Shown here: positions 1-64,000 of the stretch, piece by piece
Numbering within the stretch: position 1 is the stretch's first letter
Layout: each line of letters opens with the position of its first letter
NCBI RefSeq assembly: GCF_032164335.1
Contig: NZ_CP134152.1
Coordinates: 1-64,000, forward strand
Direction of reading: 5' to 3'
DNA: 64,000 nucleotides
Source of the DNA: Winslowiella toletana
GTDB taxonomy: Bacteria > Pseudomonadota > Gammaproteobacteria > Enterobacterales > Enterobacteriaceae
Made by a program: the position numbers and the translations under genes
The notes under the pieces: model-generated
Told to the model about the DNA's origin: nothing
Seen by the model: the letters and a program-made list of their open reading frames with translations, nothing else
Database searches by the model: none

Positions 1-1398
1 GTGTCACTTTCGCTTTGGCAACAGTGTCTTGCCCGCCTGCAGGATGAGCTACCTGCCACAGAATTCAGCATGTGGATACGCCCGCTACAGGCCGAACTGA
101 ATGACAATACACTGGCCTTGTATGCACCTAACCGGTTTGTACTCGACTGGGTTCGTGATAAATATCTGAATAATATCAACGGACTATTAAATGAATTTTG
201 TGGCACGGATGCGCCATTGCTGCGTTTTGAAGTTGGCAGTAAGCCTGTGACTCAAATCATCAGTCAACCGGTGGCGGCGACCGCCAGCGTCAGCGCGCCA
301 CCTGCTCCGGCAGGCGTGCGTCCGGCACCTTCACGCCCAAGCTGGGACAACGTACCGGCTCCTGCGGAGCTTTCTTACCGCTCGAACGTCAATACCAAAC
401 ATAACTTCGATAACTTCGTCGAAGGTAAATCGAACCAGCTGGCGCGTGCCGCCGCACGTCAGGTTGCCGATAATCCCGGTGGTGCCTATAACCCGCTGTT
501 CCTTTATGGCGGTACCGGCCTGGGTAAAACTCACCTGCTGCACGCGGTAGGTAATGGCATCATGGCGCGCAAGCCCAATGCCAAAGTGGTGTATATGCAT
601 TCCGAGCGCTTTGTGCAGGATATGGTGAAAGCGCTGCAAAATAATGCGATTGAAGAGTTCAAGCGCTATTATCGCTCTGTCGATGCGCTGCTGATCGATG
701 ACATTCAGTTCTTCGCGAATAAAGAGCGCTCGCAGGAAGAGTTTTTCCATACCTTTAATGCCCTGCTGGAAGGTAATCAGCAGATCATTCTGACGTCGGA
801 TCGCTATCCAAAAGAGATCAACGGCGTGGAAGATCGTCTGAAGTCGCGCTTCGGCTGGGGATTAACGGTCGCTATCGAGCCGCCTGAGCTGGAAACGCGC
901 GTGGCGATTCTGATGAAGAAAGCCGACGAAAATGACATTCGCCTGCCGGGCGAAGTGGCGTTCTTCATTGCCAAGCGTCTGCGTTCCAACGTACGTGAGC
1001 TGGAAGGGGCACTGAACCGTGTGATTGCCAACGCCAACTTTACTGGCCGCGCGATCACTATCGATTTCGTGCGTGAAGCGCTGCGCGATCTGCTGGCGCT
1101 GCAGGAAAAACTGGTTACCATCGACAATATTCAGAAGACGGTGGCCGAGTATTACAAAATCAAGGTGGCCGATCTGCTTTCCAAACGTCGTTCTCGTTCA
1201 GTGGCGCGTCCGCGTCAGATGGCGATGGCGATGGCTAAAGAGCTGACCAACCACAGTTTGCCGGAAATCGGTGATGCTTTCGGGGGTCGCGACCACACGA
1301 CCGTGCTGCATGCCTGCCGTAAAATCGAGCAGCTACGCGAAGAGAGTCACGACATTAAAGAAGATTTCTCAAATTTAATCAGAACATTATCTTCCTGA
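1..1398 (+). CDS. dnaA: Chromosomal replication initiator protein DnaA
   Basis: DnaA is the ATP-dependent initiator that binds DnaA boxes in oriC, melts the origin and recruits DnaB-DnaC. The 465-residue length is close to the E. coli protein. An N-terminal helicase-interaction domain is followed by a Pro/Ala-rich linker (about residues 85-125), an AAA+ domain with Walker [10 protein letters not shown] near residue 170 and Walker B LLIDDIQF near 230, and a C-terminal DNA-binding domain with the family signature [14 protein letters not shown] near 428. The start is GTG at base 1, so the promoter and any oriC sequences upstream lie outside the window, as expected of a chromosome numbered from dnaA. 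dnaN follows after 4 bases, indicating a dnaA-dnaN operon. Confidence 0.98.
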
Positions 1399-1402
1399 CG
1401 CT

Positions 1403-2503
1403 ATGAAATTTATTGTAGAACGTGAGCATTTACTCAAACCGTTACAGCAAGTCAGCAGCCCGTTAGGTGGCCGCCCAACGCTGCCTATTCTTGGTAACCT
1501 GCTGTTGCAGGTTAATGAAGGCAGCCTGCTGTTAACCGGTACAGATTTAGAAATGGAAATGGTAGCGCGCGTGGCGCTGGCGCAGCCGCACGAGCCGGGC
1601 GCAACCACCGTACCGGCGCGCAAATTTTTTGATATCTGCCGCGGCTTGCCGGAAGGCGCAGAAATCACCGTGGTGCTGGAAGGCGACAGAATGCTGGTGC
1701 GCTCAGGGCGTAGCCGTTTTTCACTGTCGACGCTGCCTGCCAGCGACTTTCCGAACCTGGATGACTGGCAAAGTGAAGTTGAATTCACGCTGCCACAGGC
1801 TACGTTGAAGCGCCTGATTGAAGCCACACAGTTTTCAATGGCGCATCAGGACGTTCGCTATTACCTGAACGGTATGCTGTTCGAAACCGAAGGTGAAGAA
1901 CTGCGTACCGTGGCAACCGATGGTCACCGTCTGGCGGTTTGTTCAATGCCGATTGGTCAGGCATTACCAAACCATTCGGTGATCGTGCCGCGTAAAGGGG
2001 TGATTGAGCTGGTCCGTCTGCTGGACGGCGGTGAGACGCCATTGCAGGTGCAGATCGGCAGTAATAACATCCGCGCGCATGTCGGTGACTTTATTTTCAC
2101 CTCCAAACTGGTGGATGGTCGTTTCCCTGATTATCGTCGCGTACTGCCGAAAAATCCGGATAAAACGCTGGATGCTGGCTGCGATCTGCTTAAGCAGGCG
2201 TTTGCCCGTGCTGCGATCCTCTCCAATGAGAAGTTCCGTGGCGTTCGCCTCTATATCAGCGAAAATCAGCTGAAAATTACCGCGAATAATCCCGAACAGG
2301 AAGAAGCGGAAGAGATACTCGACGTCACTTATGGCGGCACCGATCTGGAAATTGGCTTTAACGTCAGTTACGTGCTGGATGTGCTGAACGCGCTGAAATG
2401 TGAAAACGTGCGTTTACTGCTGACCGATTCGGTTTCCAGCGTGCAGATCGAAGATGCGGCCAGCCAGTCGGCGGCCTATGTGGTTATGCCGATGCGCCTG
2501 TAG
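1403..2503 (+). CDS. dnaN: DNA polymerase III beta sliding clamp
   Basis: The beta clamp is a ring dimer that tethers DNA polymerase III and other proteins to DNA. The 366-residue product has the family length and begins MKFIVEREHLLKPLQQVS, typical of gamma-proteobacterial clamps; the C-terminus ends VVMPMRL, the part of the protein that closes the partner-binding cleft. It starts 4 bases after dnaA and is almost certainly cotranscribed with it. Unlike E. coli, where recF follows dnaN directly, about 160 bases separate it from recF and these contain a long inverted repeat. Confidence 0.98.
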   Translation: MKFIVEREHLLKPLQQVSSPLGGRPTLPILGNLLLQVNEGSLLLTGTDLEMEMVARVALAQPHEPGATTVPARKFFDICRGLPEGAEITVVLEGDRMLVRSGRSRFSLSTLPASDFPNLDDWQSEVEFTLPQATLKRLIEATQFSMAHQDVRYYLNGMLFETEGEELRTVATDGHRLAVCSMPIGQALPNHSVIVPRKGVIELVRLLDGGETPLQVQIGSNNIRAHVGDFIFTSKLVDGRFPDYRRVLPKNPDKTLDAGCDLLKQAFARAAILSNEKFRGVRLYISENQLKITANNPEQEEAEEILDVTYGGTDLEIGFNVSYVLDVLNALKCENVRLLLTDSVSSVQIEDAASQSAAYVVMPMRL

Positions 2504-2533
2504 TGGGTGAAATATATCGGGCTTACTTGCCAT

Positions 2534-2598
2534 TTTGCGTCCGGGCAGTGCTCGCCGTACTCAGGTACGCTGTGGGGCTGCCGCTGGCCGGACGCAAA
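2534..2598. repeat. Long imperfect palindrome between dnaN and recF
   Basis: Arms TTTGCGTCCGG (2534-2544) and CCGGACGCAAA (2588-2598) are perfectly complementary. Nested inside are GGCAG/CTGCC (2544-2548, 2578-2582) and CGTAC/GTACG (2556-2560, 2565-2569), so the whole 65 bases can fold into one long stem. There is no T-run, so it is not a classical terminator. It could be a dispersed REP/ERIC-like repeat or an mRNA processing/stabilising structure that separates dnaN and recF expression; which one cannot be told from this window. Confidence 0.6.
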
Positions 2599-2664
2599 CC
2601 GGCTGCGACGCTGATGCCCAGAATCGGAGTGGGTGACTGATTCACCTGCGGAGTTGTTTCTTCT

Positions 2665-6176
<3,512 letters not shown>

Positions 6177-6200
6177 TATCTGCTGCAATGTGAATTAAAA

Positions 6201-6229
6201 GGAACGGCAATTGCCGTTCCTTTTTTTTT
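6201..6229. terminator. Intrinsic terminator after gyrB, shared with the convergent regulator gene
   Basis: A perfect palindrome of two 10-base arms (GGAACGGCAA / TTGCCGTTCC, 6201-6220) is followed by nine T on the plus strand (6221-6229), a textbook rho-independent terminator for gyrB. On the minus strand it is preceded by AAAA, so it may also stop the convergent response-regulator transcript. The T-run overlaps the stop codon of that gene (6228-6230). Confidence 0.93.
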
Positions 6230-6950
6230 ACTCCTGCATTTCCGAAGGCGGTAAAACAAATTTATAGCCTTTACCCCACACGGTAAGAATACGTTCAGGA
6301 GCAGCCGGATTGGCCTCGATTTTCATCCGCAGCCGGTTGATATGGGTATTCACCGTATGCTCGTAGCCATCATGCTGATAACCCCACACCTGATTCAGCA
6401 GATTCAGACGGGAAAATACCTTTCCGGGATTTTTAGCAAAATGGTAGAGCAGATCAAACTCACGTGGCGTCAGATCGATATTACGCTGAAGCAGCTGCAC
6501 TTCACGCGAAATCGGGTCGATTGTCAGATCGGCGATATTGAGTTTTCCCGTTTCTCTGCGCAGATTGGTCGTCATCGCTTCCTGACGACGAAACAGGGCT
6601 TTGATGCGTGCCATCAGTTCCAGCATCGAAAAGGGTTTGGTCAGGTAATCATCCGCACCCAGCTCCAGTTCTAAAACGCGATGAACCTCGCTGGAGTGTG
6701 CGCTGATAATAATAATCGGCGTGTAGTGGGGCATCAGGCGTGCGCGACGGCACATCTCCAGACCATCCACTCCCGGTAACATAAGATCTAAAATTAAGGC
6801 ATCCCAGCCCCCCTGTTCCAGTAACAAGACGCCAGAATTCATATCAGTCGCGTGACTGATTGCATATTCTCCGTTGCGTATATTAAGTTGCAGAAGTTCA
6901 GCAATGTTGCTGTCATTTTCCACAATTAATATCTTTTTTGATCCCATCAT
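6228..6950 (-). CDS. Orphan OmpR/PhoB-family response regulator
   Basis: A two-component response regulator of 240 residues: receiver domain with acidic pocket E11/D13, phospho-acceptor D55 in LILDLMLPG, switch serine in IISAHS and K106 in DDYLTKPF, then a winged-helix DNA-binding domain with the typical LTPREFDLLYHFAKNPGKV and GYQHDGYEHTVNTHINRLR segments. Three in-frame starts are stacked (GTG 6953, ATG 6950, ATG 6947); ATG 6950 is chosen. No histidine kinase is adjacent, so its partner and targets are unknown. It sits where E. coli has yidB. The family assignment is secure; I could not match it to a named regulator. Confidence 0.9.
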   Translation of the reverse strand: MMGSKKILIVENDSNIAELLQLNIRNGEYAISHATDMNSGVLLLEQGGWDALILDLMLPGVDGLEMCRRARLMPHYTPIIIISAHSSEVHRVLELELGADDYLTKPFSMLELMARIKALFRRQEAMTTNLRRETGKLNIADLTIDPISREVQLLQRNIDLTPREFDLLYHFAKNPGKVFSRLNLLNQVWGYQHDGYEHTVNTHINRLRMKIEANPAAPERILTVWGKGYKFVLPPSEMQE

Positions 6951-7259
6951 CACTCATTGGCCTGTGCTTACGTCCTGCAAACTCGAGTGGAGATAGTACA
7001 TAACTTCATCACTGCAAGTTATCACATTTTGTTTAACTTATGTGAGATATCGGTGAAGATTAGGGAAATTAACAGATTTTTATTTTCCTCAGTGCAAATT
7101 ATTGTTTATTTTAATTTGCGGATTTTTTTAATCATTTTTGATTAACAAGCTGCTGTCGCTGCATCAGAGGCTGGTCACTTATTTCGCATTATTCACGCTG
7201 GTCAATGTGAGCGGGATCGCGCTAGCATGGTTAACACACCGTTATCTGACGAGGATGTT
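6951..7259. promoter_or_regulatory. AT-rich intergenic region between the regulator and yidA
   Basis: This 309-base spacer between divergent genes must hold both promoters. Two structures are visible: the dyad TCACAT-N12-ATGTGA (7022-7027, 7040-7045), operator-like and a possible autoregulatory site; and GCAAATTA-N10-TAATTTGC (7094-7101, 7112-7119) followed by a T-run (7123-7129), resembling an AT-rich terminator on the plus strand although no plus-strand gene precedes it. A 62-codon reading frame here has no support. yidA has a GAGG ribosome site at 7251-7254. Confidence 0.45.
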
Positions 7260-8069
7260 ATGGCGATAAAACTGATTGCAATTGATATGGATGGCACGTT
7301 ACTTAACCATCAACACCTGATTACGCCGCGCGTGAAAGAGGCGATCAGCCGGGCGCGGGACAAAGGCGTGCATGTGGTTCTGGCAACCGGACGACCTTTT
7401 ATCGGCGTACAACGTTACCTGATGGAGCTGGATTTGCAGCAGGAAGGCCAGTTCTGCATTACCAATAACGGTGCGCTGGTGCAGCGTGCTGATAATGGTG
7501 ACTGTATCGCCGAAGTTACCCTCTCTTTTGCTGATTACCTCTATTTTGAACAGCTTTCTCGCCAGCTGGGCGTTCATTTCCAGGCGCTGGATAAATCACT
7601 GCTGTATACCGCCAATAAAGATATCAGTGAATTTACCATTCATGAGGCGTCAATGACTGGCATTCCTTTGCGCTACCGCAGTGTGGAAGAAATGGACCGT
7701 AGCCTGACCTTTCCGAAAGTAATGATGATCGATCCGCCAGAGGTTCTGGATGAAGCGATTAAGCGCCTGCCGCAGGAAGCACGCGAGAACTACACCATTC
7801 TGAAAAGCGCGCCTTATTATCTGGAAATCCTGCATAAACAGGTGAATAAAGGTGCAGGTGTTAAAGCGCTGGCCGATCGGCTGGGCCTGTCACGCGATGA
7901 AGTGATGGCAATTGGCGATCAGGAGAACGATCTGGCGATGCTGGAGTTTGCTGGCACCGGCATTGCGATGGGTAACGGCATCGAATCGGTAAAAGCCATC
8001 AGCCAGTTTGTCACGAAAACCAATATGGAAGATGGCGTCGCGCACGCGATTGAGAAGTTCGTTCTGTAG
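7260..8069 (+). CDS. yidA: HAD-family sugar-phosphate phosphatase YidA
   Basis: YidA is a cytoplasmic haloacid-dehalogenase (Cof subfamily) phosphatase acting on sugar phosphates and small phosphate esters. The 269-residue product carries HAD motif I DMDGT (nucleophile D9, acid D11), the motif II region LATGRP, and motif III/IV GDQENDLAML near residue 219, with the large C2 cap between them. ATG 7260 is preferred over the in-frame ATG at 7227 because it matches the family N-terminus MAIKLIAIDMDG and has GAGG 6 bases upstream. A hairpin terminator follows. Confidence 0.95.
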   Translation: MAIKLIAIDMDGTLLNHQHLITPRVKEAISRARDKGVHVVLATGRPFIGVQRYLMELDLQQEGQFCITNNGALVQRADNGDCIAEVTLSFADYLYFEQLSRQLGVHFQALDKSLLYTANKDISEFTIHEASMTGIPLRYRSVEEMDRSLTFPKVMMIDPPEVLDEAIKRLPQEARENYTILKSAPYYLEILHKQVNKGAGVKALADRLGLSRDEVMAIGDQENDLAMLEFAGTGIAMGNGIESVKAISQFVTKTNMEDGVAHAIEKFVL

Positions 8070-8086
8070 TTTCTGGCTCTCTTTTC

Positions 8087-8107
8087 CGGGCCACATCACG
8101 TGGCCCG
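8087..8107 (+). terminator. Hairpin after yidA
   Basis: Stem CGGGCCAC / GTGGCCCG (8087-8094, 8100-8107) with a 5-base loop, followed by TTATGT. The stem is strong but the T-run is poor, so it is a likely but not textbook terminator isolating yidA from the dgo promoter. Confidence 0.6.
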
Positions 8108-8163
8108 TTATGTAATCCCACCTGAAATCTGCTTGCTGATTCTCTGACAGCGAACTGTCCGTT

Positions 8164-8207
8164 TTGTGATCTCGATTGTAGTACAATATATATTTGTAGT
8201 ACTACAA
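8164..8207 (+). promoter_or_regulatory. dgo promoter with two palindromic operators
   Basis: A candidate sigma-70 promoter (TTGTGA 8164-8169, 17-base spacer, TATATA 8187-8192) is overlaid by two related dyads: ATTGTA-G-TACAAT (8175-8187) in the spacer and the perfect 14-base palindrome TTGTAGTACTACAA (8194-8207) at the expected transcription start. Shared TTGTA/TACAA half-sites imply one repressor bound at two places. By position and shape this is the DgoR (GntR/FadR family) operator of the D-galactonate operon; I recall half-sites of this type for DgoR but cannot verify it here. No dgoR gene lies nearby. Confidence 0.75.
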
Positions 8208-8245
8208 TGGTCGCATCATCCCGCACTGAAGATTAAGGACATGAT

Positions 8246-9127
8246 GTGACCAGCTATATCGCTATCGACTGGGGCTCAACCAATCTGCGTGCCTGGCATT
8301 ATCAGCAGGGCAAATGCATTGATCAGCGACGGTCTGAGGCCGGCGTCACCCGGCTGGCTGGTCGCAGTCCGGCTGAGGTGTTTGCCAGCATCACCGCGGG
8401 CTGGCCGGTTGAGCAGTTGCCGGTGGTGATGGCTGGAATGGTGGGAAGTAACGCCGGCTGGCAGTCGGTTCCCTATCTGCCTTGTCCGGTTGCGCTGACT
8501 CAGCTGGCATCAAATCTGAGTAGTGTTCAAGGAAAAGCGTGGATTGTGCCGGGATTAAGCATCGAACGTCGCGATAATCACAATATTATGCGAGGTGAAG
8601 AGACGCAGCTGCTGGGCGCATTCAGCCTGGCGCCGTCGACAACCTATGTGCTGCCCGGTACCCATGCCAAATGGGTGCAGACTGAAGGCGATAGCGTGCG
8701 CGATTTTCGCAGCGTAATGACCGGCGAACTGCATCATCTTCTGCTGCAACACTCCCTGCTGGGCGCGGGCCTGCCGCCACAGCAGCCGGATGCCGCAGCA
8801 TTCCGTGACGGGCTGGAAACCGGTTGTAACGACCGCAGTATTCTCTCACGGCTGTTTGAAGTGCGCGCCGCACATATTCTGGGCTCCCGTCCCGCTGAAT
8901 CAACCAGCGAATTCCTTTCCGGTTTATTGATTGGTCATGAAGTGGCGCTGATGCAGCAGCAATTCGCCCCCGACAGTCATTCACCGCTGACGCTGATCGC
9001 TGACGGCTCGCTGGCAGAACGTTATCAGCAGGCGATGATATTTGCCGGTATTCCGGCGCAATTACTGGAGGGTGATGTGGCCTTCCTGCATGGAATAAGG
9101 AGCATTGCCGATGAACTGGCCAACTAA
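8246..9127 (+). CDS. dgoK: 2-dehydro-3-deoxygalactonokinase
   Basis: DgoK phosphorylates 2-keto-3-deoxy-D-galactonate (KDGal) with ATP, the second step of D-galactonate breakdown. The 293-residue protein starts with the ASKHA-type phosphate loop IDWGSTNLR (residues 7-15) and contains the family segments AGMVGS, MRGEETQLLGA and PGTHAKWV. Translation starts at GTG 8246 (AAGGA at 8235-8239); no in-frame ATG exists at this end. It overlaps dgoA by 17 bases and is the first gene of dgoK-dgoA-dgoD behind the two-operator promoter. Confidence 0.94.
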   Translation: MTSYIAIDWGSTNLRAWHYQQGKCIDQRRSEAGVTRLAGRSPAEVFASITAGWPVEQLPVVMAGMVGSNAGWQSVPYLPCPVALTQLASNLSSVQGKAWIVPGLSIERRDNHNIMRGEETQLLGAFSLAPSTTYVLPGTHAKWVQTEGDSVRDFRSVMTGELHHLLLQHSLLGAGLPPQQPDAAAFRDGLETGCNDRSILSRLFEVRAAHILGSRPAESTSEFLSGLLIGHEVALMQQQFAPDSHSPLTLIADGSLAERYQQAMIFAGIPAQLLEGDVAFLHGIRSIADELAN

Positions 9128-9728
9128 GCTGCCGTTAATCGCCATTCTGCGGGGTATCGAGCCGGAAGAGGCTGAGGCGCACGTCAGCGCACTGATTGCC
9201 GCCGGTTTTGATGCGATTGAAATCCCACTGAATTCACCGCAGTGGCAGCGCAGTATTGCCCAGGTGGTACAGCGCTATGGTCATCAGGCGCTGATCGGCG
9301 CTGGCACAGTGCTGACGCCCGAACAGGTCGAGATACTGAGTGATATAGGCAGCCAGCTGGTGGTAACACCTAACACCGATCCGGCGGTAATCCGCCGCGC
9401 AGCAGAAAAAGGCATGACGATTGCTGCCGGTTGCGCCACCGCTTCTGAAGCGTTTAGCGCGATCCACGCGGGTGCTCAGGCGCTGAAAATTTTTCCATCA
9501 TCAGCATTTGGGCCGGATTACATCAAAGCGCTGAAAGCGGTACTGCCGCCAGCGATACCGGTGTTTGCCGTCGGCGGCGTTACGCCGCAAAACCTGAAGG
9601 ATTTTCTGGCTGCGGGTTGTATCGGCGCAGGTCTGGGTAGCGATCTGTATCGGGCAGGCCAGCCAGTTGCGGTGACTGCCGCTAAAGCACAGGCTTTTGT
9701 AGACGCTTATAAGGAAGCTGTACGATGA
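9111..9728 (+). CDS. dgoA: 2-dehydro-3-deoxy-6-phosphogalactonate aldolase
   Basis: DgoA is a class I KDPG-type aldolase that splits KDPGal into pyruvate and D-glyceraldehyde 3-phosphate. The protein from ATG 9111 is 205 residues, the E. coli length, with catalytic E37 in AIEIPLNS and Schiff-base K126 in [18 protein letters not shown] (9097-9102) supports ATG 9111 rather than the in-frame TTG at 9105. It overlaps dgoK by 17 bases and dgoD by 4 (ATGA), so the three are translationally coupled. Confidence 0.96.
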
Positions 9729-10873
9729 AAATAACCAAACTGACCACCTATCGTCTGCCCCCGCGCTGGATGTTCCTGAAAATTGAAACCGATGAGGGCA
9801 TTGTGGGCTGGGGCGAACCGGTCATTGAAGGGCGTGCGCGCAGCGTTGAAGCAGCGGTGCATGAGTTTTCTGATTATCTGATCGGTCAGGACCCGGCACG
9901 CATCAATGATCTGTGGCAGGTGATGTATCGCGGCGGGTTTTATCGCGGCGGTGCGATTCTGATGAGTGCGATTGCCGGTATCGACCAGGCATTATGGGAT
10001 ATCAAAGGAAAAGCGCTGGGCGTGCCGGTTTATCAGCTACTGGGTGGTCTGGTTCGCGACAATATTAAGGCCTACAGCTGGGTAGGCGGCGATCGACCGG
10101 CAGAAGTGATTGAAGGCATCAGCAAACTGCGCGCGATCGGGTTTGATACTTTTAAACTCAATGGCTGCGAAGAGCTTGGCATCATTGATAACTCGCGAAA
10201 AATCGATGCGGCGGTCAATACCGTGGCTCAAATTCGTGAAGCTTTTGGTCATCAAATTGAGTTTGGCCTCGATTTTCACGGTCGGGTGCATGCGCCGATG
10301 GCGAAGGTGCTGATCAAAGAGCTGGAGCCGTATCGCCCGCTGTTTATTGAGGAGCCGGTACTGGCGGAACAGGCGGAATACTATCCCCGCCTTGCGGCGC
10401 AAACTCACCTGCCGATTGCCGCTGGTGAGCGGATGTACTCCCGCTTTGAATTTAAACGCGTACTGGATGCCGGTGGCCTGGCGATTCTGCAACCCGATCT
10501 GTCACATGCCGGTGGCATCACTGAGTGTGTGAAAATTGCCAGCATGGCGGAAGCTTATGATGTGGCGCTGGCACCGCACTGTCCGCTCGGCCCGCTGGCG
10601 TTGGCTGCCTGTCTGCATGTGGATTTCGTCTCGCGCAATGCGGTATTCCAGGAGCAAAGCATGGGGATTCATTACAACAAAGGTGCAGAACTGCTGGATT
10701 ATGTGGTGAACAAACAGGATTTCAGCATGAATAATGGTCACTTTGCTCCGCTGAATAAACCGGGGCTGGGTGTGGAAATTGACGAGCAACTGGTAATTGA
10801 GCGCAGCCAGCAGGCGACAGACTGGCGCAATCCACTGTGGCGCTATGCCGATGGTTCAGTCGCAGAATGGTAA
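9725..10873 (+). CDS. dgoD: D-galactonate dehydratase
   Basis: DgoD is an enolase-superfamily Mg2+ enzyme that dehydrates D-galactonate to 2-keto-3-deoxygalactonate, the first step of the pathway. All expected residues are visible in the 382-residue protein (same length as E. coli): metal ligands D183, E209 and E235, catalytic H185 in LDFHGRVH and H285 in APHCPLGP. It overlaps dgoA by 4 bases. In E. coli dgoT follows; here a different transporter begins 169 bases downstream, after a gap containing the 10-base palindrome AAGAATTCTT (10887-10896). Confidence 0.97.
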
Positions 10874-11042
10874 TCCCTCAGATAACAAGAATTCTTATAG
10901 TTCATAAATAATTCGCGTTGCAGCCAGCCTGGCCGCAGCCTGAAGATTGACGAAAAGAACCCGTGGCAAATAAACCTGGCGTAAATTGCGGGCGGCTTAC
11001 TGCTGCCCCGCTAACGATACGTGAATAAAAGAGGTTGTTATT

Positions 11043-12353
11043 ATGAACACCGACCTGTACTCCTCAACGCTAAAACAACTCAATGCCAAAATAATACCTT
11101 TTATCGTTATTTGTTATTTTGTCGCCAACCTGGATAAAACCAATATTTCGATCGCTGCATTACAGATGAATGCCGATTTAGGCTTGTCCGCCAGTATGTA
11201 CGGGCTGGGCGTAGGCATGTTCTATATCTCGTATATTATTTTCGAACTGCCGAGCAATATTATTATGACCCGCGTCGGCGCGCGTATCTGGATTGCCCGT
11301 ATTATGATTACCTGGGGCATCGTCAGTACCGGCATGGCCTTTGTTCAGTCGGCTAACCAGCTGTATGTGATGCGCTTTTTGCTCGGCATGGCGGAAGCCG
11401 GTTTCACCCCCGGCATCATTTACTACATCTCCTGCTGGTTCCCGAAAAGCAACCGCGCCCGCGCCATGTCATTTTTCTATATGGGATCGGTCGCCGCATC
11501 CATTATCGGTTTGCCGATTTCCGGTGCGCTTCTCAATATGCACGGCATTGCTGATATCGCTGGCTGGCGCTGGCTGTTTGCTATCGAAGGTGTTCCGGCG
11601 CTGGTGCTGGGCGTGCTGGTATTACGGCGCTTACCGGACTCTCCGGCGCATGCCAGCTGGCTGAATCCGCAGCAGAAAAGCTGGTTGCAGCAGCGCCTGC
11701 AACAGGACAATGTGGGCGTAGAGATCGGAGCCAATCACTCCTGGCTGAGCGCGCTGAAAAATAAAACTGTACTGCTGTTAAGCCTGGTGTGGTTCCTGCA
11801 GGCATTTGGCTCGATTGGTATTACCCTATTTATGCCGTTAATTATAAAAAGCATGGCCGCTGAACAAAGTAATTTTGTTATCAGTCTGCTTTCTGCGGTG
11901 CCGTTTGTCTGTGCCTGCTTATTTATGTATTTAAACGGACGCCACTCGGATAAAACCGGCGAACGTTCATGGCATCTTGGATTACCGCTGATCTTTTCCG
12001 GTCTGTCGCTGGCAATCGCCATCTGGTCCGGCAGCCTGCTGCTCTCTTATCTGCTGCTGATCTTAACCGTCGGCTTTAACTTTGCGCTGACGCCGATCTT
12101 CTGGGCGGTTACCACGGAAAAACTGGCTGGCGTTGCCGCTGCCGCTTCGATTGCTTTTATCAACACGGTCGCCAACTTTGTCGGCCTCGGCCTGCCGCCG
12201 ATACTTGGAAAAATTAAGGATCTGACCGACAGCTATCACTACGGTCTGTTAATCGTCGCACTGGCGCTGATTATTGGCGGCATTATCGGCATTGTGGTGT
12301 CGCGACCGACGGGTAATTCTGCGGCGAACGCACTCTCTCAGGTATCAAAATGA
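11043..12353 (+). CDS. MFS transporter, anion:cation symporter (ACS) type
   Basis: A 436-residue 12-helix major facilitator of the ACS family, which imports organic acids such as tartrate, phthalate or hexonates by proton symport. Family features are the N-terminal ICYFVANLDKTNISIAALQMN segment split around helix 1, GAEAGFTPG-like MAEAGFTPGIIYYISCWFPKSNRARA after helix 4 and a large central loop. GAGG at 11031-11034 supports ATG 11043. It is not a close DgoT by eye (DgoT has ICYVDRANLA near the start), so whether it carries galactonate is an inference from position. It overlaps the next gene by 4 bases. Confidence 0.88.
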   Translation: MNTDLYSSTLKQLNAKIIPFIVICYFVANLDKTNISIAALQMNADLGLSASMYGLGVGMFYISYIIFELPSNIIMTRVGARIWIARIMITWGIVSTGMAFVQSANQLYVMRFLLGMAEAGFTPGIIYYISCWFPKSNRARAMSFFYMGSVAASIIGLPISGALLNMHGIADIAGWRWLFAIEGVPALVLGVLVLRRLPDSPAHASWLNPQQKSWLQQRLQQDNVGVEIGANHSWLSALKNKTVLLLSLVWFLQAFGSIGITLFMPLIIKSMAAEQSNFVISLLSAVPFVCACLFMYLNGRHSDKTGERSWHLGLPLIFSGLSLAIAIWSGSLLLSYLLLILTVGFNFALTPIFWAVTTEKLAGVAAAASIAFINTVANFVGLGLPPILGKIKDLTDSYHYGLLIVALALIIGGIIGIVVSRPTGNSAANALSQVSK

Positions 12354-13282
12354 AACAGAAAATCTTATTACAGGCGGCGCTACCCGCGCCGTTAATCGCA
12401 GAACTGCAACAGCGCTATCAGCTGATCGATTATCAAACTCTGACGCCAGCCGATTTTTCCGCCGTCGCCGCAGAATTTCAGCTGCTGCTGACCAACGGCG
12501 AAGCCACGGTGACCCGTGAGTTAATCGCTGCGCTGCCCAACCTGGCGCTGATTGCGGTATTTGGCGTCGGCTATGACGGCGTGGACGTGGCCGCTGCGCG
12601 CGAGCATCAGGTGGCGGTAACCCACACCCCGGGAGTGCTGACCGATGATGTCGCAGACCTGGCGATGGGGCTGATGCTGGCGACCTCAAGGCAAATTGTT
12701 GCGGCCCAGCAGTTTATTCAGCAGGGAAGCTGGGCGCAGGGCGGCTATCCATGGACGCGTAAAGTATCGGGTTCGCGGCTGGGTATTGTCGGTCTCGGGC
12801 GCATTGGGATGGCGGTGGCAAAACGCGCCGGGGGATTTGATATGTCGATTGCTTACTGCAACCGTAGCCCGCTTGATGGCGCGCCGTGGCACTATCAGCC
12901 GGATTTACTGACGCTGGCACAGCAGAGTGATTATTTACTGGTCTGCACCCCAGGCGGAGCCAATACCCGCCATCTGATTAATCGGGCGGTGCTCGATGCG
13001 CTGGGTGAACAGGGAACGTTAATCAATATTTCACGCGGTAGCGTGGTTGATCAGCAAGCACTGATCGCCGCGCTGGACGCCGGTACTCTCGGTGCCGCCG
13101 GGCTGGATGTATTTGATGATGAGCCGCGGGTGCCGGATGCACTGCAAAATCGTGCCAATGTGGTGATTACGCCGCATATGGCCAGTGCCACCTGGTCGAC
13201 GCGGAAAGCGATGTCGCAACTGGTTCTGGATAACGTGCAGGCGTTTTTTGCCGGTCATTCACTGGTGACGCCGATACCCTAA
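12350..13282 (+). CDS. D-isomer-specific 2-hydroxyacid dehydrogenase
   Basis: A 310-residue NAD(P)-dependent reductase of the D-2-hydroxyacid dehydrogenase family (glyoxylate/hydroxypyruvate reductase-like). It has the dinucleotide loop GLGRIG, the catalytic Arg in NISRGSVVD, the Glu in DVFDDEP and the His in TPHMASAT, in the family order. The ATG overlaps the stop of the transporter gene (ATGA), so the pair is coupled and probably handles a 2-keto or 2-hydroxy acid taken up by that transporter. The actual substrate is not evident, and it is distinct from ghrB at 18046-19020. Confidence 0.88.
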   Translation: MKQKILLQAALPAPLIAELQQRYQLIDYQTLTPADFSAVAAEFQLLLTNGEATVTRELIAALPNLALIAVFGVGYDGVDVAAAREHQVAVTHTPGVLTDDVADLAMGLMLATSRQIVAAQQFIQQGSWAQGGYPWTRKVSGSRLGIVGLGRIGMAVAKRAGGFDMSIAYCNRSPLDGAPWHYQPDLLTLAQQSDYLLVCTPGGANTRHLINRAVLDALGEQGTLINISRGSVVDQQALIAALDAGTLGAAGLDVFDDEPRVPDALQNRANVVITPHMASATWSTRKAMSQLVLDNVQAFFAGHSLVTPIP

Positions 13283-13293
13283 TGGCAGCGAAT

Positions 13294-13330
13294 GTTTTAC
13301 CCTTAACAGAATCACCGTGAAGGGTAAAAC
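13294..13330 (+). promoter_or_regulatory. Hairpin covering the yidR ribosome-binding site
   Basis: GTTTTACCCTT (13294-13304) and AAGGGTAAAAC (13320-13330) form a perfect 11-bp stem with a 15-base loop. The 3-prime arm contains the only Shine-Dalgarno-like sequence (AAGGG) of yidR, whose ATG is at 13333, so the folded RNA would block initiation. No T-run follows, which argues against a plain terminator. It may be a translational control hairpin, or a DNA operator dyad. Confidence 0.6.
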
Positions 13331-13332
13331 AG

Positions 13333-14601
13333 ATGACGGAAAAACAGCTTACTTTTGATGACCGGAACCATCAGCTCACTAATATCAATGTCTGGACCGC
13401 CGACAGTCAGTGGCTGGTATACGATCTGCGCCCGTCCGGCGCGTCCTTTACCAGCCTGACGGTTGAACGCGTTAACTGCGCCACCGGTGCAACTGAAGTG
13501 CTGTATCAGGCCACTCAGGGCGCGCACGTGGGCGTGATAACCGCCAGCCCTGATCTGCCTGCCCGCTACGTCTGTATTCACGGGCCGGAACATCCCGACA
13601 GCCACTGGCAGTATGATTTTCACCATCGTCGCGGCGTGATCATTCAGCACGGCCAGGCGGAAAACCTCGATGCCTGTGATATCACCGCACCTTTTACCCC
13701 AGGCGCATTGCGCGGCGGCTCGCATGTGCATGTGTTCAGCCCTGACGGATCGCGTCTGAGTTTCACCTATAACGACCATGTGATGCATGAATGGGATGCC
13801 AGAGAAGATTTACGTAACGTTGGCGTGGCGGTGCCGCTGCATGCGGTCTGCCCGGTTAAACAGCATCCACGGGAATATGACGGCAGCCATTTCTGTGTGC
13901 TGGTGAGTCAGACCAGTGCAAAACCGATTCCCGGCAGCGATGAGATCAACCGTGCTTATGAAGAGGGATGGATCGGCAATCAGGGCTATCGCAAGCCGGA
14001 CGGTAGCCAGCAGCGCTGGGCGCTGGCATTTATTGGCGATACGCTGAGCAGCCAGGGCGACACGCTGGCGGAGGTGTTTATTGTCGATTTACCGGAAAAA
14101 ATGCAGGATTACGCGCAGGCGGGCGACTGGCCGCTGGAAGGTAGTGAAACGCGCTTACCGGCTCCGCCGCGGGGTGTGCATCAGCGTCGCCTGACGTTTA
14201 GCGCCGAGCGGCGCTATCCCGGCGTTGTCAGCCAGCCGCGCCACTGGCTGCGCGCCTCGCCGGATGGCAGCGCCATTGCTTTTCTGATGAAAGACGACCG
14301 CGGTATTGTCCAGCTGTGGACGGTCTCGCCGAATGGCGGCGCTCCGCAGCAGATTACCCGCAGCGCCAGCGATATTCAGTCAGCGTTTAGCTGGCACCCA
14401 CAGGGTAACGCGCTGGCGTTTATTTGCGATAACAGCGTGATGTTATGTGAGGTAGTCAGCGGGAAGATGCAGAGATTAACGGCACGCAGTGACAGCGCGC
14501 CGTGCGGAGATGCGGTGGTGATATCGCCGGACGGCCAGCAGGTGGCCTATGTGCGCGATATCAATGGCTACCGTCAAATCTTTACGGCCGCGATCAATTA
14601 G
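13333..14601 (+). CDS. yidR: YidR-type beta-propeller protein (DUF3748)
   Basis: A 422-residue protein with TolB/PD40-like propeller repeats (for example HVFSPDGSRLSFTYND, WLRASPDGSAIAFLMKD, VISPDGQQVAYVRD), corresponding to E. coli YidR, whose molecular function is not established. No signal peptide is seen at MTEKQLTFDDRNHQ, so it is likely cytoplasmic. The neighbouring yidQ and ibpA match the E. coli order and support the name. Its ribosome site lies inside a perfect hairpin. The end overlaps the convergent yidQ by 8 bases. Confidence 0.88.
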   Translation: MTEKQLTFDDRNHQLTNINVWTADSQWLVYDLRPSGASFTSLTVERVNCATGATEVLYQATQGAHVGVITASPDLPARYVCIHGPEHPDSHWQYDFHHRRGVIIQHGQAENLDACDITAPFTPGALRGGSHVHVFSPDGSRLSFTYNDHVMHEWDAREDLRNVGVAVPLHAVCPVKQHPREYDGSHFCVLVSQTSAKPIPGSDEINRAYEEGWIGNQGYRKPDGSQQRWALAFIGDTLSSQGDTLAEVFIVDLPEKMQDYAQAGDWPLEGSETRLPAPPRGVHQRRLTFSAERRYPGVVSQPRHWLRASPDGSAIAFLMKDDRGIVQLWTVSPNGGAPQQITRSASDIQSAFSWHPQGNALAFICDNSVMLCEVVSGKMQRLTARSDSAPCGDAVVISPDGQQVAYVRDINGYRQIFTAAIN

Positions 14602-14950
14602 CGGCCAGTGGAGCGCTTTCTACCATGCTGTCATGAGTTTGTGACAGCTTTTCGCTTTGCAGTACACGTTCGCGCGGTGAGTCTTCCGCTTTATTATCAT
14701 CAGAGCGGGCGTAGTCCCACGGCAACAGCAGCGTATCCATAACGGCGGAAAACGGCAGGTCGATCACCGCCAGGGGTTTAAGCGCCCAACTGGTCTGGTC
14801 ATCGGCAATAATAGCAGCACTGGCGCGCGTGCCTGGGTAGTAACCCTGGCTGGCGCCGGTATGTGACATTACACTGGAACAGCCGGTAGTACTTGCCAGA
14901 GAACAGCAAGCGAACAGACCGGCTAAATGGTAACGCTTAATTGCTTTCAT
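14594..14950 (-). CDS. yidQ: YidQ/YceK-family lipoprotein
   Basis: A 118-residue small lipoprotein of unknown function, recognised by its central conserved part GCSSVMSHTG, YPGTRASA and LPFSAVMDTLLLPWD, shared with E. coli YidQ. The N-terminus MKAIKRYHLAGLFACCSLASTTGC is a lipoprotein signal with Cys24 as the lipidation site; the lipobox TTGC is less typical than the usual L-x-G-C. ATG 14950 is chosen over an in-frame upstream ATG because AAGGGA lies 8 bases before it. Confidence 0.85.
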   Translation of the reverse strand: MKAIKRYHLAGLFACCSLASTTGCSSVMSHTGASQGYYPGTRASAAIIADDQTSWALKPLAVIDLPFSAVMDTLLLPWDYARSDDNKAEDSPRERVLQSEKLSQTHDSMVESAPLAAN

Positions 14951-15118
14951 CTTGAATATCCCTTCAGCCATGGTCACAGTGCCTGCCTGAGTTTACTCGC
15001 CGACGAGCAGGGAAACTTCCCGGTTACTCTGTGGTAACTCTTACCCGATTCTCAGCGATGTCTCAAATGAGTGTATGTCATTTACCGTGGGATGGTTAAA
15101 AAAATTGCTGGCCCCACA

Positions 15119-15146
15119 CTTGAAAGCGACATAAATGTCACCATTT
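15119..15146 (+). promoter_or_regulatory. Sigma-32 (heat-shock) promoter of ibpA
   Basis: CTTGAAA at 15119-15125 (perfect sigma-32 -35 element) and CACCATTT at 15139-15146 (consensus CCCCATnT) are separated by 13 bases, the range used by RpoH promoters. It gives a leader of roughly 105 bases before the ibpA start, long enough for the thermosensor below. Confidence 0.85.
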
Positions 15147-15154
15147 TTAAATCA

Positions 15155-15258
15155 CGGTCACAAAAGAGTACGCCGACAGGGTACTGCTTTGATGGCTGAC
15201 AGCCTGTCCATTGGGGAAGGTTGTTTATCTCACTCGCTGAATTTCAGGAGCTATTACT
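15155..15258 (+). promoter_or_regulatory. ROSE-type RNA thermometer in the ibpA leader
   Basis: In the last hairpin of the leader, CUC (15233-15235) and CUGA (15237-15240) pair with UCAG (15244-15247) and GAG (15248-15250), leaving G15236 bulged opposite the Shine-Dalgarno AGGAG. This is the diagnostic ROSE motif (U-U/C-GCU with a bulged G against the ribosome site), which masks translation at low temperature and melts on heat shock. The upstream boundary is only approximate, as I did not fold the full leader. Confidence 0.8.
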
Positions 15259-15675
15259 ATGCGTAACTTTGATCTCTCTCCACTTTACCGTTCTGCTATT
15301 GGTTTCGATCGTCTGATTAACCTGCTGGAATCCAATCAGGGCCAGAGCAACGGCGGCTATCCTCCGTATAACGTCGAGCTGGTGGATGAAAATCACTACC
15401 GGATTACCATTGCCGTGGCAGGATTCGCTCAGAGCGAACTGGATATCACTTCCCACGACAATCTGCTGATTATTCGCGGTGCGCATGCTGATGAGCAAAC
15501 TGAGCGCCAGTATCTCTATCAGGGCATCGCCGAGCGTAACTTCGAGCGTAAATTCCAGCTGGCCGAGCACGTGCACGTCCGTGATGCACGTTTAGAAAAT
15601 GGCCTGCTGTATATCGAACTGGAGCGTGTGGTTCCTGAAGCCATGAAGCCACGCCGTATCGATATTCTTAGCTAA
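15259..15675 (+). CDS. ibpA: Small heat-shock protein IbpA
   Basis: IbpA is an ATP-independent holdase that coats protein aggregates for later disaggregation by ClpB/DnaK. The 138-residue protein closely matches E. coli IbpA over its length ([52 protein letters not shown]), including the alpha-crystallin domain and a C-terminal I-x-I-like tail RRIDILS. AGGAGC at 15246-15251 serves ATG 15259 and is masked by the ROSE hairpin. No ibpB follows; a terminator-like hairpin comes 15 bases after the stop. Confidence 0.97.
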
Positions 15676-15690
15676 TTGCGACGTTGTTAC

Positions 15691-15715
15691 AGCAGCCAGC
15701 ACCCGTCTGGCTGCT
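15691..15715 (+). terminator. Hairpin after ibpA
   Basis: AGCAGCCAG / CTGGCTGCT (15691-15699, 15707-15715), a 9-bp stem with a 7-base loop followed by GAATTATT. It sits between convergent ibpA and eamA and probably terminates ibpA; the T-tract is weak. Confidence 0.6.
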
Positions 15716-15718
15716 GAA

Positions 15719-16630
15719 TTATTGCTGGTGCTGCCGCACATTGCGCGATGGCATCAGCATTCCGCCAAACATATTGAGTAACAGTCCGGCGATAATTATC
15801 CCCGCGCCTACCATCTGCATCAGTGACAAGCTTTCATCCAGCAGTAAAGCCGCACTAATAATACCCACCACCGGCACCAGTAATGCCAGCGGCGCAACCC
15901 GCCAGGTTTCATAACGCTTCAGCAAACTCCCCCAGATGGCATAGCCGACAATAGTGGCGATAAACGCCAGGTAAATCAGCGCCATAATGGTTGTTGAGTT
16001 AATGTTTATCAGGCTGGAAATCATCGCTGACGAACCGTCATACAGCCAGGAACAGGCCAGAAAAGGCCCCACGGGAATCAGCGCGCTCCAGACCACCAGC
16101 GACATCACCGGCACCTGACTATTACGCATAATCACCTTATTGGTGATATTGCCCAGCGCCCAAGACAGCGCCGCTGCCAGTGTCAGCAGCAGAGTGACAA
16201 CAGTGATACCGCCGCTCTGATTCGCCATACCGGCCTCTGCCAGCACCAGCATACCGGCCGAAGCCAGCAGAATGCCGGCAATATGGTTCCACTTCAGCTT
16301 TTCAGACAGCAACACTGCGCCGAGCAGAATGGTGAAAAAGGCCTGAGCCTGAATCACCAGTGAAGCGATACCGGCTGGCATTCCCAGCTTGATTGCCAGG
16401 AAAAGAAACGCGAACTGACCAAAACTGATGGTCATACCATAAGCCAACAGCCATCTGAGCGGGACTTTCGGCGGTTTGATAAAAAGGATTGCCGGAAAAG
16501 CCACCAGTGCAAAGCGCAAGCCGGCCAGAAGAAATGGCGGCATATCGTGGAGACCGACTTTAATCACCACAAAATTCACTCCCCAGGCGATTACTACGCA
16601 GAGAGCCAGCAGCATATCTTTGACCGACAT
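15719..16630 (-). CDS. eamA: O-acetylserine/cysteine exporter, EamA family
   Basis: A 303-residue inner-membrane drug/metabolite transporter with ten predicted helices in two EamA repeats. It resembles E. coli EamA (YdeD), an exporter of cysteine-pathway metabolites, through segments such as VVIAWGVNFVVIKVGLHDMPP, MPAGIASLVIQAQAFFTILLGA and RYETWRVAPLALLVPVVGI. It begins 22 bases after the end of avtA on the same strand, so the two may be cotranscribed. This pairing differs from E. coli, where they are unlinked. Confidence 0.88.
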   Translation of the reverse strand: MSVKDMLLALCVVIAWGVNFVVIKVGLHDMPPFLLAGLRFALVAFPAILFIKPPKVPLRWLLAYGMTISFGQFAFLFLAIKLGMPAGIASLVIQAQAFFTILLGAVLLSEKLKWNHIAGILLASAGMLVLAEAGMANQSGGITVVTLLLTLAAALSWALGNITNKVIMRNSQVPVMSLVVWSALIPVGPFLACSWLYDGSSAMISSLININSTTIMALIYLAFIATIVGYAIWGSLLKRYETWRVAPLALLVPVVGIISAALLLDESLSLMQMVGAGIIIAGLLLNMFGGMLMPSRNVRQHQQ

Positions 16631-16652
16631 AGCGTTATCCTTCTTTAAGCGT

Positions 16653-17906
16653 TTACACCCCTTCAGCGTGGGCGCGATCGATCTCTTCGGCGAGAATTTT
16701 AATGCCTTTCTCGATAGTCTCGCTGTCCGGCACGTAGTTCATGCGCATGCACTGATGAGTATGCGGCCATTCGTGCTCCAGCCCCGGGAAGAAGAAGTGG
16801 CCCGGTACCATCAATACGCCGCGCTGCTTCAGGCGCTGATAGAGCACTTCGGTGGTAATCGGCAGATCTTTAAACCACAGCCAAAGGAAAATAGCGCCTT
16901 CTGGTTTGTGAATCAGGCAGCGATCTGCTGATAAATAGCGGCGAATGACGGCAATCGTCTCAGTTACGCGCTGCTGATAGAATGGCTTAATGACGTCGTT
17001 CGAGAGCCGCAGCAGATCGCCGCGCTTGATCATTTCATTGGCTATCGCCGGGCCAATACTGCCTGGTGCCAGGCTGATGATGCCGTTCATATTACCGATC
17101 GCCGAAATCACTTTTTCGTCGCCAATAATAATGCCGCAGCGTGAACCCGGCAGGCCGAGCTTGGACAGGCTCATGCACAGAATAATGTTGGGATTCCACA
17201 GCGGGCGTACATCGCTGAAAATAATGCCCGGGAAGGGAACGCCGTAGGCATTGTCGATCAGCAGCGGGATATCATGCTGTTGCGCCAGTACGTCGAGCTT
17301 CATCAGCTCTTCATCGGTAATCACATTGCCGGTCGGGTTGGTTGGGCGTGAAACGCAGATTAACCCGGTATCCTCGGTGATCGTTAAATGCTCGAAGTCG
17401 ACGTGATATTTAAACTGGCCTTCCGGCAGTAGCTCAATATTCGGCTTGGCGGAAACAAACAGATCCTCATCCAGCCCGGCGTCGGCATAACCGAGATATT
17501 CCGGCGCCAGCGGAAACAGCACGCGCTTCTTGCTGCCGTCGGCGCGACGCCCGGCATAAAGATTAAACAGATAGAAGAACGCGCTCTGACTGCCGTTAGT
17601 TAAGGCAATATTTTTCGGCGAAATTTGCCAGCCAAGATGTTCGCGCAGCATCTCTGCCAGCGCATCCAGCAGCACGGTTTTGCCGCGTGGTCCATCATAG
17701 TTACACAGTGCATCAGTCAGCTTGCCTTCATCATGCATCTGCTGCAACAACTGCTGAAAATAGTCATTCATCGCCGGAATCTGGGCCGGATTACCGCCGC
17801 CCAGCATCACTGTACCGGGGGTGCGTAAGCCTTCGCCCATGTCTTCCATCAGGCGGGTGATGCCTGAGTGGCGGGTAAATTTGTCACCAAAAACGGAAAA
17901 GGTCAT
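16653..17906 (-). CDS. avtA: Valine-pyruvate aminotransferase
   Basis: AvtA is a PLP enzyme that interconverts valine plus pyruvate with 2-ketoisovalerate plus alanine. From ATG 17906 the product is 417 residues, identical in length to E. coli AvtA, starting MTFSVFGDKFTRHSG. PLP-binding features include the glycine-rich NGSQSAFFYLF region, SRPTNPTGNV, DNAYGVP and the Schiff-base lysine K249 in SMSLSKLGLPGSR. An in-frame ATG 25 codons upstream would add an unconserved extension. Confidence 0.96.
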   Translation of the reverse strand: MTFSVFGDKFTRHSGITRLMEDMGEGLRTPGTVMLGGGNPAQIPAMNDYFQQLLQQMHDEGKLTDALCNYDGPRGKTVLLDALAEMLREHLGWQISPKNIALTNGSQSAFFYLFNLYAGRRADGSKKRVLFPLAPEYLGYADAGLDEDLFVSAKPNIELLPEGQFKYHVDFEHLTITEDTGLICVSRPTNPTGNVITDEELMKLDVLAQQHDIPLLIDNAYGVPFPGIIFSDVRPLWNPNIILCMSLSKLGLPGSRCGIIIGDEKVISAIGNMNGIISLAPGSIGPAIANEMIKRGDLLRLSNDVIKPFYQQRVTETIAVIRRYLSADRCLIHKPEGAIFLWLWFKDLPITTEVLYQRLKQRGVLMVPGHFFFPGLEHEWPHTHQCMRMNYVPDSETIEKGIKILAEEIDRAHAEGV

Positions 17907-18010
17907 AGCGTGTAAATCATTTGTTAGCGCAAAAGGTGAGTCACCATAACGCCAGAGGAAAGGGGGTGCAATGGCTATCACAAATATAAAACGAGGCGGC
18001 CGAAACAGGT

Positions 18011-18036
18011 TCCGGGAGCCGTTTTCAGCTCCCGGA
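18011..18036 (-). terminator. Hairpin downstream of ghrB
   Basis: TCCGGGAGC / GCTCCCGGA (18011-18019, 18028-18036) with an 8-base loop, 10 bases beyond the ghrB stop on the minus strand. Following minus-strand bases (ACCTGTTTCG) give only a weak T-tract. It likely ends the kgu-ghrB transcript before avtA. Confidence 0.6.
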
Positions 18037-18045
18037 ATCTGGGGG

Positions 18046-19020
18046 TTATTTCAGCAATTGCGGGTTAACGCAGTTTTTCTCAACTTTACCGCTCAGCGCG
18101 GCAATCAGGTTATCAACCGCATCCTTTGCCATTCCGTAGCGCGTTTCATGGGTTGCGGAACCAATATGCGGCAGTGCCACGACATTCGGCAGCGTCAGCA
18201 GCGGCGAATCAACCGGTAACGGTTCCTGCTCGAACACGTCCAGACCGGCGGCGTGAAGGGTGCCGCCTTTCAGCGCGTCAATCAGCGCCTGCTCGTCGAC
18301 CACCGGACCGCGTCCGGCATTAATTAAAACTGCGCTGCTCTTCATTTTTGCCAGCTGCTCGCGACCAATCAGATGATGGGTTTGCTCGGTCAGTGGCAGG
18401 CTGATGCACAAAAAATCGGACTCTTTCAGCAGGGTGTCGAGATCGCAATACTGCGCGTCGAAACGCTGTTCAGCTTCTTCATGATGCTTACGCGCGTTAT
18501 ATAAAATCGGCATGCTAAAGCCGAGATGCGCACGCTGCGCCAGCGCCAGACCGATGCGGCCCATGCCAAGAATACCCAGTTTTTTATGATGAACATCGAT
18601 GCCGAACCAGTCCGCACCGATACTGCTTTGCCATTCACCGGCCTTCACGCGTTCGGCCACTTCTACCACGCGCCGCGCCGAAGAGAGCACCAGCGCCATC
18701 ATGGTATCAGCGACGGTTTCCGTCAGCACGGTTGGCGTGTGCATCAGCAGCACGCCACGCTGATTCAGCGCGTCGACGTCAAAGTTGTCATAACCGACGG
18801 AAACGGTCGAGGCGACGCGCAGTTTTGGCGCTTTGGCCAGAAAGGTGCCATCCACTTTGCCGCCCGAACCGAGAATACCCTCAGCCGATGCGAACGCTGC
18901 GGCGTGCTTCTCCAGGTTCTCTGCGGTCAGGCCATCGATTTCGGTTACGGTAAAGTGTTCATCAAGACGCTGGCGTAAATCGTCAGGTAAGGATTTATAC
19001 AACACCACTGAAGGCTTCAT
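18046..19020 (-). CDS. ghrB: Glyoxylate/hydroxypyruvate/2-ketogluconate reductase GhrB
   Basis: A 324-residue D-2-hydroxyacid dehydrogenase, same length as E. coli GhrB (YiaE/TkrA), which reduces glyoxylate, hydroxypyruvate and 2-ketogluconate with NADPH. Features are [15 protein letters not shown], the nucleotide loop [19 protein letters not shown] (catalytic Arg), DVFEQEP (Glu) and [12 protein letters not shown] (His). ATG 19020 is preferred over an upstream in-frame start. It lies downstream of kguE-kguK-kguT, the place held by kguD (2-keto-6-phosphogluconate reductase) in Pseudomonas, so it may act in that pathway; sequence alone favours GhrB. Confidence 0.9.
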
Positions 19021-19102
19021 GCGTTTCTCCCTGTTAAAGCAATTTAATGCGCTGAGGGCGACACGCATGTCGCCCAGGATTATGTTAACGACCTGGCCAT
19101 TT

Positions 19103-20386
19103 TCAGGCGGATTTTGCGCCCTGACCCATCGGCTGCTGCTTGTTGTCGGCGGGTTTAACGATCAGCGTCAGCCAGACCGCAACCAGTAATGCCGCACCCA
19201 TAAAAATATAGGATGCCGACGGGCTACCGGTAGCACCGTTGAGATAGCCGACAAACCATGAGCCGGTAAACGAACCGAGTGCGCCCATGCTGTTGATCAG
19301 CGCCATTGCCCCGCCGGAAACATTGCGCGGCAGCATTTCAGGAATGATGGCGAAGAACGGGCCATAAGGTGCATACATTGCCGCTCCGGCAACCACCAGT
19401 AGCGCATAAGACATCCAGAAATTACCCGGGCCAACCAGATAGGAACCTAAAAAGGCCAGCGCACCAATTAACAGCAGCGGCCAGACAAACAATTTGCGGT
19501 TCTGTAATTTATCCGATGCCCATGAAACGATAATCATCGCAATGGTGGCGGCCAGATAAGGCACCGCAGAAAGCCAGCCAGCTTCTACCATACCCATTTG
19601 TGTGCCGTTGCGCAGTATTGATGGCAGCCACAGCACGAAACCATAAACCCCAATGCTCCAGGCGAAATACTGCATGCACAGCAGGATGACATTGCGCGAT
19701 TTAAACGCTTCACGGTAGTTGGGTACCGCTTTAATGCTCTCCTGCTCTCTTTTCAGCTCAGCTTGCAGCGCGGCTTTTTCGTCCTCGCTCAGCCATTTTG
19801 CCTGCGCCGGTTTGTCCTGCACCAAAAACCACCAGGCGATGGCCCAAATTACCGCCGGGAAGCCCTCGATGATAAACATCTCGCGCCAGCCGTAGGATTC
19901 GATCAGATAACCGGATACTACCGACATCCACAGCACCGTCACCGGATTGCCGAGGATCAGGAAGGTATTGGCGCGCGAGCGCTCCGATTTGGTAAACCAG
20001 TTACTGATATAAATCAGCATGGCGGGCATCACCGCCGCTTCCACCACGCCGAGAATAAAACGAATGGCGGCCAGCATCGGAATATTACTGACGATGCCGG
20101 TCAGTGACGCACAGCCCCCCCACAGGATCAGACACCAGAAAATCAGCTTTTTCACGCTGCGGCGTTCAGCATAAATCGCGCCGGGGATCTGGAAGAAGAA
20201 ATAGCCGAGGAAGAACAGCGCGCCCAGTAACGATGACATGCCTTTGGTAATGCCTAAATCTTCATTAATCCCGGCTGCTGAGGCGAAACTGAAGTTCGCC
20301 CGGTCCAGATACGCCAGACTGTAGGTGATAAACACGATGGGCATGATGTACCACCAGCGTTTAGGCGCGATCGTATGCTTTTTCAT
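19103..20386 (-). CDS. kguT: MFS transporter, probable 2-ketogluconate uptake (KguT)
   Basis: A 427-residue 12-helix ACS-family symporter with the family opening [24 protein letters not shown], the helix-4/5 region [28 protein letters not shown] and a large cytoplasmic loop after helix 6. Its place between kguK and ghrB, with a PtxS-like regulator upstream, makes 2-ketogluconate the probable substrate; the family itself covers many sugar acids, so specificity is inferred. It ends about 80 bases before ghrB. Confidence 0.85.
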
Positions 20387-20478
20387 AATCTAATCCTCTG
20401 TTGAGGTGGCCGCATTCTGGTCCACTGGGGATCGATGCGATTTTATTTTGTAGCAGGGACCTGTGGTTCAGCCGACGA

Positions 20479-21432
20479 CTAAAAGTCGCCGAGTTCAGCG
20501 CGCGTCGGTAGCCCTTCGCTGTCGCCAATCACCTGAATCGCCAGTGAGCCGATTTTGTTGCCGCGTTTAATCGCCTGCGGCAGCGACTTACCTTCCAGTA
20601 ACGCGCTGATCACGCCAACCGCAAAGCCATCGCCTGCGCCAACGGTATCCACCACGTTTTCTACTCTGATCGCTTCCACCTGGCCTTTCTCGCCCTGTGC
20701 GGTTTTGTACCAGGCGCCGTCGCAGCCGGTTTTGATAATTACCGCTTTCACGCCCTTATCGAGGTAAAAGTCAGCAATCGCTTCTGGCTGGCTGTAACCG
20801 GTCAGGATTTTGCCCTCTTTCTCGCCGGGCAGTACCCAGTCGGCATACTCTGCCAGATGGTTCAGCTGCCGGACCATCTCCTGTTCGCTCGACCACAGCA
20901 CCGGACGCAGATTCGGATCAAAAGAGATAGTTTTCCCCAACGAACGCATCTCTTTCGCCGCATATTTCGACAGTTCCAGCGAGCTGTCAGAGATCGCGGC
21001 TGAGACACCACTCAAATGTAAATGGCGTGCCGCGCCAAAATAGTCGCGGTTGAAGTCTTCAATCGAAAGATGGCTGGCAGCCGAACCTTTGCGGAAATAT
21101 TCCACCAGCGGATCGGAGCCATCATCGACTTTTGATTTCAGTTGAAAACCGGTGGGATAGCGCTTATCTACCGTGACCTGACGATGATCGACCTGCTCTT
21201 TCTCCAGCTGCTGACAGGTAAAGCGGCCAAAGGAGTCGTCACCGACGCGGCTGACCCAGCCGACTTTCAGCCCCAGTCGTGACAGGCCGATCGCCACATT
21301 CAGCTCGGCGCCGGCGATACGCTTGATAAAGCTCTCTGCGGCGGCCAGATCGCCAGTTTCGCGCGCGACAAACATCGCCATCGCTTCACCGATGGTTACT
21401 GCATCCAGCATGCCATTGCTGTTAGTTGTCAT
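20479..21432 (-). CDS. kguK: 2-ketogluconokinase (PfkB family)
   Basis: A 317-residue ribokinase/PfkB kinase predicted to make 2-keto-6-phosphogluconate from 2-ketogluconate. The N-terminal substrate region GAELNVAIGLSRLGLKVGWVSRVGDDSFG and the C-terminal catalytic signature DTVGAGDGFAVGVISALL (general-base Asp in GAGD) are intact. It starts 5 bases after kguE with GAGGAG in the kguE tail as ribosome site, so the two are coupled. KDG kinase (KdgK) is the closest alternative; the operon context favours KguK. Confidence 0.87.
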   Translation of the reverse strand: MTTNSNGMLDAVTIGEAMAMFVARETGDLAAAESFIKRIAGAELNVAIGLSRLGLKVGWVSRVGDDSFGRFTCQQLEKEQVDHRQVTVDKRYPTGFQLKSKVDDGSDPLVEYFRKGSAASHLSIEDFNRDYFGAARHLHLSGVSAAISDSSLELSKYAAKEMRSLGKTISFDPNLRPVLWSSEQEMVRQLNHLAEYADWVLPGEKEGKILTGYSQPEAIADFYLDKGVKAVIIKTGCDGAWYKTAQGEKGQVEAIRVENVVDTVGAGDGFAVGVISALLEGKSLPQAIKRGNKIGSLAIQVIGDSEGLPTRAELGDF

Positions 21433-21437
21433 CAGGG

Positions 21438-22187
21438 TTACTCCTCTCGCAGCAGGTTGACGTAATGGCGTGTAACGGCCACCAAGTCGTCACCTTCTAA
21501 CGGAAATTCGATGCCGCGCGGAGCGGCGGCAGGCAGCAGCTTAAGCAGCTCACGCCAGAGGTTATCGGCGTCGTCGAGTGCAATGGCGCGGAAAGAGTTG
21601 CGATGGGGCGTGGCCGCCTTAACATGAATGTAGCTGACAAAACGCCCCAAACTGTCGGCCGCTGCGCGCGGGTTATCGCCCACCCACAGCCAGTTGCCCA
21701 TATCAAACGTCATGCTGTTTGGCATACGCGCCTCGGCACAGTCAGCGAAAAACTGTTCCAGCGCCTGCTGCTTGCCGCAGTCGGTTTGATCGTTTTCTAC
21801 CACCACGTGCAGCGAATAGGCCGCCAGCTGCTGATGCAGTGCGTTGCAGTCAAAACCGGGCGTGTAATGGCCTAAGGAGAACTTAAGCAACTGGGCATTC
21901 AACTGTTTTGCTTCAGCTACACGCTGATCCAGCGCCGGATTGAGCGTGCCATCCGCCATAAACAGTGCTTCTGGCACAGAGTAGAAGGCGATCAGCTGAT
22001 GCTGCGCAATCGCGGTTCCCAGTTCGCTTAGCTGTTGCAGTTCGCTATTGCTCAGCAATTCACGGCGAATCTCAACGCCATCCGCTCCGGCTTCAGCAAT
22101 AATCGGCAGCAGCGCTCGCTGGCCCCCTAAGGCTTCAACTCGTTGATGACCATACGCAGCGGTCACGACAATCACTTCTCTCTTCAT
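21438..22187 (-). CDS. kguE: KguE-type TIM-barrel epimerase/isomerase
   Basis: A 249-residue xylose-isomerase-like TIM barrel, first gene of the 2-ketogluconate operon. Conserved acidic and metal-binding segments are visible (GADGVEIRRELL, VVENDQTD, FDMGNWLW, YIHVKAA). The biochemical role of KguE in 2-ketogluconate utilisation is not settled. ATG 22187 has GGAGAATAAAG immediately upstream and replaces a longer in-frame start at 22247, which would run through the operator. Confidence 0.85.
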   Translation of the reverse strand: MKREVIVVTAAYGHQRVEALGGQRALLPIIAEAGADGVEIRRELLSNSELQQLSELGTAIAQHQLIAFYSVPEALFMADGTLNPALDQRVAEAKQLNAQLLKFSLGHYTPGFDCNALHQQLAAYSLHVVVENDQTDCGKQQALEQFFADCAEARMPNSMTFDMGNWLWVGDNPRAAADSLGRFVSYIHVKAATPHRNSFRAIALDDADNLWRELLKLLPAAAPRGIEFPLEGDDLVAVTRHYVNLLREE

Positions 22188-22232
22188 CTTTATTCTCCGG
22201 CCCCGTCGCCTCGACGTTATAAAAACGTTAAA

Positions 22233-22246
22233 TGGAACCGGTTCCA
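22233..22246. promoter_or_regulatory. PtxS-like operator upstream of kguE
   Basis: TGGAACCGGTTCCA is a perfect 14-base palindrome 46 bases before the kguE start. It differs from the Pseudomonas PtxS operator TGAAACCGGTTTCA, as I recall it, by one symmetric substitution, and carries the central CCGG typical of LacI-family sites. The matching regulator is encoded next door at 22365-23387. Confidence 0.85.
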
Positions 22247-22279
22247 AAGCAAAGTACCAGAGTGTGAAATTATGATCGC

Positions 22280-22294
22280 GCTCACGATGTGAGC
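22280..22294. promoter_or_regulatory. Second dyad in the kgu-ptxS intergenic region
   Basis: GCTCAC-GAT-GTGAGC is a 15-base dyad 34 bases from the PtxS-like operator, upstream of it relative to kguE. Its half-site GTGAGC is close to a CRP half-site, but the spacing does not fit CRP. It could bind another regulator of this operon; no assignment is possible. Confidence 0.4.
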
Positions 22295-22337
22295 AATTAT
22301 TAGCAGGGTATTGTCTGAATTAAGGCGGGTGAAACGT

Positions 22338-22360
22338 CAGGGGGAAGTGACCTCCCCCTG
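22338..22360 (-). terminator. Hairpin just after the ptxS-like gene
   Basis: CAGGGGGA / TCCCCCTG (22338-22345, 22353-22360), 8-bp GC-rich stem with a 7-base loop starting 5 bases beyond the stop codon. The T-tract on the minus strand is absent, so termination efficiency is doubtful. Confidence 0.45.
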
Positions 22361-22364
22361 CGCA

Positions 22365-23387
22365 TTATATCGGCTGGGATGAACCGCGAACCACCAGTTC
22401 AGCGGAAAACATCTGCTCGCCGATCGGCTCTTCGCTGCCTTCGATACGGCGAATAACCTGTTCCAGCGCGGTATAACCGAGCTGCCAGGTTGGCTGTTTT
22501 AAGGTGGTGATGCCGACGCCCGCCAGTTCTGCCCACTCCAGTTCATCAAAGCCAAGCAGGCCGATATCTTTGCCCCAGTGTAAATCGAGGCGGCGTAATG
22601 AACGTGCGACTTGCAGGGTCAGTGCCCCATTCGCTACCAGTAATGCGCAGCGATGAGACTGATGACGTTGATAAAAATCCTGCAGGATAGCGTCGAGCTT
22701 CGCGCCCTGGCTGAGCGCCACTTCGGCTTGCTCAGCGATCGCCTGTGGATGTTGCTGCGCAGTCGTTTTAAACGCCTGTAAGCGCTCAAGGCGCGTATTG
22801 ACCAGCCCGAGTGGTTCGCTGACGAATAAAATCGCCTGATAACCGTTAGCCAGCAGATGTTCGGTGGCCGCGGTAGCGGCTTCGGCATTATTAAGCCCAA
22901 CCACATCACAGGCAAAATCAGGAATTTTACGGTCGATCAGCACCATTGGCAGCAGAGATTGCTGTAACATATTCAGCGCTTCTTCCCGCATGCCTACCGC
23001 ATTGACCACAATGCCTTCTACCTGATAGCTGCTGAGTAATTGCAGGTAGTGGCGCTCCTGATCAACCTCGTTATTGGTGTTACACACCAGCAGGGTAAAA
23101 CCCTGCGCGCGGCAGGCGGCCTCAATCCCGGAGAGGACATCGACGGAATAGGGGTTGGTAATATCGGCGATAATCAGGCCAATCAGTCGGGTGCGGCCAC
23201 GTTTCAGTCCGCGTGCCATCTGGCTGGGGCGATAATCGAGATCGGCAATCGCCGTTTCAATGCGCTGTTTCAGATCGGCCGACAGCGCATGCTGCTCGCC
23301 GTTCAGATAACGCGAAACGCTGGTTTTTCCGGTGTTTGCCGCGTTGGCGACATCGCTGATGGTTGCTCGTGCAGCTTTGCGCTTCAT
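22365..23387 (-). CDS. ptxS: LacI-family transcriptional regulator, PtxS/KguR-like
   Basis: A 340-residue LacI-family repressor, the length of Pseudomonas PtxS: helix-turn-helix ATISDVANAANTGKTSVSRYLNG, hinge DYRPSQMARGLKRGRTRLIGLI, then a periplasmic-binding-protein-like effector domain. PtxS proteins repress kgu genes and release DNA on binding 2-ketogluconate, which fits the palindrome upstream of kguE. It is on the same strand as, and upstream of, kguE. ATG 23387 with AAAGGAAAG upstream matches the family N-terminus; the longer frame to 23471 lacks support. Confidence 0.88.
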   Translation of the reverse strand: MKRKAARATISDVANAANTGKTSVSRYLNGEQHALSADLKQRIETAIADLDYRPSQMARGLKRGRTRLIGLIIADITNPYSVDVLSGIEAACRAQGFTLLVCNTNNEVDQERHYLQLLSSYQVEGIVVNAVGMREEALNMLQQSLLPMVLIDRKIPDFACDVVGLNNAEAATAATEHLLANGYQAILFVSEPLGLVNTRLERLQAFKTTAQQHPQAIAEQAEVALSQGAKLDAILQDFYQRHQSHRCALLVANGALTLQVARSLRRLDLHWGKDIGLLGFDELEWAELAGVGITTLKQPTWQLGYTALEQVIRRIEGSEEPIGEQMFSAELVVRGSSQPI

Positions 23388-23492
23388 GGCTTTCCTTTGG
23401 CGTTCAGATTCAGCCGAGACTAGCACAGCTTTTTTATCCGGCGTTAATTGCGCGTCGGGCAGGGGCAGCACGCGCCCCTGCTGGCGAGAGAA

Positions 23493-24152
23493 TTACAGTG
23501 GGCTGAGGGTGATTTCCACACGGCGGTTTTGCGCTTTACCGCTCTCAGTATTGTTGCTGGCGATTGGGTTATCCGGCCCTAATCCACTGGTGCGAATGCG
23601 GTTAGCCGCAACACCCTGGGTAATCAGCGAGCTGCCGACGCTGTCTGCACGCTGCTGCGACAGTGTCATATTCAGCGCACGGGTGCCGGTACTGTCGGTA
23701 TAGCCGATAATATTCACCGCGGTTTTTGGATACTCTTTCAGTACCATCGCCACGCCGGTCAGGGTATTCGCCCCGGCAGGTTTCAGCGAGCTGCTGCTGG
23801 AATCGAAAGTGACGTTGCTTGGCATATTCAGAATAATATTGTCGCCGTTACGGGTGACGCTGACGCCAGTGCCTTTCATCTGGTCGCGTAGTTTCGCTTC
23901 CTGCACATCCATATAGTACCCGGCACCACCGCCCAGAGCAGCACCTGCTGCTGCGCCAATCAGCGCGCCTTTGCCGCGATCTTTCTTCGACGAAGAGAGT
24001 GCGCCGACGCCCGCGCCTAAGGCGGCACCCAGTCCGGCTCCGATCCCGGATTTACCGGCCTGCGACTCACCTGTGTAGGGGTTAGTGGTACAGCCGGAAA
24101 GTGCGATGGTGCCGCTCAGTAACAAGGCGAGAGTAATAATGCTTTTTTTCAT
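23493..24152 (-). CDS. yiaD: OmpA-family outer-membrane lipoprotein YiaD
   Basis: A 219-residue lipoprotein matching E. coli YiaD in length and sequence. Lipobox LSGC places the lipidated Cys at residue 21; a glycine-zipper region rich in GAGLGAALGAGVGAL and GAAAGAALGGGAGYYMD follows, and a C-terminal OmpA-like peptidoglycan-binding domain holds NIIGYTDSTG and LSQQRADSV. Overexpressed YiaD is reported to affect BamD mutants in E. coli. Start ATG 24152 is given by the signal peptide MKKSIITLALLL. In E. coli it neighbours ghrB; here the kgu genes lie between them. Confidence 0.94.
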   Translation of the reverse strand: MKKSIITLALLLSGTIALSGCTTNPYTGESQAGKSGIGAGLGAALGAGVGALSSSKKDRGKGALIGAAAGAALGGGAGYYMDVQEAKLRDQMKGTGVSVTRNGDNIILNMPSNVTFDSSSSSLKPAGANTLTGVAMVLKEYPKTAVNIIGYTDSTGTRALNMTLSQQRADSVGSSLITQGVAANRIRTSGLGPDNPIASNNTESGKAQNRRVEITLSPL

Positions 24153-24273
24153 GGATTTTCCCTTAATCGAATTCACAGGTGCCAATGCACGTACACCTAT
24201 AAGCGGCACGATTATGCCGCTTAATTATGAGGAAAATACCTAAGGTTAAGTCTTAAAGTGTAAAGTTAGACGT

Positions 24274-24834
24274 CTAAAGATTACGAGGATGGCAAAAGCA
24301 GTTAATAACGTGATCGTTAACCAGCCCGCAGGCCTGCATAAATGCGTAACAGGTGGTCGAACCGACAAATTTAAAACCGCGCTTTTTTAATGCTTTTGAT
24401 AGCTCGTCAGAAACCGGGGTTTTACTCGCAACCTCGGCGAGGCTTTTCAGCTGATTAATCTGCGGCTGATTGTCGACAAAATCCCAGATAAAACGCGCAA
24501 AATCTTCGCCTCTGGCTTCCATTGCCAGCAGCGCACGCGCATTTGCAATAATCGCTGAAAGTTTACCGCGATGACGAATCAGACCGCTGTCCTGCATCAG
24601 CTCATCAACCTCTTTTTCGCCCATCAGCGCCACCGCTTGCGGGTCGAACTGGTGAAAAGCGCGGCGGTAGTTCTCGCGTTTTTTCAGCACCGTAATCCAT
24701 GATAAACCCGCCTGTTGCCCTTCGAGACAGATCATTTCAAACAACGCGTTACCGTCGTTTTGCGGAATGCCCCATTCCCGATCGTGATAGGCAATATAAA
24801 GCGGATCTTGTGTGACCCAACCGCATCGCTGCAT
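24274..24834 (-). CDS. tag: DNA-3-methyladenine glycosylase I
   Basis: Tag excises 3-methyladenine from alkylated DNA. The 186-residue protein has the zinc site residues (C4 in MQRCGWV, H17 in YHDREWG, and the C-terminal HVINCFCHP cluster), the catalytic Glu in FEMICLEGQQAGLSW and the helix-hairpin-helix part. The start is ATG 24834, matching the conserved MxRCGW N-terminus rather than an in-frame start 6 codons upstream. tag next to yiaD is the E. coli arrangement. Confidence 0.95.
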   Translation of the reverse strand: MQRCGWVTQDPLYIAYHDREWGIPQNDGNALFEMICLEGQQAGLSWITVLKKRENYRRAFHQFDPQAVALMGEKEVDELMQDSGLIRHRGKLSAIIANARALLAMEARGEDFARFIWDFVDNQPQINQLKSLAEVASKTPVSDELSKALKKRGFKFVGSTTCYAFMQACGLVNDHVINCFCHPRNL

Positions 24835-24991
24835 GACTAAACTCCTTATCAATAAAGGCGCAAAATTTGTTGTTTTTATCCTTGAACTGCTGCTTAATCG
24901 GTCAATAGTTAATCAATGGAATGAGATAACTCTCTGGCTGATTAATAATACTAACACTTCGCCAATTTGGCTCTTTCTCGGAGTCGTTATT

Positions 24992-26989
24992 ATGCTGCAG
25001 AAAAGACAGTGCAAAGGTGGCCGTTTATCCGCTGGCGCGATGATGGTGACAGGGATTTTGTTCTATCCGATGGCGGCAAGCGCCTGGGATCAGTTATATG
25101 TCTTTGGTGATAGTCTGAGTGATAGCGGAAATAATGGCCGTTATACCTGGGATGGCAGCGCACACCCGCTTTACGACGATATTCTGGCGGAAAAGATCAA
25201 TCAGGCGCTGAAACCCTCAAAAGAAGGCGGTACGAATTTCGCCGCCGGTGGCGCGGTGGCAGTACCGGCACTGAATCCACAGGATAACACTCAGGATCAG
25301 GTGCAAAATTATCTGGCCGCCAACGGTGGGCGGGCAGACGCCGATGGCCTGTATATTCACTGGATTGGCGGTAATGATCTGGCCGCAGCGGCGATCAATC
25401 CGGCTGAGGCGCCGGATATTGTCAGCAACAGCGCCTTTGCTGCTGCCAGCCAGGTTAAGGAACTGCTGTCTGCCGGGGCGAATACCGTGATTGTCCCGAC
25501 GGTGCCGGATATCGGTGCCACGCCAGCACTGCTGGAAGCCGTGATTCAAAGCGGGCTGACACCGGTCGCCGACGCGGCGCTGTCGGCCGCTTACCAGTCG
25601 CTGAACAGCCAGACCACTCTCAGCACCGCAGCGCGTCAGCAGGCGATTTACGAGGCGCTGTTTGCCGCAGCCGGTACTGCCACCTCGGTGCCGGAACTGC
25701 AAAAAGCGATAGCCGATCAACTGCTTGCCGCCTGGCAACAGATCAGCCGCCAGGCATCGGCGTTGACCAGCAGTTACAATCAGCAGGAAGAGCGCTACCT
25801 GGCGAACATCGGCGGCAATATCGTGCGCGTCGATGTTTATGGGCTGTTCAATGAAGTGCTGGCCGATCCGGCACGTTACGGTCTGAGCAATACTGCCGGT
25901 ATGGCCTGTCCACCCGGCGTATCGGCGGCTGTCTGTGGCGTCTCGACGCCGGGCTTTTCCAGTGAGCAGAATTATCTGTTTGCCGATCGCCTGCATCCCA
26001 GTCCGGCAGTTCACCGGCTAATTGGTGATTATATTCAGTCGGTGCTGGATGCTCCGGCGCAGGTGGTAGCGCTGAATCAGGCCACGCTGGCGATGTCGCG
26101 TGATATGCGTAATACCCTCGACAGTCATCTGCAACAGCAGCGACACAGCGATAATCCGCAGGGCTCGCTAAGCGTTTTTGGCGGCTACGCCGGGCAGCGT
26201 TATGACTATGCCGCTAATCTTGCGGCAGGTAACGGCGATGCCACCAGCCATAATCTGACCCTTGGCGTGGACTATAAGCTGACGGATAACTGGCTGATGG
26301 GCGTGCTGCTTTCCGGCTCCAGTGATAATCAACAACCGACGCCTGGCTACGATTATAAAATGCGTGGCTGGCTGGTCTCAGCTTACAGCGAGCTGGACTT
26401 TTCCTCGGGCGGTTGGATAAATGCCGATCTGCATTTTGCCACCGCCGACTATGACGATATCTCCCGCCGGATAATCTTAGGCCCTGCCAGCCGCACTGAG
26501 CAAGGCAGTACCGATGGCAAGCAATTAGGCGGGCGGATAACCGCTGGTTGGGATTTCCCGCTTGCCAGCTGGCTGACTACCGGACCAACGCTGCAATATG
26601 CACTGGACTACAGCAAGGTATCGGGCTACAGCGAACAGGGCGATTCCAGCACTGCAATGCGCTTTAACGACCAAACTTACCATTCGCAAATTGGTGCGGT
26701 TGGCTGGCGAGTGGACTCGCGAATGGGCTGGGTGAATCCCTGGGCGCAAGTCAGTTATAACCATCAGTTTGGTGACGATGTCTGGCGAGCCGGTGGCGGA
26801 CTGAAATCGACCCAAATCTCGTTCTCGCGTGATACGGCACAGCAGGATACCAACTGGGTTGATGTCAGCGTCGGTGCCAATGTGCCACTGGGCGAAGATG
26901 TCGCCGCGTTTGCTTCACTGTCGCAGAGCGCGGGCCTCAGTTCGGGTGAGCAATTTATGTATAACCTGGGGGTCAGCGCGCGCTTCTGA
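24992..26989 (+). CDS. Autotransporter GDSL esterase/lipase (EstA/ApeE type)
   Basis: A 665-residue type Va autotransporter displaying an esterase at the cell surface. A signal peptide ends at about A31 (PMAASA). The GDSL hydrolase domain follows, with block I VFGDSLSDSGNN (nucleophile S41), the GGND block and catalytic D332/H335 in ADRLHP. From about residue 400 a 12-strand beta-barrel domain ends in the outer-membrane signature GVSARF. GGAG at 24980-24983 fixes ATG 24992; the longer in-frame extension overlaps tag. Similar to Pseudomonas EstA and Salmonella ApeE. Confidence 0.92.
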   Translation: MLQKRQCKGGRLSAGAMMVTGILFYPMAASAWDQLYVFGDSLSDSGNNGRYTWDGSAHPLYDDILAEKINQALKPSKEGGTNFAAGGAVAVPALNPQDNTQDQVQNYLAANGGRADADGLYIHWIGGNDLAAAAINPAEAPDIVSNSAFAAASQVKELLSAGANTVIVPTVPDIGATPALLEAVIQSGLTPVADAALSAAYQSLNSQTTLSTAARQQAIYEALFAAAGTATSVPELQKAIADQLLAAWQQISRQASALTSSYNQQEERYLANIGGNIVRVDVYGLFNEVLADPARYGLSNTAGMACPPGVSAAVCGVSTPGFSSEQNYLFADRLHPSPAVHRLIGDYIQSVLDAPAQVVALNQATLAMSRDMRNTLDSHLQQQRHSDNPQGSLSVFGGYAGQRYDYAANLAAGNGDATSHNLTLGVDYKLTDNWLMGVLLSGSSDNQQPTPGYDYKMRGWLVSAYSELDFSSGGWINADLHFATADYDDISRRIILGPASRTEQGSTDGKQLGGRITAGWDFPLASWLTTGPTLQYALDYSKVSGYSEQGDSSTAMRFNDQTYHSQIGAVGWRVDSRMGWVNPWAQVSYNHQFGDDVWRAGGGLKSTQISFSRDTAQQDTNWVDVSVGANVPLGEDVAAFASLSQSAGLSSGEQFMYNLGVSARF

Positions 26990-27104
26990 TCTGGCTCTGA
27001 AACCAGTATCCATGCCGCTTTGCGGGCTATCAGGGCATCAAAGGTGAAGTTAAAATACAGTTAAATAATATAATTATCGGGATAATCATAACTATGGAAA
27101 CATT

Positions 27105-27752
27105 ATGCCGTCCGATCTTGCCGTTATTCGTAATAAACTCTTCGCCTTTTTGGCATGCGCTGTCTTTTTGGCAATGATGATGGGCCTGATTTTTATGGAT
27201 GTGAACTGGATGAATAATGCCGTTCACGAGTCCTCTTTTACTGAAATCGCACAGGAACTGATTTTGGCTGCGATTGCTTCTTCATTTTTCATTGCCGCTG
27301 CGGGTCATGAGCAGCATCGCCCGAGCCTGCTGCTGCTGGGTGGTTTTTTTGGCTGCATGCTGATCCGCGAAATGGACTTCCTGTTCGACGAGATTCACCA
27401 CGGTGCCTGGGTGTGGTTTGCGCTGGCGCTGGCGGCTTTTAGCCTGAGCTATGCCGCGAAAAATCTGGCAAAAACCCTGTCTGGTCTGGTTCATCTGCTG
27501 CAACATCCTGCCTGGAATATGATGGTGGCTGGCCTGCTGACGGTGCTGGTGTTTTCCCGTCTGTTTGGCATGCATCAGCTGTGGCAACATCTGATGCTGG
27601 ACGGTTATAACCGCACGGTGAAAAATATCGCCGAAGAGGGCAGCGAACTGCTGGGTTACAGCTTCTGCCTGTTTGCCAGCGTGCGCTATTTGTGGGAGCT
27701 GAAAACTGCCACGGTGAAGAAGCCCGTGATGGTGTGGCAGCAACAAAACTAA
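27105..27752 (+). CDS. Six-helix inner-membrane protein of unknown function
   Basis: I do not recognise this 215-residue protein. It shows six hydrophobic segments (about residues 10-32, 44-66, 72-90, 97-118, 133-155, 172-195), with charged residues inside or near them (REMDFLFDEIHHGAW, EEGSELLGYSF), and a basic C-terminus. The codon pattern and a GGAA sequence 6 bases before ATG 27105 support a real gene. It lies between the esterase and dnaT, in its own transcription unit. Confidence 0.75.
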   Translation: MPSDLAVIRNKLFAFLACAVFLAMMMGLIFMDVNWMNNAVHESSFTEIAQELILAAIASSFFIAAAGHEQHRPSLLLLGGFFGCMLIREMDFLFDEIHHGAWVWFALALAAFSLSYAAKNLAKTLSGLVHLLQHPAWNMMVAGLLTVLVFSRLFGMHQLWQHLMLDGYNRTVKNIAEEGSELLGYSFCLFASVRYLWELKTATVKKPVMVWQQQN

Positions 27753-27885
27753 TTTATTGTCGCGATTACGACCTTCCGCGCCGGATTCAGGCGATCTCCT
27801 GCGCTAAAATTGTTAGAATCGTGGAAGGACGTTAACTGCTGTTCGCTCCCGCTGCTTTACATTAACACCAACCAGAGACTGAGCC

Positions 27886-28437
27886 ATGTCTGTCAAAATC
27901 TTAACCTCAACCATTATCGGCATGGATGCATTCCGTCATCATCCGCTGGAAGCGCTGGCGTCGGCGGAGCAAGGTACGGTCGCCGTATTCGACAACAATG
28001 CGCCGGTATTGTACGCGGTCACGCCCGACAGGCTGGCAGAGTTGCTGGCGTTTGAAGCGTCTGCCAGACAGGCGCGTTCGGATGTGACGCTGGAGGAGAG
28101 TTTGTTTGATGATGAACTGGCACACCCCGATGCGATTCCGGTTCCTGCCGGTAAATTCCCGATGTATCAGGGCTGGCAGCCGGATGCGGATTTTGTGCGT
28201 CTGGCAGCAATCTGGGGCGTGGCGTTAAGTTCAGCGGTGACGCCTGCCGAGCTGGCCTCGTTTGTCAGCTACTGGCAAGCGGAAGGACGGGTGTTCCACC
28301 ATGTCCAGTGGCAGCAAAAGCTGGCGCGCAGCATACAGCTGAGCAGAGCGGCCAGCGGTGGTCAGCAGAAACGGGATCTTAATCAACTTCCGGAACCCGA
28401 CCAATCCATTCCTGATGGCTTTAGAGGTTTGCGATGA
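27886..28437 (+). CDS. dnaT: Primosomal protein DnaT
   Basis: DnaT (primosomal protein I) takes part in PriA-dependent replication restart, helping load DnaB-DnaC at stalled forks. The 183-residue protein matches E. coli DnaT in segments such as [47 protein letters not shown] and [15 protein letters not shown]. It overlaps dnaC by 4 bases (ATGA), the conserved dnaTC arrangement. Confidence 0.95.
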
Positions 28438-29174
28438 AAAACAGTAGCGACTTGCTGAAACGCATGCAGCGCTTAATGCCTGCGCATATTAAGCCCAAGT
28501 TTAAGGACAGTGCCGAGCTGTTTGCCTGGAACCAGGAGCAGGGACGAATCCGCTCGCAGGACATCGTTCGTGAAAACCGCGCAATGAAAATGCAGCGTAT
28601 TCTGGGTCGTTCCGGCATTCGTGAACTGCACATCAACTGCTCCTTTGATAATTACCGCGTGGAATGCGCAGAGCAGCAGTACGCGCTGGATTGTGCACGT
28701 CAGTATGCGGAAGAGTTTGACGGCAGCATCGCCAGTTTTGTTTTCTCGGGTAAGCCGGGTACCGGTAAAAATCATCTGGCGGCGGCAATTGGTAACTATC
28801 TGATTCTTCGTGGTAAAAGCGTGCTGGTGGTGACGGTTGCCGATTTGATGTCAAATATGAAGGGCACCTTCAGCGGCAGTAAAGGCGTGACTGAAGAGAG
28901 CCTGATCCACGATCTGAGTACCGTTGATTTGCTGGTAATTGACGAGATTGGAATGCAGACCGAATCGCGCTATGAAAAGGTGATTATCAACCAGATTGTC
29001 GACCGTCGTTCCTCTTCCAAGCGCCCGACCGGGATGCTGTCCAACCTCGATATGGCGGGAATGAATACGCTGCTCGGCGAGCGCGTAATGGACCGTATGC
29101 GCCTGGGTAAAAGCCTGTGGGTACGCTTTAGCTGGGACAGCTATCGCAGCCGGGTGACCGGTGAAGAGTATTGA
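28434..29174 (+). CDS. dnaC: DNA replication protein DnaC (helicase loader)
   Basis: DnaC is the AAA+ ATPase that loads DnaB at oriC and at restart forks. The 246-residue product carries a DnaB-binding N-terminus, Walker [10 protein letters not shown] near residue 107 (with the N typical of DnaC), Walker B LLVIDEIG and the C-terminal arginine-finger region [11 protein letters not shown]. Length and sequence closely match E. coli. It is coupled to dnaT by overlapping stop/start. Confidence 0.97.
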
Positions 29175-29180
29175 CTGTCA

Positions 29181-29201
29181 AGGGCGGCAAAAAGCCGCCC
29201 T
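29181..29201. terminator. Hairpin between convergent dnaC and ampH
   Basis: AGGGCGGC / GCCGCCCT (29181-29188, 29194-29201) with an AAAAA loop. It is positioned to end both transcripts, but neither side has a strong T-tract. Confidence 0.5.
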
Positions 29202-29216
29202 GTTAAACAGCACTCA

Positions 29217-30359
29217 TTAACCCGCGCGGTTGCCCACCAGTTCCGTGACCAGGTTATTGACCCCATCACTCATGGTGGTAAAACGGCTTAGCGGCGAGCG
29301 CGTGACCACCACAAATACGCCCACGTTATATTGCGGAACCATCGCCATATAGGTAATAAAACCGCCACCACCGCCGGTTTTCTGAATAATTCCAGGACGT
29401 CCATCTTTCGGCTGCATATACACCCAGCCCATTCCGAGCGCATCGGCTTTGCCCGGCACATCCATGCCTTCAAGTTTAGTTAACTGATTACGCGAGTAGA
29501 TCAGCGTCTGCAACCGGTCGGCCTGCGCACTGCGCTGATGCACGTCCGAGGCGAGAAACTGCTGCATCCAGCGGGCGATATCGTCCGGCGTTGAGTAAAT
29601 ACCGCCGCTGCCAATCGCTGCAAGGGTATTCACGCAGGGGCTGGCACCTTTTTCCGCCACCATCAGGCGCGCGCACTGTTCTGGCGACGGGATAAACGTG
29701 GTGTCTTTCATCCCCAGCGGTCGGGTGATTTTGCTGCTGAGCAAATTCGGATAGGTCATACCGGAAGCGCGTACCAGCGCATCGCCGAGCAGATCATAGG
29801 CCAGGTTCGAGTATGATGCACTGACGCCCGGCGGGGTAGTTAAGCGGGCGGTTTGCAGCCAGTCCCAGCGCTCGGCGCGGGTAGGCCAGACAAATACCGG
29901 ACGCACCGGTTTACCGCCCGGCTGCTCACGCGGCAGGCCGCTGGTGTGGGTCGCCAGATTGATCAGCCTGATTGGCTGGCCCGCATAGGTCGGTACACTG
30001 CTGCCAGGCGGAGCAAACTTACTCAGCGGATCGTCAAGACGCAGAACCCCGTCCTCGGCCAGTTTCAGCAGCAGTTCACTGGTCAGCAGCTTGCTGATCG
30101 ACGCGATACGGATCAGCGAGTCCTTTTGTGGCCTGACGTTATTGCCGGGCCGGGTATCGCCTAAGCTGGTAAACACCCGTTGATTACCATCAATCGCCAC
30201 CATCGCCATCCCGGTGGCTGCGGTGCCGTAGAAGATATGCTCCGCATAGCGATCAACGATTTGCGAAGCCAGTAGCGGATCGGGTGAGCTGAGTTGCTGG
30301 CTGCGTGCGGGCAAAGCGATAACCATCAGAGCCAGTAAAAAGGAGAGGGATGATTTCAA
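29217..30359 (-). CDS. ampH: Class C penicillin-binding protein AmpH
   Basis: AmpH is a periplasmic, membrane-associated DD-carboxypeptidase/endopeptidase involved in peptidoglycan remodelling and recycling. The 380-residue protein has a signal peptide (MKSSLSFLLALMVIALPARS), the SxxK motif S87-I-S-K90, Y183-S-N and the third box KTGGGGGF near residue 335, and reads like E. coli AmpH throughout. Although related to AmpC, the sequence is AmpH-like and is not by itself evidence of beta-lactam resistance. Confidence 0.95.
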   Translation of the reverse strand: MKSSLSFLLALMVIALPARSQQLSSPDPLLASQIVDRYAEHIFYGTAATGMAMVAIDGNQRVFTSLGDTRPGNNVRPQKDSLIRIASISKLLTSELLLKLAEDGVLRLDDPLSKFAPPGSSVPTYAGQPIRLINLATHTSGLPREQPGGKPVRPVFVWPTRAERWDWLQTARLTTPPGVSASYSNLAYDLLGDALVRASGMTYPNLLSSKITRPLGMKDTTFIPSPEQCARLMVAEKGASPCVNTLAAIGSGGIYSTPDDIARWMQQFLASDVHQRSAQADRLQTLIYSRNQLTKLEGMDVPGKADALGMGWVYMQPKDGRPGIIQKTGGGGGFITYMAMVPQYNVGVFVVVTRSPLSRFTTMSDGVNNLVTELVGNRAG

Positions 30360-30481
30360 CGGCGATTTGTCCAGATGGATGACAGAGAATAATCAGCATA
30401 GTAGTCATTTCTGTTATTCATGGCACTAATCAAATTTTGCCGGACGATGTTTTTTTAAGGTCGGTCACGCTGGGAGATAAT

Positions 30482-31660
30482 TTACAGCGTCACTTCGCCG
30501 AAGCGTTCGCGATACTCTTTTGGCGTAGCGGCGTAGCTTTTCTTAAACACCGAATAAAAATACTGCAGTGACGGATAGCCACACATCTGCGAGATTTCAT
30601 TGATCGACAGCGATGACGAAACCAGCAAGCTGCGCGCCTTTTCCAGCTTTTCACTGTGGATCAAGGCATGGATGGTTTCGCCGGTCTCATCTTTAAAGCG
30701 TTTTTCCAGATTAGAACGTGACATGCCAACGGCATCCAGCACCTGCTCCACTTTGATTCCTTTGCAGGCATTGAAGCGAATGTAGTGCATCGCCTGAATC
30801 ACCGCCGGATCGTACAGCGACCGATAGTCAGTCGAACGGCGTTCGATAACTTTTACCGGCGGCACCAGAATACGTTGTAACGGCAGCGCTTGTTTATCCA
30901 GCAGGCGATGCAGCAGTTTTGCCGCCTGATAACCCATCTGTCGCGATCCCTGCGCGACCGATGACAGCGCCACGCGTGACAGATAGCGCGTCAGCTCCTC
31001 GTTATCAATGCCAATCACACACAGTTTTTCCGGCACCGGTATCTTCAGATGTTCACAAACCTGCAGCAGATGACGAGCGCGTGCATCGGTAACGGCAATA
31101 ATGCCGGTTTGCGGCGGCAGGGTTTGCACCCAGTCGGCGAGGCGGTTTTGCGCGTGCTGCCAGTTTTCCGGCGCGGTCTCCATGCCCTGATACACCACCC
31201 CCTGATAGCGTTCCTGCGCCACCCGCTGCCGGAAGGCGTGCTCACGCTCCTGCGCCCAGCGTTTACCGCTCGACAGCGGTAAACCGTAAAAAGCAAAGCG
31301 ATGCACGCCTTTCTCTTTTAAATGCAAAAAGGCGCTTTCGATTAACGCCGCGTTATCCGTCGCGATGTAATGCACCGGCGGATAATCCTCCGCCCGGTGA
31401 TACGAGCCGCCGACGCCGACAATCGGCACATCAACCTGTTGCAGCAGTGACTCAATCTGTTTGTCGTCGTAATCGGCGATCACCCCGTCGCCCAGCCATT
31501 CGCGAATATTATCGATGCGGCAGCGAAAATCCTCTTCAATAAAGATATCCCAGTCGCTTTGCGAAGCCTGCAAATATTCACCCACGCCTTCTACTACCTG
31601 GCGATCATAGACTTTGTTGGCATTAAACAGCAGGGTGATACGAAAACGTTTCTCAACCAT
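30482..31660 (-). CDS. xylR: Xylose operon activator XylR
   Basis: XylR binds D-xylose and activates xylAB and xylFGH. From ATG 31660 it is 392 residues, as in E. coli: an N-terminal LacI-like xylose-binding domain (ITLLFNANKVYDRQVVEGVGEYLQ) and a C-terminal AraC-type domain with two helix-turn-helix motifs (VEQVLDAVGMSRSNLEKRF; SINEISQMCGYPSLQYFYSVFKK). It follows xylH on the same strand, about 90 bases downstream. Confidence 0.97.
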   Translation of the reverse strand: MVEKRFRITLLFNANKVYDRQVVEGVGEYLQASQSDWDIFIEEDFRCRIDNIREWLGDGVIADYDDKQIESLLQQVDVPIVGVGGSYHRAEDYPPVHYIATDNAALIESAFLHLKEKGVHRFAFYGLPLSSGKRWAQEREHAFRQRVAQERYQGVVYQGMETAPENWQHAQNRLADWVQTLPPQTGIIAVTDARARHLLQVCEHLKIPVPEKLCVIGIDNEELTRYLSRVALSSVAQGSRQMGYQAAKLLHRLLDKQALPLQRILVPPVKVIERRSTDYRSLYDPAVIQAMHYIRFNACKGIKVEQVLDAVGMSRSNLEKRFKDETGETIHALIHSEKLEKARSLLVSSSLSINEISQMCGYPSLQYFYSVFKKSYAATPKEYRERFGEVTL

Positions 31661-31753
31661 GGCGTCTTTCCCGGAGTGAATCACTCCATTTCAATAACAC
31701 GCCGTAATATCCAGCAGAAAAAAATAAGCCAGCCCTGTGATCGCTATCGATAA

Positions 31754-32938
31754 TCAGACGCGGCGTTTGGTTGCCGAATCCATCCACACCGCCAGCAGCA
31801 GAATCGCGCCTTTAACGATGTATTGCCAGAAGGTCGGAACATCCATCATGCTCATGCCGTTATCCAGCGAGGCCATAATAAACGCGCCCATTACCGCCCC
31901 GGCTACCGTGCCGATGCCGCCCGCCAGACTGGTGCCGCCAATCACGCAGGCGGCAATCGCGTCCAGTTCGGCGATATTACCGGCGGAAGGCGAGCCGGCG
32001 CCAAGGCGTGAACTGAGGATTAACCCGGCGATCGCCACCATCAGGCCGTTAATTGCGAACACCGCCATTTTGGTGCGGGCAACGTTAATACCCGATAACC
32101 GGGCGGCATCGAGATTGCCACCGATGGCATAAATTCTTCTGCCAAAAGCGGTACGCGTCGCCATAAACATTCCGGCCAGCAGCAGCAGGGAAAGGATCAG
32201 TACCGGCGTCGGCACGCCACGATAATCGTTCAGCATCCAGATGGCGCCGAGCACCAGAATCGCGGTCAGCGACTGACGCGCCACTGAACCGGTGGCGGAA
32301 GCCTGCGGCAGGCCCATGCTTTGACGGCGCAGGCGTAAGCGCCACTGCCAGAAGATAAACAGCAAAAGCCCGACCACACCAAAGCCAAAACCGATGCCGT
32401 CCGGCAGATAACTCTGGCCAATCTGCGACATCGCCGGACTGCCAGGGGCGACGGTGGTGCCATTGGTGATGCCGACCAGAATGCCGCGAAACGCCAGCAT
32501 GCCGGCCAGCGTGACGATAAACGACGGCACCTTGCGATACGCCACCCACCAGCCGTTCCACGCGCCAAGCAACAGTCCGAGCGCCAGCGTCACCAGAATG
32601 GTCAGCGGCAGCGGCCAGCCCAGCCAGACGTCAAATATTGCCGCCACGCCGCCGAGCAGCCCCATCATCGAGCCAACCGACAGGTCGATTTCGGCGGAAA
32701 TAATCACAAACACCATGCCAACCGCCAGAATGCCGGTAATCGCCGTCTGGCGTAGCAGGTTAGAAATATTACGTGCGCTGAGATAAGCACCGTCGGTCAT
32801 CCAGGTAAAAAACAGCATAATCAGCAGGATCGCGGCCAGCATCACCAGTACCTGGAAATTAAGCAGTCGAAACTTACCGCTGGATGCGCTCGCCGCTGGC
32901 GATAACAGACTGCGCTGAGTTGAGTCGGTCTTAAGCAT
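31754..32938 (-). CDS. xylH: Xylose ABC transporter permease XylH
   Basis: Membrane subunit of the high-affinity D-xylose importer XylFGH. The 394-residue protein has about ten hydrophobic segments and the permease signature regions [40 protein letters not shown] and [21 protein letters not shown] typical of CUT2 sugar permeases. It overlaps the end of xylG by 8 bases, indicating coupled synthesis. Confidence 0.96.
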
Positions 32939-34457
32939 AATGTTCGCTCCGCAGTGCCGCTTCCATTACCTGTTCCTGGGTCAGGTTCTGATTGACTAAG
33001 TCGGCTTTGATTTGCCCCTGATGCATTACCAGCACGCGATCGCTTAATCCCAGCACCTCCGGCAGTTCTGAGGAGATAACGATAATCGCGATGCCTTGCT
33101 GAACCAGCTGATTGATCAGTTTGTAGATTTCATATTTGGCACCGATATCGATGCCGCGAGTGGGTTCATCCAGAATCAGAATGCGCGGATTAAGCAGCAG
33201 GCATTTGGCCAGCACCGCTTTCTGCTGGTTGCCGCCGCTGAGGCGACCAATCGGCAGTTCCGGCGACGAGGTTTTCACTTTCAGCCGCACCAGTGCCTGC
33301 TGGATCGCCAGCTGTTCCTGAGCATCGTTAAGGGTGGAGACTGCGCCGCTAAACTGATCGAGTGAAGCAAGCGTGATATTTTTCCCGACGCCCATTACCG
33401 GAATGATGCCGTCCTTTTTACGATCTTCCGGCACCATCGCAATACCGTGCGCCAGCGCATGCTGGCAGTCGGTAATGCTGACTGCTTTGCCATCAATAAT
33501 GATCTGCCCCTGCCAGCGGCCGGGCCAGACGCCAAACAGGCACTGAACGGTTTCGGTGCGCCCGGCACCGACCAGCCCGGCGATGCCAAGAATCTCACCG
33601 CGATGCAGGCTGAACGAGACGTTATCGACTCGTTTAATCTGGCGGTTAACCGGATGCCACGCCGTCAGGTTTTCAACCCGCAGGATTTCGCTGCCGATCT
33701 GGTGCAGTTCATTAGGATAGAGAGAAGTCAGCTCACGACCGACCATCATGGTGATAATTTCATCTTCACTCATCACCGTCGCGTCACGCGTGTCGATATG
33801 TTTACCGTCACGGATTACGCAGATGGTGTCGGAGATGGCTTTCACTTCATTCAGTTTGTGCGAGATATAAATGCAGGCGATGCCGTGCTCGCGCAAGTTG
33901 TTAATAATTGCCAGTAGCACCTCAGTTTCCTGTTCGGTGAGCGAAGCGGTCGGCTCATCAAGAATCAACAGGCGCACCTGCTTATTCAACGCGCGGGCGA
34001 TTTCCACCAACTGCTGCTGGCCCAGCCCCAGCTCGCCGACGCGGGTGTCCGGCGACACATCAAGCCTGACCCGGGCCAGCAGCTGCTGGCAGCGCAGCGT
34101 CATGGTTTCATAATCCACCATGCCAAAGCGGGTCAGTTCTGCGCCAAGAAAGATGTTTTCCAGCACCGTCAGCTGCCGCACTAAAGCCAGCTCCTGATGG
34201 ATAATCACAATGCCTCTGCGCTCGGTATCGCGGATACCGCTGGCCTGCATTTCATCACCGGAAAAAAGTATCGTGCCCTGATACTCGCCAGCGGGATAAA
34301 GACCGCACAACACCTTCATCAGCGTCGATTTACCCGAGCCATTTTCGCCGCACAGCGACAGCACTTCACCGGCCTGCAGGCTGAGGCTGACATCATCAAC
34401 CGCTTTGACCACGCCAAACAGCTTGGTGATGTTTTTCATTTCCAGCAGCGTTGTCAT
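32931..34457 (-). CDS. xylG: Xylose ABC transporter ATP-binding protein XylG
   Basis: Tandem ATPase of the xylose importer, 508 residues. The first cassette has Walker [10 protein letters not shown] (about residue 38), the signature-like LGLGQQQ and Walker [10 protein letters not shown]; the second has the degenerate P-loop [24 protein letters not shown] and [12 protein letters not shown], the asymmetry normal for CUT2 ATPases. It sits 71 bases after xylF. Confidence 0.97.
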
Positions 34458-34528
34458 GTCACCGTGACCTCCGCAATTTGCCCATTACGAGGAGACCGCC
34501 AGCGGCAGGCTGGCGATCGCAGAAACCG

Positions 34529-35521
34529 TCAGAGATCGCTTTTCTTATGGAAACCGTCGGCGATCACCGTGCTGTCGATATTGGTTTTATCGACCGCAAT
34601 CGGTTCAAGTAAAAAGGCAGGCACCTCTTTGACGCCGTTATTCAGTTTGGCATTCGACTGGGGTTGCTGGTCATTACCTAGCTCAACGGCGATTTTTGCC
34701 GCTTCGTCAGCCAGTTTGGTGATCGGTTTATACACCGTCATGGTCTGCGTACCGCTGTTAATACGCTTGATGGCCGCCAGATCGGCATCCTGGCCGGAAA
34801 TCGCTACCTTGCCCGCCAGCCCCTGGGCGCTTAACGCCTGGATAGCACCGCCGGCGGTCGCATCATTGGAGGCCACTACCGCATCGATTTTATTGCTGTT
34901 TGCCGTCAGCGCATTTTCCATAATTTTTAGCGCGTTTTCCGGTAACCAGGCATCGACCCACTGATCGCCAACCACTTTGATTTTGCCAGAGTCGATCAGC
35001 GGTTTAAGCACTTTCATCTGGCCGTCGCGGAACAGGCGGGCGTTATTGTCCACCGGCGAGCCGCCCATCAGAAAATAATTACCCTGCGGCACGCGTTCAG
35101 TCAGGCTTTTCGCCTGCATCTCTCCGACCTTTTCGTTATCGAAGGAGATATAAAAATCGATATCGGCATTATTAATCATTCGATCGTAGGCTAATACTTT
35201 AATTCCTTCGCGTTTGGCTTCGGTAATAACATTACTTAACACCTGTCCGTTATAAGGAATAATAACCAGAACATCGACGCCGCGATTTATCATATTTTCG
35301 ATTTGCGACATTTGCGTTTCTTCATTGCCGTTTGCTGACTGGACAAATACTTTTGCGCCCAGTGCTTCGGCTTTTTTGACAAATATGTCACGATCTTTTT
35401 GCCAGCGTTCAAGACGCAGGTCATCAATGGCCATACCGATTTTAACTTCTTTTGCACTCGCCGCATGGCCGATCAGAGCCAGCGCGGCGCATACCGCCAG
35501 TAAAGCGTGTTTAATCTTCAT
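34529..35521 (-). CDS. xylF: D-xylose-binding periplasmic protein XylF
   Basis: Periplasmic receptor that delivers xylose to XylGH. From ATG 35521 it has 330 residues as in E. coli, with signal peptide MKIKHALLAVCAALALIGHAASA and mature start KEVKIGMAIDDLRLERWQKDRD. Sugar-contact segments such as QSANGNEETQ, AYDRMI and VVASNDATAGG are present. First gene of xylFGH, divergent from xylAB. Confidence 0.97.
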   Translation of the reverse strand: MKIKHALLAVCAALALIGHAASAKEVKIGMAIDDLRLERWQKDRDIFVKKAEALGAKVFVQSANGNEETQMSQIENMINRGVDVLVIIPYNGQVLSNVITEAKREGIKVLAYDRMINNADIDFYISFDNEKVGEMQAKSLTERVPQGNYFLMGGSPVDNNARLFRDGQMKVLKPLIDSGKIKVVGDQWVDAWLPENALKIMENALTANSNKIDAVVASNDATAGGAIQALSAQGLAGKVAISGQDADLAAIKRINSGTQTMTVYKPITKLADEAAKIAVELGNDQQPQSNAKLNNGVKEVPAFLLEPIAVDKTNIDSTVIADGFHKKSDL

Positions 35522-35833
35522 CGTCGTCACCTTGTAGGTTGGCTGCTTTTGACATTCGCATAGTCAGGCGGATGAATTGTTATCACAGACGTTTCTGACG
35601 GCAATTACAGATTTTCCTCCTGACGTTATGTTTTTTGGTTTATTTGCGAAACTATGACGGGGATCGGGTTTTTTCTCCCGTAATATCTGGCTTCCGTTAT
35701 TTTGCGAGCTGGCGCACATTTATTAATTATCTTAATTCAGGTGTGAAATAACGTAATTGAGCGGATGCCATTGCGATAACACAATCAACCTAAGTTAACG
35801 ATTTTATTAAATGGCAACCTTGAGGAGCCGGTT
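35522..35833. promoter_or_regulatory. Divergent xylF / xylA control region
   Basis: These 312 bases separate the divergent xylFGHR and xylAB units and must contain XylR and CRP sites. The stretch 35741-35763 (GTGTGAAATAACGTAATTGA, then GCG) closely resembles the sequence I recall upstream of E. coli xylA, with the TGTGA half of a CRP-like site. xylA has GAGGAG at 35822-35827. I could not define the individual operators. Confidence 0.65.
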
Positions 35834-37156
35834 ATGCACGCTTATTTTGACAAGCTGGATGGTGTTCGTTACGAAGGAACGCAAAGTACTAACCCGCTGG
35901 CGTTTCGTCACTACAATCCCGATGAGATGATTTTGGGCAAGCGCATGGCCGATCATCTGCGTTTTGCCGCCTGTTACTGGCACAGCTTCTGCTGGAATGG
36001 TGCAGATATGTTTGGCATCGGGGCATTTGACCGTCCGTGGCAGCAGCCGGGTGATGCGCTGGAACTGGCAAAACGCAAAGCGGATGTCGCATTCGAATTC
36101 TTCCAGAAACTGAACGTGCCGTATTACTGCTTCCACGATGTCGATGTATCGCCTGAGGGCGATTCACTGCACAGCTATCTGGAAAACTTTGCGGTAATGA
36201 CCGATGTATTACTGGAAAAACAGCAGCAGAGCGGCGTCAAGTTGCTGTGGGGCACGGCGAACTGTTTTACCCATCCGCGTTATGGTGCCGGCGCGGCAAC
36301 CAACCCGAATCCAGAGGTGTTTGCCTGGGCGGCGGCGCAGGTAAATAGCGCGATGAACGCCACCCATAAGCTGGGCGGTGAAAACTATGTGCTGTGGGGC
36401 GGACGCGAAGGCTACGAAACCCTGCTGAACACCGATCTGCGGCAGGAACGCGATCAGATTGGTCGTTTTATGCAGATGGTGGTGGAGCACAAACACAAAA
36501 TTGGCTTCCAGGGCACCTTACTGATTGAGCCAAAACCGCAGGAACCGACCAAGCATCAGTATGATTACGACGTAGCAACGGTGTATGGCTTTCTGAAGCA
36601 ATTCGGGCTGGAAAAAGAGATTAAGGTTAACGTTGAGGCCAATCACGCTACGCTGGCCGGTCACTCTTTCCATCACGAAATTGCCAGCGCCATTGCGCTT
36701 GGAATTTTTGGTTCAGTCGATGCCAACCGCGGCGATCCGCAGCTCGGCTGGGATACCGATCAGTTTCCAAACAGTGTCGAAGAGAATGCGCTGGTGATGT
36801 ATGAGATCGTTAAAGCAGGCGGATTTACTACTGGCGGTTTAAACTTTGATGCGAAAATTCGCCGCCAAAGCACCGATAAATATGACCTTTTCTACGGTCA
36901 TATCGGCGCGATGGATACCATGGCACTGGCGCTGAAAGTGGCGGCGCGCATGGTTGAAGCCGGTGAACTGGATAACCGTGTCGCACAGCGCTACAGCGGC
37001 TGGAACGCTGAGCTGGGCCAGCAGATCCTGAGCGGTGAGTATTCTCTGGCGGCACTGGCGCAATATGCGCAGCAGCATCATCTCAGCCCACAGCATCAAA
37101 GTGGACGTCAGGAGCAGTTGGAGAATCTGGTTAATCACTATCTGTTCGACAAATAA
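35834..37156 (+). CDS. xylA: Xylose isomerase
   Basis: XylA interconverts D-xylose and D-xylulose in the cytoplasm using two divalent metals. The 440-residue length equals E. coli. Catalytic and metal residues lie in recognisable segments: [11 protein letters not shown] (catalytic His and Asp), [49 protein letters not shown] and [23 protein letters not shown] 35834 has GAGGAG 6 bases upstream. xylB follows after 21 bases. Confidence 0.98.
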
Positions 37157-37177
37157 TCGCGCGAAGGAGCAGGCAAT

Positions 37178-38629
37178 ATGGTAATCGGCATCGATTTAGG
37201 CACGTCGGGCGTTAAAGTGGTATTGCTGGATGCCGCAGGCCAGCTGCTGGCCAGTAAAACGGAAAAACTCAGCGTGTCGCGGCCACAAGCACTCTGGAGT
37301 GAACAAGATCCTGAAAGCTGGTGGCAGGCGACCGATAAGGCGCTCCAGGCGCTGGCGGCGGAACAGGATCTCAGTCAGGTGCAAGCCATCGGACTGAGTG
37401 GTCAGATGCACGGAGCCACGCTGCTTGATGCGCAACATCGGGTACTGCGTCCGGCGATATTATGGAATGACGGACGCAGTGCAGTGCAGTGTCGTGAACT
37501 GGAAGAGAAAGTCAGCGACTCACGGCAGATTACCGGTAACCTGATGATGCCGGGCTTTACCGCGCCAAAGCTGCTGTGGATTAAGCAGCATCAGCCAGAG
37601 ATTTTCGCTAAGGTTGCTAAAGTGCTGTTACCAAAAGATTATCTTCGCTTCCGCCTGACCGGTGAGTTTGCCACAGATATGTCTGATGCGGCGGGCACCT
37701 TGTGGCTGGATATGGCAGCACGCGACTGGAACGATGCGCTGCTGAGTGCCTGCGGCCTGAGCCGTGAGCAGATGCCTGCCCTGTTTGAAGGATGCCAGAT
37801 AACCGGCCAGCTAAGCCCGCAGATTGCCGCCCGATGGGGGATGTCAACGGTGCCGGTGGTGGCAGGTGGCGGCGATAATGCCGCAGGTGCACTGGGTGTG
37901 GGCATGTTTCAGCCTGGCCAGGCGATGCTGTCACTCGGCACTTCTGGGGTCTATTTTGTCGTCAGTGACGGTTTTCGCAGTAATCCGGAAAGTGCGGTAC
38001 ACAGCTTCTGCCATGCACTGCCGCAGCGCTGGCACCTGATGTCGGTGATGCTCAGTGCGGCCTCCTGCCTCGACTGGGCAGCGCAACTCAGCGGCTGCAA
38101 AGACGTGCCGCAACTGCTGGCGGAAGCGGAAAACGCGCAGCGCGATCTGTCGCCGGTATGGTTTTTGCCTTATCTTTCGGGTGAACGCACGCCGCACAAT
38201 AATCCCGAGGCTAAAGGGGTATTTTTCGGTTTTACCCATCAGCATGGCCGACCTGAGCTGGCGCGTGCAGTGCTGGAGGGCGTTGGCTTTGCACTGGCGC
38301 AGGGCATGGACGTGCTGCATGACAGCGGCGTTAAGCCACAGACCATTATGCTGATTGGCGGTGGCGCGCGCAGCGCGTTCTGGCGACAGCTGCTGGCCGA
38401 TATCAGCGGTCAGACGCTGGATTATTCCAGCGGCGGTGATGTGGGCCCGGCGCTTGGTGCGGCGCGTCTGGCGCTGATTGCGCTGCATCCGGAAACTCCG
38501 CTGGCAGAACTATTACCGACGCTACCACTGGAGCAGCGGCATCAGCCGGATGCCGCTCGCCATCAACAATATCAGGCGCAGCGTGAAACCTTTGCCCAGT
38601 TGTATCGTCAACTTGAGCCGCTAATGTAG
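37178..38629 (+). CDS. xylB: Xylulokinase
   Basis: XylB phosphorylates D-xylulose to xylulose 5-phosphate for the pentose phosphate pathway. The 483-residue FGGY kinase opens with the phosphate loop GIDLGTSGVKVV, contains GLSGQMHGA, ILWNDGR, GGGDNAAGALGVGM (ATP-binding) and YLSGERTPHNNP, and ends within a residue of E. coli length. It forms xylAB with a 21-base gap. Confidence 0.97.
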   Translation: MVIGIDLGTSGVKVVLLDAAGQLLASKTEKLSVSRPQALWSEQDPESWWQATDKALQALAAEQDLSQVQAIGLSGQMHGATLLDAQHRVLRPAILWNDGRSAVQCRELEEKVSDSRQITGNLMMPGFTAPKLLWIKQHQPEIFAKVAKVLLPKDYLRFRLTGEFATDMSDAAGTLWLDMAARDWNDALLSACGLSREQMPALFEGCQITGQLSPQIAARWGMSTVPVVAGGGDNAAGALGVGMFQPGQAMLSLGTSGVYFVVSDGFRSNPESAVHSFCHALPQRWHLMSVMLSAASCLDWAAQLSGCKDVPQLLAEAENAQRDLSPVWFLPYLSGERTPHNNPEAKGVFFGFTHQHGRPELARAVLEGVGFALAQGMDVLHDSGVKPQTIMLIGGGARSAFWRQLLADISGQTLDYSSGGDVGPALGAARLALIALHPETPLAELLPTLPLEQRHQPDAARHQQYQAQRETFAQLYRQLEPLM

Positions 38630-38771
38630 GAGCGTTTCTGGCTGACCGTGGCGTATTACGGCCATCAGATAATCGGTCCTGAACCTTGTCTGATATGTCC
38701 TTTTTTGGCCTTCATCATCATCAGGATTCCCGTCATTATTGGGCTTAACCCATCTGACGAGGCGTCCTGAA

Positions 38772-39314
38772 ATGTCCAAAACGGCACTGTTACTGATCGA
38801 TATCCAACAATCTTTCTGGCACCGGGGCTATTCAGAAACAGCAGAAACCCCGGCTTTTGAACAAAAGGTCAGCCAGTTGATAGCCGGTTGTCAGCAAAAA
38901 GGTATTCCGCTGATTGATGTGTTTCACGTTGAAGCTGAAGGCCCGTTTTCACGCGCGTCAGGGCTGGTTGAACGCCTGCCTTTCTTACATCATCAGGCAG
39001 ATAAAACCTTTTATAAACAAGTGCATAATGCACTGACAGAATCGGGTCTTGAAAGCTGGCTGCGTGAACAGCAGATTACTAAGGTGATAATCAGCGGGCT
39101 GCGTACCGAACAATGTTGCGAAACCACCGCGCGCGTGGCTTCGGATTTAGGCTATAACGTTACTTATGTCACTGAAGCCACGCTGACTTTCCCGATCACT
39201 CATAATGGCATCACGCTGAGCGTGGCTGATTTACGCCATCGTACCGAAAGCGTGCTGATCAACCGCTTCGCCACTATTCGCACCGTGGAACAATGCCTGC
39301 AGGAGCTAGAATAA
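38772..39314 (+). CDS. Isochorismatase-family cysteine hydrolase
   Basis: A 180-residue cysteine hydrolase of the isochorismatase/nicotinamidase superfamily. The triad is visible as D10 in LLLIDIQQSF, a lysine in the central segment (after LPFLHHQADKT) and the nucleophilic Cys in ISGLRTEQCCETTARVA, preceded by the usual cis-peptide region. ATG 38772 follows the family N-terminus MSKTALLLIDIQ. The natural amide or ester substrate is unknown. One base separates it from the downstream GlxA-type regulator, which probably controls it. Confidence 0.87.
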   Translation: MSKTALLLIDIQQSFWHRGYSETAETPAFEQKVSQLIAGCQQKGIPLIDVFHVEAEGPFSRASGLVERLPFLHHQADKTFYKQVHNALTESGLESWLREQQITKVIISGLRTEQCCETTARVASDLGYNVTYVTEATLTFPITHNGITLSVADLRHRTESVLINRFATIRTVEQCLQELE

Positions 39315-39315
39315 T

Positions 39316-40236
39316 ATGCCGATTCCGGTGTGGTTTTTGACGTTACCTGGCGTGATGACGCTGGACCTTACCGGCCCGGCCGAGACGCTGAAGCTGGCGA
39401 AAGGCGCATTTTCACCGCGTTACATTGGCCCGCAGGACGCGGTCATCACCTCCACCGATATGACCATCAGCAGAATTGAGCCGCTGCCGGAAAGTTTACC
39501 GGACGGCAGTTTGCTGGTGGTGCCTGGAGTGTTCGATTCCAGCATCTGTTTTGATACTCCGCAGGCGCTGATCGCGCGAAACTGGCTGATGCAGCTGCAA
39601 CCGGCTATTTATGCCCGCAAAATCACGCTGGTCTGTGTCTGTTCCGGCACGTTACTGGCGGCACGCGCCGGTTTAATGCAGGGCGTGCAATGCACCACCC
39701 ATCATGAAGTACTGGCGCGACTGAAGGCCGCCGATCCCCGTGCGTTAGTTAAAGAAAATCGTATTTTCATCGAAGATCGCGGCATCTGGACCAGCGCCGG
39801 AATCACCGCTGGCATCGATCTTGCGCTACATTTGATCCAGCGCCTGTGTGGATCGCAGATGGCGCTGGAAGTGGCGCGGGAAATGGTGGTCTATTTTCGG
39901 CGATCCGGCGACGATCCGCAGTTATCACCGTGGTTAAGCTATCGAAATCATCTTAATCCGGCGATCCATCGTGCGCAGGATTTGTTGATTCAGCATCCGG
40001 AGAAAAGCTGGCAGCTGGAAGAGATAGCCGGGCGTGTGCACGTCAGTGCGCGGCATCTTACGCGGCTGTTTCGCCAGCATCTGGGCATCAGCGTGCGCGA
40101 CTATCATGAACAGCTGCGGCTGGCGGTGGCGCAGCAGCGAGTCACGCAGGGTGAAGGCGCCGAACGCGCAGCGCTGGCGGCGGGGTTTTCCTCGTCGCGG
40201 CAATTGCGACGTGCGGCCTTACGCTGGCAGCGCTAA
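39316..40236 (+). CDS. GlxA-type transcriptional regulator (DJ-1/PfpI plus AraC HTH)
   Basis: A 306-residue regulator with an N-terminal DJ-1/PfpI amidotransferase-like domain (PVWFLTLPGVMTLDLTGPAETL; elbow Cys in VCVCSGTLLAARAGLM) and a C-terminal AraC double helix-turn-helix (WQLEEIAGRVHVSARHLTRLFRQHLGIS; ERAALAAGFSSSRQLRRA). Such proteins often respond to amino-acid-derived or betaine ligands. It starts 1 base after the hydrolase stop, with AGGAG 10 bases upstream, so the two form an operon. Confidence 0.88.
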   Translation: MPIPVWFLTLPGVMTLDLTGPAETLKLAKGAFSPRYIGPQDAVITSTDMTISRIEPLPESLPDGSLLVVPGVFDSSICFDTPQALIARNWLMQLQPAIYARKITLVCVCSGTLLAARAGLMQGVQCTTHHEVLARLKAADPRALVKENRIFIEDRGIWTSAGITAGIDLALHLIQRLCGSQMALEVAREMVVYFRRSGDDPQLSPWLSYRNHLNPAIHRAQDLLIQHPEKSWQLEEIAGRVHVSARHLTRLFRQHLGISVRDYHEQLRLAVAQQRVTQGEGAERAALAAGFSSSRQLRRAALRWQR

Positions 40237-40334
40237 CGGCGTGGGGACTTTTCGGACATTTCAGCATGATGAATATTTTGTGCTAGTGTTATCGGTAACA
40301 AAAATTTACGTCCCAGCGGGATTAAGGACTCAGT

Positions 40335-41738
40335 TTGGTCACAAACAGCAGTGATAAATCGACGTGGTTACACTTGGGCGCAGGGGCTTTTCACCGTGCT
40401 CACCAGAGTTGGTATCTCAATCAACTTCGGGATCAGGGTGAAACCTCCTGGAGCCTTACTCTCGCCAATATCCGCAACAGCGCGACTCAGCAAACCCTGC
40501 AACAACTCGCCGATCAGCAAGGCCGCTATACGCTGGAGATTATCTCTCCTGAAGGTCAGATGACGTACCAGCCGATCACCGCCATCGAACAGGTTATTCT
40601 TTGGGATAGCGGCCTGAAGACGCTGATCAACGTCGGTGCCGACAGTGCCACTAAAATTATCTCTTTTACCGTCACTGAAGGCGGCTATTTCCTCGATGAT
40701 GAAGGCCATCTGAATACTGACGATCGCGCGATTCAGGCTGATCTAGCCGAAGAGGATGAAACCTCGACGCTGTATGGCGCACTGGTAAAAATTCTACGGG
40801 CGCGTATGCAGCAGAACGGCGGCGCGGTGACGTTGCTGAATTGCGATAATTTACGCAATAACGGTGACAGTTTTTACCGTGGACTGCTGGAGTTTGTCAG
40901 CGAAAAAAATGACCCGGACCTGCTGGCGTGGATTAAGCAGCATACCTCCGCACCTAACAGCATGGTTGACCGCATCACACCTAAATTTGATGAAGCAATT
41001 TACTCGAGGCTGGAACAGCAGGGGATTACCGATGATCGGGTGCCGCTGTGCTGTGAAGCGTTTTCTCAATGGGTAATTGAAGATAACTTTATTGCCGGCC
41101 GTCCTGCGCTGGAGCAGGTTGGCGTCGAGTTTGTCGATGACGTTACGCCGTTCGAAGAAGCAAAAATCCGTATCCTGAATGCCAGCCACAGCGGCATTGC
41201 CTGGGCCGGCTCACTGCTGGGTTATCAATACATTGACCAGAGCCTGACGCCGCAAGTGCAGCAATGGATCCGCGATTATGTATTGCAGGATGTGGTTCCG
41301 TGTCTGGAGCCCGCACAGTTTAATCTGGCGGAATACTGTGATACCACGCTAAACCGTTTTAGCAATCGCTGGGTGCGCGATACAAATCAGCGCGTTTCCT
41401 CCGATAGTATCGCCAAACTACATGAGTTTATTGTTCCGACGCTAAAAGCGCGTTTTCAGCAGCATCAGCAGCCTGATGCGACGCTGGTGCTTACCGCACT
41501 ATTTTTCCTGTTCATGCAGCAGCGCCATCAGGGAAAACTGGCGTTTGACTATCAGGATCGCGCCATTGATTCGCTGTCGTTTGAAGAGATCTACAACGCT
41601 GACGATCCGCTGCGCGCGTTTGCCTCGAGTAAAAAACTGTTTGGTTCACTGGCGGGCAAACCGGAGTTTATCGATCGGCTGGCGGCGGTGGTTGAGCAGG
41701 TGAAACAAACTATCGTGGCCGAGGAGAAAACGTCATGA
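40335..41738 (+). CDS. dalD: D-arabinitol 4-dehydrogenase / mannitol dehydrogenase family
   Basis: A 467-residue polyol-specific long-chain dehydrogenase that oxidises a sugar alcohol to a ketose with NAD+. It has the N-terminal dinucleotide motif LGAGAFHRAH, TNCDN-like TLLNCDNLRNNG, VDRITP and the catalytic Lys-Asn-His segment EEAKIRILNASHSGIAW. Resemblance is best to D-arabinitol dehydrogenase (Klebsiella DalD, producing D-xylulose, which XylB could use). Translation must start at TTG 40335: a stop lies at 40323-40325, no ATG precedes the conserved part, and AAGGA is at 40324-40328. It overlaps the next gene by 4 bases. Confidence 0.85.
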   Translation: MVTNSSDKSTWLHLGAGAFHRAHQSWYLNQLRDQGETSWSLTLANIRNSATQQTLQQLADQQGRYTLEIISPEGQMTYQPITAIEQVILWDSGLKTLINVGADSATKIISFTVTEGGYFLDDEGHLNTDDRAIQADLAEEDETSTLYGALVKILRARMQQNGGAVTLLNCDNLRNNGDSFYRGLLEFVSEKNDPDLLAWIKQHTSAPNSMVDRITPKFDEAIYSRLEQQGITDDRVPLCCEAFSQWVIEDNFIAGRPALEQVGVEFVDDVTPFEEAKIRILNASHSGIAWAGSLLGYQYIDQSLTPQVQQWIRDYVLQDVVPCLEPAQFNLAEYCDTTLNRFSNRWVRDTNQRVSSDSIAKLHEFIVPTLKARFQQHQQPDATLVLTALFFLFMQQRHQGKLAFDYQDRAIDSLSFEEIYNADDPLRAFASSKKLFGSLAGKPEFIDRLAAVVEQVKQTIVAEEKTS

Positions 41739-42205
41739 AGAATATTGCAATTGTCGCACTTACGCTGATTCTGGCGCTGATCTCTATCGTCAGTCTGTCA
41801 CCCTGGCCGATTGCACTGGGTACGCTGGCAGCCTGGGTGACCACCGGTTCGTTTTTCTTGCAGGTGCTGCATATTATTAAAAATAAGGATACCAGTGGCT
41901 TATCGCTGGGCATGTGGGCGGCGCTGTTCTTCGGCGTTTCTTGCTGGACGTGGTACGGCTATCGCATGGGGGATATTCCGGTGATGTGCGCCAACGGTAT
42001 GACCGCGCTGCTGGCATTTACCGTCATTGCGCTGAAGCTGTGGCACGAACGTCCGGTACGCAGCAACACTCCGCGCCGCAAATTTGTGCGCATTCCGCGC
42101 GTGATTATGAAACCGCGGATCAACCGTTTGCGCCCGCTGGCCAGCGACAAACCGCAAAAAAGCAGCAAGGCGGACAAAAAATCCCGGCGGCGCGAAATCG
42201 CCTAA
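41735..42205 (+). CDS. SemiSWEET-like sugar transporter with extra N-terminal helix and basic tail
   Basis: A 156-residue membrane protein. Residues about 28-105 match the three-helix SemiSWEET/MtN3 unit: [31 protein letters not shown], then [18 protein letters not shown] and [12 protein letters not shown], including the conserved Trp and Asn of the sugar pocket. The PQ-loop proline is replaced by Leu (FFLQ instead of FLPQ). An additional helix (residues 4-25) precedes the unit, and about 50 basic, disordered residues follow. SemiSWEETs dimerise to move mono- or disaccharides. It is coupled (ATGA) to the arabinitol dehydrogenase. Confidence 0.82.
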
Positions 42206-43197
42206 CTCACCAGATGATACTTATCAATGCGGCGTAGGCCCAGTGCCAGCAGCAAGCTACCACCGAGGGTAATGAAAAAGACCAGCGGAATATCCAACAG
42301 TGGCTGGCTGGTATGATCGAAATCGTGGGTGCGCATAAAGTGAATAAACAGCGCATGGAAGCCATAAATTGGCAGCGAATTGCGCGAGATGGTGGCTAAA
42401 ATTGGTAACGGGCGTTGATTCAGGCAGTTTTTGAACAGTACCAACAGGCTGATGGCGGCGATAAACACCAGTGGGCCGCAGTACAGATACCAGGTATCGG
42501 AAAAGGCGCCGTTAACATGCAGCTCTTTACGCGTACCGATGGAAATACCCATCACACAGGCAGTAAATAATCCTCCCGCCAGCCAGCTGAGCGCGCGCTT
42601 TTCGGTATTCATCATGCCGATAGCACGCCCCAGCAGCGCATACAGCACATAGTAAAATGTATCGCCATTGATATACAGATTGATCGGCAGCCAGTGGAAG
42701 GGGCCGAACGACTGATCGACGGTATTCGGGTTTGCCACTACCGCAACGATTAACACCAGTATTGCCACATAGCGTGCGCTGACCGTTTTAACCTGAATCA
42801 GCGGCGACAACAGATAAATTACGGTAATCGCGAAGAAAAACCACAGGTGATAGAACACCGGTTTTTGCAGTAAGTGTTTAAGGGAAATCGCTTCACTGAT
42901 CGGCGTCAGTAAGGTGATATAGACCAGCGCCACCGCGCTGTAAAACAACAGGCACAGCGCAATACGTAAGAAATGGCGGTTTTGCGCGCTGCGCTCGCCG
43001 AAGAACAGATAACCCGAAATCATAAAGAAAATCGGTACGCAGACTCGTGAAGCGGAATTAAGCAGATTGGCAATATCCCAATGGAATTCGGCCACTTGTG
43101 GACTGTTGGTAATATACCAGGTGGTGGTATGGATCATGATGACCATCAGGCAGGCCACAGCGCGTAAATTATCTATCCAGCCAATCTTTTGCGGCAT
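42202..43197 (-). CDS. wecH: O-acetyltransferase WecH
   Basis: WecH (YiaH) is an inner-membrane acyltransferase-3 protein that O-acetylates enterobacterial common antigen. The 331 residues equal E. coli WecH in length, with [21 protein letters not shown] (active-site His region), [26 protein letters not shown] and [15 protein letters not shown]. About ten helices are predicted. It is convergent with the SemiSWEET-like gene and their ends overlap by 4 bases. Confidence 0.94.
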
Positions 43198-43383
43198 TAC
43201 TTCCTCTTTTTACTGGCGCTTCAAGGCGTAAAAAGAGGTTAGCCAGGCGGCAGTCATTCAACAACCTCTGACGCCGTGAATCGGAATCAGCTTAGACGAA
43301 TGGGATGACTTAAACGCGATTGGTTGATTATTGCACAGTAGGGTATTGTTTAAGCCAGTGGATTAAGGAAAACGGTAAACTCG

Positions 43384-43623
43384 ATGGAATGGAGAAAATC
43401 ACAGGCCAAAGGGAAGAAAATCGCTAAGTCATCGAAAAAATGCAGGGTATTTGCCCTGGATACTGATGCCGCAAAATTTTTTCCCTTCGATGGCAACCGC
43501 GTTCGCTACGATGAAAACAGTATTCCAGAAGAAGAGATCTGGCGCATCCATCCCGACCAGAAACAGTATGGTGTGATTTTGATAGCAGAAGATCGCCGTA
43601 AGCATAGCCGGGCCGCTGTATAA
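43384..43623 (+). CDS. Small hypothetical protein upstream of glyQ
   Basis: I do not recognise this 79-residue protein. It has a very basic N-terminus (Lys-rich, residues 4-20), a middle segment KCRVFALDTDAAKFFPFDGNRVRYD, and a second part rich in acidic residues. There is no signal peptide or membrane helix. AAGGAA lies 13 bases upstream of ATG 43384, a long spacing. It stands between divergent wecH and glyQ, where E. coli has ysaB, but the two are not alike. Confidence 0.55.
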   Translation: MEWRKSQAKGKKIAKSSKKCRVFALDTDAAKFFPFDGNRVRYDENSIPEEEIWRIHPDQKQYGVILIAEDRRKHSRAAV

Positions 43624-43755
43624 CGATTGGCCGCTGACCAGCGGCCATTTCGCGCATAATCCTGACGAATCAATATCACGGGCTGCATAAATGGCGGTCA
43701 AAGGGTATACTGGCGCACACTTTTTTAATCCACTCGTATCGCGTGCGAAATCATC

Positions 43756-44667
43756 ATGCAAAAGTTTGATACTAAGACCTTTCAGGGCCTGATCCTGACC
43801 TTGCAGGATTACTGGGCGCGTCAGGGCTGCACCATTGTTCAACCACTGGACATGGAAGTCGGCGCCGGCACCTCTCATCCAATGACTTGCCTGCGTGCGT
43901 TGGGGCCGGAGCCAATTGCTGCCGCCTACGTGCAGCCGTCACGCCGTCCAACCGACGGTCGCTATGGCGAAAACCCAAACCGCTTACAGCACTACTACCA
44001 GTTCCAGGTGATTATCAAGCCATCACCGGACAATATTCAGGAGCTGTATCTCGGCTCGCTGAAAGAGCTGGGCATGGATCCGACTATCCACGATATCCGC
44101 TTTGTTGAAGATAACTGGGAAAACCCAACGCTGGGTGCCTGGGGTCTCGGCTGGGAAGTGTGGCTGAACGGCATGGAAGTGACGCAGTTTACCTACTTCC
44201 AGCAGGTTGGCGGCCTCGAGTGTAAGCCGGTAACCGGCGAAATCACCTACGGTCTTGAGCGTCTGGCGATGTATATCCAGGGCGTGGACAGCGTATACGA
44301 CCTGGTGTGGAGCGACGGCCCGCTGGGTAAAACGACCTACGGCGATGTGTTCCATCAGAACGAAGTGGAGCAGTCCACCTATAACTTCGAATACGCTGAC
44401 GTCGATTTCCTGTTTACCTGTTTCGAGCAGTACGAGAAAGAGGCACAGAGCCTGCTGGCGCTGGAAAAACCACTGCCATTGCCGGCTTACGAACGCATTC
44501 TGAAAGCAGGCCACACCTTTAACCTGCTGGACGCGCGCAAGGCGATCTCGGTTACCGAGCGTCAGCGCTATATTCTGCGCATTCGTACCCTGACTAAAGC
44601 CGTGGCTGAAGCTTATTACGCGTCTCGTGAGGCGCTGGGCTTCCCGATGTGCAATAACAAGAAATAA
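43756..44667 (+). CDS. glyQ: Glycine-tRNA ligase alpha subunit
   Basis: GlyQ is the catalytic alpha chain of the alpha2beta2 glycyl-tRNA synthetase. The 303-residue protein matches E. coli, with the class II motifs in [38 protein letters not shown] and [27 protein letters not shown] -10 like TATACT is at 43706-43711 with a weak -35. glyS starts 9 bases downstream. Confidence 0.98.
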
Positions 44668-44676
44668 GAGGCAGCC

Positions 44677-46746
44677 ATGACTGAAAAAACGTTTCTGGTG
44701 GAGATCGGCACCGAAGAGCTGCCACCAAAGGCTCTGCGTAACCTGGCTGAATCTTTTGCCGCTCATGTGACTGCCGAACTGGATGCCGCTAACCTGGCGC
44801 ACGGTGAGGTCAGCTGGTTTGCTTCACCGCGTCGTCTGGCGCTGAAAGTGGCAAATCTGAGCGCCTCCCAGCCGGATCGCGAAGTTGAAAAACGTGGCCC
44901 GGCGATTGCTGCCGCGTTTGATGCCAATGGCGTTGCCACTAAAGCAGCCGAAGGCTGGGCGCGTGGCTGCGGCATTACCGTCGATCAGGCCGAGCGCCTG
45001 AGCACCGACAAAGGTGAATGGCTGCTGTATCGTGCACAGACCAAAGGCGAAACTGCCCAGGCGCTGTTACCGGCGATGGTGGCAACCGCACTGTCTAAGC
45101 TGCCGATTCCTAAACTGATGCGCTGGGGCGATAAAGAGACTCAGTTTGTGCGTCCGGTGCATACCGTGACTCTGCTGCTGGGTGATGAGTCGATTCCTGC
45201 GACGATTCTCGGCATTGATTCTGCCCGCACCCTTCGCGGCCACCGCTTTATGGGCGAAGCGGAATTCACCATCGATAACGCCGACCAGTATCCGCAGATT
45301 CTGCTGGAGCGCGGCAAAGTGATGGCGGATTACGCCGAGCGTAAAGCTAAAATTAAAGCCGATGCCGAAGCCGCAGCGCGCAGCATTGGCGGTAATGCCG
45401 ATCTGAGCGAAAGTCTGCTGGAAGAAGTGACCTCGCTGGTGGAGTGGCCGGTAGTACTGACGGCGAAATTCGAAGAGAAATTCCTCGCAGTTCCGGCTGA
45501 AGCGCTGGTTTACACCATGAAAGGTGATCAGAAGTATTTCCCGGTGTACGACGATGCCGGTAAATTGCTGCCGCATTTTATCTTTGTTACCAATATTGAG
45601 TCGAAAGATCCGCAGCAGATTATCTCCGGTAACGAGAAAGTGGTGCGTCCACGCCTGGCCGATGCGGAGTTCTTCTTCAACTCCGACCGTAAAAAGCGTC
45701 TGGAAGATAACCTGCCGCGTCTGGAAACCGTGTTGTTCCAGAAACAGCTCGGTACGCTGCGTGACAAAACCGACCGTATTCAGGCGCTGGCTGGCTGGAT
45801 TGCCGCGCAGATCGGTGCTGACGTGAATCATGCTACTCGCGCTGGCCTGCTGTCGAAGTGCGACCTGATGACCAATATGGTGTTCGAATTCACCGACACC
45901 CAGGGCGTGATGGGAATGCACTACGCGCGTCATGACGGTGAAGCAGAAGACGTTGCCGTGGCGCTGAACGAGCAATATCAGCCGCGCTATGCCGGTGACG
46001 ATCTGCCGTCAAACCCGGTGGCTTGTGCGCTGGCGATTGCCGATAAAATGGATACGCTGGCCGGTATTTTTGGTATCGGACAACATCCAAAAGGCGATAA
46101 AGATCCCTTTGCACTGCGTCGTGCGGCGCTGGGCGTACTGCGTATTATCGTCGAAAAAAATCTGCCACTCGACCTGCAAACGCTGACGGAAGAGGCGGTG
46201 CGTCTGTACGGCAACAAGCTGACTAACGCGCAGGTTACCGATGACGTTATCGACTTTATGCTCGGTCGCTTCCGTAGCTGGTATCAGGAGGAAGGTCACA
46301 GCATTGATACTCTGCAGGCGGTACTGGCACGTCGCCCAACCCGTCCGGCTGATTTTGATGCGCGCATGAAGGCGGTTTCGCACTTCCGCACGCTGGAAGA
46401 GGCCGCTTCGCTGGCCGCAGCCAATAAACGCGTCTCGAATATCCTGGCAAAATCGACTGAAACGCTGAACGACAGCGTGCAGGCGTCACTGCTGAAGGAA
46501 AATGAAGAGATTCAGCTGGCGACATTCGTCACCGCGCTGACCAGCAAACTGCAACCGTTCTTCGCGGAAGGCCGCTATCAGGATGCGCTAATCGAGCTGG
46601 CGCAACTGCGCAAGCCGGTGGACAACTTCTTCGATAAAGTGATGGTAAACGCGGACGACCAGGCAGTGCGGATCAACCGCCTGACGCTGTTATCTAAGCT
46701 GCGTGAGCTGTTCCTGCAGGTCGCGGATATTTCGCTGTTGCAGTAA
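44677..46746 (+). CDS. glyS: Glycine-tRNA ligase beta subunit
   Basis: GlyS is the tRNA-binding beta chain of glycyl-tRNA synthetase. The 689 residues correspond to E. coli GlyS from [21 protein letters not shown] to the C-terminal [15 protein letters not shown]. An HD-like domain (about residues 400-470) and a C-terminal anticodon-binding domain are expected for the family. It is cotranscribed with glyQ and followed by two hairpins. Confidence 0.98.
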
Positions 46747-46770
46747 TGCGAGGGTGGTAAATCTTTGCAA

Positions 46771-46792
46771 CGGGCGGTAAAAATACCGCCCG
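46771..46792 (+). terminator. Hairpin after glyS
   Basis: CGGGCGGTA / TACCGCCCG (46771-46779, 46784-46792) with an AAAA loop, a very stable 9-bp stem 24 bases after the glyS stop. No T-run follows directly; it may act with the next hairpin. Confidence 0.55.
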
Positions 46793-46819
46793 CTGAGATT
46801 TCCATTTAGTCTGTCGTAG

Positions 46820-46842
46820 GGGAGCCATTTTCGGCTCCCTTT
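46820..46842. terminator. Second hairpin between glyS and yibF
   Basis: GGGAGCC / GGCTCCC (46820-46826, 46833-46839) followed by TTTCTT on the plus strand. It ends one base before the yibF stop region and probably serves glyS, possibly in both directions. Confidence 0.65.
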
Positions 46843-46843
46843 C

Positions 46844-47455
46844 TTATGCCGAAGGCGGAACCGTCCGGGCAAAACTCTCGCGCTGAAACATTTTTTCAGC
46901 CAGTTTAATCAATGATGGGCGCTCGACGCACCAGTTCGGCACCACGCGGCGAAAATTAAGATAACCGATGGTGCAGGCGGTGGCGATATCGGCCAGCGTC
47001 AGGCTCTCGCCGTTCAACCACTCCCTCTGTGCCGCATGTTTTTCCAGCGCATCCAGCCCGCGCTGAATTTTATTACGCTGGCGCAGCAGCTCGCTTTCCG
47101 ACTGTTGTTCCGGCGGCAGCATCTGTTGACGCACGATTACCAGCGCCGCATCGCATACGCCATCGGCCAGCACTTCAATCTGACGCACTTTCAGCGATGC
47201 CAGCCTGTCAGAAGGCAGCAACGCCGGGTCAATATCCAGCTGATCGAGATATTCGGCAATCAATGCAGAGTCGTACCAGATCTCATCAGGTTTAACTACC
47301 AACGCCGGCACTTTACCCAGCGGATTGTATTGCGGCACAGGACTCTCGTCATGCCAGGGCGATTCATTGATAAACTCAAACGTAATGCCTTTTTCCAGCA
47401 TAATAACCGAGATTTTACGCACATACGGGCTGGTATAATTGCCGATCAATTTCAT
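46844..47455 (-). CDS. yibF: Glutathione S-transferase family protein YibF
   Basis: A 203-residue GST-fold protein matching E. coli YibF. The thioredoxin-like N-domain MKLIGNYTSPYVRKISVIMLEKGITFEFI has the glutathione-site pattern, followed by NPLGKVPALV (cis-Pro) and DSALIAEYLD, and an all-helical C-domain with LADIATACTIGYLNFRRV. The physiological substrate is not established. Confidence 0.92.
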   Translation of the reverse strand: MKLIGNYTSPYVRKISVIMLEKGITFEFINESPWHDESPVPQYNPLGKVPALVVKPDEIWYDSALIAEYLDQLDIDPALLPSDRLASLKVRQIEVLADGVCDAALVIVRQQMLPPEQQSESELLRQRNKIQRGLDALEKHAAQREWLNGESLTLADIATACTIGYLNFRRVVPNWCVERPSLIKLAEKMFQRESFARTVPPSA

Positions 47456-47491
47456 TACGCTCTCTCCATTGGTTCGCTAAACAAAGTCCGC

Positions 47492-47990
47492 TTAATCACC
47501 CGAAAAATTATTCACCTGGAAATTAAAAGGATTCAGGCTGCTGCGGGTAAAGCCTTCCTGCTCCATACGCGCATCCAGCACCAACGTGGCAAGGTCATCG
47601 GCGACCGGTTCCACTGCCGGATCTTTCTGCTGATAAAACAGCTTCAGCCCGGTGCCGCAGTCGCCGCAACTTTCTGCTTTTACCACCCTTAGTGCATTTA
47701 TCCGGCGCAACGTACCACTCGCTTTCACACAGATTACAATGAAGATAGCGCAGATCGTCATTTTGACTACCGATATGCACCACGCTGGCGACCGGAGCGC
47801 TGTTACAAACCGGACAAAACTGGTGATGATCGCTGGCTTCATTTCGGCGATCAGTGAATGCAGCAGTCGTTGCCAGTGCGCTTCGAGCGGCAGGATATGA
47901 ACATTGAGCGGCGGTTTGCCACTGGTAGCGCTGGTAACCAGCTGCGGGTGTAAATCCATTAGCAGCGGATGGTCGTACAATACGGGGCCC
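47492..47990 (-). pseudogene. fdhE: fdhE remnant with two internal deletions
   Basis: FdhE is a rubredoxin-like protein needed to activate respiratory formate dehydrogenases. This remnant has lost about 70 N-terminal residues. It begins at [11 protein letters not shown] and runs to [11 protein letters not shown], then jumps by a frame-changing deletion of about 100 residues to the zinc-ribbon part [20 protein letters not shown] and [13 protein letters not shown] in another frame. A second frame-changing deletion near 47690 removes the next zinc-ribbon segment, after which [13 protein letters not shown] to the C-terminus continues in the first frame. The 162-codon open frame is thus not a functional protein. 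No formate dehydrogenase gene is nearby. Confidence 0.88.
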
Positions 47991-48015
47991 CCTGGAAAAC
48001 GGAAATTATCCCACG

Positions 48016-48477
48016 TTAAGACTGTTTTTTGTACATAAGCATTTTGTTGCTTTTATCACCATCTTTATTCTGTGCATTAGCCGGTGGTATCTTTAAGAAA
48101 TTAAAACAAAATAATGATTCGCGATCTGTGGGTAAATTTTTTGACTGATTAAACGCGAGCCGCATCACTTGACCACTACCTGACAATATCCTGAATAGCG
48201 ATGGCGATGCTATAAATGGTGCATATCCTGTTTGTGGAGTGAAATTAACGTCACCATCATCAAGCTCAGACCTGAGCAGCATAAGTTACTGTATCTTTAT
48301 TTCTAAATTCCAGAACGACAGAACGGCTTCCTGAAGGATATATTTTACGATTACCAATCATTGTGACGCTTGAAAATAATTTTGAAAATAAAAATAATGA
48401 TAATATCAAAAAATATAAGTTTTAGATTTTTTTAATATTAAGGTGTTGATTATCACTGTTGCTACCTGATTTAGCAT
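48016..48477 (-). pseudogene. Frameshifted, truncated fimbrial periplasmic chaperone
   Basis: On the minus strand a good ribosome site (AAGGGG, 48486-48491) precedes ATG 48477. Reading across frames gives a signal-peptide-like stretch, then VTMIGNRKIYPSGSRSVV, LEFRNKDTV, ELDDGDVNFTP, APFIASPSLFRI and NLPTDRESLFCFNFLKIPPANA, the N-terminal half of a PapD-type chaperone. At least two frameshifts are needed, one in a run of six A (near 48408) and one near 48270, and the C-terminal half is missing. It follows the dead major subunit as in a fimbrial operon. Confidence 0.82.
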
Positions 48478-48516
48478 TTCTAAAACCCCTTAAAAAGGAT
48501 ATTTAAATCACAGCAA

Positions 48517-48558
48517 TATTGGCATGAAACGTTTGAGCATTCATTTCACCTGCCAATA
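48517..48558. repeat. Stem-loop between the decayed subunit and chaperone
   Basis: TATTGGCA-TGAAA (48517-48529) pairs with TTTCA and TGCCAATA (48544-48548, 48551-48558). Such hairpins are common between the abundant major subunit and downstream genes of fimbrial operons, where they limit read-through or protect the mRNA. Here it lies between the two pseudogenes. Confidence 0.5.
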
Positions 48559-48602
48559 CTTATATTCTTCACTAATCATTATTTTTCTTGGGGGGCTAAT
48601 TT

Positions 48603-49124
48603 CTACTGATAACTGATCGCATATTGAACGGATGCAGCAACGGTACCTGGAGTGGCAGCCCCAGTTGCGTAAGATTGCGCCGAGAAAGCAGAGGTTGCTT
48701 CAGTTTCACCGGATGCAAGAGAAAGGTCTTACTGCGCGGTGTAACGTGAAGTCAGAGCTATCGGTTGAGCGCCAGTATCTGGTAGCTGCATTGTCACATT
48801 CCGAGCTGTACCAGTATGTGTATTATCCACAAGGTTGCCAACGAAAACTGTGCTGATATTTGTAGCCGTAGAGCTGCCAGTACAACCAGACACCCCCATA
48901 TTAAATGAAGCCGCATCGGCAACATCACCCGCTGCGGCCACGTCTCCTGCATAAACGGTAGGTAATAAAATAACAGCTGGAGCCTCATTCCCATTTACCA
49001 TCAATGAACAGGTCTCATCCGTTACTTCACCATGGAACGATATGGTGTTAGTTGACGCTATTGGCACATGGCTTGAAGCAAAGATAGCGAACAAACTTCC
49101 AGCGATAAGTAGATTCTTTTTCAT
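48603..49124 (-). pseudogene. Type 1-like fimbrial major subunit with an in-frame stop
   Basis: A fimbrillin gene of 174 codons including the stop, with signal peptide MKKNLLIAGSLFAIFASSHVPIAS, the conserved first Cys in GEVTDETCSLMVNG and a second in GVSGCTG. Codon 132 is TAA (48729-48731). The same frame continues without further damage through DLSLASGETEATSAFSAQ to VQYAISYQ, the donor-strand-type C-terminus, ending at TAG 48603. A single nonsense change therefore separates it from an intact 173-residue pilin. Its frame has the same length (522 bases) as the intact major subunit at 57227-57748. Confidence 0.88.
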
Positions 49125-49842
49125 TCAAATTTCCCTATTTGTAATCATGTTAAAAGCGATTACTTAAGTTAAGTAAACAAACCGTAATAACCATAACTCA
49201 AGTGGGAAAATGATAATTAAAATTTTTATTTTTTTGTGTCGATAACCATTGAAAATGTAAATATTAAAACTACACAATCACCGCTTGCGTAGTGTTTTAT
49301 GTTGTTTGTTTGGTTTTTATAGTATTTTATATAATTGAGTTTTAAACGAAATAGGGCTTACTCTAAAATATTTAACTAAACAATTAAAAAGTAACTAAGG
49401 ATATTAGCCAAGAAGAATCCTGGATGATATAAAATAATTTTTCTTTATTTAAAAAAAACATATCTGTGGAGTGTGTTATTTTGCCATAGCTCGGGCTTGG
49501 TTGAATAAATCGAACTTTTGACGGTAGTCAGGATCAGATCACCACACTCCTGATCCTGCAGCGATATCGCGTGGCAAAAAAAGTTCAAAATCACCAGCTG
49601 GGCTACCTACACACGGTGCTCATCCATCGGGGCTCTGACATTCTGGCTTGATGAGTCGGTCATTCAGGCCTGGTGTGACGAGCCCAACATGAATCCCGAC
49701 ATTTAATTACATAAGCCGGCGAATAATACTTAGTGTTAATAATTCATTTGCTGAATGTATAATCTAATGCTTAAATAGCTCACCATCGCGTATGAAACAC
49801 AACAACCTGTAGAATAAAAGAATTACTCAAAGGATTAGGACA
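49125..49842. other. Gene-poor AT-rich interval
   Basis: These 718 bases hold the promoter region of the dead fimbrial subunit, the insertion-sequence remnant at 49494-49690 and the promoter of the recombinase at 49843. The sequence is markedly AT-rich with many A and T runs. I searched it for the 15-base repeat of the switch at 57904-58215 and for other long inverted repeats near the fimbrial pseudogene and found none. AATCTAATGCTT at 49761-49772 recurs inside the switch at 57963-57974. Confidence 0.6.
49494..49690 (+). mobile_element. Left-end remnant of an IS903-group (IS5 family) element
   Basis: GGCTTGGTTGAATAAATC (49494-49511) matches the 18-base terminal repeat of IS903 with one mismatch. 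It is followed at the expected distance by the transposase start GTG GCA (49571), a 2-base deletion that shifts the frame, then KITSWATYT and ALTFWLDESVIQAW in the restored frame, the transposase N-terminus. Similarity ends near 49690; no right end was seen. It is a dead fragment. Confidence 0.8.
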
Positions 49843-50394
49843 ATGGCAGGGAGAAAATACCTCACTCATTTGGAAATTGAGAAACTGATCGCCGCAACTG
49901 CGGTCGGAAAGAACGCAGTCAGAGATAAATGCATGTTATTAATGTGTTTTATTCATGGCCTTCGCGTCAGTGAATTAACAAAGTTACGGGTAAACGACAT
50001 TGAGCTGGCAACGAATATAATTCACATATCCCGTCTGAAAAATGGTTTTTCGGTCCATCACCCGTTACAAATCCGCGAGGTAAAGGCAATTAAAGACTGG
50101 CTGAAAGTACGTTCACAATATCTTGATTCAGACACTGAGTGGTTATTTCTCTCACGACACGGTGGTCAGATCTCCCGCCAGCAGATCTACCGTTTAATAC
50201 GCAACTATGGAAAACAAGCCGGTATCAATGTCAATGTTCACCCCCATATGCTCCGGCATGCCTGCGGGTTTGCGCTGGCAGATAAAGGATGTGACACCCG
50301 GCTGATTCAGGATTATCTCGGCCACAGAAATATTCAGAATACTGTTATTTACACGGCAAGTAATGCCGAGCGGTTCAGAGCCATCAATATATAG
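49843..50394 (+). CDS. FimB/FimE-type tyrosine recombinase (distal copy)
   Basis: A 183-residue tyrosine recombinase consisting of only the catalytic domain, as in FimB and FimE, which invert the fimS promoter element. Catalytic residues are all present: R41, K66, H135, R138, H161 and the nucleophile Y170 in YTASNAERF. It shares long identical stretches with the second recombinase at 58245-58793 (for example DTRLIQDYLGHRNIQNTV). It lies at the far end of the fimbrial cluster, about 8 kb from the switch, beside the decayed fimbrial locus, and reads away from it. Confidence 0.92.
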   Translation: MAGRKYLTHLEIEKLIAATAVGKNAVRDKCMLLMCFIHGLRVSELTKLRVNDIELATNIIHISRLKNGFSVHHPLQIREVKAIKDWLKVRSQYLDSDTEWLFLSRHGGQISRQQIYRLIRNYGKQAGINVNVHPHMLRHACGFALADKGCDTRLIQDYLGHRNIQNTVIYTASNAERFRAINI

Positions 50395-50513
50395 TCATCG
50401 TGTTCTGCGCCCCAAAACGGGAATGCCCGCTTTATTTATGAAGGGGCATTTCCTCCGCCCGCAGGCCTTTCCCCTTCACGGCCTGTTCAGCACCTTTTTT
50501 TAACTCCTGTTAT

Positions 50514-51164
50514 TTAACAAATGTTTTTCAACATCAGGAACAGCTCGGAATCGGTTTTCACTCCCAGTTTGCGCATCGCATTGCATTTGTGCGCACTGAT
50601 CGTTTTGATGCTCAGCTGCTTAGCTTGTGCAATTTCACGCAGGTCCATGCCGTTAAACAGATGCCTGAGCACCTCAGTTTCGCTTCGCGTGATCCGCGCG
50701 GAAACCTGTATATTTTGTTCAGTCAGACGCACCAGGTCACAACAGATCCGCGGGCTTAAGACGCGCTTTCGGGCAAACGCCTGTCTGAAATAATCTTCGG
50801 TGTCGCTCAGCGATTCACCGCGTGCGATCAGACTGATATTGCGCTGGTTGACCAGCTTTCGCAGTTCGTTGCCGTTATGGCAAAGCGTATAGACCACGAT
50901 ATCCAGACGGGGAAATTGCTCACTCAGATTTAGCAGAATATCCAGCCCCTGGTGCAGGTTTTCCTGCGCGCTTTGCAGGTCTGTCACCAGAATATCCACG
51001 GAGTGATACATCAGGGCTTCTGAGATTTTCTCCAGACATGTTTCTTTCACGCGGATATCGCAGCCGCTATCAATGGACTTAATCAGTGATGACAGTCCGG
51101 AGAGCGTCAGCGGCTGGCTGTCCATCAGCGCCACGGCGCGGGTCGATGTATGAGTATGATACAT
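50514..51164 (-). CDS. LuxR/RcsB-like response regulator, last gene of fimbrial cluster
   Basis: A 216-residue regulator: receiver-like domain with D15 and D62 (DILVTDLQSA) but Ala-Arg (LIARGES) where the conserved switch Lys is expected, then a LuxR/FixJ helix-turn-helix at about residues 157-213 (RSETEVLRHLFNGMDLREIA, SIKTISAHKCNAMRKLG). No histidine kinase is encoded nearby. Salmonella FimZ and RcsB are relatives in domain plan. It sits 75 bases downstream of a second similar gene and both follow the fimbrial genes on the same strand. Confidence 0.88.
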   Translation of the reverse strand: MYHTHTSTRAVALMDSQPLTLSGLSSLIKSIDSGCDIRVKETCLEKISEALMYHSVDILVTDLQSAQENLHQGLDILLNLSEQFPRLDIVVYTLCHNGNELRKLVNQRNISLIARGESLSDTEDYFRQAFARKRVLSPRICCDLVRLTEQNIQVSARITRSETEVLRHLFNGMDLREIAQAKQLSIKTISAHKCNAMRKLGVKTDSELFLMLKNIC

Positions 51165-51239
51165 AACTCTCTTGCTCCTTGCTGCCGGGCTTCATTTCCC
51201 GACACCGTTCCATTTGCGGATGCCCTTTTGCCACCGGGA

Positions 51240-51953
51240 TTAATGGCTGGCAGCCGGACCAATCTTCGCCATCCATGTGCCCTGGGCAAAAAGTTCACTG
51301 TCATTGTGAAAACCCAGTTTCGTCATCGCATTGCGCTTATGTGTGCTCACCGTGCGGATATCGCGATACAGCGTCTGCGCGACGCTGGAAACGCTCATAC
51401 CCGAGAAAAGACAGGTCAGCACCTCGAGTTCACGGGCGGTGAGTGCCGGGTTTTTCATCGCAGTGTTCGTCACCAGCCTCTTTGCTTTCGGGCTAAGCCA
51501 CTGCTCCCCACCGGTCATCACGTCAAAAACACACTGCACCAGCGCCAGCTCCGGCTCGTGTTTAAGTAACACACCGTTGGCCGGAGAGGACGCCAGCAGT
51601 TCCAGCACGCGATGATCGCTGAAATCAGTGCAGATGATGATTTTCATCTCCGGATGTGAATCTTGCAGATGGGCCAGCAACAGCAGGCCATCAAGCACCG
51701 ATTCCTTTTCGCCGCAGATATCCATGATAAGCAGGGCCGGTAACGAGCGGGCGATGGCCGCCGGGATATCCGCAAGGCGTTGTACATAATTGACGGATTT
51801 TGTGATGCCGCAGGAACCGGTCAGTACACGCTTCATGCCCAGAGCTGTAACGGGACAAGCGTCCATAATCAATACGCCTTCCACCGGTAAATTTCGGCTG
51901 AAAGCGTCATGGGTACCATGACCCGGCGTGAGGTTTTCGACACTGTTCATCAT
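51240..51953 (-). CDS. LuxR-type response regulator, FimZ-like
   Basis: A 237-residue regulator with a receiver domain after an unusual N-terminal extension of about 25 residues. Acidic residue D31, phospho-acceptor D78 (LLIMDICGE) and K131 (VLLKHEP) are kept. The C-terminal helix-turn-helix reads LTARELEVLTCLFSGMSVSSVAQ and RTVSTHKRNAMTKLG. Two ATG codons are adjacent at 51953 and 51950; either may be used. It lies about 140 bases after the minor subunit and is probably reached by the fimbrial transcript. Confidence 0.88.
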   Translation of the reverse strand: MMNSVENLTPGHGTHDAFSRNLPVEGVLIMDACPVTALGMKRVLTGSCGITKSVNYVQRLADIPAAIARSLPALLIMDICGEKESVLDGLLLLAHLQDSHPEMKIIICTDFSDHRVLELLASSPANGVLLKHEPELALVQCVFDVMTGGEQWLSPKAKRLVTNTAMKNPALTARELEVLTCLFSGMSVSSVAQTLYRDIRTVSTHKRNAMTKLGFHNDSELFAQGTWMAKIGPAASH

Positions 51954-52095
51954 AGCTTCCTTGTTTTTTCAGTCACTTCCCGACAGGGACATAATCCGGG
52001 ACAAAATCCTTACGTTCTTTATTGATGGTTCTTATTGATGGTTCTTATTCATGGTACTTGCTGATTTTCCTCAGTTGCTGATCGTTCAAATGGGC

Positions 52096-52653
52096 TTACT
52101 GGTAGGTAAACGTGACTTGCACGCTGCCGACAATCGTCCCCGGCGTCACCTTCCCCTGCGCGCTGTATGCCCGGGCGCGCATGTCAAACGTGGTACTGCG
52201 GGTGGCGGTGTCAATGTTCTGAACTTTTTGCGCCGCGTTTCCCAGTGCCGTACCGTCGCTGGTTTCCAGCTGAATTTGCACCTGCGTGGCGCTGCCGGTG
52301 TTGGCGTACATGTCGCTTTCAGTCTCATCCGGTGTCCCGTTAACGGTCATGGTGGCTTCGGAGGTCGAGGCCGGACACGCCGTCAGCGCAATCGAGAAAG
52401 GTTTCCAGTCTGATGATGAGCCGGCCTCTGCCATCGACGAGGCCAGAATCTTCTGCCCCAGATCCACATTCATTCCGCCGGAAGGCAGGCTGATCGTGCA
52501 CGGCGACGCTTTAATATTGCCGGTGATATTCAGCACGGTGTCTGCGCTGGCTGTTTGCCACAGCGTGCTGGCCGTCAGCCCCAGTCCAAGCGCCAGAACC
52601 AGTGCCGATGCTTTTCCCTTAGTGATTACAAATGCCGTTAAGCCTTTCATCAT
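52096..52653 (-). CDS. Minor fimbrial subunit
   Basis: A 185-residue pilin-like subunit. A long signal peptide ends about TASA|DTVLNITGNIKASPCTISL; two cysteines (SPCTI and LTACPAS) form the pilin disulfide, and the C-terminus VQVTFTYQ has the penultimate Tyr needed for chaperone recognition. AAGGGG lies 8 bases before ATG 52653. It follows the adhesin gene by 32 bases, an unusual place because adhesins are usually last in type 1-like operons. Confidence 0.88.
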   Translation of the reverse strand: MMKGLTAFVITKGKASALVLALGLGLTASTLWQTASADTVLNITGNIKASPCTISLPSGGMNVDLGQKILASSMAEAGSSSDWKPFSIALTACPASTSEATMTVNGTPDETESDMYANTGSATQVQIQLETSDGTALGNAAQKVQNIDTATRSTTFDMRARAYSAQGKVTPGTIVGSVQVTFTYQ

Positions 52654-52685
52654 GGTGATATCCCCTTACCGGTCACGTCCCGGAA

Positions 52686-53780
52686 TTACTGTATTTCTGC
52701 GCGGATGGTCGCGGTGGCGGTGAAATCACCGGTGCCCGGCTCTTTACCACTGGTGTTAATCGGAAATAAGTTAATCTGCGACGTTCCCACCTGAGTAGCG
52801 TAATCCATCGTCAGCGGTAAGCGGCCGCTGAGCGGTGCCACGGTGGCACCCGCGCTGTCCTGGATCCTGACGCCCACATCGGCGTTAGTGGTCGAGAGTG
52901 CGGTCGGATCGTTGGCATCCGGCGTTCCCTGGAAAGAGAGGCTGACATTGACGCCTTCGGAAATATTGGTACAGGCCACGTTGAAATTGACGTTTTTCGG
53001 CGTGAAGTTTTTCGCCATCTGACCTTTGGTGGCGATATCGCCCGACAAGATGTCGTCGAACGGTACCGTGATCACGCCACCGCCATTGATAACGCACGAC
53101 TGCGGCACAGTCACTGTGCCGCTCATCCAGACGGTCGAGACAGGAACGGCCGACTGCGTCGTCGGATCAGAAGCGATATACACATCCACTACTTTGGTCA
53201 GCGGAATGGTTTGTACACCGACAAAAGGCCGGCGGAAATAGAGTGAAATGGTGCCGCGTGCGCCGGTGGCATAAGGATATCGGGCGCAGTTGGCGGCGGT
53301 ATTCTGGTTGCTGACACTGGTGAACGGCGTCGATTTAAAATCGCCAACTCCTCCGGCGATATAAACCTGACTGGCCACGGCGAGAAACTCGTTGATACTG
53401 TAATAATTCAGGTCACCGTCGGTGTACGCCAGCCCGGTATCCGGCACTTTTGCGGTCACGTAACCCCCGACATAGCTGCCAGTGCAGGAACAGGTAACAT
53501 TGTAGTTACCGCTGAGGTTCCACTGATAGGCGTTGTTAACGATCTTTCCGGCCGTGTTTTGGGTCGGGTCGGTTAACAAATAACTCATGTTGAACGTATA
53601 AGATTTTGTCCCGTCAGTCGGGGCGCAGTCACTTGCCTGCGCATTGGCGCTCAGTATGCCACCGGCCAGCATCAGCCCGAACAATGCACCCTTTTTACCC
53701 CCGGACACGCGGCAGAGGATTGGCTGGCGTGGTGAAGTCACGTCTGTTGATAATTGATTCATACGATCGGTCATTTCCAT
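52686..53780 (-). CDS. Two-domain fimbrial tip adhesin
   Basis: A 364-residue FimH-like tip protein. After an N-terminal extension, a signal sequence around residues 30-49 (KGALFGLMLAGGILSANAQA) leads into a Cys-rich lectin-like domain (SDCAPTDGT, NVTCSCTGS, AANCARY). A pilin domain begins near VPQSCVINGGG and has NVACTN and a C-terminal beta strand ending RAEIQ. Ligand specificity cannot be read from the sequence. The stop-to-start gap with the usher gene is 8 bases. Confidence 0.85.
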   Translation of the reverse strand: MEMTDRMNQLSTDVTSPRQPILCRVSGGKKGALFGLMLAGGILSANAQASDCAPTDGTKSYTFNMSYLLTDPTQNTAGKIVNNAYQWNLSGNYNVTCSCTGSYVGGYVTAKVPDTGLAYTDGDLNYYSINEFLAVASQVYIAGGVGDFKSTPFTSVSNQNTAANCARYPYATGARGTISLYFRRPFVGVQTIPLTKVVDVYIASDPTTQSAVPVSTVWMSGTVTVPQSCVINGGGVITVPFDDILSGDIATKGQMAKNFTPKNVNFNVACTNISEGVNVSLSFQGTPDANDPTALSTTNADVGVRIQDSAGATVAPLSGRLPLTMDYATQVGTSQINLFPINTSGKEPGTGDFTATATIRAEIQ

Positions 53781-53788
53781 GTTCCGCC

Positions 53789-56347
53789 TTACCGGCAGTC
53801 TCCGTTAATAAGTTGAATACCCGACGTGGCCGGTTGTTCAGGCAGGCGATAGTTCACCTGACAGGACTGCGCCGCTGAATTACCCCATTTCACTGTCAGC
53901 GTGCCGCTGTCGGACATGCCTGACAGATAAACCTGCCCACCGTCCCCGACAATGCTGCTGTTCTCCTTGCCACCGTTGTTCACGCCTGCGGTGGCACCAA
54001 ATGGCACCGGCTCGCCGTTGGCGCGGGTCAGTGTCATCAGCACACGCTGGCCGACGTTCGGATCAAAGTCCGCACGCACCACCGCGCCACGCGTTGGGAT
54101 CACCGTGGTGCTGGTCAGCGTCATATCGACATTGTCCGGCAAGGTTGAGGTATCAAGGGAAATCTGGTTACGCCGGTACGCCGTGGCGTAAGGCACCACC
54201 GCATAGCCGCGCCAGTCTGTTTTAACCCCGGTATTGCTGGCGATGCTGACATCGTCGGCGCCCGGCGCTTTCACCAGCACCACCGTTTCACTCAGCGGTT
54301 GCGAGAAGGTCACGCCATTTTCGTGCAACAAAATGCCGCCCTGCAGACCGTAATCCATACGGCGCTGCGTGCGGTCATAGCCGTAACCGGCATTCACTTC
54401 GCCGTAACCGCCTTTATAGTCTGCGCTGGCATAGCCGTTCGCACCCTGCCCCTGCGTGGTGTAACCCTGACTGATGTTGTAATTCAAATTGTCATCACGC
54501 AGTGCCGTGCCGCTCAGCCCGACGTTATGTGAGGTATTGCCGTTTTTACTGCTGTTAAGGTTATAGGTGGCGTAACTGCCCGGCAGCCATTTGCTCAACG
54601 GCACGCTGATGTTGACGGCCACAATCTGATCGGTGTAATAGGTCCGGTTGCCGTTGCTGTCCGTGCCATTGCGGTTATAGGTATAGTTAACCCCCCAGGA
54701 AATGCCTTCCCAGGTGTTGTTGTAGCCCACGCTGCCCGACTGGGTTGACCGGTTATTATTCCAGTATTCTTCTTTAACCAGACTCAGCGAAAGCGCACCG
54801 CCCTTTTCCCACAAGTTCTGGCTCAGGGTCAGTTCAGCGCGGCTTTTCTTGTGATCGCTGTAATATCCGCTGCCGCCGGAGTAGCTTTCCAGCGCTTCCT
54901 GCAAGGTGTAAAAACCGGCGGTGGAATAGCGGTAGCTGGCCAGGCTGAAGTTGGTGCCTGACTCGACAAAGCTTTTGCCGTAACGCAGACGGTAAGACTG
55001 ACCGCTGTCTTTTGGCGCGTCTTTCTGTTTAGTCCAGGCCTGCGTCACGTCAGCGGAAAGCGCACCGATGCTGCCGAGGTTTTGACCCAGCCCCATCGCC
55101 ACCGACTGATATTTGCTGGCCGCCTGCAAGCCGCCATACACCGTCGCACCGTGCGATAAACCATAAATCGCGGTGCCCTGAGTGAACGGCGTCTTTTCGA
55201 CGTTATCGTTATACGAGCGGTACTGACCGCTGGTGAAGCTGTATTTAAGATGTCCTTCGCGCTGAAGCACAGGCACCGACGCGAAAGGCACCACCATATT
55301 TCGCTCACTGCCGTCGGCTTCTTTAATCGTCACATTCAGGTCGCCACTGCCCGCTGTCGGATAGAGATCTGAAATGGCAAAAGGCCCGGCAGGCACGTAA
55401 CTCTGGTAGATGACATACCCGTTTTGGCGGATGGTCACCTGCGCATTACTGTTCGCAATGCCACGCACCACAGGCGAGTAGCCTTTCATACTGTCCGGCA
55501 ACATATCGTCGTCAGAGGCCAGCTGCAAACCGCGAAACGGAACCGTATCGAACACTTCGGTCGGTGAGTTACTTTCGCCTAACGTCAGCTGACCCCGCAG
55601 CGCCTGGATATCACGTTGCAAATAGGTATTGATGGAATCCCAGTGGTCAGTGCCATTGCTGTCGCGGTTCCAGGTGGAATAGTTACGCAAACGCCAGGCA
55701 CCCAGATTCGCCCCGGAACGCAGATTCAGGTAATAGGTATTGCTGTTACGAGCGTCGTTTTCCCGCGCTTCGGTGTTCGCGCCGCTGAAGCTGTAGTTCA
55801 TCAGCAAAGCCGGAATGCCCGGTTCCCATTTGTCAGGAGACACGTAACCGCGCGCCTGCGAATTCAGCGCCGCCTGGGGAATGCTCAGATCCAGCCGTTG
55901 CTGATCGAAGCGGAAAGCAGCAGAGGATTGCGCTATCGCACCGGTGAAATTGGCACACTCGTCTGTAGCCTGGATACCGGGGAACATGCCAATTTTCACG
56001 CCCATATCTCGCAGCAGTTCGCCGCTCAGACAGGGCTGCAGGCTTTGCTTACCCGCCGTATCCGTTGTCAGGGTAAATTTTACGTCGCGGGTATCGACCG
56101 CTGAACCATTCAGATAAATATCAACACGATAAGTGCCTGGCGGCTGTAAATCCCCCTCTTCGAAAATCGACAGATCGGCATTACCCTGTGCAGGATTATC
56201 GATTTCCAGTAAGGCCGGGTTGAAATATTCCGCTGCGCTGGCCAGAGGTGTTCCGCCCATTAACATTGCTATCTGGCACGACACCAGCCAGGCAAGCCGG
56301 GAACGCGTAAAGCCGGTCGAATTATGACTTTTCGTTTTGTTCTTCAT
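53789..56347 (-). CDS. Fimbrial outer-membrane usher
   Basis: An 852-residue FimD/PapC-type usher that assembles and secretes the pilus. Signal peptide ends near PLASA; the N-terminal domain AEYFNPALLEIDNPAQGNADLSIFEEGD binds chaperone-subunit complexes; a 24-strand barrel with plug domain follows, and the C-terminal domains contain the conserved Cys pair (AQSCQVNYRLPE and LINGDCR). The N-terminal Cys pair of FimD is also seen (LQPCLSGELLRDMG, DECANF). Length is normal. Confidence 0.95.
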   Translation of the reverse strand: MKNKTKSHNSTGFTRSRLAWLVSCQIAMLMGGTPLASAAEYFNPALLEIDNPAQGNADLSIFEEGDLQPPGTYRVDIYLNGSAVDTRDVKFTLTTDTAGKQSLQPCLSGELLRDMGVKIGMFPGIQATDECANFTGAIAQSSAAFRFDQQRLDLSIPQAALNSQARGYVSPDKWEPGIPALLMNYSFSGANTEARENDARNSNTYYLNLRSGANLGAWRLRNYSTWNRDSNGTDHWDSINTYLQRDIQALRGQLTLGESNSPTEVFDTVPFRGLQLASDDDMLPDSMKGYSPVVRGIANSNAQVTIRQNGYVIYQSYVPAGPFAISDLYPTAGSGDLNVTIKEADGSERNMVVPFASVPVLQREGHLKYSFTSGQYRSYNDNVEKTPFTQGTAIYGLSHGATVYGGLQAASKYQSVAMGLGQNLGSIGALSADVTQAWTKQKDAPKDSGQSYRLRYGKSFVESGTNFSLASYRYSTAGFYTLQEALESYSGGSGYYSDHKKSRAELTLSQNLWEKGGALSLSLVKEEYWNNNRSTQSGSVGYNNTWEGISWGVNYTYNRNGTDSNGNRTYYTDQIVAVNISVPLSKWLPGSYATYNLNSSKNGNTSHNVGLSGTALRDDNLNYNISQGYTTQGQGANGYASADYKGGYGEVNAGYGYDRTQRRMDYGLQGGILLHENGVTFSQPLSETVVLVKAPGADDVSIASNTGVKTDWRGYAVVPYATAYRRNQISLDTSTLPDNVDMTLTSTTVIPTRGAVVRADFDPNVGQRVLMTLTRANGEPVPFGATAGVNNGGKENSSIVGDGGQVYLSGMSDSGTLTVKWGNSAAQSCQVNYRLPEQPATSGIQLINGDCR

Positions 56348-56449
56348 TGTGTTAATTCCATGTTTGCAACGCAGCCAGAATTTCTGGCGCTACTCCCTCG
56401 CCTTCCTTGTTTACCGCCGTGACAGACTTCTTCTGGTCATTAATTCAGG

Positions 56450-57136
56450 TCAGAGACTGGCAATAAAAGGTTTGCTGGTGCCTCCGTAATCGTTGATGAA
56501 TTGCCAGCTCAGTGAGCCGCCGGTGACGCCGGCCGGTAAGTCAAAACTGGCATCAGACTGCGGTGCGACCATGGTGACGTTCTTCATCGCGCCGCCATTG
56601 ATTTTCACGTTAAAGAAAGTGATGTAATGCGCCGACGGGTTGGTCACCTGAATGCGGTTACCGATGCGTTTCCATGTCAGCGTTTTAGCGGACTCTTCCA
56701 GCGTACTTTTCACGCCGGACGGGCGAAAAATCAGCTTGATGCGCGTTTTCACGGCAATCTGCAGGGTGTTTTCTCGCTTCTCGGCGGAAGGGATCGATTT
56801 GATGTTCAGCCAGTACAGCGACTCTTTGGTCTCGGGCAAATCACCGCCCGCACGCACTACGCGCAGAATGTTTTGCTGATTACCGTCAAGGCGGAATAAA
56901 GGTGGAGTCACGATGAACGGCGCTTTGTCAGCCGATGCTGTTTTGCCGTTTTCAGCGCCATCCACCCAGGACTGGATCAGATAAGGCGTTTTATCGGGGT
57001 TACTGATATTGATGGAGGATTCTTTCTTGCCGCCGTCATAGATGAGACGCGTGCCGCCGACCACGACACCCGCCTGTGCGGCCATGCCGAAGGTCATTAA
57101 TAATGCTGCCACCGCTGTAGCGCGCCATGTTTTCAT
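56450..57136 (-). CDS. Fimbrial periplasmic chaperone
   Basis: A 228-residue PapD/FimC-type chaperone. The signal peptide MKTWRATAVAALLMTFGMAAQA is followed by VVVGGTRLIYDGGKKESSINI, with the Arg of the subunit-binding cleft, and by APFIVTPPLFRLDGNQQNILRVVR and TRIKLIFRP (cleft Lys). ATG 57136 with AGGGA upstream is preferred to an in-frame ATG at 57160. It lies between the major subunit and usher genes, as in type 1 operons. Confidence 0.93.
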   Translation of the reverse strand: MKTWRATAVAALLMTFGMAAQAGVVVGGTRLIYDGGKKESSINISNPDKTPYLIQSWVDGAENGKTASADKAPFIVTPPLFRLDGNQQNILRVVRAGGDLPETKESLYWLNIKSIPSAEKRENTLQIAVKTRIKLIFRPSGVKSTLEESAKTLTWKRIGNRIQVTNPSAHYITFFNVKINGGAMKNVTMVAPQSDASFDLPAGVTGGSLSWQFINDYGGTSKPFIASL

Positions 57137-57226
57137 CGTGTCCCTGCCTGTCTTAACCATTCAAATAGACCAGGGGCATGCACTCCCCTGGTCTGACTTA
57201 ATTCAACTGAAGCGAATCAAAAGGGC

Positions 57227-57748
57227 TTATTGATAAACCACGGTGAACTGAGTCACGCCGTTTGCATCACCCACGGTGACTGAGTCGGTCAGGGAGATGT
57301 AACGAGCGCTAAAGTCCAGATTGTTAGGACCGGTGCTGACCAGCGGATAAACAGAGGAGTCTTCGTACAACGGAACCACTTTGTTCTGGTTGTCAGAAAT
57401 CTGAATACCTACGCCTGAGGCAGTGTTGTCACCGGCAGTCAGCGCCAGCACGGTGTTGTCACCAGAAACCTGAGTACCGTCGAAACGCACGGTCGCACCG
57501 GTCACGGTGTCAGGGCAGTCGGTCAGAACTAAAGTGAATTTTTTGGCAGCGGCTAGTGAACCCGCAACAGGGAACGCGGTACGGGCGATATTACCCAGGA
57601 AGACATCCTGGTTTTGAGAAGCAGTATCGATCGTACAAGCCGCATCTGTGATAGTGCCAGTGAAGTTAACGGCGCCATCTGCTGCAAAAGCGGAAGAAGC
57701 GAATGCAGAAGACGCGATCAGGGCAACAGCAAGAAGATTCTTTTTCAC
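57227..57748 (-). CDS. Fimbrial major subunit (pilin)
   Basis: A 173-residue type 1-like pilin, first gene of the fimbrial operon and next to the invertible element. GTG 57748 is the start, with AGGAA 7 bases upstream and signal peptide MKKNLLAVALIASSAFASSAFA. Cysteines C38 (TDAACTID) and C78 (LTDCPD) form the pilin disulfide and the C-terminus is VTQFTVVYQ. An earlier in-frame start at 57775 lacks a ribosome site. Expression should depend on the orientation of the switch at 57904-58215. Confidence 0.93.
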   Translation of the reverse strand: MKKNLLAVALIASSAFASSAFAADGAVNFTGTITDAACTIDTASQNQDVFLGNIARTAFPVAGSLAAAKKFTLVLTDCPDTVTGATVRFDGTQVSGDNTVLALTAGDNTASGVGIQISDNQNKVVPLYEDSSVYPLVSTGPNNLDFSARYISLTDSVTVGDANGVTQFTVVYQ

Positions 57749-57903
57749 GAAATTTTTCCTATTAACATAATGCAAATCGAAACACCTTTCCCGGTGTTCG
57801 AATTAGTTTTGACAAAACCATCTGTCATTCCTTTATTTAGTTCATGAGGTTCCACCCCACTTAATAAGCCGCCGGGCGTGTTTAATCCCGAAACCCAAAC
57901 GAT

Positions 57904-58215
57904 TCATTTTGAACTAAAGTGACTCCTTTGGTTTATTGTGCTAAATATGGAATTTTGTGCAGAATCTAATGCTTTTATATGGGGTTATTATGAGATAAAA
58001 CTAAAGTATTTGCCGGCAGAGTGAGTATGGCGTGAGAAATCAAGCGAAGGGGATGTAAGAAAAAACCGAGAGACTTCCGGTATGTCGAATTAACAAATTA
58101 ATCTATAAGAAACTGAATTTTATATGATTTTAATAAACTTCTGCGGAGGGTGGCACTCAGTATTGACAGAAATTTACCGGCTGATTAGAGTATGCTCCAA
58201 TTTAGTTCAAAATGA
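57904..58215. promoter_or_regulatory. 312-bp invertible promoter element (fimS-like switch)
   Basis: TCATTTTGAACTAAA (57904-57918) and TTTAGTTCAAAATGA (58201-58215) are perfect 15-bp inverted repeats enclosing an AT-rich segment. The total of 312 bases is nearly that of E. coli fimS (314), and it occupies the same position, between a FimB/FimE-type recombinase gene and the pilin gene. The repeat sequence differs from the 9-bp repeats known in E. coli. A sigma-70-like promoter lies next to the right repeat. Neither strand codes for a plausible protein. Confidence 0.85.
58163..58191 (+). promoter_or_regulatory. Sigma-70-like promoter inside the switch, pointing away from the pilin
   Basis: TTGACA (58163-58168, perfect -35), 17-base spacer and TAGAGT (58186-58191, 4 of 6 of the -10). 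Transcription would start about 58198-58200, right beside the right repeat, and proceed rightwards into the antisense strand of the recombinase gene. Inversion would place it beside the left repeat reading into the pilin gene, about 155 bases from its start. Confidence 0.75.
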
Positions 58216-58244
58216 CCCCATTGAAACAATTAATTACAGGTTGG

Positions 58245-58793
58245 CTACCAGACTTCTTTAAATCTTTTGGCGTTACTCGCCGTATATAAAACCGTGTTCT
58301 GAATATTACGATGACCTAAATAATCCTGAATTAAGCGGGTATCAATCCCTCTGTCTGCCAGCGCAAAACCACAGCCGTGTCTTAACATATGCGGATGGGC
58401 GTTAATAGTTAGATTAGCGGCCTGACTATAATTTCTTATTAACCAGTAAATGCGCTGTCGTGATAATTTAGAACCACGATTAGAAAGAAACAACCAGTCG
58501 GAATCCGCACCACGGTATTGCTTTCTTTTATTCATCCAGAGCATTAACGATTTCCTTTCCCGCATATAGAGAGGATGAACGGTAGAGAAGCCATTTTTTA
58601 ACCGGTGGATATAGATATTATTGCCTTCCATGTCGATATCCGAGAGCCGCCAGCTGCTGATTTCACTGACCCGGCAACCGTGGATAAAACACATCCAGAT
58701 CAGGCAATAATCCCGTTCTGCGTGCCTTCCGCGCAACGTAGCCTCAAGCAGTTTCTCAACCTCAGACGGAGTCAGATATTTACGATTTTTCAT
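58245..58793 (-). CDS. FimB/FimE-type tyrosine recombinase (switch-proximal copy)
   Basis: A 182-residue catalytic-domain recombinase with the complete set R41, K66, H135, R138, H161 and Y170 (YTASNAKRF), numbering identical to the distal copy. Its 3-prime end is 29 bases from the right repeat of the switch, the position of fimE relative to fimS in E. coli, and it is oriented toward the switch and pilin. In the present orientation the switch promoter would make antisense RNA to it. Confidence 0.92.
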   Translation of the reverse strand: MKNRKYLTPSEVEKLLEATLRGRHAERDYCLIWMCFIHGCRVSEISSWRLSDIDMEGNNIYIHRLKNGFSTVHPLYMRERKSLMLWMNKRKQYRGADSDWLFLSNRGSKLSRQRIYWLIRNYSQAANLTINAHPHMLRHGCGFALADRGIDTRLIQDYLGHRNIQNTVLYTASNAKRFKEVW

Positions 58794-59440
58794 AGTGCCT
58801 CTTCATGTTCATAGTGTCCCGGATAAGTATTGATTTCGGTGGCACTCATCATTCAACACTTTTCCGAAAATGGAAATAGTGATCGCCTGCTGCACAACGG
58901 TTCATTAATTCATCGTTTAATAACAGGGGTTTTTAATATCCCTGTGTGGTTAGGGCCCTCCTTAAAGTGATGCGTATAAAGTCAATTCATTCATTTTCAA
59001 TATACGTCCTAAACCAAACGCCATCAAATAAAATAAAAATCAAAGCTTTATGGTTATCATCACTGACAATTAAGTTTATATCATATTCGCCATAACGTAG
59101 GCGTAATTTAAAATAATTCACGGTTTTAAACTGTTGTGAACTATATTAACAGATCAAGTACGTGGCAATCAGCATGGCGTATTTTCGCGTTTATCCTTTA
59201 ACACCCTCTCATTTTCGGTGCTACGGAGGCATTTTATCCTGCCTGTGGCAGGAATTTTTTACAAGGAAATTTCTGAGGCTTTTTACGCATTTTCAGGGCG
59301 GGCGAGAAGTTTATTTCAAGTGTATAGCTTAACATCCGAAAGTTGTGCCGAATAAACGGCGATCTGGCAACCACCAGTCGTTTTTTCGCGGCTACGGCGG
59401 GGATTAGCAAAGCAGGAACAACCTGAGACAGCGCGGAAAT
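58794..59440. other. AT-rich intergenic region upstream of the proximal recombinase
   Basis: No supported gene was found. The part next to 58793 must contain the recombinase promoter. GGTGGCACTCA occurs at 58838-58848 and again inside the switch at 58149-58159. A short stem ACAGGG / CCCTGT lies at 58923-58945. A 92-codon minus-strand frame at 59234-59512 runs through the terminator and looks spurious. Confidence 0.55.
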
Positions 59441-59468
59441 AAAAAAAAACAGGACGCAATGCGTCCTG
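59441..59468 (-). terminator. Intrinsic terminator of the ketosynthase-ketoreductase operon
   Basis: CAGGACGC / GCGTCCTG (59450-59457, 59461-59468) with a 3-base loop, followed on the minus strand by nine T (59441-59449). It lies 27 bases beyond the ketoreductase stop and is a textbook rho-independent terminator, marking the end of this operon. Confidence 0.93.
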
Positions 59469-59495
59469 TTTTGGTCAGGCAGAAGTAACGGGAGA

Positions 59496-60242
59496 TCAGG
59501 CGGAAAGACCACCGTCCAGAATGAGACTTTGTCCGGTCATGTACGTGCTGTCCTCACTGACCAGCCACGCCACCGCGCCTGCCACTTCGTCCACCTTTCC
59601 GAAACGTTTCATCGGAATCGTTTTACGCAGCGCAACAAGCTTGTCTTTAGGCATATCAGCGAGAATTTCGGTGTCGATATAACCGGGCAGCAGGCAGTTA
59701 ATCCGAACGTTAAAGCGCCCCAGTTCTACCGATAACGTTCGCGCAAGGCCGATCATCGCCGCCTTACTCGCCGCATAAGCGCTCTGCCCACTGTTACCCT
59801 TTATCCCCGTCACCGACGACATCATTACCACCGAACCACCGCCCTGCATCATCATCGGTTCAACTAACTGGCTGTTCCAGTAGAAGATGGCGTTTAAGTT
59901 GGTGTCCATGACTTTACGCCAGTTATCGGCGTTTTGGTGGATATGCAGCGCATCAAGCGTGATACCCGCATTGTGTACCACGGCGTGCGGCGCGCCGTAG
60001 CGTGCCAGCAGGTCAGTGGCCAGATGTATAACCGCCTGCTCATCACGCCCGTCGCACTGATGACTTTCGACCCGGCCGGGCAACCCCGCACAGGCCAGCT
60101 CCACCTCGTGCGCGGCGCTTTCGCCCTGACACCAGGTAAATACCACATTCCATTCTTTCGCCAGACGCTGTACGGCGGCGCGTCCGATCCCCCGGCTGCC
60201 ACCGGTGATTAAAATCCATTGATTTTCCATGACTTCTTTCAT
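59496..60242 (-). CDS. 3-oxoacyl-ACP reductase (FabG-like SDR)
   Basis: A 248-residue short-chain dehydrogenase predicted to reduce beta-ketoacyl-ACP with NADPH. It has the cofactor loop GGSRGIG (residues 14-20), NNAG-like HNAG, catalytic S143, Y156 and K160 (SAYAASK), and the PGYIDTE region. ATG 60242 overlaps the ACP stop (ATGA); ATG 60230 is a possible alternative start. As a dedicated copy in an operon with ketosynthase, dehydratase and ACP it probably serves a special acyl or polyene product. Confidence 0.88.
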   Translation of the reverse strand: MKEVMENQWILITGGSRGIGRAAVQRLAKEWNVVFTWCQGESAAHEVELACAGLPGRVESHQCDGRDEQAVIHLATDLLARYGAPHAVVHNAGITLDALHIHQNADNWRKVMDTNLNAIFYWNSQLVEPMMMQGGGSVVMMSSVTGIKGNSGQSAYAASKAAMIGLARTLSVELGRFNVRINCLLPGYIDTEILADMPKDKLVALRKTIPMKRFGKVDEVAGAVAWLVSEDSTYMTGQSLILDGGLSA

Positions 60243-60493
60243 GGCTTAGTGGCTTTTTCGCTGAGATACTGGCACAGCTCACGCACCGTAATGTTCACGT
60301 TATCGACGAACAAATCAGCCTCGATGGTGACGCCAAACTCTTTCTTCGCCAGCACCATCAGTTCAACGTAATCCAGGCTATCGAGTTTGAGCTGATACAA
60401 GGGCATGTCCGGGGTGAGATCTTCCTGCTCAAGATCCTTCGCGTCACACAGCATCTCGCAAACCTTGCTGTAAACCTCATCATAATTCGGCAT
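60239..60493 (-). CDS. Acyl carrier protein
   Basis: An 84-residue acidic carrier protein with the phosphopantetheine attachment site S39 in KLDSLDYVELM, placed at the start of helix 2 as in AcpP. It differs strongly from primary AcpP (for example MPNYDEVYSKVCEMLCDAKD at the N-terminus), so it is a pathway-specific ACP. It overlaps the ketoreductase gene by 4 bases. Confidence 0.9.
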   Translation of the reverse strand: MPNYDEVYSKVCEMLCDAKDLEQEDLTPDMPLYQLKLDSLDYVELMVLAKKEFGVTIEADLFVDNVNITVRELCQYLSEKATKP

Positions 60494-60547
60494 GTTTATT
60501 CCTTTAAGTGATTAATTTATATTTCTTTTTTATGAAAAATTAGTGTG

Positions 60548-61372
60548 TCATTCAGTCAGCGGTCCGGTTTTAAGCGTGACCGCGACGGACATCAGCGGTT
60601 CAGCGTCCTGCCATGCCTGAATGCCTGCCAGCAGCACCAGCCCGCGCTGTTTTTCGCCTATGACCAGCGTCGGCAGGATGGCGTAATGTATCGCGCCGAA
60701 ACGCGGTTCCTGTTCTGTCTGCGTCAGTAATCGCGGGGAAAAATGCGTTTCATGATGCGTCTGCACCACCTGTACCAGAGTAAAAACGTCACCCAGGCTG
60801 GTCGCATGAACCGACGGTAAAAGACTGTGCACGGTTTCCAGCGTCTGCGGGGCGTTCACCAGCTGGCGAAACAGCACCGCGTCGAGAAAACTCCACGGCG
60901 GAACCACCGGACTGCCGACAGCCAGAAACTGCGTATGCAGCGTTGCCAGTTCCTGCGCGCCCAGCGTATTCACCTGCGTGACCGGTGACAGCACCAGTGC
61001 CTGCGTCGGCGTCAGTTTGCTGCTGATGCTGGCCTGCTGTGTCTGCGCATGACGCAAGCTTGCGCTCAGCTGCACCCTGTCATCACGCAGCGTTTCGCGC
61101 ACCGGCAGCTGATACAGCGTGTCGCACAACACCGGTTCGCGTAGACGGCTGGTGAACATCAGTCCGTCTGCCGTAACCCCGTGCTTTTCCCGCGAAGTAC
61201 TCAGCGCCGATTTCATATCCAGCATCGCGCGCATTCCGTGAACACATAATCCGGTCAGACCAAGACGCTGCGCCTCAGCAGCATCAAAATGGATCGGATT
61301 GTAATCACCGGAAAATGCCGCCCAGCGTTCGGCATCAGACAGGCTGTAACGCAAAGTGTCAGCCGCCAGCAT
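60548..61372 (-). CDS. MaoC-like hot-dog dehydratase
   Basis: A 274-residue protein with an N-terminal MaoC/(R)-hydratase signature, FSGDYNPIHFDAAEAQRLGLTG-type with catalytic D23 and H28 and the following CVHGM. A second, less conserved half may be another hot-dog fold. It should dehydrate a beta-hydroxyacyl chain. ATG 61372 overlaps the ketosynthase stop by one base (TAATG) with GGAAGGGG upstream; the longer in-frame start would lie inside the ketosynthase. Confidence 0.82.
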   Translation of the reverse strand: MLAADTLRYSLSDAERWAAFSGDYNPIHFDAAEAQRLGLTGLCVHGMRAMLDMKSALSTSREKHGVTADGLMFTSRLREPVLCDTLYQLPVRETLRDDRVQLSASLRHAQTQQASISSKLTPTQALVLSPVTQVNTLGAQELATLHTQFLAVGSPVVPPWSFLDAVLFRQLVNAPQTLETVHSLLPSVHATSLGDVFTLVQVVQTHHETHFSPRLLTQTEQEPRFGAIHYAILPTLVIGEKQRGLVLLAGIQAWQDAEPLMSVAVTLKTGPLTE

Positions 61373-62643
61373 TATTTTCCCCTTCCGATCACCAGCGCGG
61401 CGTTCGCCCCGCCGAAGCCGAAACTCAGGTTCAGCGTGGTGTTCAGTACCGCCGGGCGATGCACATTGGGGACGTAATCCAGATCGCACGCAGGATCGGG
61501 CGCATCAAGATGGCAGGTCGCAGGTATGATTTGATGCTCAAGTGCCTGCAGGCAGATGATTGATTCAAAACTGCCAGCCGCCGCGATCAGATGTCCGGTA
61601 TAGGATTTGGTGCTTGAGCACGGGGTGCTATAAGCCGCCGTTTCTCCCAGCGCAATCTTGATTGCTTCGGTTTCATTGAGATCGTTGAGCGGCGTAGAGG
61701 TGCCGTGCGCATTGATATAATCCAGATCGCTGGCGGCAATACCGGCCTGCGCCAGCGCATGGCGGATGGTTTGCACCCGCGCAATTTTGTCTTCAGCCGG
61801 TGCGGTAAAATCAAACGCATCTGAGAAATTGCCGTAACCCAGAATCTCACCGAGAATGTTTGCGCCGCGCGCAACGGCCGATTCCCGTTCTTCCAGACAT
61901 AGCACCGCCGCACCTTCGCTGAGCACAAAACCGTTGCGATGCAGGCTGAACGGGCAACAGGCGCGGGTGATCGCTTCCTGTTCACTGGCCAGCGCGCCCA
62001 GCACGTCGATATTCCATACCGCCGAATCAGAACGCAGTGATTCTCCCGCACCCGCCAGCATCATGCTGGCCCGGCCACTGCGGATCAGTTCGAAAGCGTC
62101 GCCGACCGCGATAGTTCCGGTCGCACAAGCCGCAACCGGCGTGTTCTGATAGCCACGCAATCCCCACAGCAAACTGACTGCCGCCGTGGCGGAATTCGGC
62201 ATGGAGAAAAAGCAGCCAAAAGGAGATCCCATACCGGTACGCAGATAGTCTTCGTAATGCAGCTGAGTTTCATCCTGGCCCGCCCAGCCGGTACCCATAA
62301 TGACGCCACAGTCGCGCAAATCGTAATGTTGCTCCGGCTTGTCATCGCCAAACGCCATCTGCATCGCTTCCCGCGCGGACGCCAGCGTCAGCCGTGCATA
62401 ACGCGGCAGGCGGCGACGGATCGCCGCAGGCACGCCTTTGAGCGAAGGTTCATGATCAATCAGGCCGTAAAAACGCGATTTAATCCCGGCAGCTGATTTG
62501 TCGCAGTAGCGGTAACCAGGCGTGTAATCCATGATCGCGGCCCAACTTTCGGCGGAGTTCAACCCCAGCGGGGTCACCGCACCGTAACCGGTCACGACCA
62601 CCCGACGCGGCGTGTCTGCCGTCTGTAAAACATCCTTTTGCAT
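61372..62643 (-). CDS. Beta-ketoacyl-ACP synthase (KAS II-like)
   Basis: A 423-residue condensing enzyme with the full Cys-His-His set: C173 in VAACATGTIAVGDA, H313 in INAHGTSTPLND and H351 with K346 in STKSYTGHLIAAAG, and the C-terminal NLSFGFGGANAALV. It resembles FabF and type II PKS ketosynthases; no separate chain-length factor is visible in the window. It begins 3 bases after the efflux gene and is coupled to the dehydratase. Confidence 0.9.
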   Translation of the reverse strand: MQKDVLQTADTPRRVVVTGYGAVTPLGLNSAESWAAIMDYTPGYRYCDKSAAGIKSRFYGLIDHEPSLKGVPAAIRRRLPRYARLTLASAREAMQMAFGDDKPEQHYDLRDCGVIMGTGWAGQDETQLHYEDYLRTGMGSPFGCFFSMPNSATAAVSLLWGLRGYQNTPVAACATGTIAVGDAFELIRSGRASMMLAGAGESLRSDSAVWNIDVLGALASEQEAITRACCPFSLHRNGFVLSEGAAVLCLEERESAVARGANILGEILGYGNFSDAFDFTAPAEDKIARVQTIRHALAQAGIAASDLDYINAHGTSTPLNDLNETEAIKIALGETAAYSTPCSSTKSYTGHLIAAAGSFESIICLQALEHQIIPATCHLDAPDPACDLDYVPNVHRPAVLNTTLNLSFGFGGANAALVIGRGK

Positions 62644-62646
62644 GCT

Positions 62647-64000
62647 TTATCCTTGTTGACTCAATGTGTTGTCTTCCCCGCCACCCAGCGCCAGCCAGAG
62701 TTTCATGGTTGAATACAGGTAGTTATATTGCGTGGTGACCAGCGTGTTCTGGCTGTCCAGCAAGGTGTTCTGCGCGTCGAGCAGCGTCTGATACGCCACC
62801 GAACCGTGACGATACTGGCTTTCCACCAGCGCCAGCCGCTGCTGGCTTAATACCAGATCTTCCAGCTGTCGCTGTTTTTCCTGCTGATAGGTCAGGCGCT
62901 GCGACATGGCATTGTCGATATCCTGCAACGCGCTGTACGATGCGCTGCGGAACTGAATCGCCGCGGTTTGTACATCCAGACCGGATTGTTCAACGGTCAG
63001 CCGTACTTTGTTCCATTCGATAAACGGCAAGTTGAGCGCAGATCCAAGCGTTCTGGCCGGATTGCTGAACCATTGCTGAAACACAGAAGCCCCGGCATTC
63101 AGTGACGCATTCAGCGTCAGCGACGGATAAAAGCTCAGCCGTGCGACGTCCGAACCGGCCAGCGCCGCACGCAGATTCATCTCAGCCGACTGCACATCCG
63201 GCCTTCTGGCGATTACTTCAAGCGGTAAACGCTGCGCCACAGGCACGCTCTGATGAATATCCAGCGACTGACGCTCTGCAAGGTATTGACCCGGCGGACG
63301 GCTAAGTAAAATCGCCAGTGCATTACGGTTTTCATCGCGCTGTTGATACAAATCGCGCAGGTTATTTTCGCGGCTCAGCACCGTTTGCTGTGCCTGCAAA
63401 TAATCCAGTTGACCGAGATCACCGGCTTTCCAGCGTGACGTCACCATCACCACGGTTTTCCGCGCAATCGCCAGGCTTTGCTGCAAATTACTGATTTGCT
63501 GATTCAGGCTGGCAATCTGCCAGTAAAGCTGTGAAGTGGTTCCGATGAGCGTCAGTGCGGTGGCCTGCAAATCCTGCTCCGAGGCTTTTGCCAGCCAGTC
63601 GGACTGCTCGCGGGTGCGCGCCAGTTTCCCCCACAGATCCAGCTCATAAGAGGCCGACAGTGAGTTCGTGTAACTTTCGACCGGCGTGGTTTCGCGGCGC
63701 ATATTTTTGGTGTTGCTGGCCGATGCATTGGCAGAAAAATCAGGGGTCAGATTCAGATCTGAGATACCCGCCGTCAGCAGCGCTTGCCGCAGTTTTATGC
63801 CCGCCAGCGCCAGATCGTTATTGCTTTGCAACGCGGAAACAATCAGCCGTGACAGCTGCGGGTCATCAAAGTTATCCCACCAGTGCGGAGAAAATTTCGC
63901 CACGCCCTCGCCGGTATCCTGCACCCGCCAGGTTTGCGGCACCGACAGCATCGGCCGCTGGTATTCGCTTTTCAGCGCCTGACCACAGCCGGTGATCAGT
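62647..64000 (-). CDS. Outer-membrane efflux lipoprotein, NodT/OprM family (partial)
   Basis: The 3-prime 451 codons of a TolC-like outer-membrane channel for an RND or MFP-dependent exporter. The frame continues past the window edge: codons just inside 64000 read LITGCGQALKSEYQRP, so a lipobox with its Cys is visible and only the signal peptide start is missing. Two repeated coiled-coil halves contain PHWWDNFDDPQLSRLI, YELDLWGKLARTREQSDW and RRPDVQSAEMNLRAA, family hallmarks. It is the first visible gene of the biosynthetic operon and suggests the product is exported. Confidence 0.9.
   Translation of the reverse strand, partial: LITGCGQALKSEYQRPMLSVPQTWRVQDTGEGVAKFSPHWWDNFDDPQLSRLIVSALQSNNDLALAGIKLRQALLTAGISDLNLTPDFSANASASNTKNMRRETTPVESYTNSLSASYELDLWGKLARTREQSDWLAKASEQDLQATALTLIGTTSQLYWQIASLNQQISNLQQSLAIARKTVVMVTSRWKAGDLGQLDYLQAQQTVLSRENNLRDLYQQRDENRNALAILLSRPPGQYLAERQSLDIHQSVPVAQRLPLEVIARRPDVQSAEMNLRAALAGSDVARLSFYPSLTLNASLNAGASVFQQWFSNPARTLGSALNLPFIEWNKVRLTVEQSGLDVQTAAIQFRSASYSALQDIDNAMSQRLTYQQEKQRQLEDLVLSQQRLALVESQYRHGSVAYQTLLDAQNTLLDSQNTLVTTQYNYLYSTMKLWLALGGGEDNTLSQQG

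Follow-up and report, generated by a model that had tools for sequence, protein, structure and literature searches.

A candidate fimS-type invertible promoter element upstream of a chaperone-usher fimbrial operon in Winslowiella toletana

The mad switch of Photorhabdus and the kpc switch of Klebsiella are invertible promoters of fimbrial loci, the arrangement that is proposed here for a locus of Winslowiella toletana. The former is named in the accessible part of PMC5903667, and KpcI of the kpc switch in that of PMC3419637. In fimS of Escherichia coli (MG1655, L104), recombinase, switch and pilin follow one another in one direction, the OFF orientation has an outward-directed promoter at the recombinase-side end, and the recombinase carries a catalytic tetrad; all of these features recur in the W. 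toletana locus. The mrp locus of Proteus mirabilis, with MrpI, resembles it by description in that a promoter inverts between the recombinase and pilin genes and the recombinase gene adjoins the element; however, the mrp element is 252 bp long and MrpI is its sole recombinase. CS18 (fot) of enterotoxigenic E. coli likewise combines, by description, a 312-bp inversion and the Fim-type recombinases FotS and FotT with chaperone-usher fimbriae (both systems from the portion of PMC9820224 that was available). The hyxS and ipuS switches of uropathogenic E. coli are also described as having Fim-type recombinases; however, the targets of ipuS are a LuxR-type regulator and an autotransporter rather than a fimbrial operon, according to the available text of PMC6083910.

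The window analyzed here comprises the first 64,000 nucleotides of contig NZ_CP134152.1 of W. toletana. It contains a perfect 15-bp inverted repeat with an outer span of 312 bp, flanked by a recombinase gene and a pilin gene, as an earlier note on this DNA had stated with correct coordinates and neighbors (Table 1). The order on the minus strand is recombinase A, element, pilin, chaperone, usher, LpfD-like adhesin, minor subunit, and then two LuxR-type regulators. The inverted repeats thus bound a segment within the range of about 250–320 bp between recombinase and pilin genes, an outward promoter is predicted inside it near one end, and half-sites flank a matched center at both ends. The interpretation put forward in the earlier note, a fimS-type inverton upstream of a chaperone-usher operon, is supported at the level of sequence by the adjacent recombinase with its tetrad, by the outward promoter, and by repeats, ends, and placement that are conserved across 31 distinct elements, one of which, in a relative, looks inverted. 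Segment 57904–58215 is therefore very probably a fimS-type invertible promoter element that flips the fimbrial operon ON and OFF.

Table 1 Features of the putative invertible element and its surroundings in the window.
Feature	Position	Strand	Remarks
Recombinase B, second Fim-type invertase	49843..50394	+	Faces the operon from its far end
LuxR-type regulator	50514..51164	-	Relatives linked to recombinase B in L032, L041, L055, L085
LuxR-type response regulator	51240..51953	-	Relatives linked to recombinase B in L032, L041
Minor fimbrial subunit	52096..52653	-	
Tip adhesin-like fimbrial protein	52686..53780	-	Best NCBIfam model LpfD, below cut-off
Outer membrane usher	53789..56347	-	
Periplasmic chaperone, PapD-type	56450..57160	-	
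Major pilin	57227..57748	-	PF00419; start read as GTG 57748 behind AGGAAAA
Leader, element to pilin start	57749..57903	-	First 150 bases 145/150 identical to each of L112, L138, L139
Putative invertible element, OFF orientation	57904..58215	.	312 bp with both 15-bp arms
Pilin-side recombination site (predicted)	57905..57921	+	17-bp dyad CANTT-N7-AANTG, center TGAACTA
Promoter-like TTGACA-17-TAGAGT	58163..58191	+	Inside the element; points at recombinase, away from pilin
Recombinase-side recombination site (predicted)	58198..58214	-	Same 17-bp CANTT-N7-AANTG form, inverted
Recombinase A, FimB/FimE-type tyrosine DNA invertase	58245..58793	-	182 aa; R41 H135 R138 Y170

The arms of the element are TCATTTTGAACTAAA (57904–57918) and TTTAGTTCAAAATGA (58201–58215), and its two ends read from outside to inside are CATTTTGAACTAAATTG and CATTTTGAACTAAAGTG. 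The arms match perfectly over 15 bp and at 17 of 18 positions when lengthened inwards. It is probably not the 15-mer but the 17-bp dyad at 57905–57921 and 58198–58214 that acts as the functional unit; in the site scan the pair 57905..58214 has no mismatches to the site form. The dimensions are close to those of E. coli fimS, in which the outer edges of the 17-bp sites are 320 bp apart, compared to 310 bp here. The MG1655 promoter TTGAGA-18-TATGAT corresponds to TTGACA-17-TAGAGT, with a spacer of 18 as against 17 bp, and the end of the −10 hexamer is separated from the inner half-site by 5 bp in E. coli and by 6 bp here. Both elements have TGACTC at the other inner end, and this motif, together with the shared geometry, argues for homology of the two switches over mere resemblance. 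By contrast, the center is GGGGCCA in E. coli and TGAACTA here, and the pilin-side inner half-site, which is degenerate in E. coli (TTTTG), is intact. The presence of two intact sites bears on whether site asymmetry sets the ON-to-OFF bias of the E. coli switch.

The promoter-like sequence scores 10/12 in a consensus scan, the best of six promoter-like sites in 57700–58900; the shuffle mean is 3.0, and such sites are therefore not rare. Because the best promoter match lies inside the element and is directed away from the pilin gene, the assembly shows, by analogy with E. coli fimS, the OFF state. In the proposed mechanism, recombinase A, and perhaps recombinase B too, would bind the half-sites, strand exchange would take place within the TGAACTA center, and the DNA between the sites would flip. 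TTGACA-17-TAGAGT would then lie next to the pilin-side site and drive transcription of the leader and of the pilin-chaperone-usher-adhesin operon (ON), whereas in the orientation found the operon would be without this promoter (OFF). We infer both the inversion by recombinase A in this strain and the resulting control of the operon. Since a flip would move the promoter to the operon, the fimbriae are expected to be phase variable, as the earlier note had anticipated.

Recombinase A scores 248.6 bits against the NCBIfam DNA invertase model PRK09870, above the cut-off of 221, and shares 58.2% identity with FimB and 51.6% with FimE of E. coli. This enzyme, which adjoins the element, keeps the catalytic R-H-R-Y residues, and R41, H135, R138, and Y170 match the essential tetrad positions given in the accessible part of PMC9820224. 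The operon, unlike that of E. coli, is not of the type 1 (fim) kind: the NCBIfam models of the type 1 pilin, chaperone, usher, and adhesin remain below cut-off, so that its subunits are not FimA–H by this measure. Where E. coli has two tandem upstream recombinase genes, fimB and fimE, this locus has a single one upstream and the other at the operon's far end. The start of the pilin gene was placed at TTG 57775 by the ORF finder, as against GTG 57748 as read here.

The same repeats in the same placement beside A-type recombinases occur in Rahnella, Serratia, Pantoea allii, a Buttiauxella bin, and other genomes of the family, for which phase-variable fimbriae are predicted in Enterobacterales outside E. 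coli. The repeat pattern was found in 12 of 392 family genomes, the host included, and by genus in 1/6, 7/7, and 10/30 genomes of three genera and in 5/14 and 2/2 of two more, the sets overlapping. A database search with the repeat pattern alone returned 30 bacterial loci including that of the window (L105–L118, L120–L131, and L136–L139), and every one of them has an A-type recombinase beside the element. Two pattern matches from IMG/VR (L132, L133) were rejected, as they have no match to the proteins of the window and their inner ends are unlike. Elements were collected by an exact 11-bp-arm pattern together with named loci that have the same arms. This gave 40 elements, of which 31, including that of the window, are distinct, although many of the 31 share a genus with others and are not independent. 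The variants L025, L028, L036, L039, and L081 are outside the 31, and L015, which is cut off inside the element, is also uncounted. All of 28 distinct elements and all of four loci added later carry TTGAC-18-TA..[AG]T at the same end; overall, this form is shared by all 31 distinct elements, the window's among them.

The earlier note had proposed a comparison with related genomes in search of both orientations. Of the 31 distinct elements, 30 are OFF and one, from the Buttiauxella bin, looks inverted (ON), with no single species having both. In leave-one-out scoring of the inner ends, all 27 elements scored, that of the window included, favor the orientation found by at least 75 bits; the four later loci, outside this scoring, were called OFF from their ends and promoter. 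The Buttiauxella element comes from one metagenome bin reached through two collections (L020 and L108, identical elements). Its scores favor the flip (−45.5 versus −57.0), the summed margin being only 11.5 bits. The D-end scores 18.6 flipped and −23.6 as found, whereas the P-end is poor both ways and less poor as found (−33.4) than flipped (−64.2). The promoter form has its usual offset but lies on the pilin side. The ON call follows from the D-end score and this promoter position, and it is softer than the other calls. The end of contig L015 inside the element was considered as a sign of mixed orientations and rejected, because the contig ends in adapter-like sequence, presumably a sequencing adapter.

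The excess of OFF elements has a parallel in E. coli. Among 5,426 E. coli genomes, 4,674 match a 76-base OFF junction of fimS, and at least 80% of it is present in 4,425 of these 4,674 (about 95%); two of the remaining 249 were inspected, and both are ON. As about 95% of assemblies are OFF for a proven switch, 30 OFF elements among 31 are what a working switch would give.

The site form was defined as CANTT-N7-AANTG and scanned for as two sites with identical centers, 220–360 bp apart, with at most 3 of the 16 fixed bases off. Site pairs were found in 37 of 80 Fim-type recombinase loci, which are the best of 313 relatives, and in none of 240 mononucleotide shuffles; since the form was derived from these same loci, the count is a description and not an independent test. 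Among the 15 different centers tallied, all but TGGCTCA and TGAGTCA fit [TAG]GNNC[CT]A (13 centers). The commonest are TGAACTA (11 loci), AGGACCA (6), and GGGGCCA (5), the last being the E. coli kind. Ten of the 11 TGAACTA pairs are without mismatch, and L039 has one. E. coli fimS departs from the form at 2 of the 16 fixed positions, and both departures fall in its pilin-side inner half-site; a stricter scan with at most one mismatch per site misses it and finds pairs in 21 of 87 loci, whereas the looser scan finds it. Of 40 control motifs, 32 gave no loci, and the other eight gave 1, 5, 6, 12, 12, 18, 20, and 20, the high counts presumably because these motifs overlap the same repeats in a shifted reading. 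Two Fim-type recombinase loci of Serratia proteamaculans UME734 (L045, L047) have site pairs of their own, with centers TGAGCCA and TGAGTCA, and are apparently duplicated switches.

The earlier note had described the repeats as different from, and longer than, the 9-bp repeats of E. coli. The difference in letters holds; length, however, does not distinguish the two kinds, both of which fit one 17-bp form. The E. coli-type switch has perfect 15-bp repeats in its Raoultella copies as well (L061, L071, L090), and repeats of 16 bp for hyxS and 7 bp for ipuS are given in the part of PMC6083910 that was available. The half-sites of E. coli are known to flank and overlap the repeats (PMC6458436, accessible text). 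The visible repeat length is set by the agreement of the outer half-sites and the center and therefore says little about kind. The repeats of 57904–58215 are new in letters, not in kind. This bears on a question left open in the same portion of PMC6458436, namely the way in which Fim recombinases work on switches with repeats of unlike length and sequence. If the half-sites are constant and only the 7-bp center varies, the cross-activity of Fim recombinases would be predictable.

The second recombinase gene at the far end of the operon is the less usual feature of this locus. Recombinase B is 60% identical to recombinase A and has the same R-H-R-Y tetrad. In a tree of 83 recombinases, from which L042, one of the 80 named loci, was left out as its frame breaks early, A and B belong to different well-supported groups and neither is on the branches with FimB or FimE, although FimE is on a long branch and its placement is unsure. 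The simplest guess from these sequences is that B acts on the same switch as A. It is possible, if doubtful, that B, or A and B together, drives the switch, with the labor split as between FimB and FimE but from opposite ends of the operon; this would be a variant of the main explanation and not exclusive of it. B-type and A-type genes are found on one contig, about 12 kb or less apart, in R. bonaserana (L014/L032), P. allii (L017/L041), Serratia rubidaea (L042/L038), and S. oryzae (L018/L060), and L117 has a tandem of a B-type gene followed by A, ahead of the switch. B also has no convincing site pair of its own. A second switch belonging to it was sought in 47000–52700 by a relaxed site-pair scan and rejected, as the scan was empty, and none of 17 repeat pairs near the gene was convincing by eye. 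Near the B-type genes of L032, L033, L038, L041, L055, L060, L085, and L089 there is no relaxed site pair, and near that of L065 one poor pair. However, it is A and not B that directly adjoins the switch. B points towards A in three of the four genomes, as in the window, but in the same direction as A in P. allii, and the facing arrangement is thus not constant. Furthermore, R. victoriana (L033) has only a B-type gene among the best 80 of 313 relatives, on a contig that ends about 180 bases behind the gene. Close to recombinase B, 48729–49124 (minus strand) is a pilin-like ORF of 131 aa that has no Pfam match and, by eye, lacks the usual C-terminal end; it is a possible remnant of another fimbrial gene.

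Taken more broadly, the locus may represent a separate lineage of fim switches with a center fixed as TGAACTA, two fully symmetric sites, and two recombinases at opposite operon ends that share the switching like FimB and FimE, a division reached separately. Fim-type recombinases in general would then read one form, CANTT-N7-AANTG, with a lineage-specific center that is mostly [TAG]GNNC[CT]A. This proposal is tentative and the odds are against it. If it is true, switches thought unrelated by their repeats are one family that can be found by a simple scan.

The locus appears to have been exchanged recently. Segment 49692–64000 is 92% identical to Rahnella bonaserana over 14.3 kb, as against only 81% for glyQS (43756–46746). 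The element was not matched in any of 35 other genomes of the host's own genus, and as a DNA query against 60 genomes, its own included, it returned itself and two weak 37-base matches in one other genome. Of 37 genomes of the genus, five (one of them the host's) have a Fim-type recombinase at E ≤ 1e-40, and the best of those in the other four are 54–60% identical to A. Relatives of A at the same threshold are present in 78 plasmid records, the best identity being below 60% in every one. These comparisons make it probable that the whole locus was transferred between genera.

The element could be locked in this strain. Both the 30 OFF elements among 31 and the signs of recent exchange would suit a fossil, a switch that once worked but is now stuck OFF and whose recombinase and repeats persist only through recent descent, but this is improbable. 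A similar OFF excess is seen for the proven E. coli switch, and recombinase A is full length with its catalytic residues. Moreover, the repeats are intact, as is the promoter, whereas the middle of the element (about 57975–58145), which drifts fast, has only 74–86% identity to three close copies (L112, L138, L139), compared to 97% in the adjacent non-coding leader; intact working parts around a drifted middle point to continuing selection on the working parts. It is still less probable that the repeats serve a transcription regulator as a pair of operators and that the intervening DNA stays fixed. Operators can take the form of paired inverted sites near a promoter, and a ligand for them could come from the two LuxR-type genes of the locus; however, the sites are spaced by 310 bp and placed right behind a recombinase gene, their form is common to E. 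coli fimS and 37 of 80 other Fim-type recombinase loci, and one relative looks inverted.

A chance origin of the repeat was considered as well. The 469-bp intergenic region has a GC content of 37%, and AT-rich DNA favors chance repeats; any perfect 15-bp inverted repeat was reached in 4 of 5,000 dinucleotide shuffles of this region. The exact 15-mer has two copies in the whole 5,014,558-bp genome, and at two mismatches there are 11 further copies, as against 10 for a reversed-pattern control. The window contains only two perfect 15-bp inverted repeats with a span of at most 1 kb and at least 50 bases between the arms, 57904–58215 and 25255–25684, and no such pair appeared in 20 whole-window shuffles. 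A chance repeat is refuted by the conservation of the same repeat in the same place in 31 distinct elements with differing interiors, and its rarity in shuffles and its mere two copies in 5.01 Mb also count against it.

A known RNA element as an explanation of 57904–58215 was rejected, as there is no Rfam match at gathering scores in 47400–59500. Neither 15-mer was found in a literature search of running text; only 11-mers matched, under no title on fimbriae. The element is not described in the available parts of PMC6083910, PMC6458436, PMC9820224, PMC3419637, PMC10758657, PMC11868660, and PMC5903667, and an earlier report elsewhere is possible.

The other perfect 15-bp inverted repeat, 25255–25684, spans 430 bp inside what by eye looks to be a long coding region for a GDSL-type lipase or autotransporter. 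The stretch 49530–49700, at the left border of the block in common with R. bonaserana, reads by eye like an insertion-sequence remnant. The same block includes genes for a short-chain reductase, an acyl carrier protein, a MaoC-like protein, and a ketoacyl synthase (59496–62643, minus strand) and, beside them, for an outer membrane efflux protein (62647–63999, minus strand). The second contig of the host genome (L119) is 90.8 kb long, and the 20 kb inspected match conjugative plasmids with F-type transfer genes of Enterobacter, Citrobacter, and others at about 95%.
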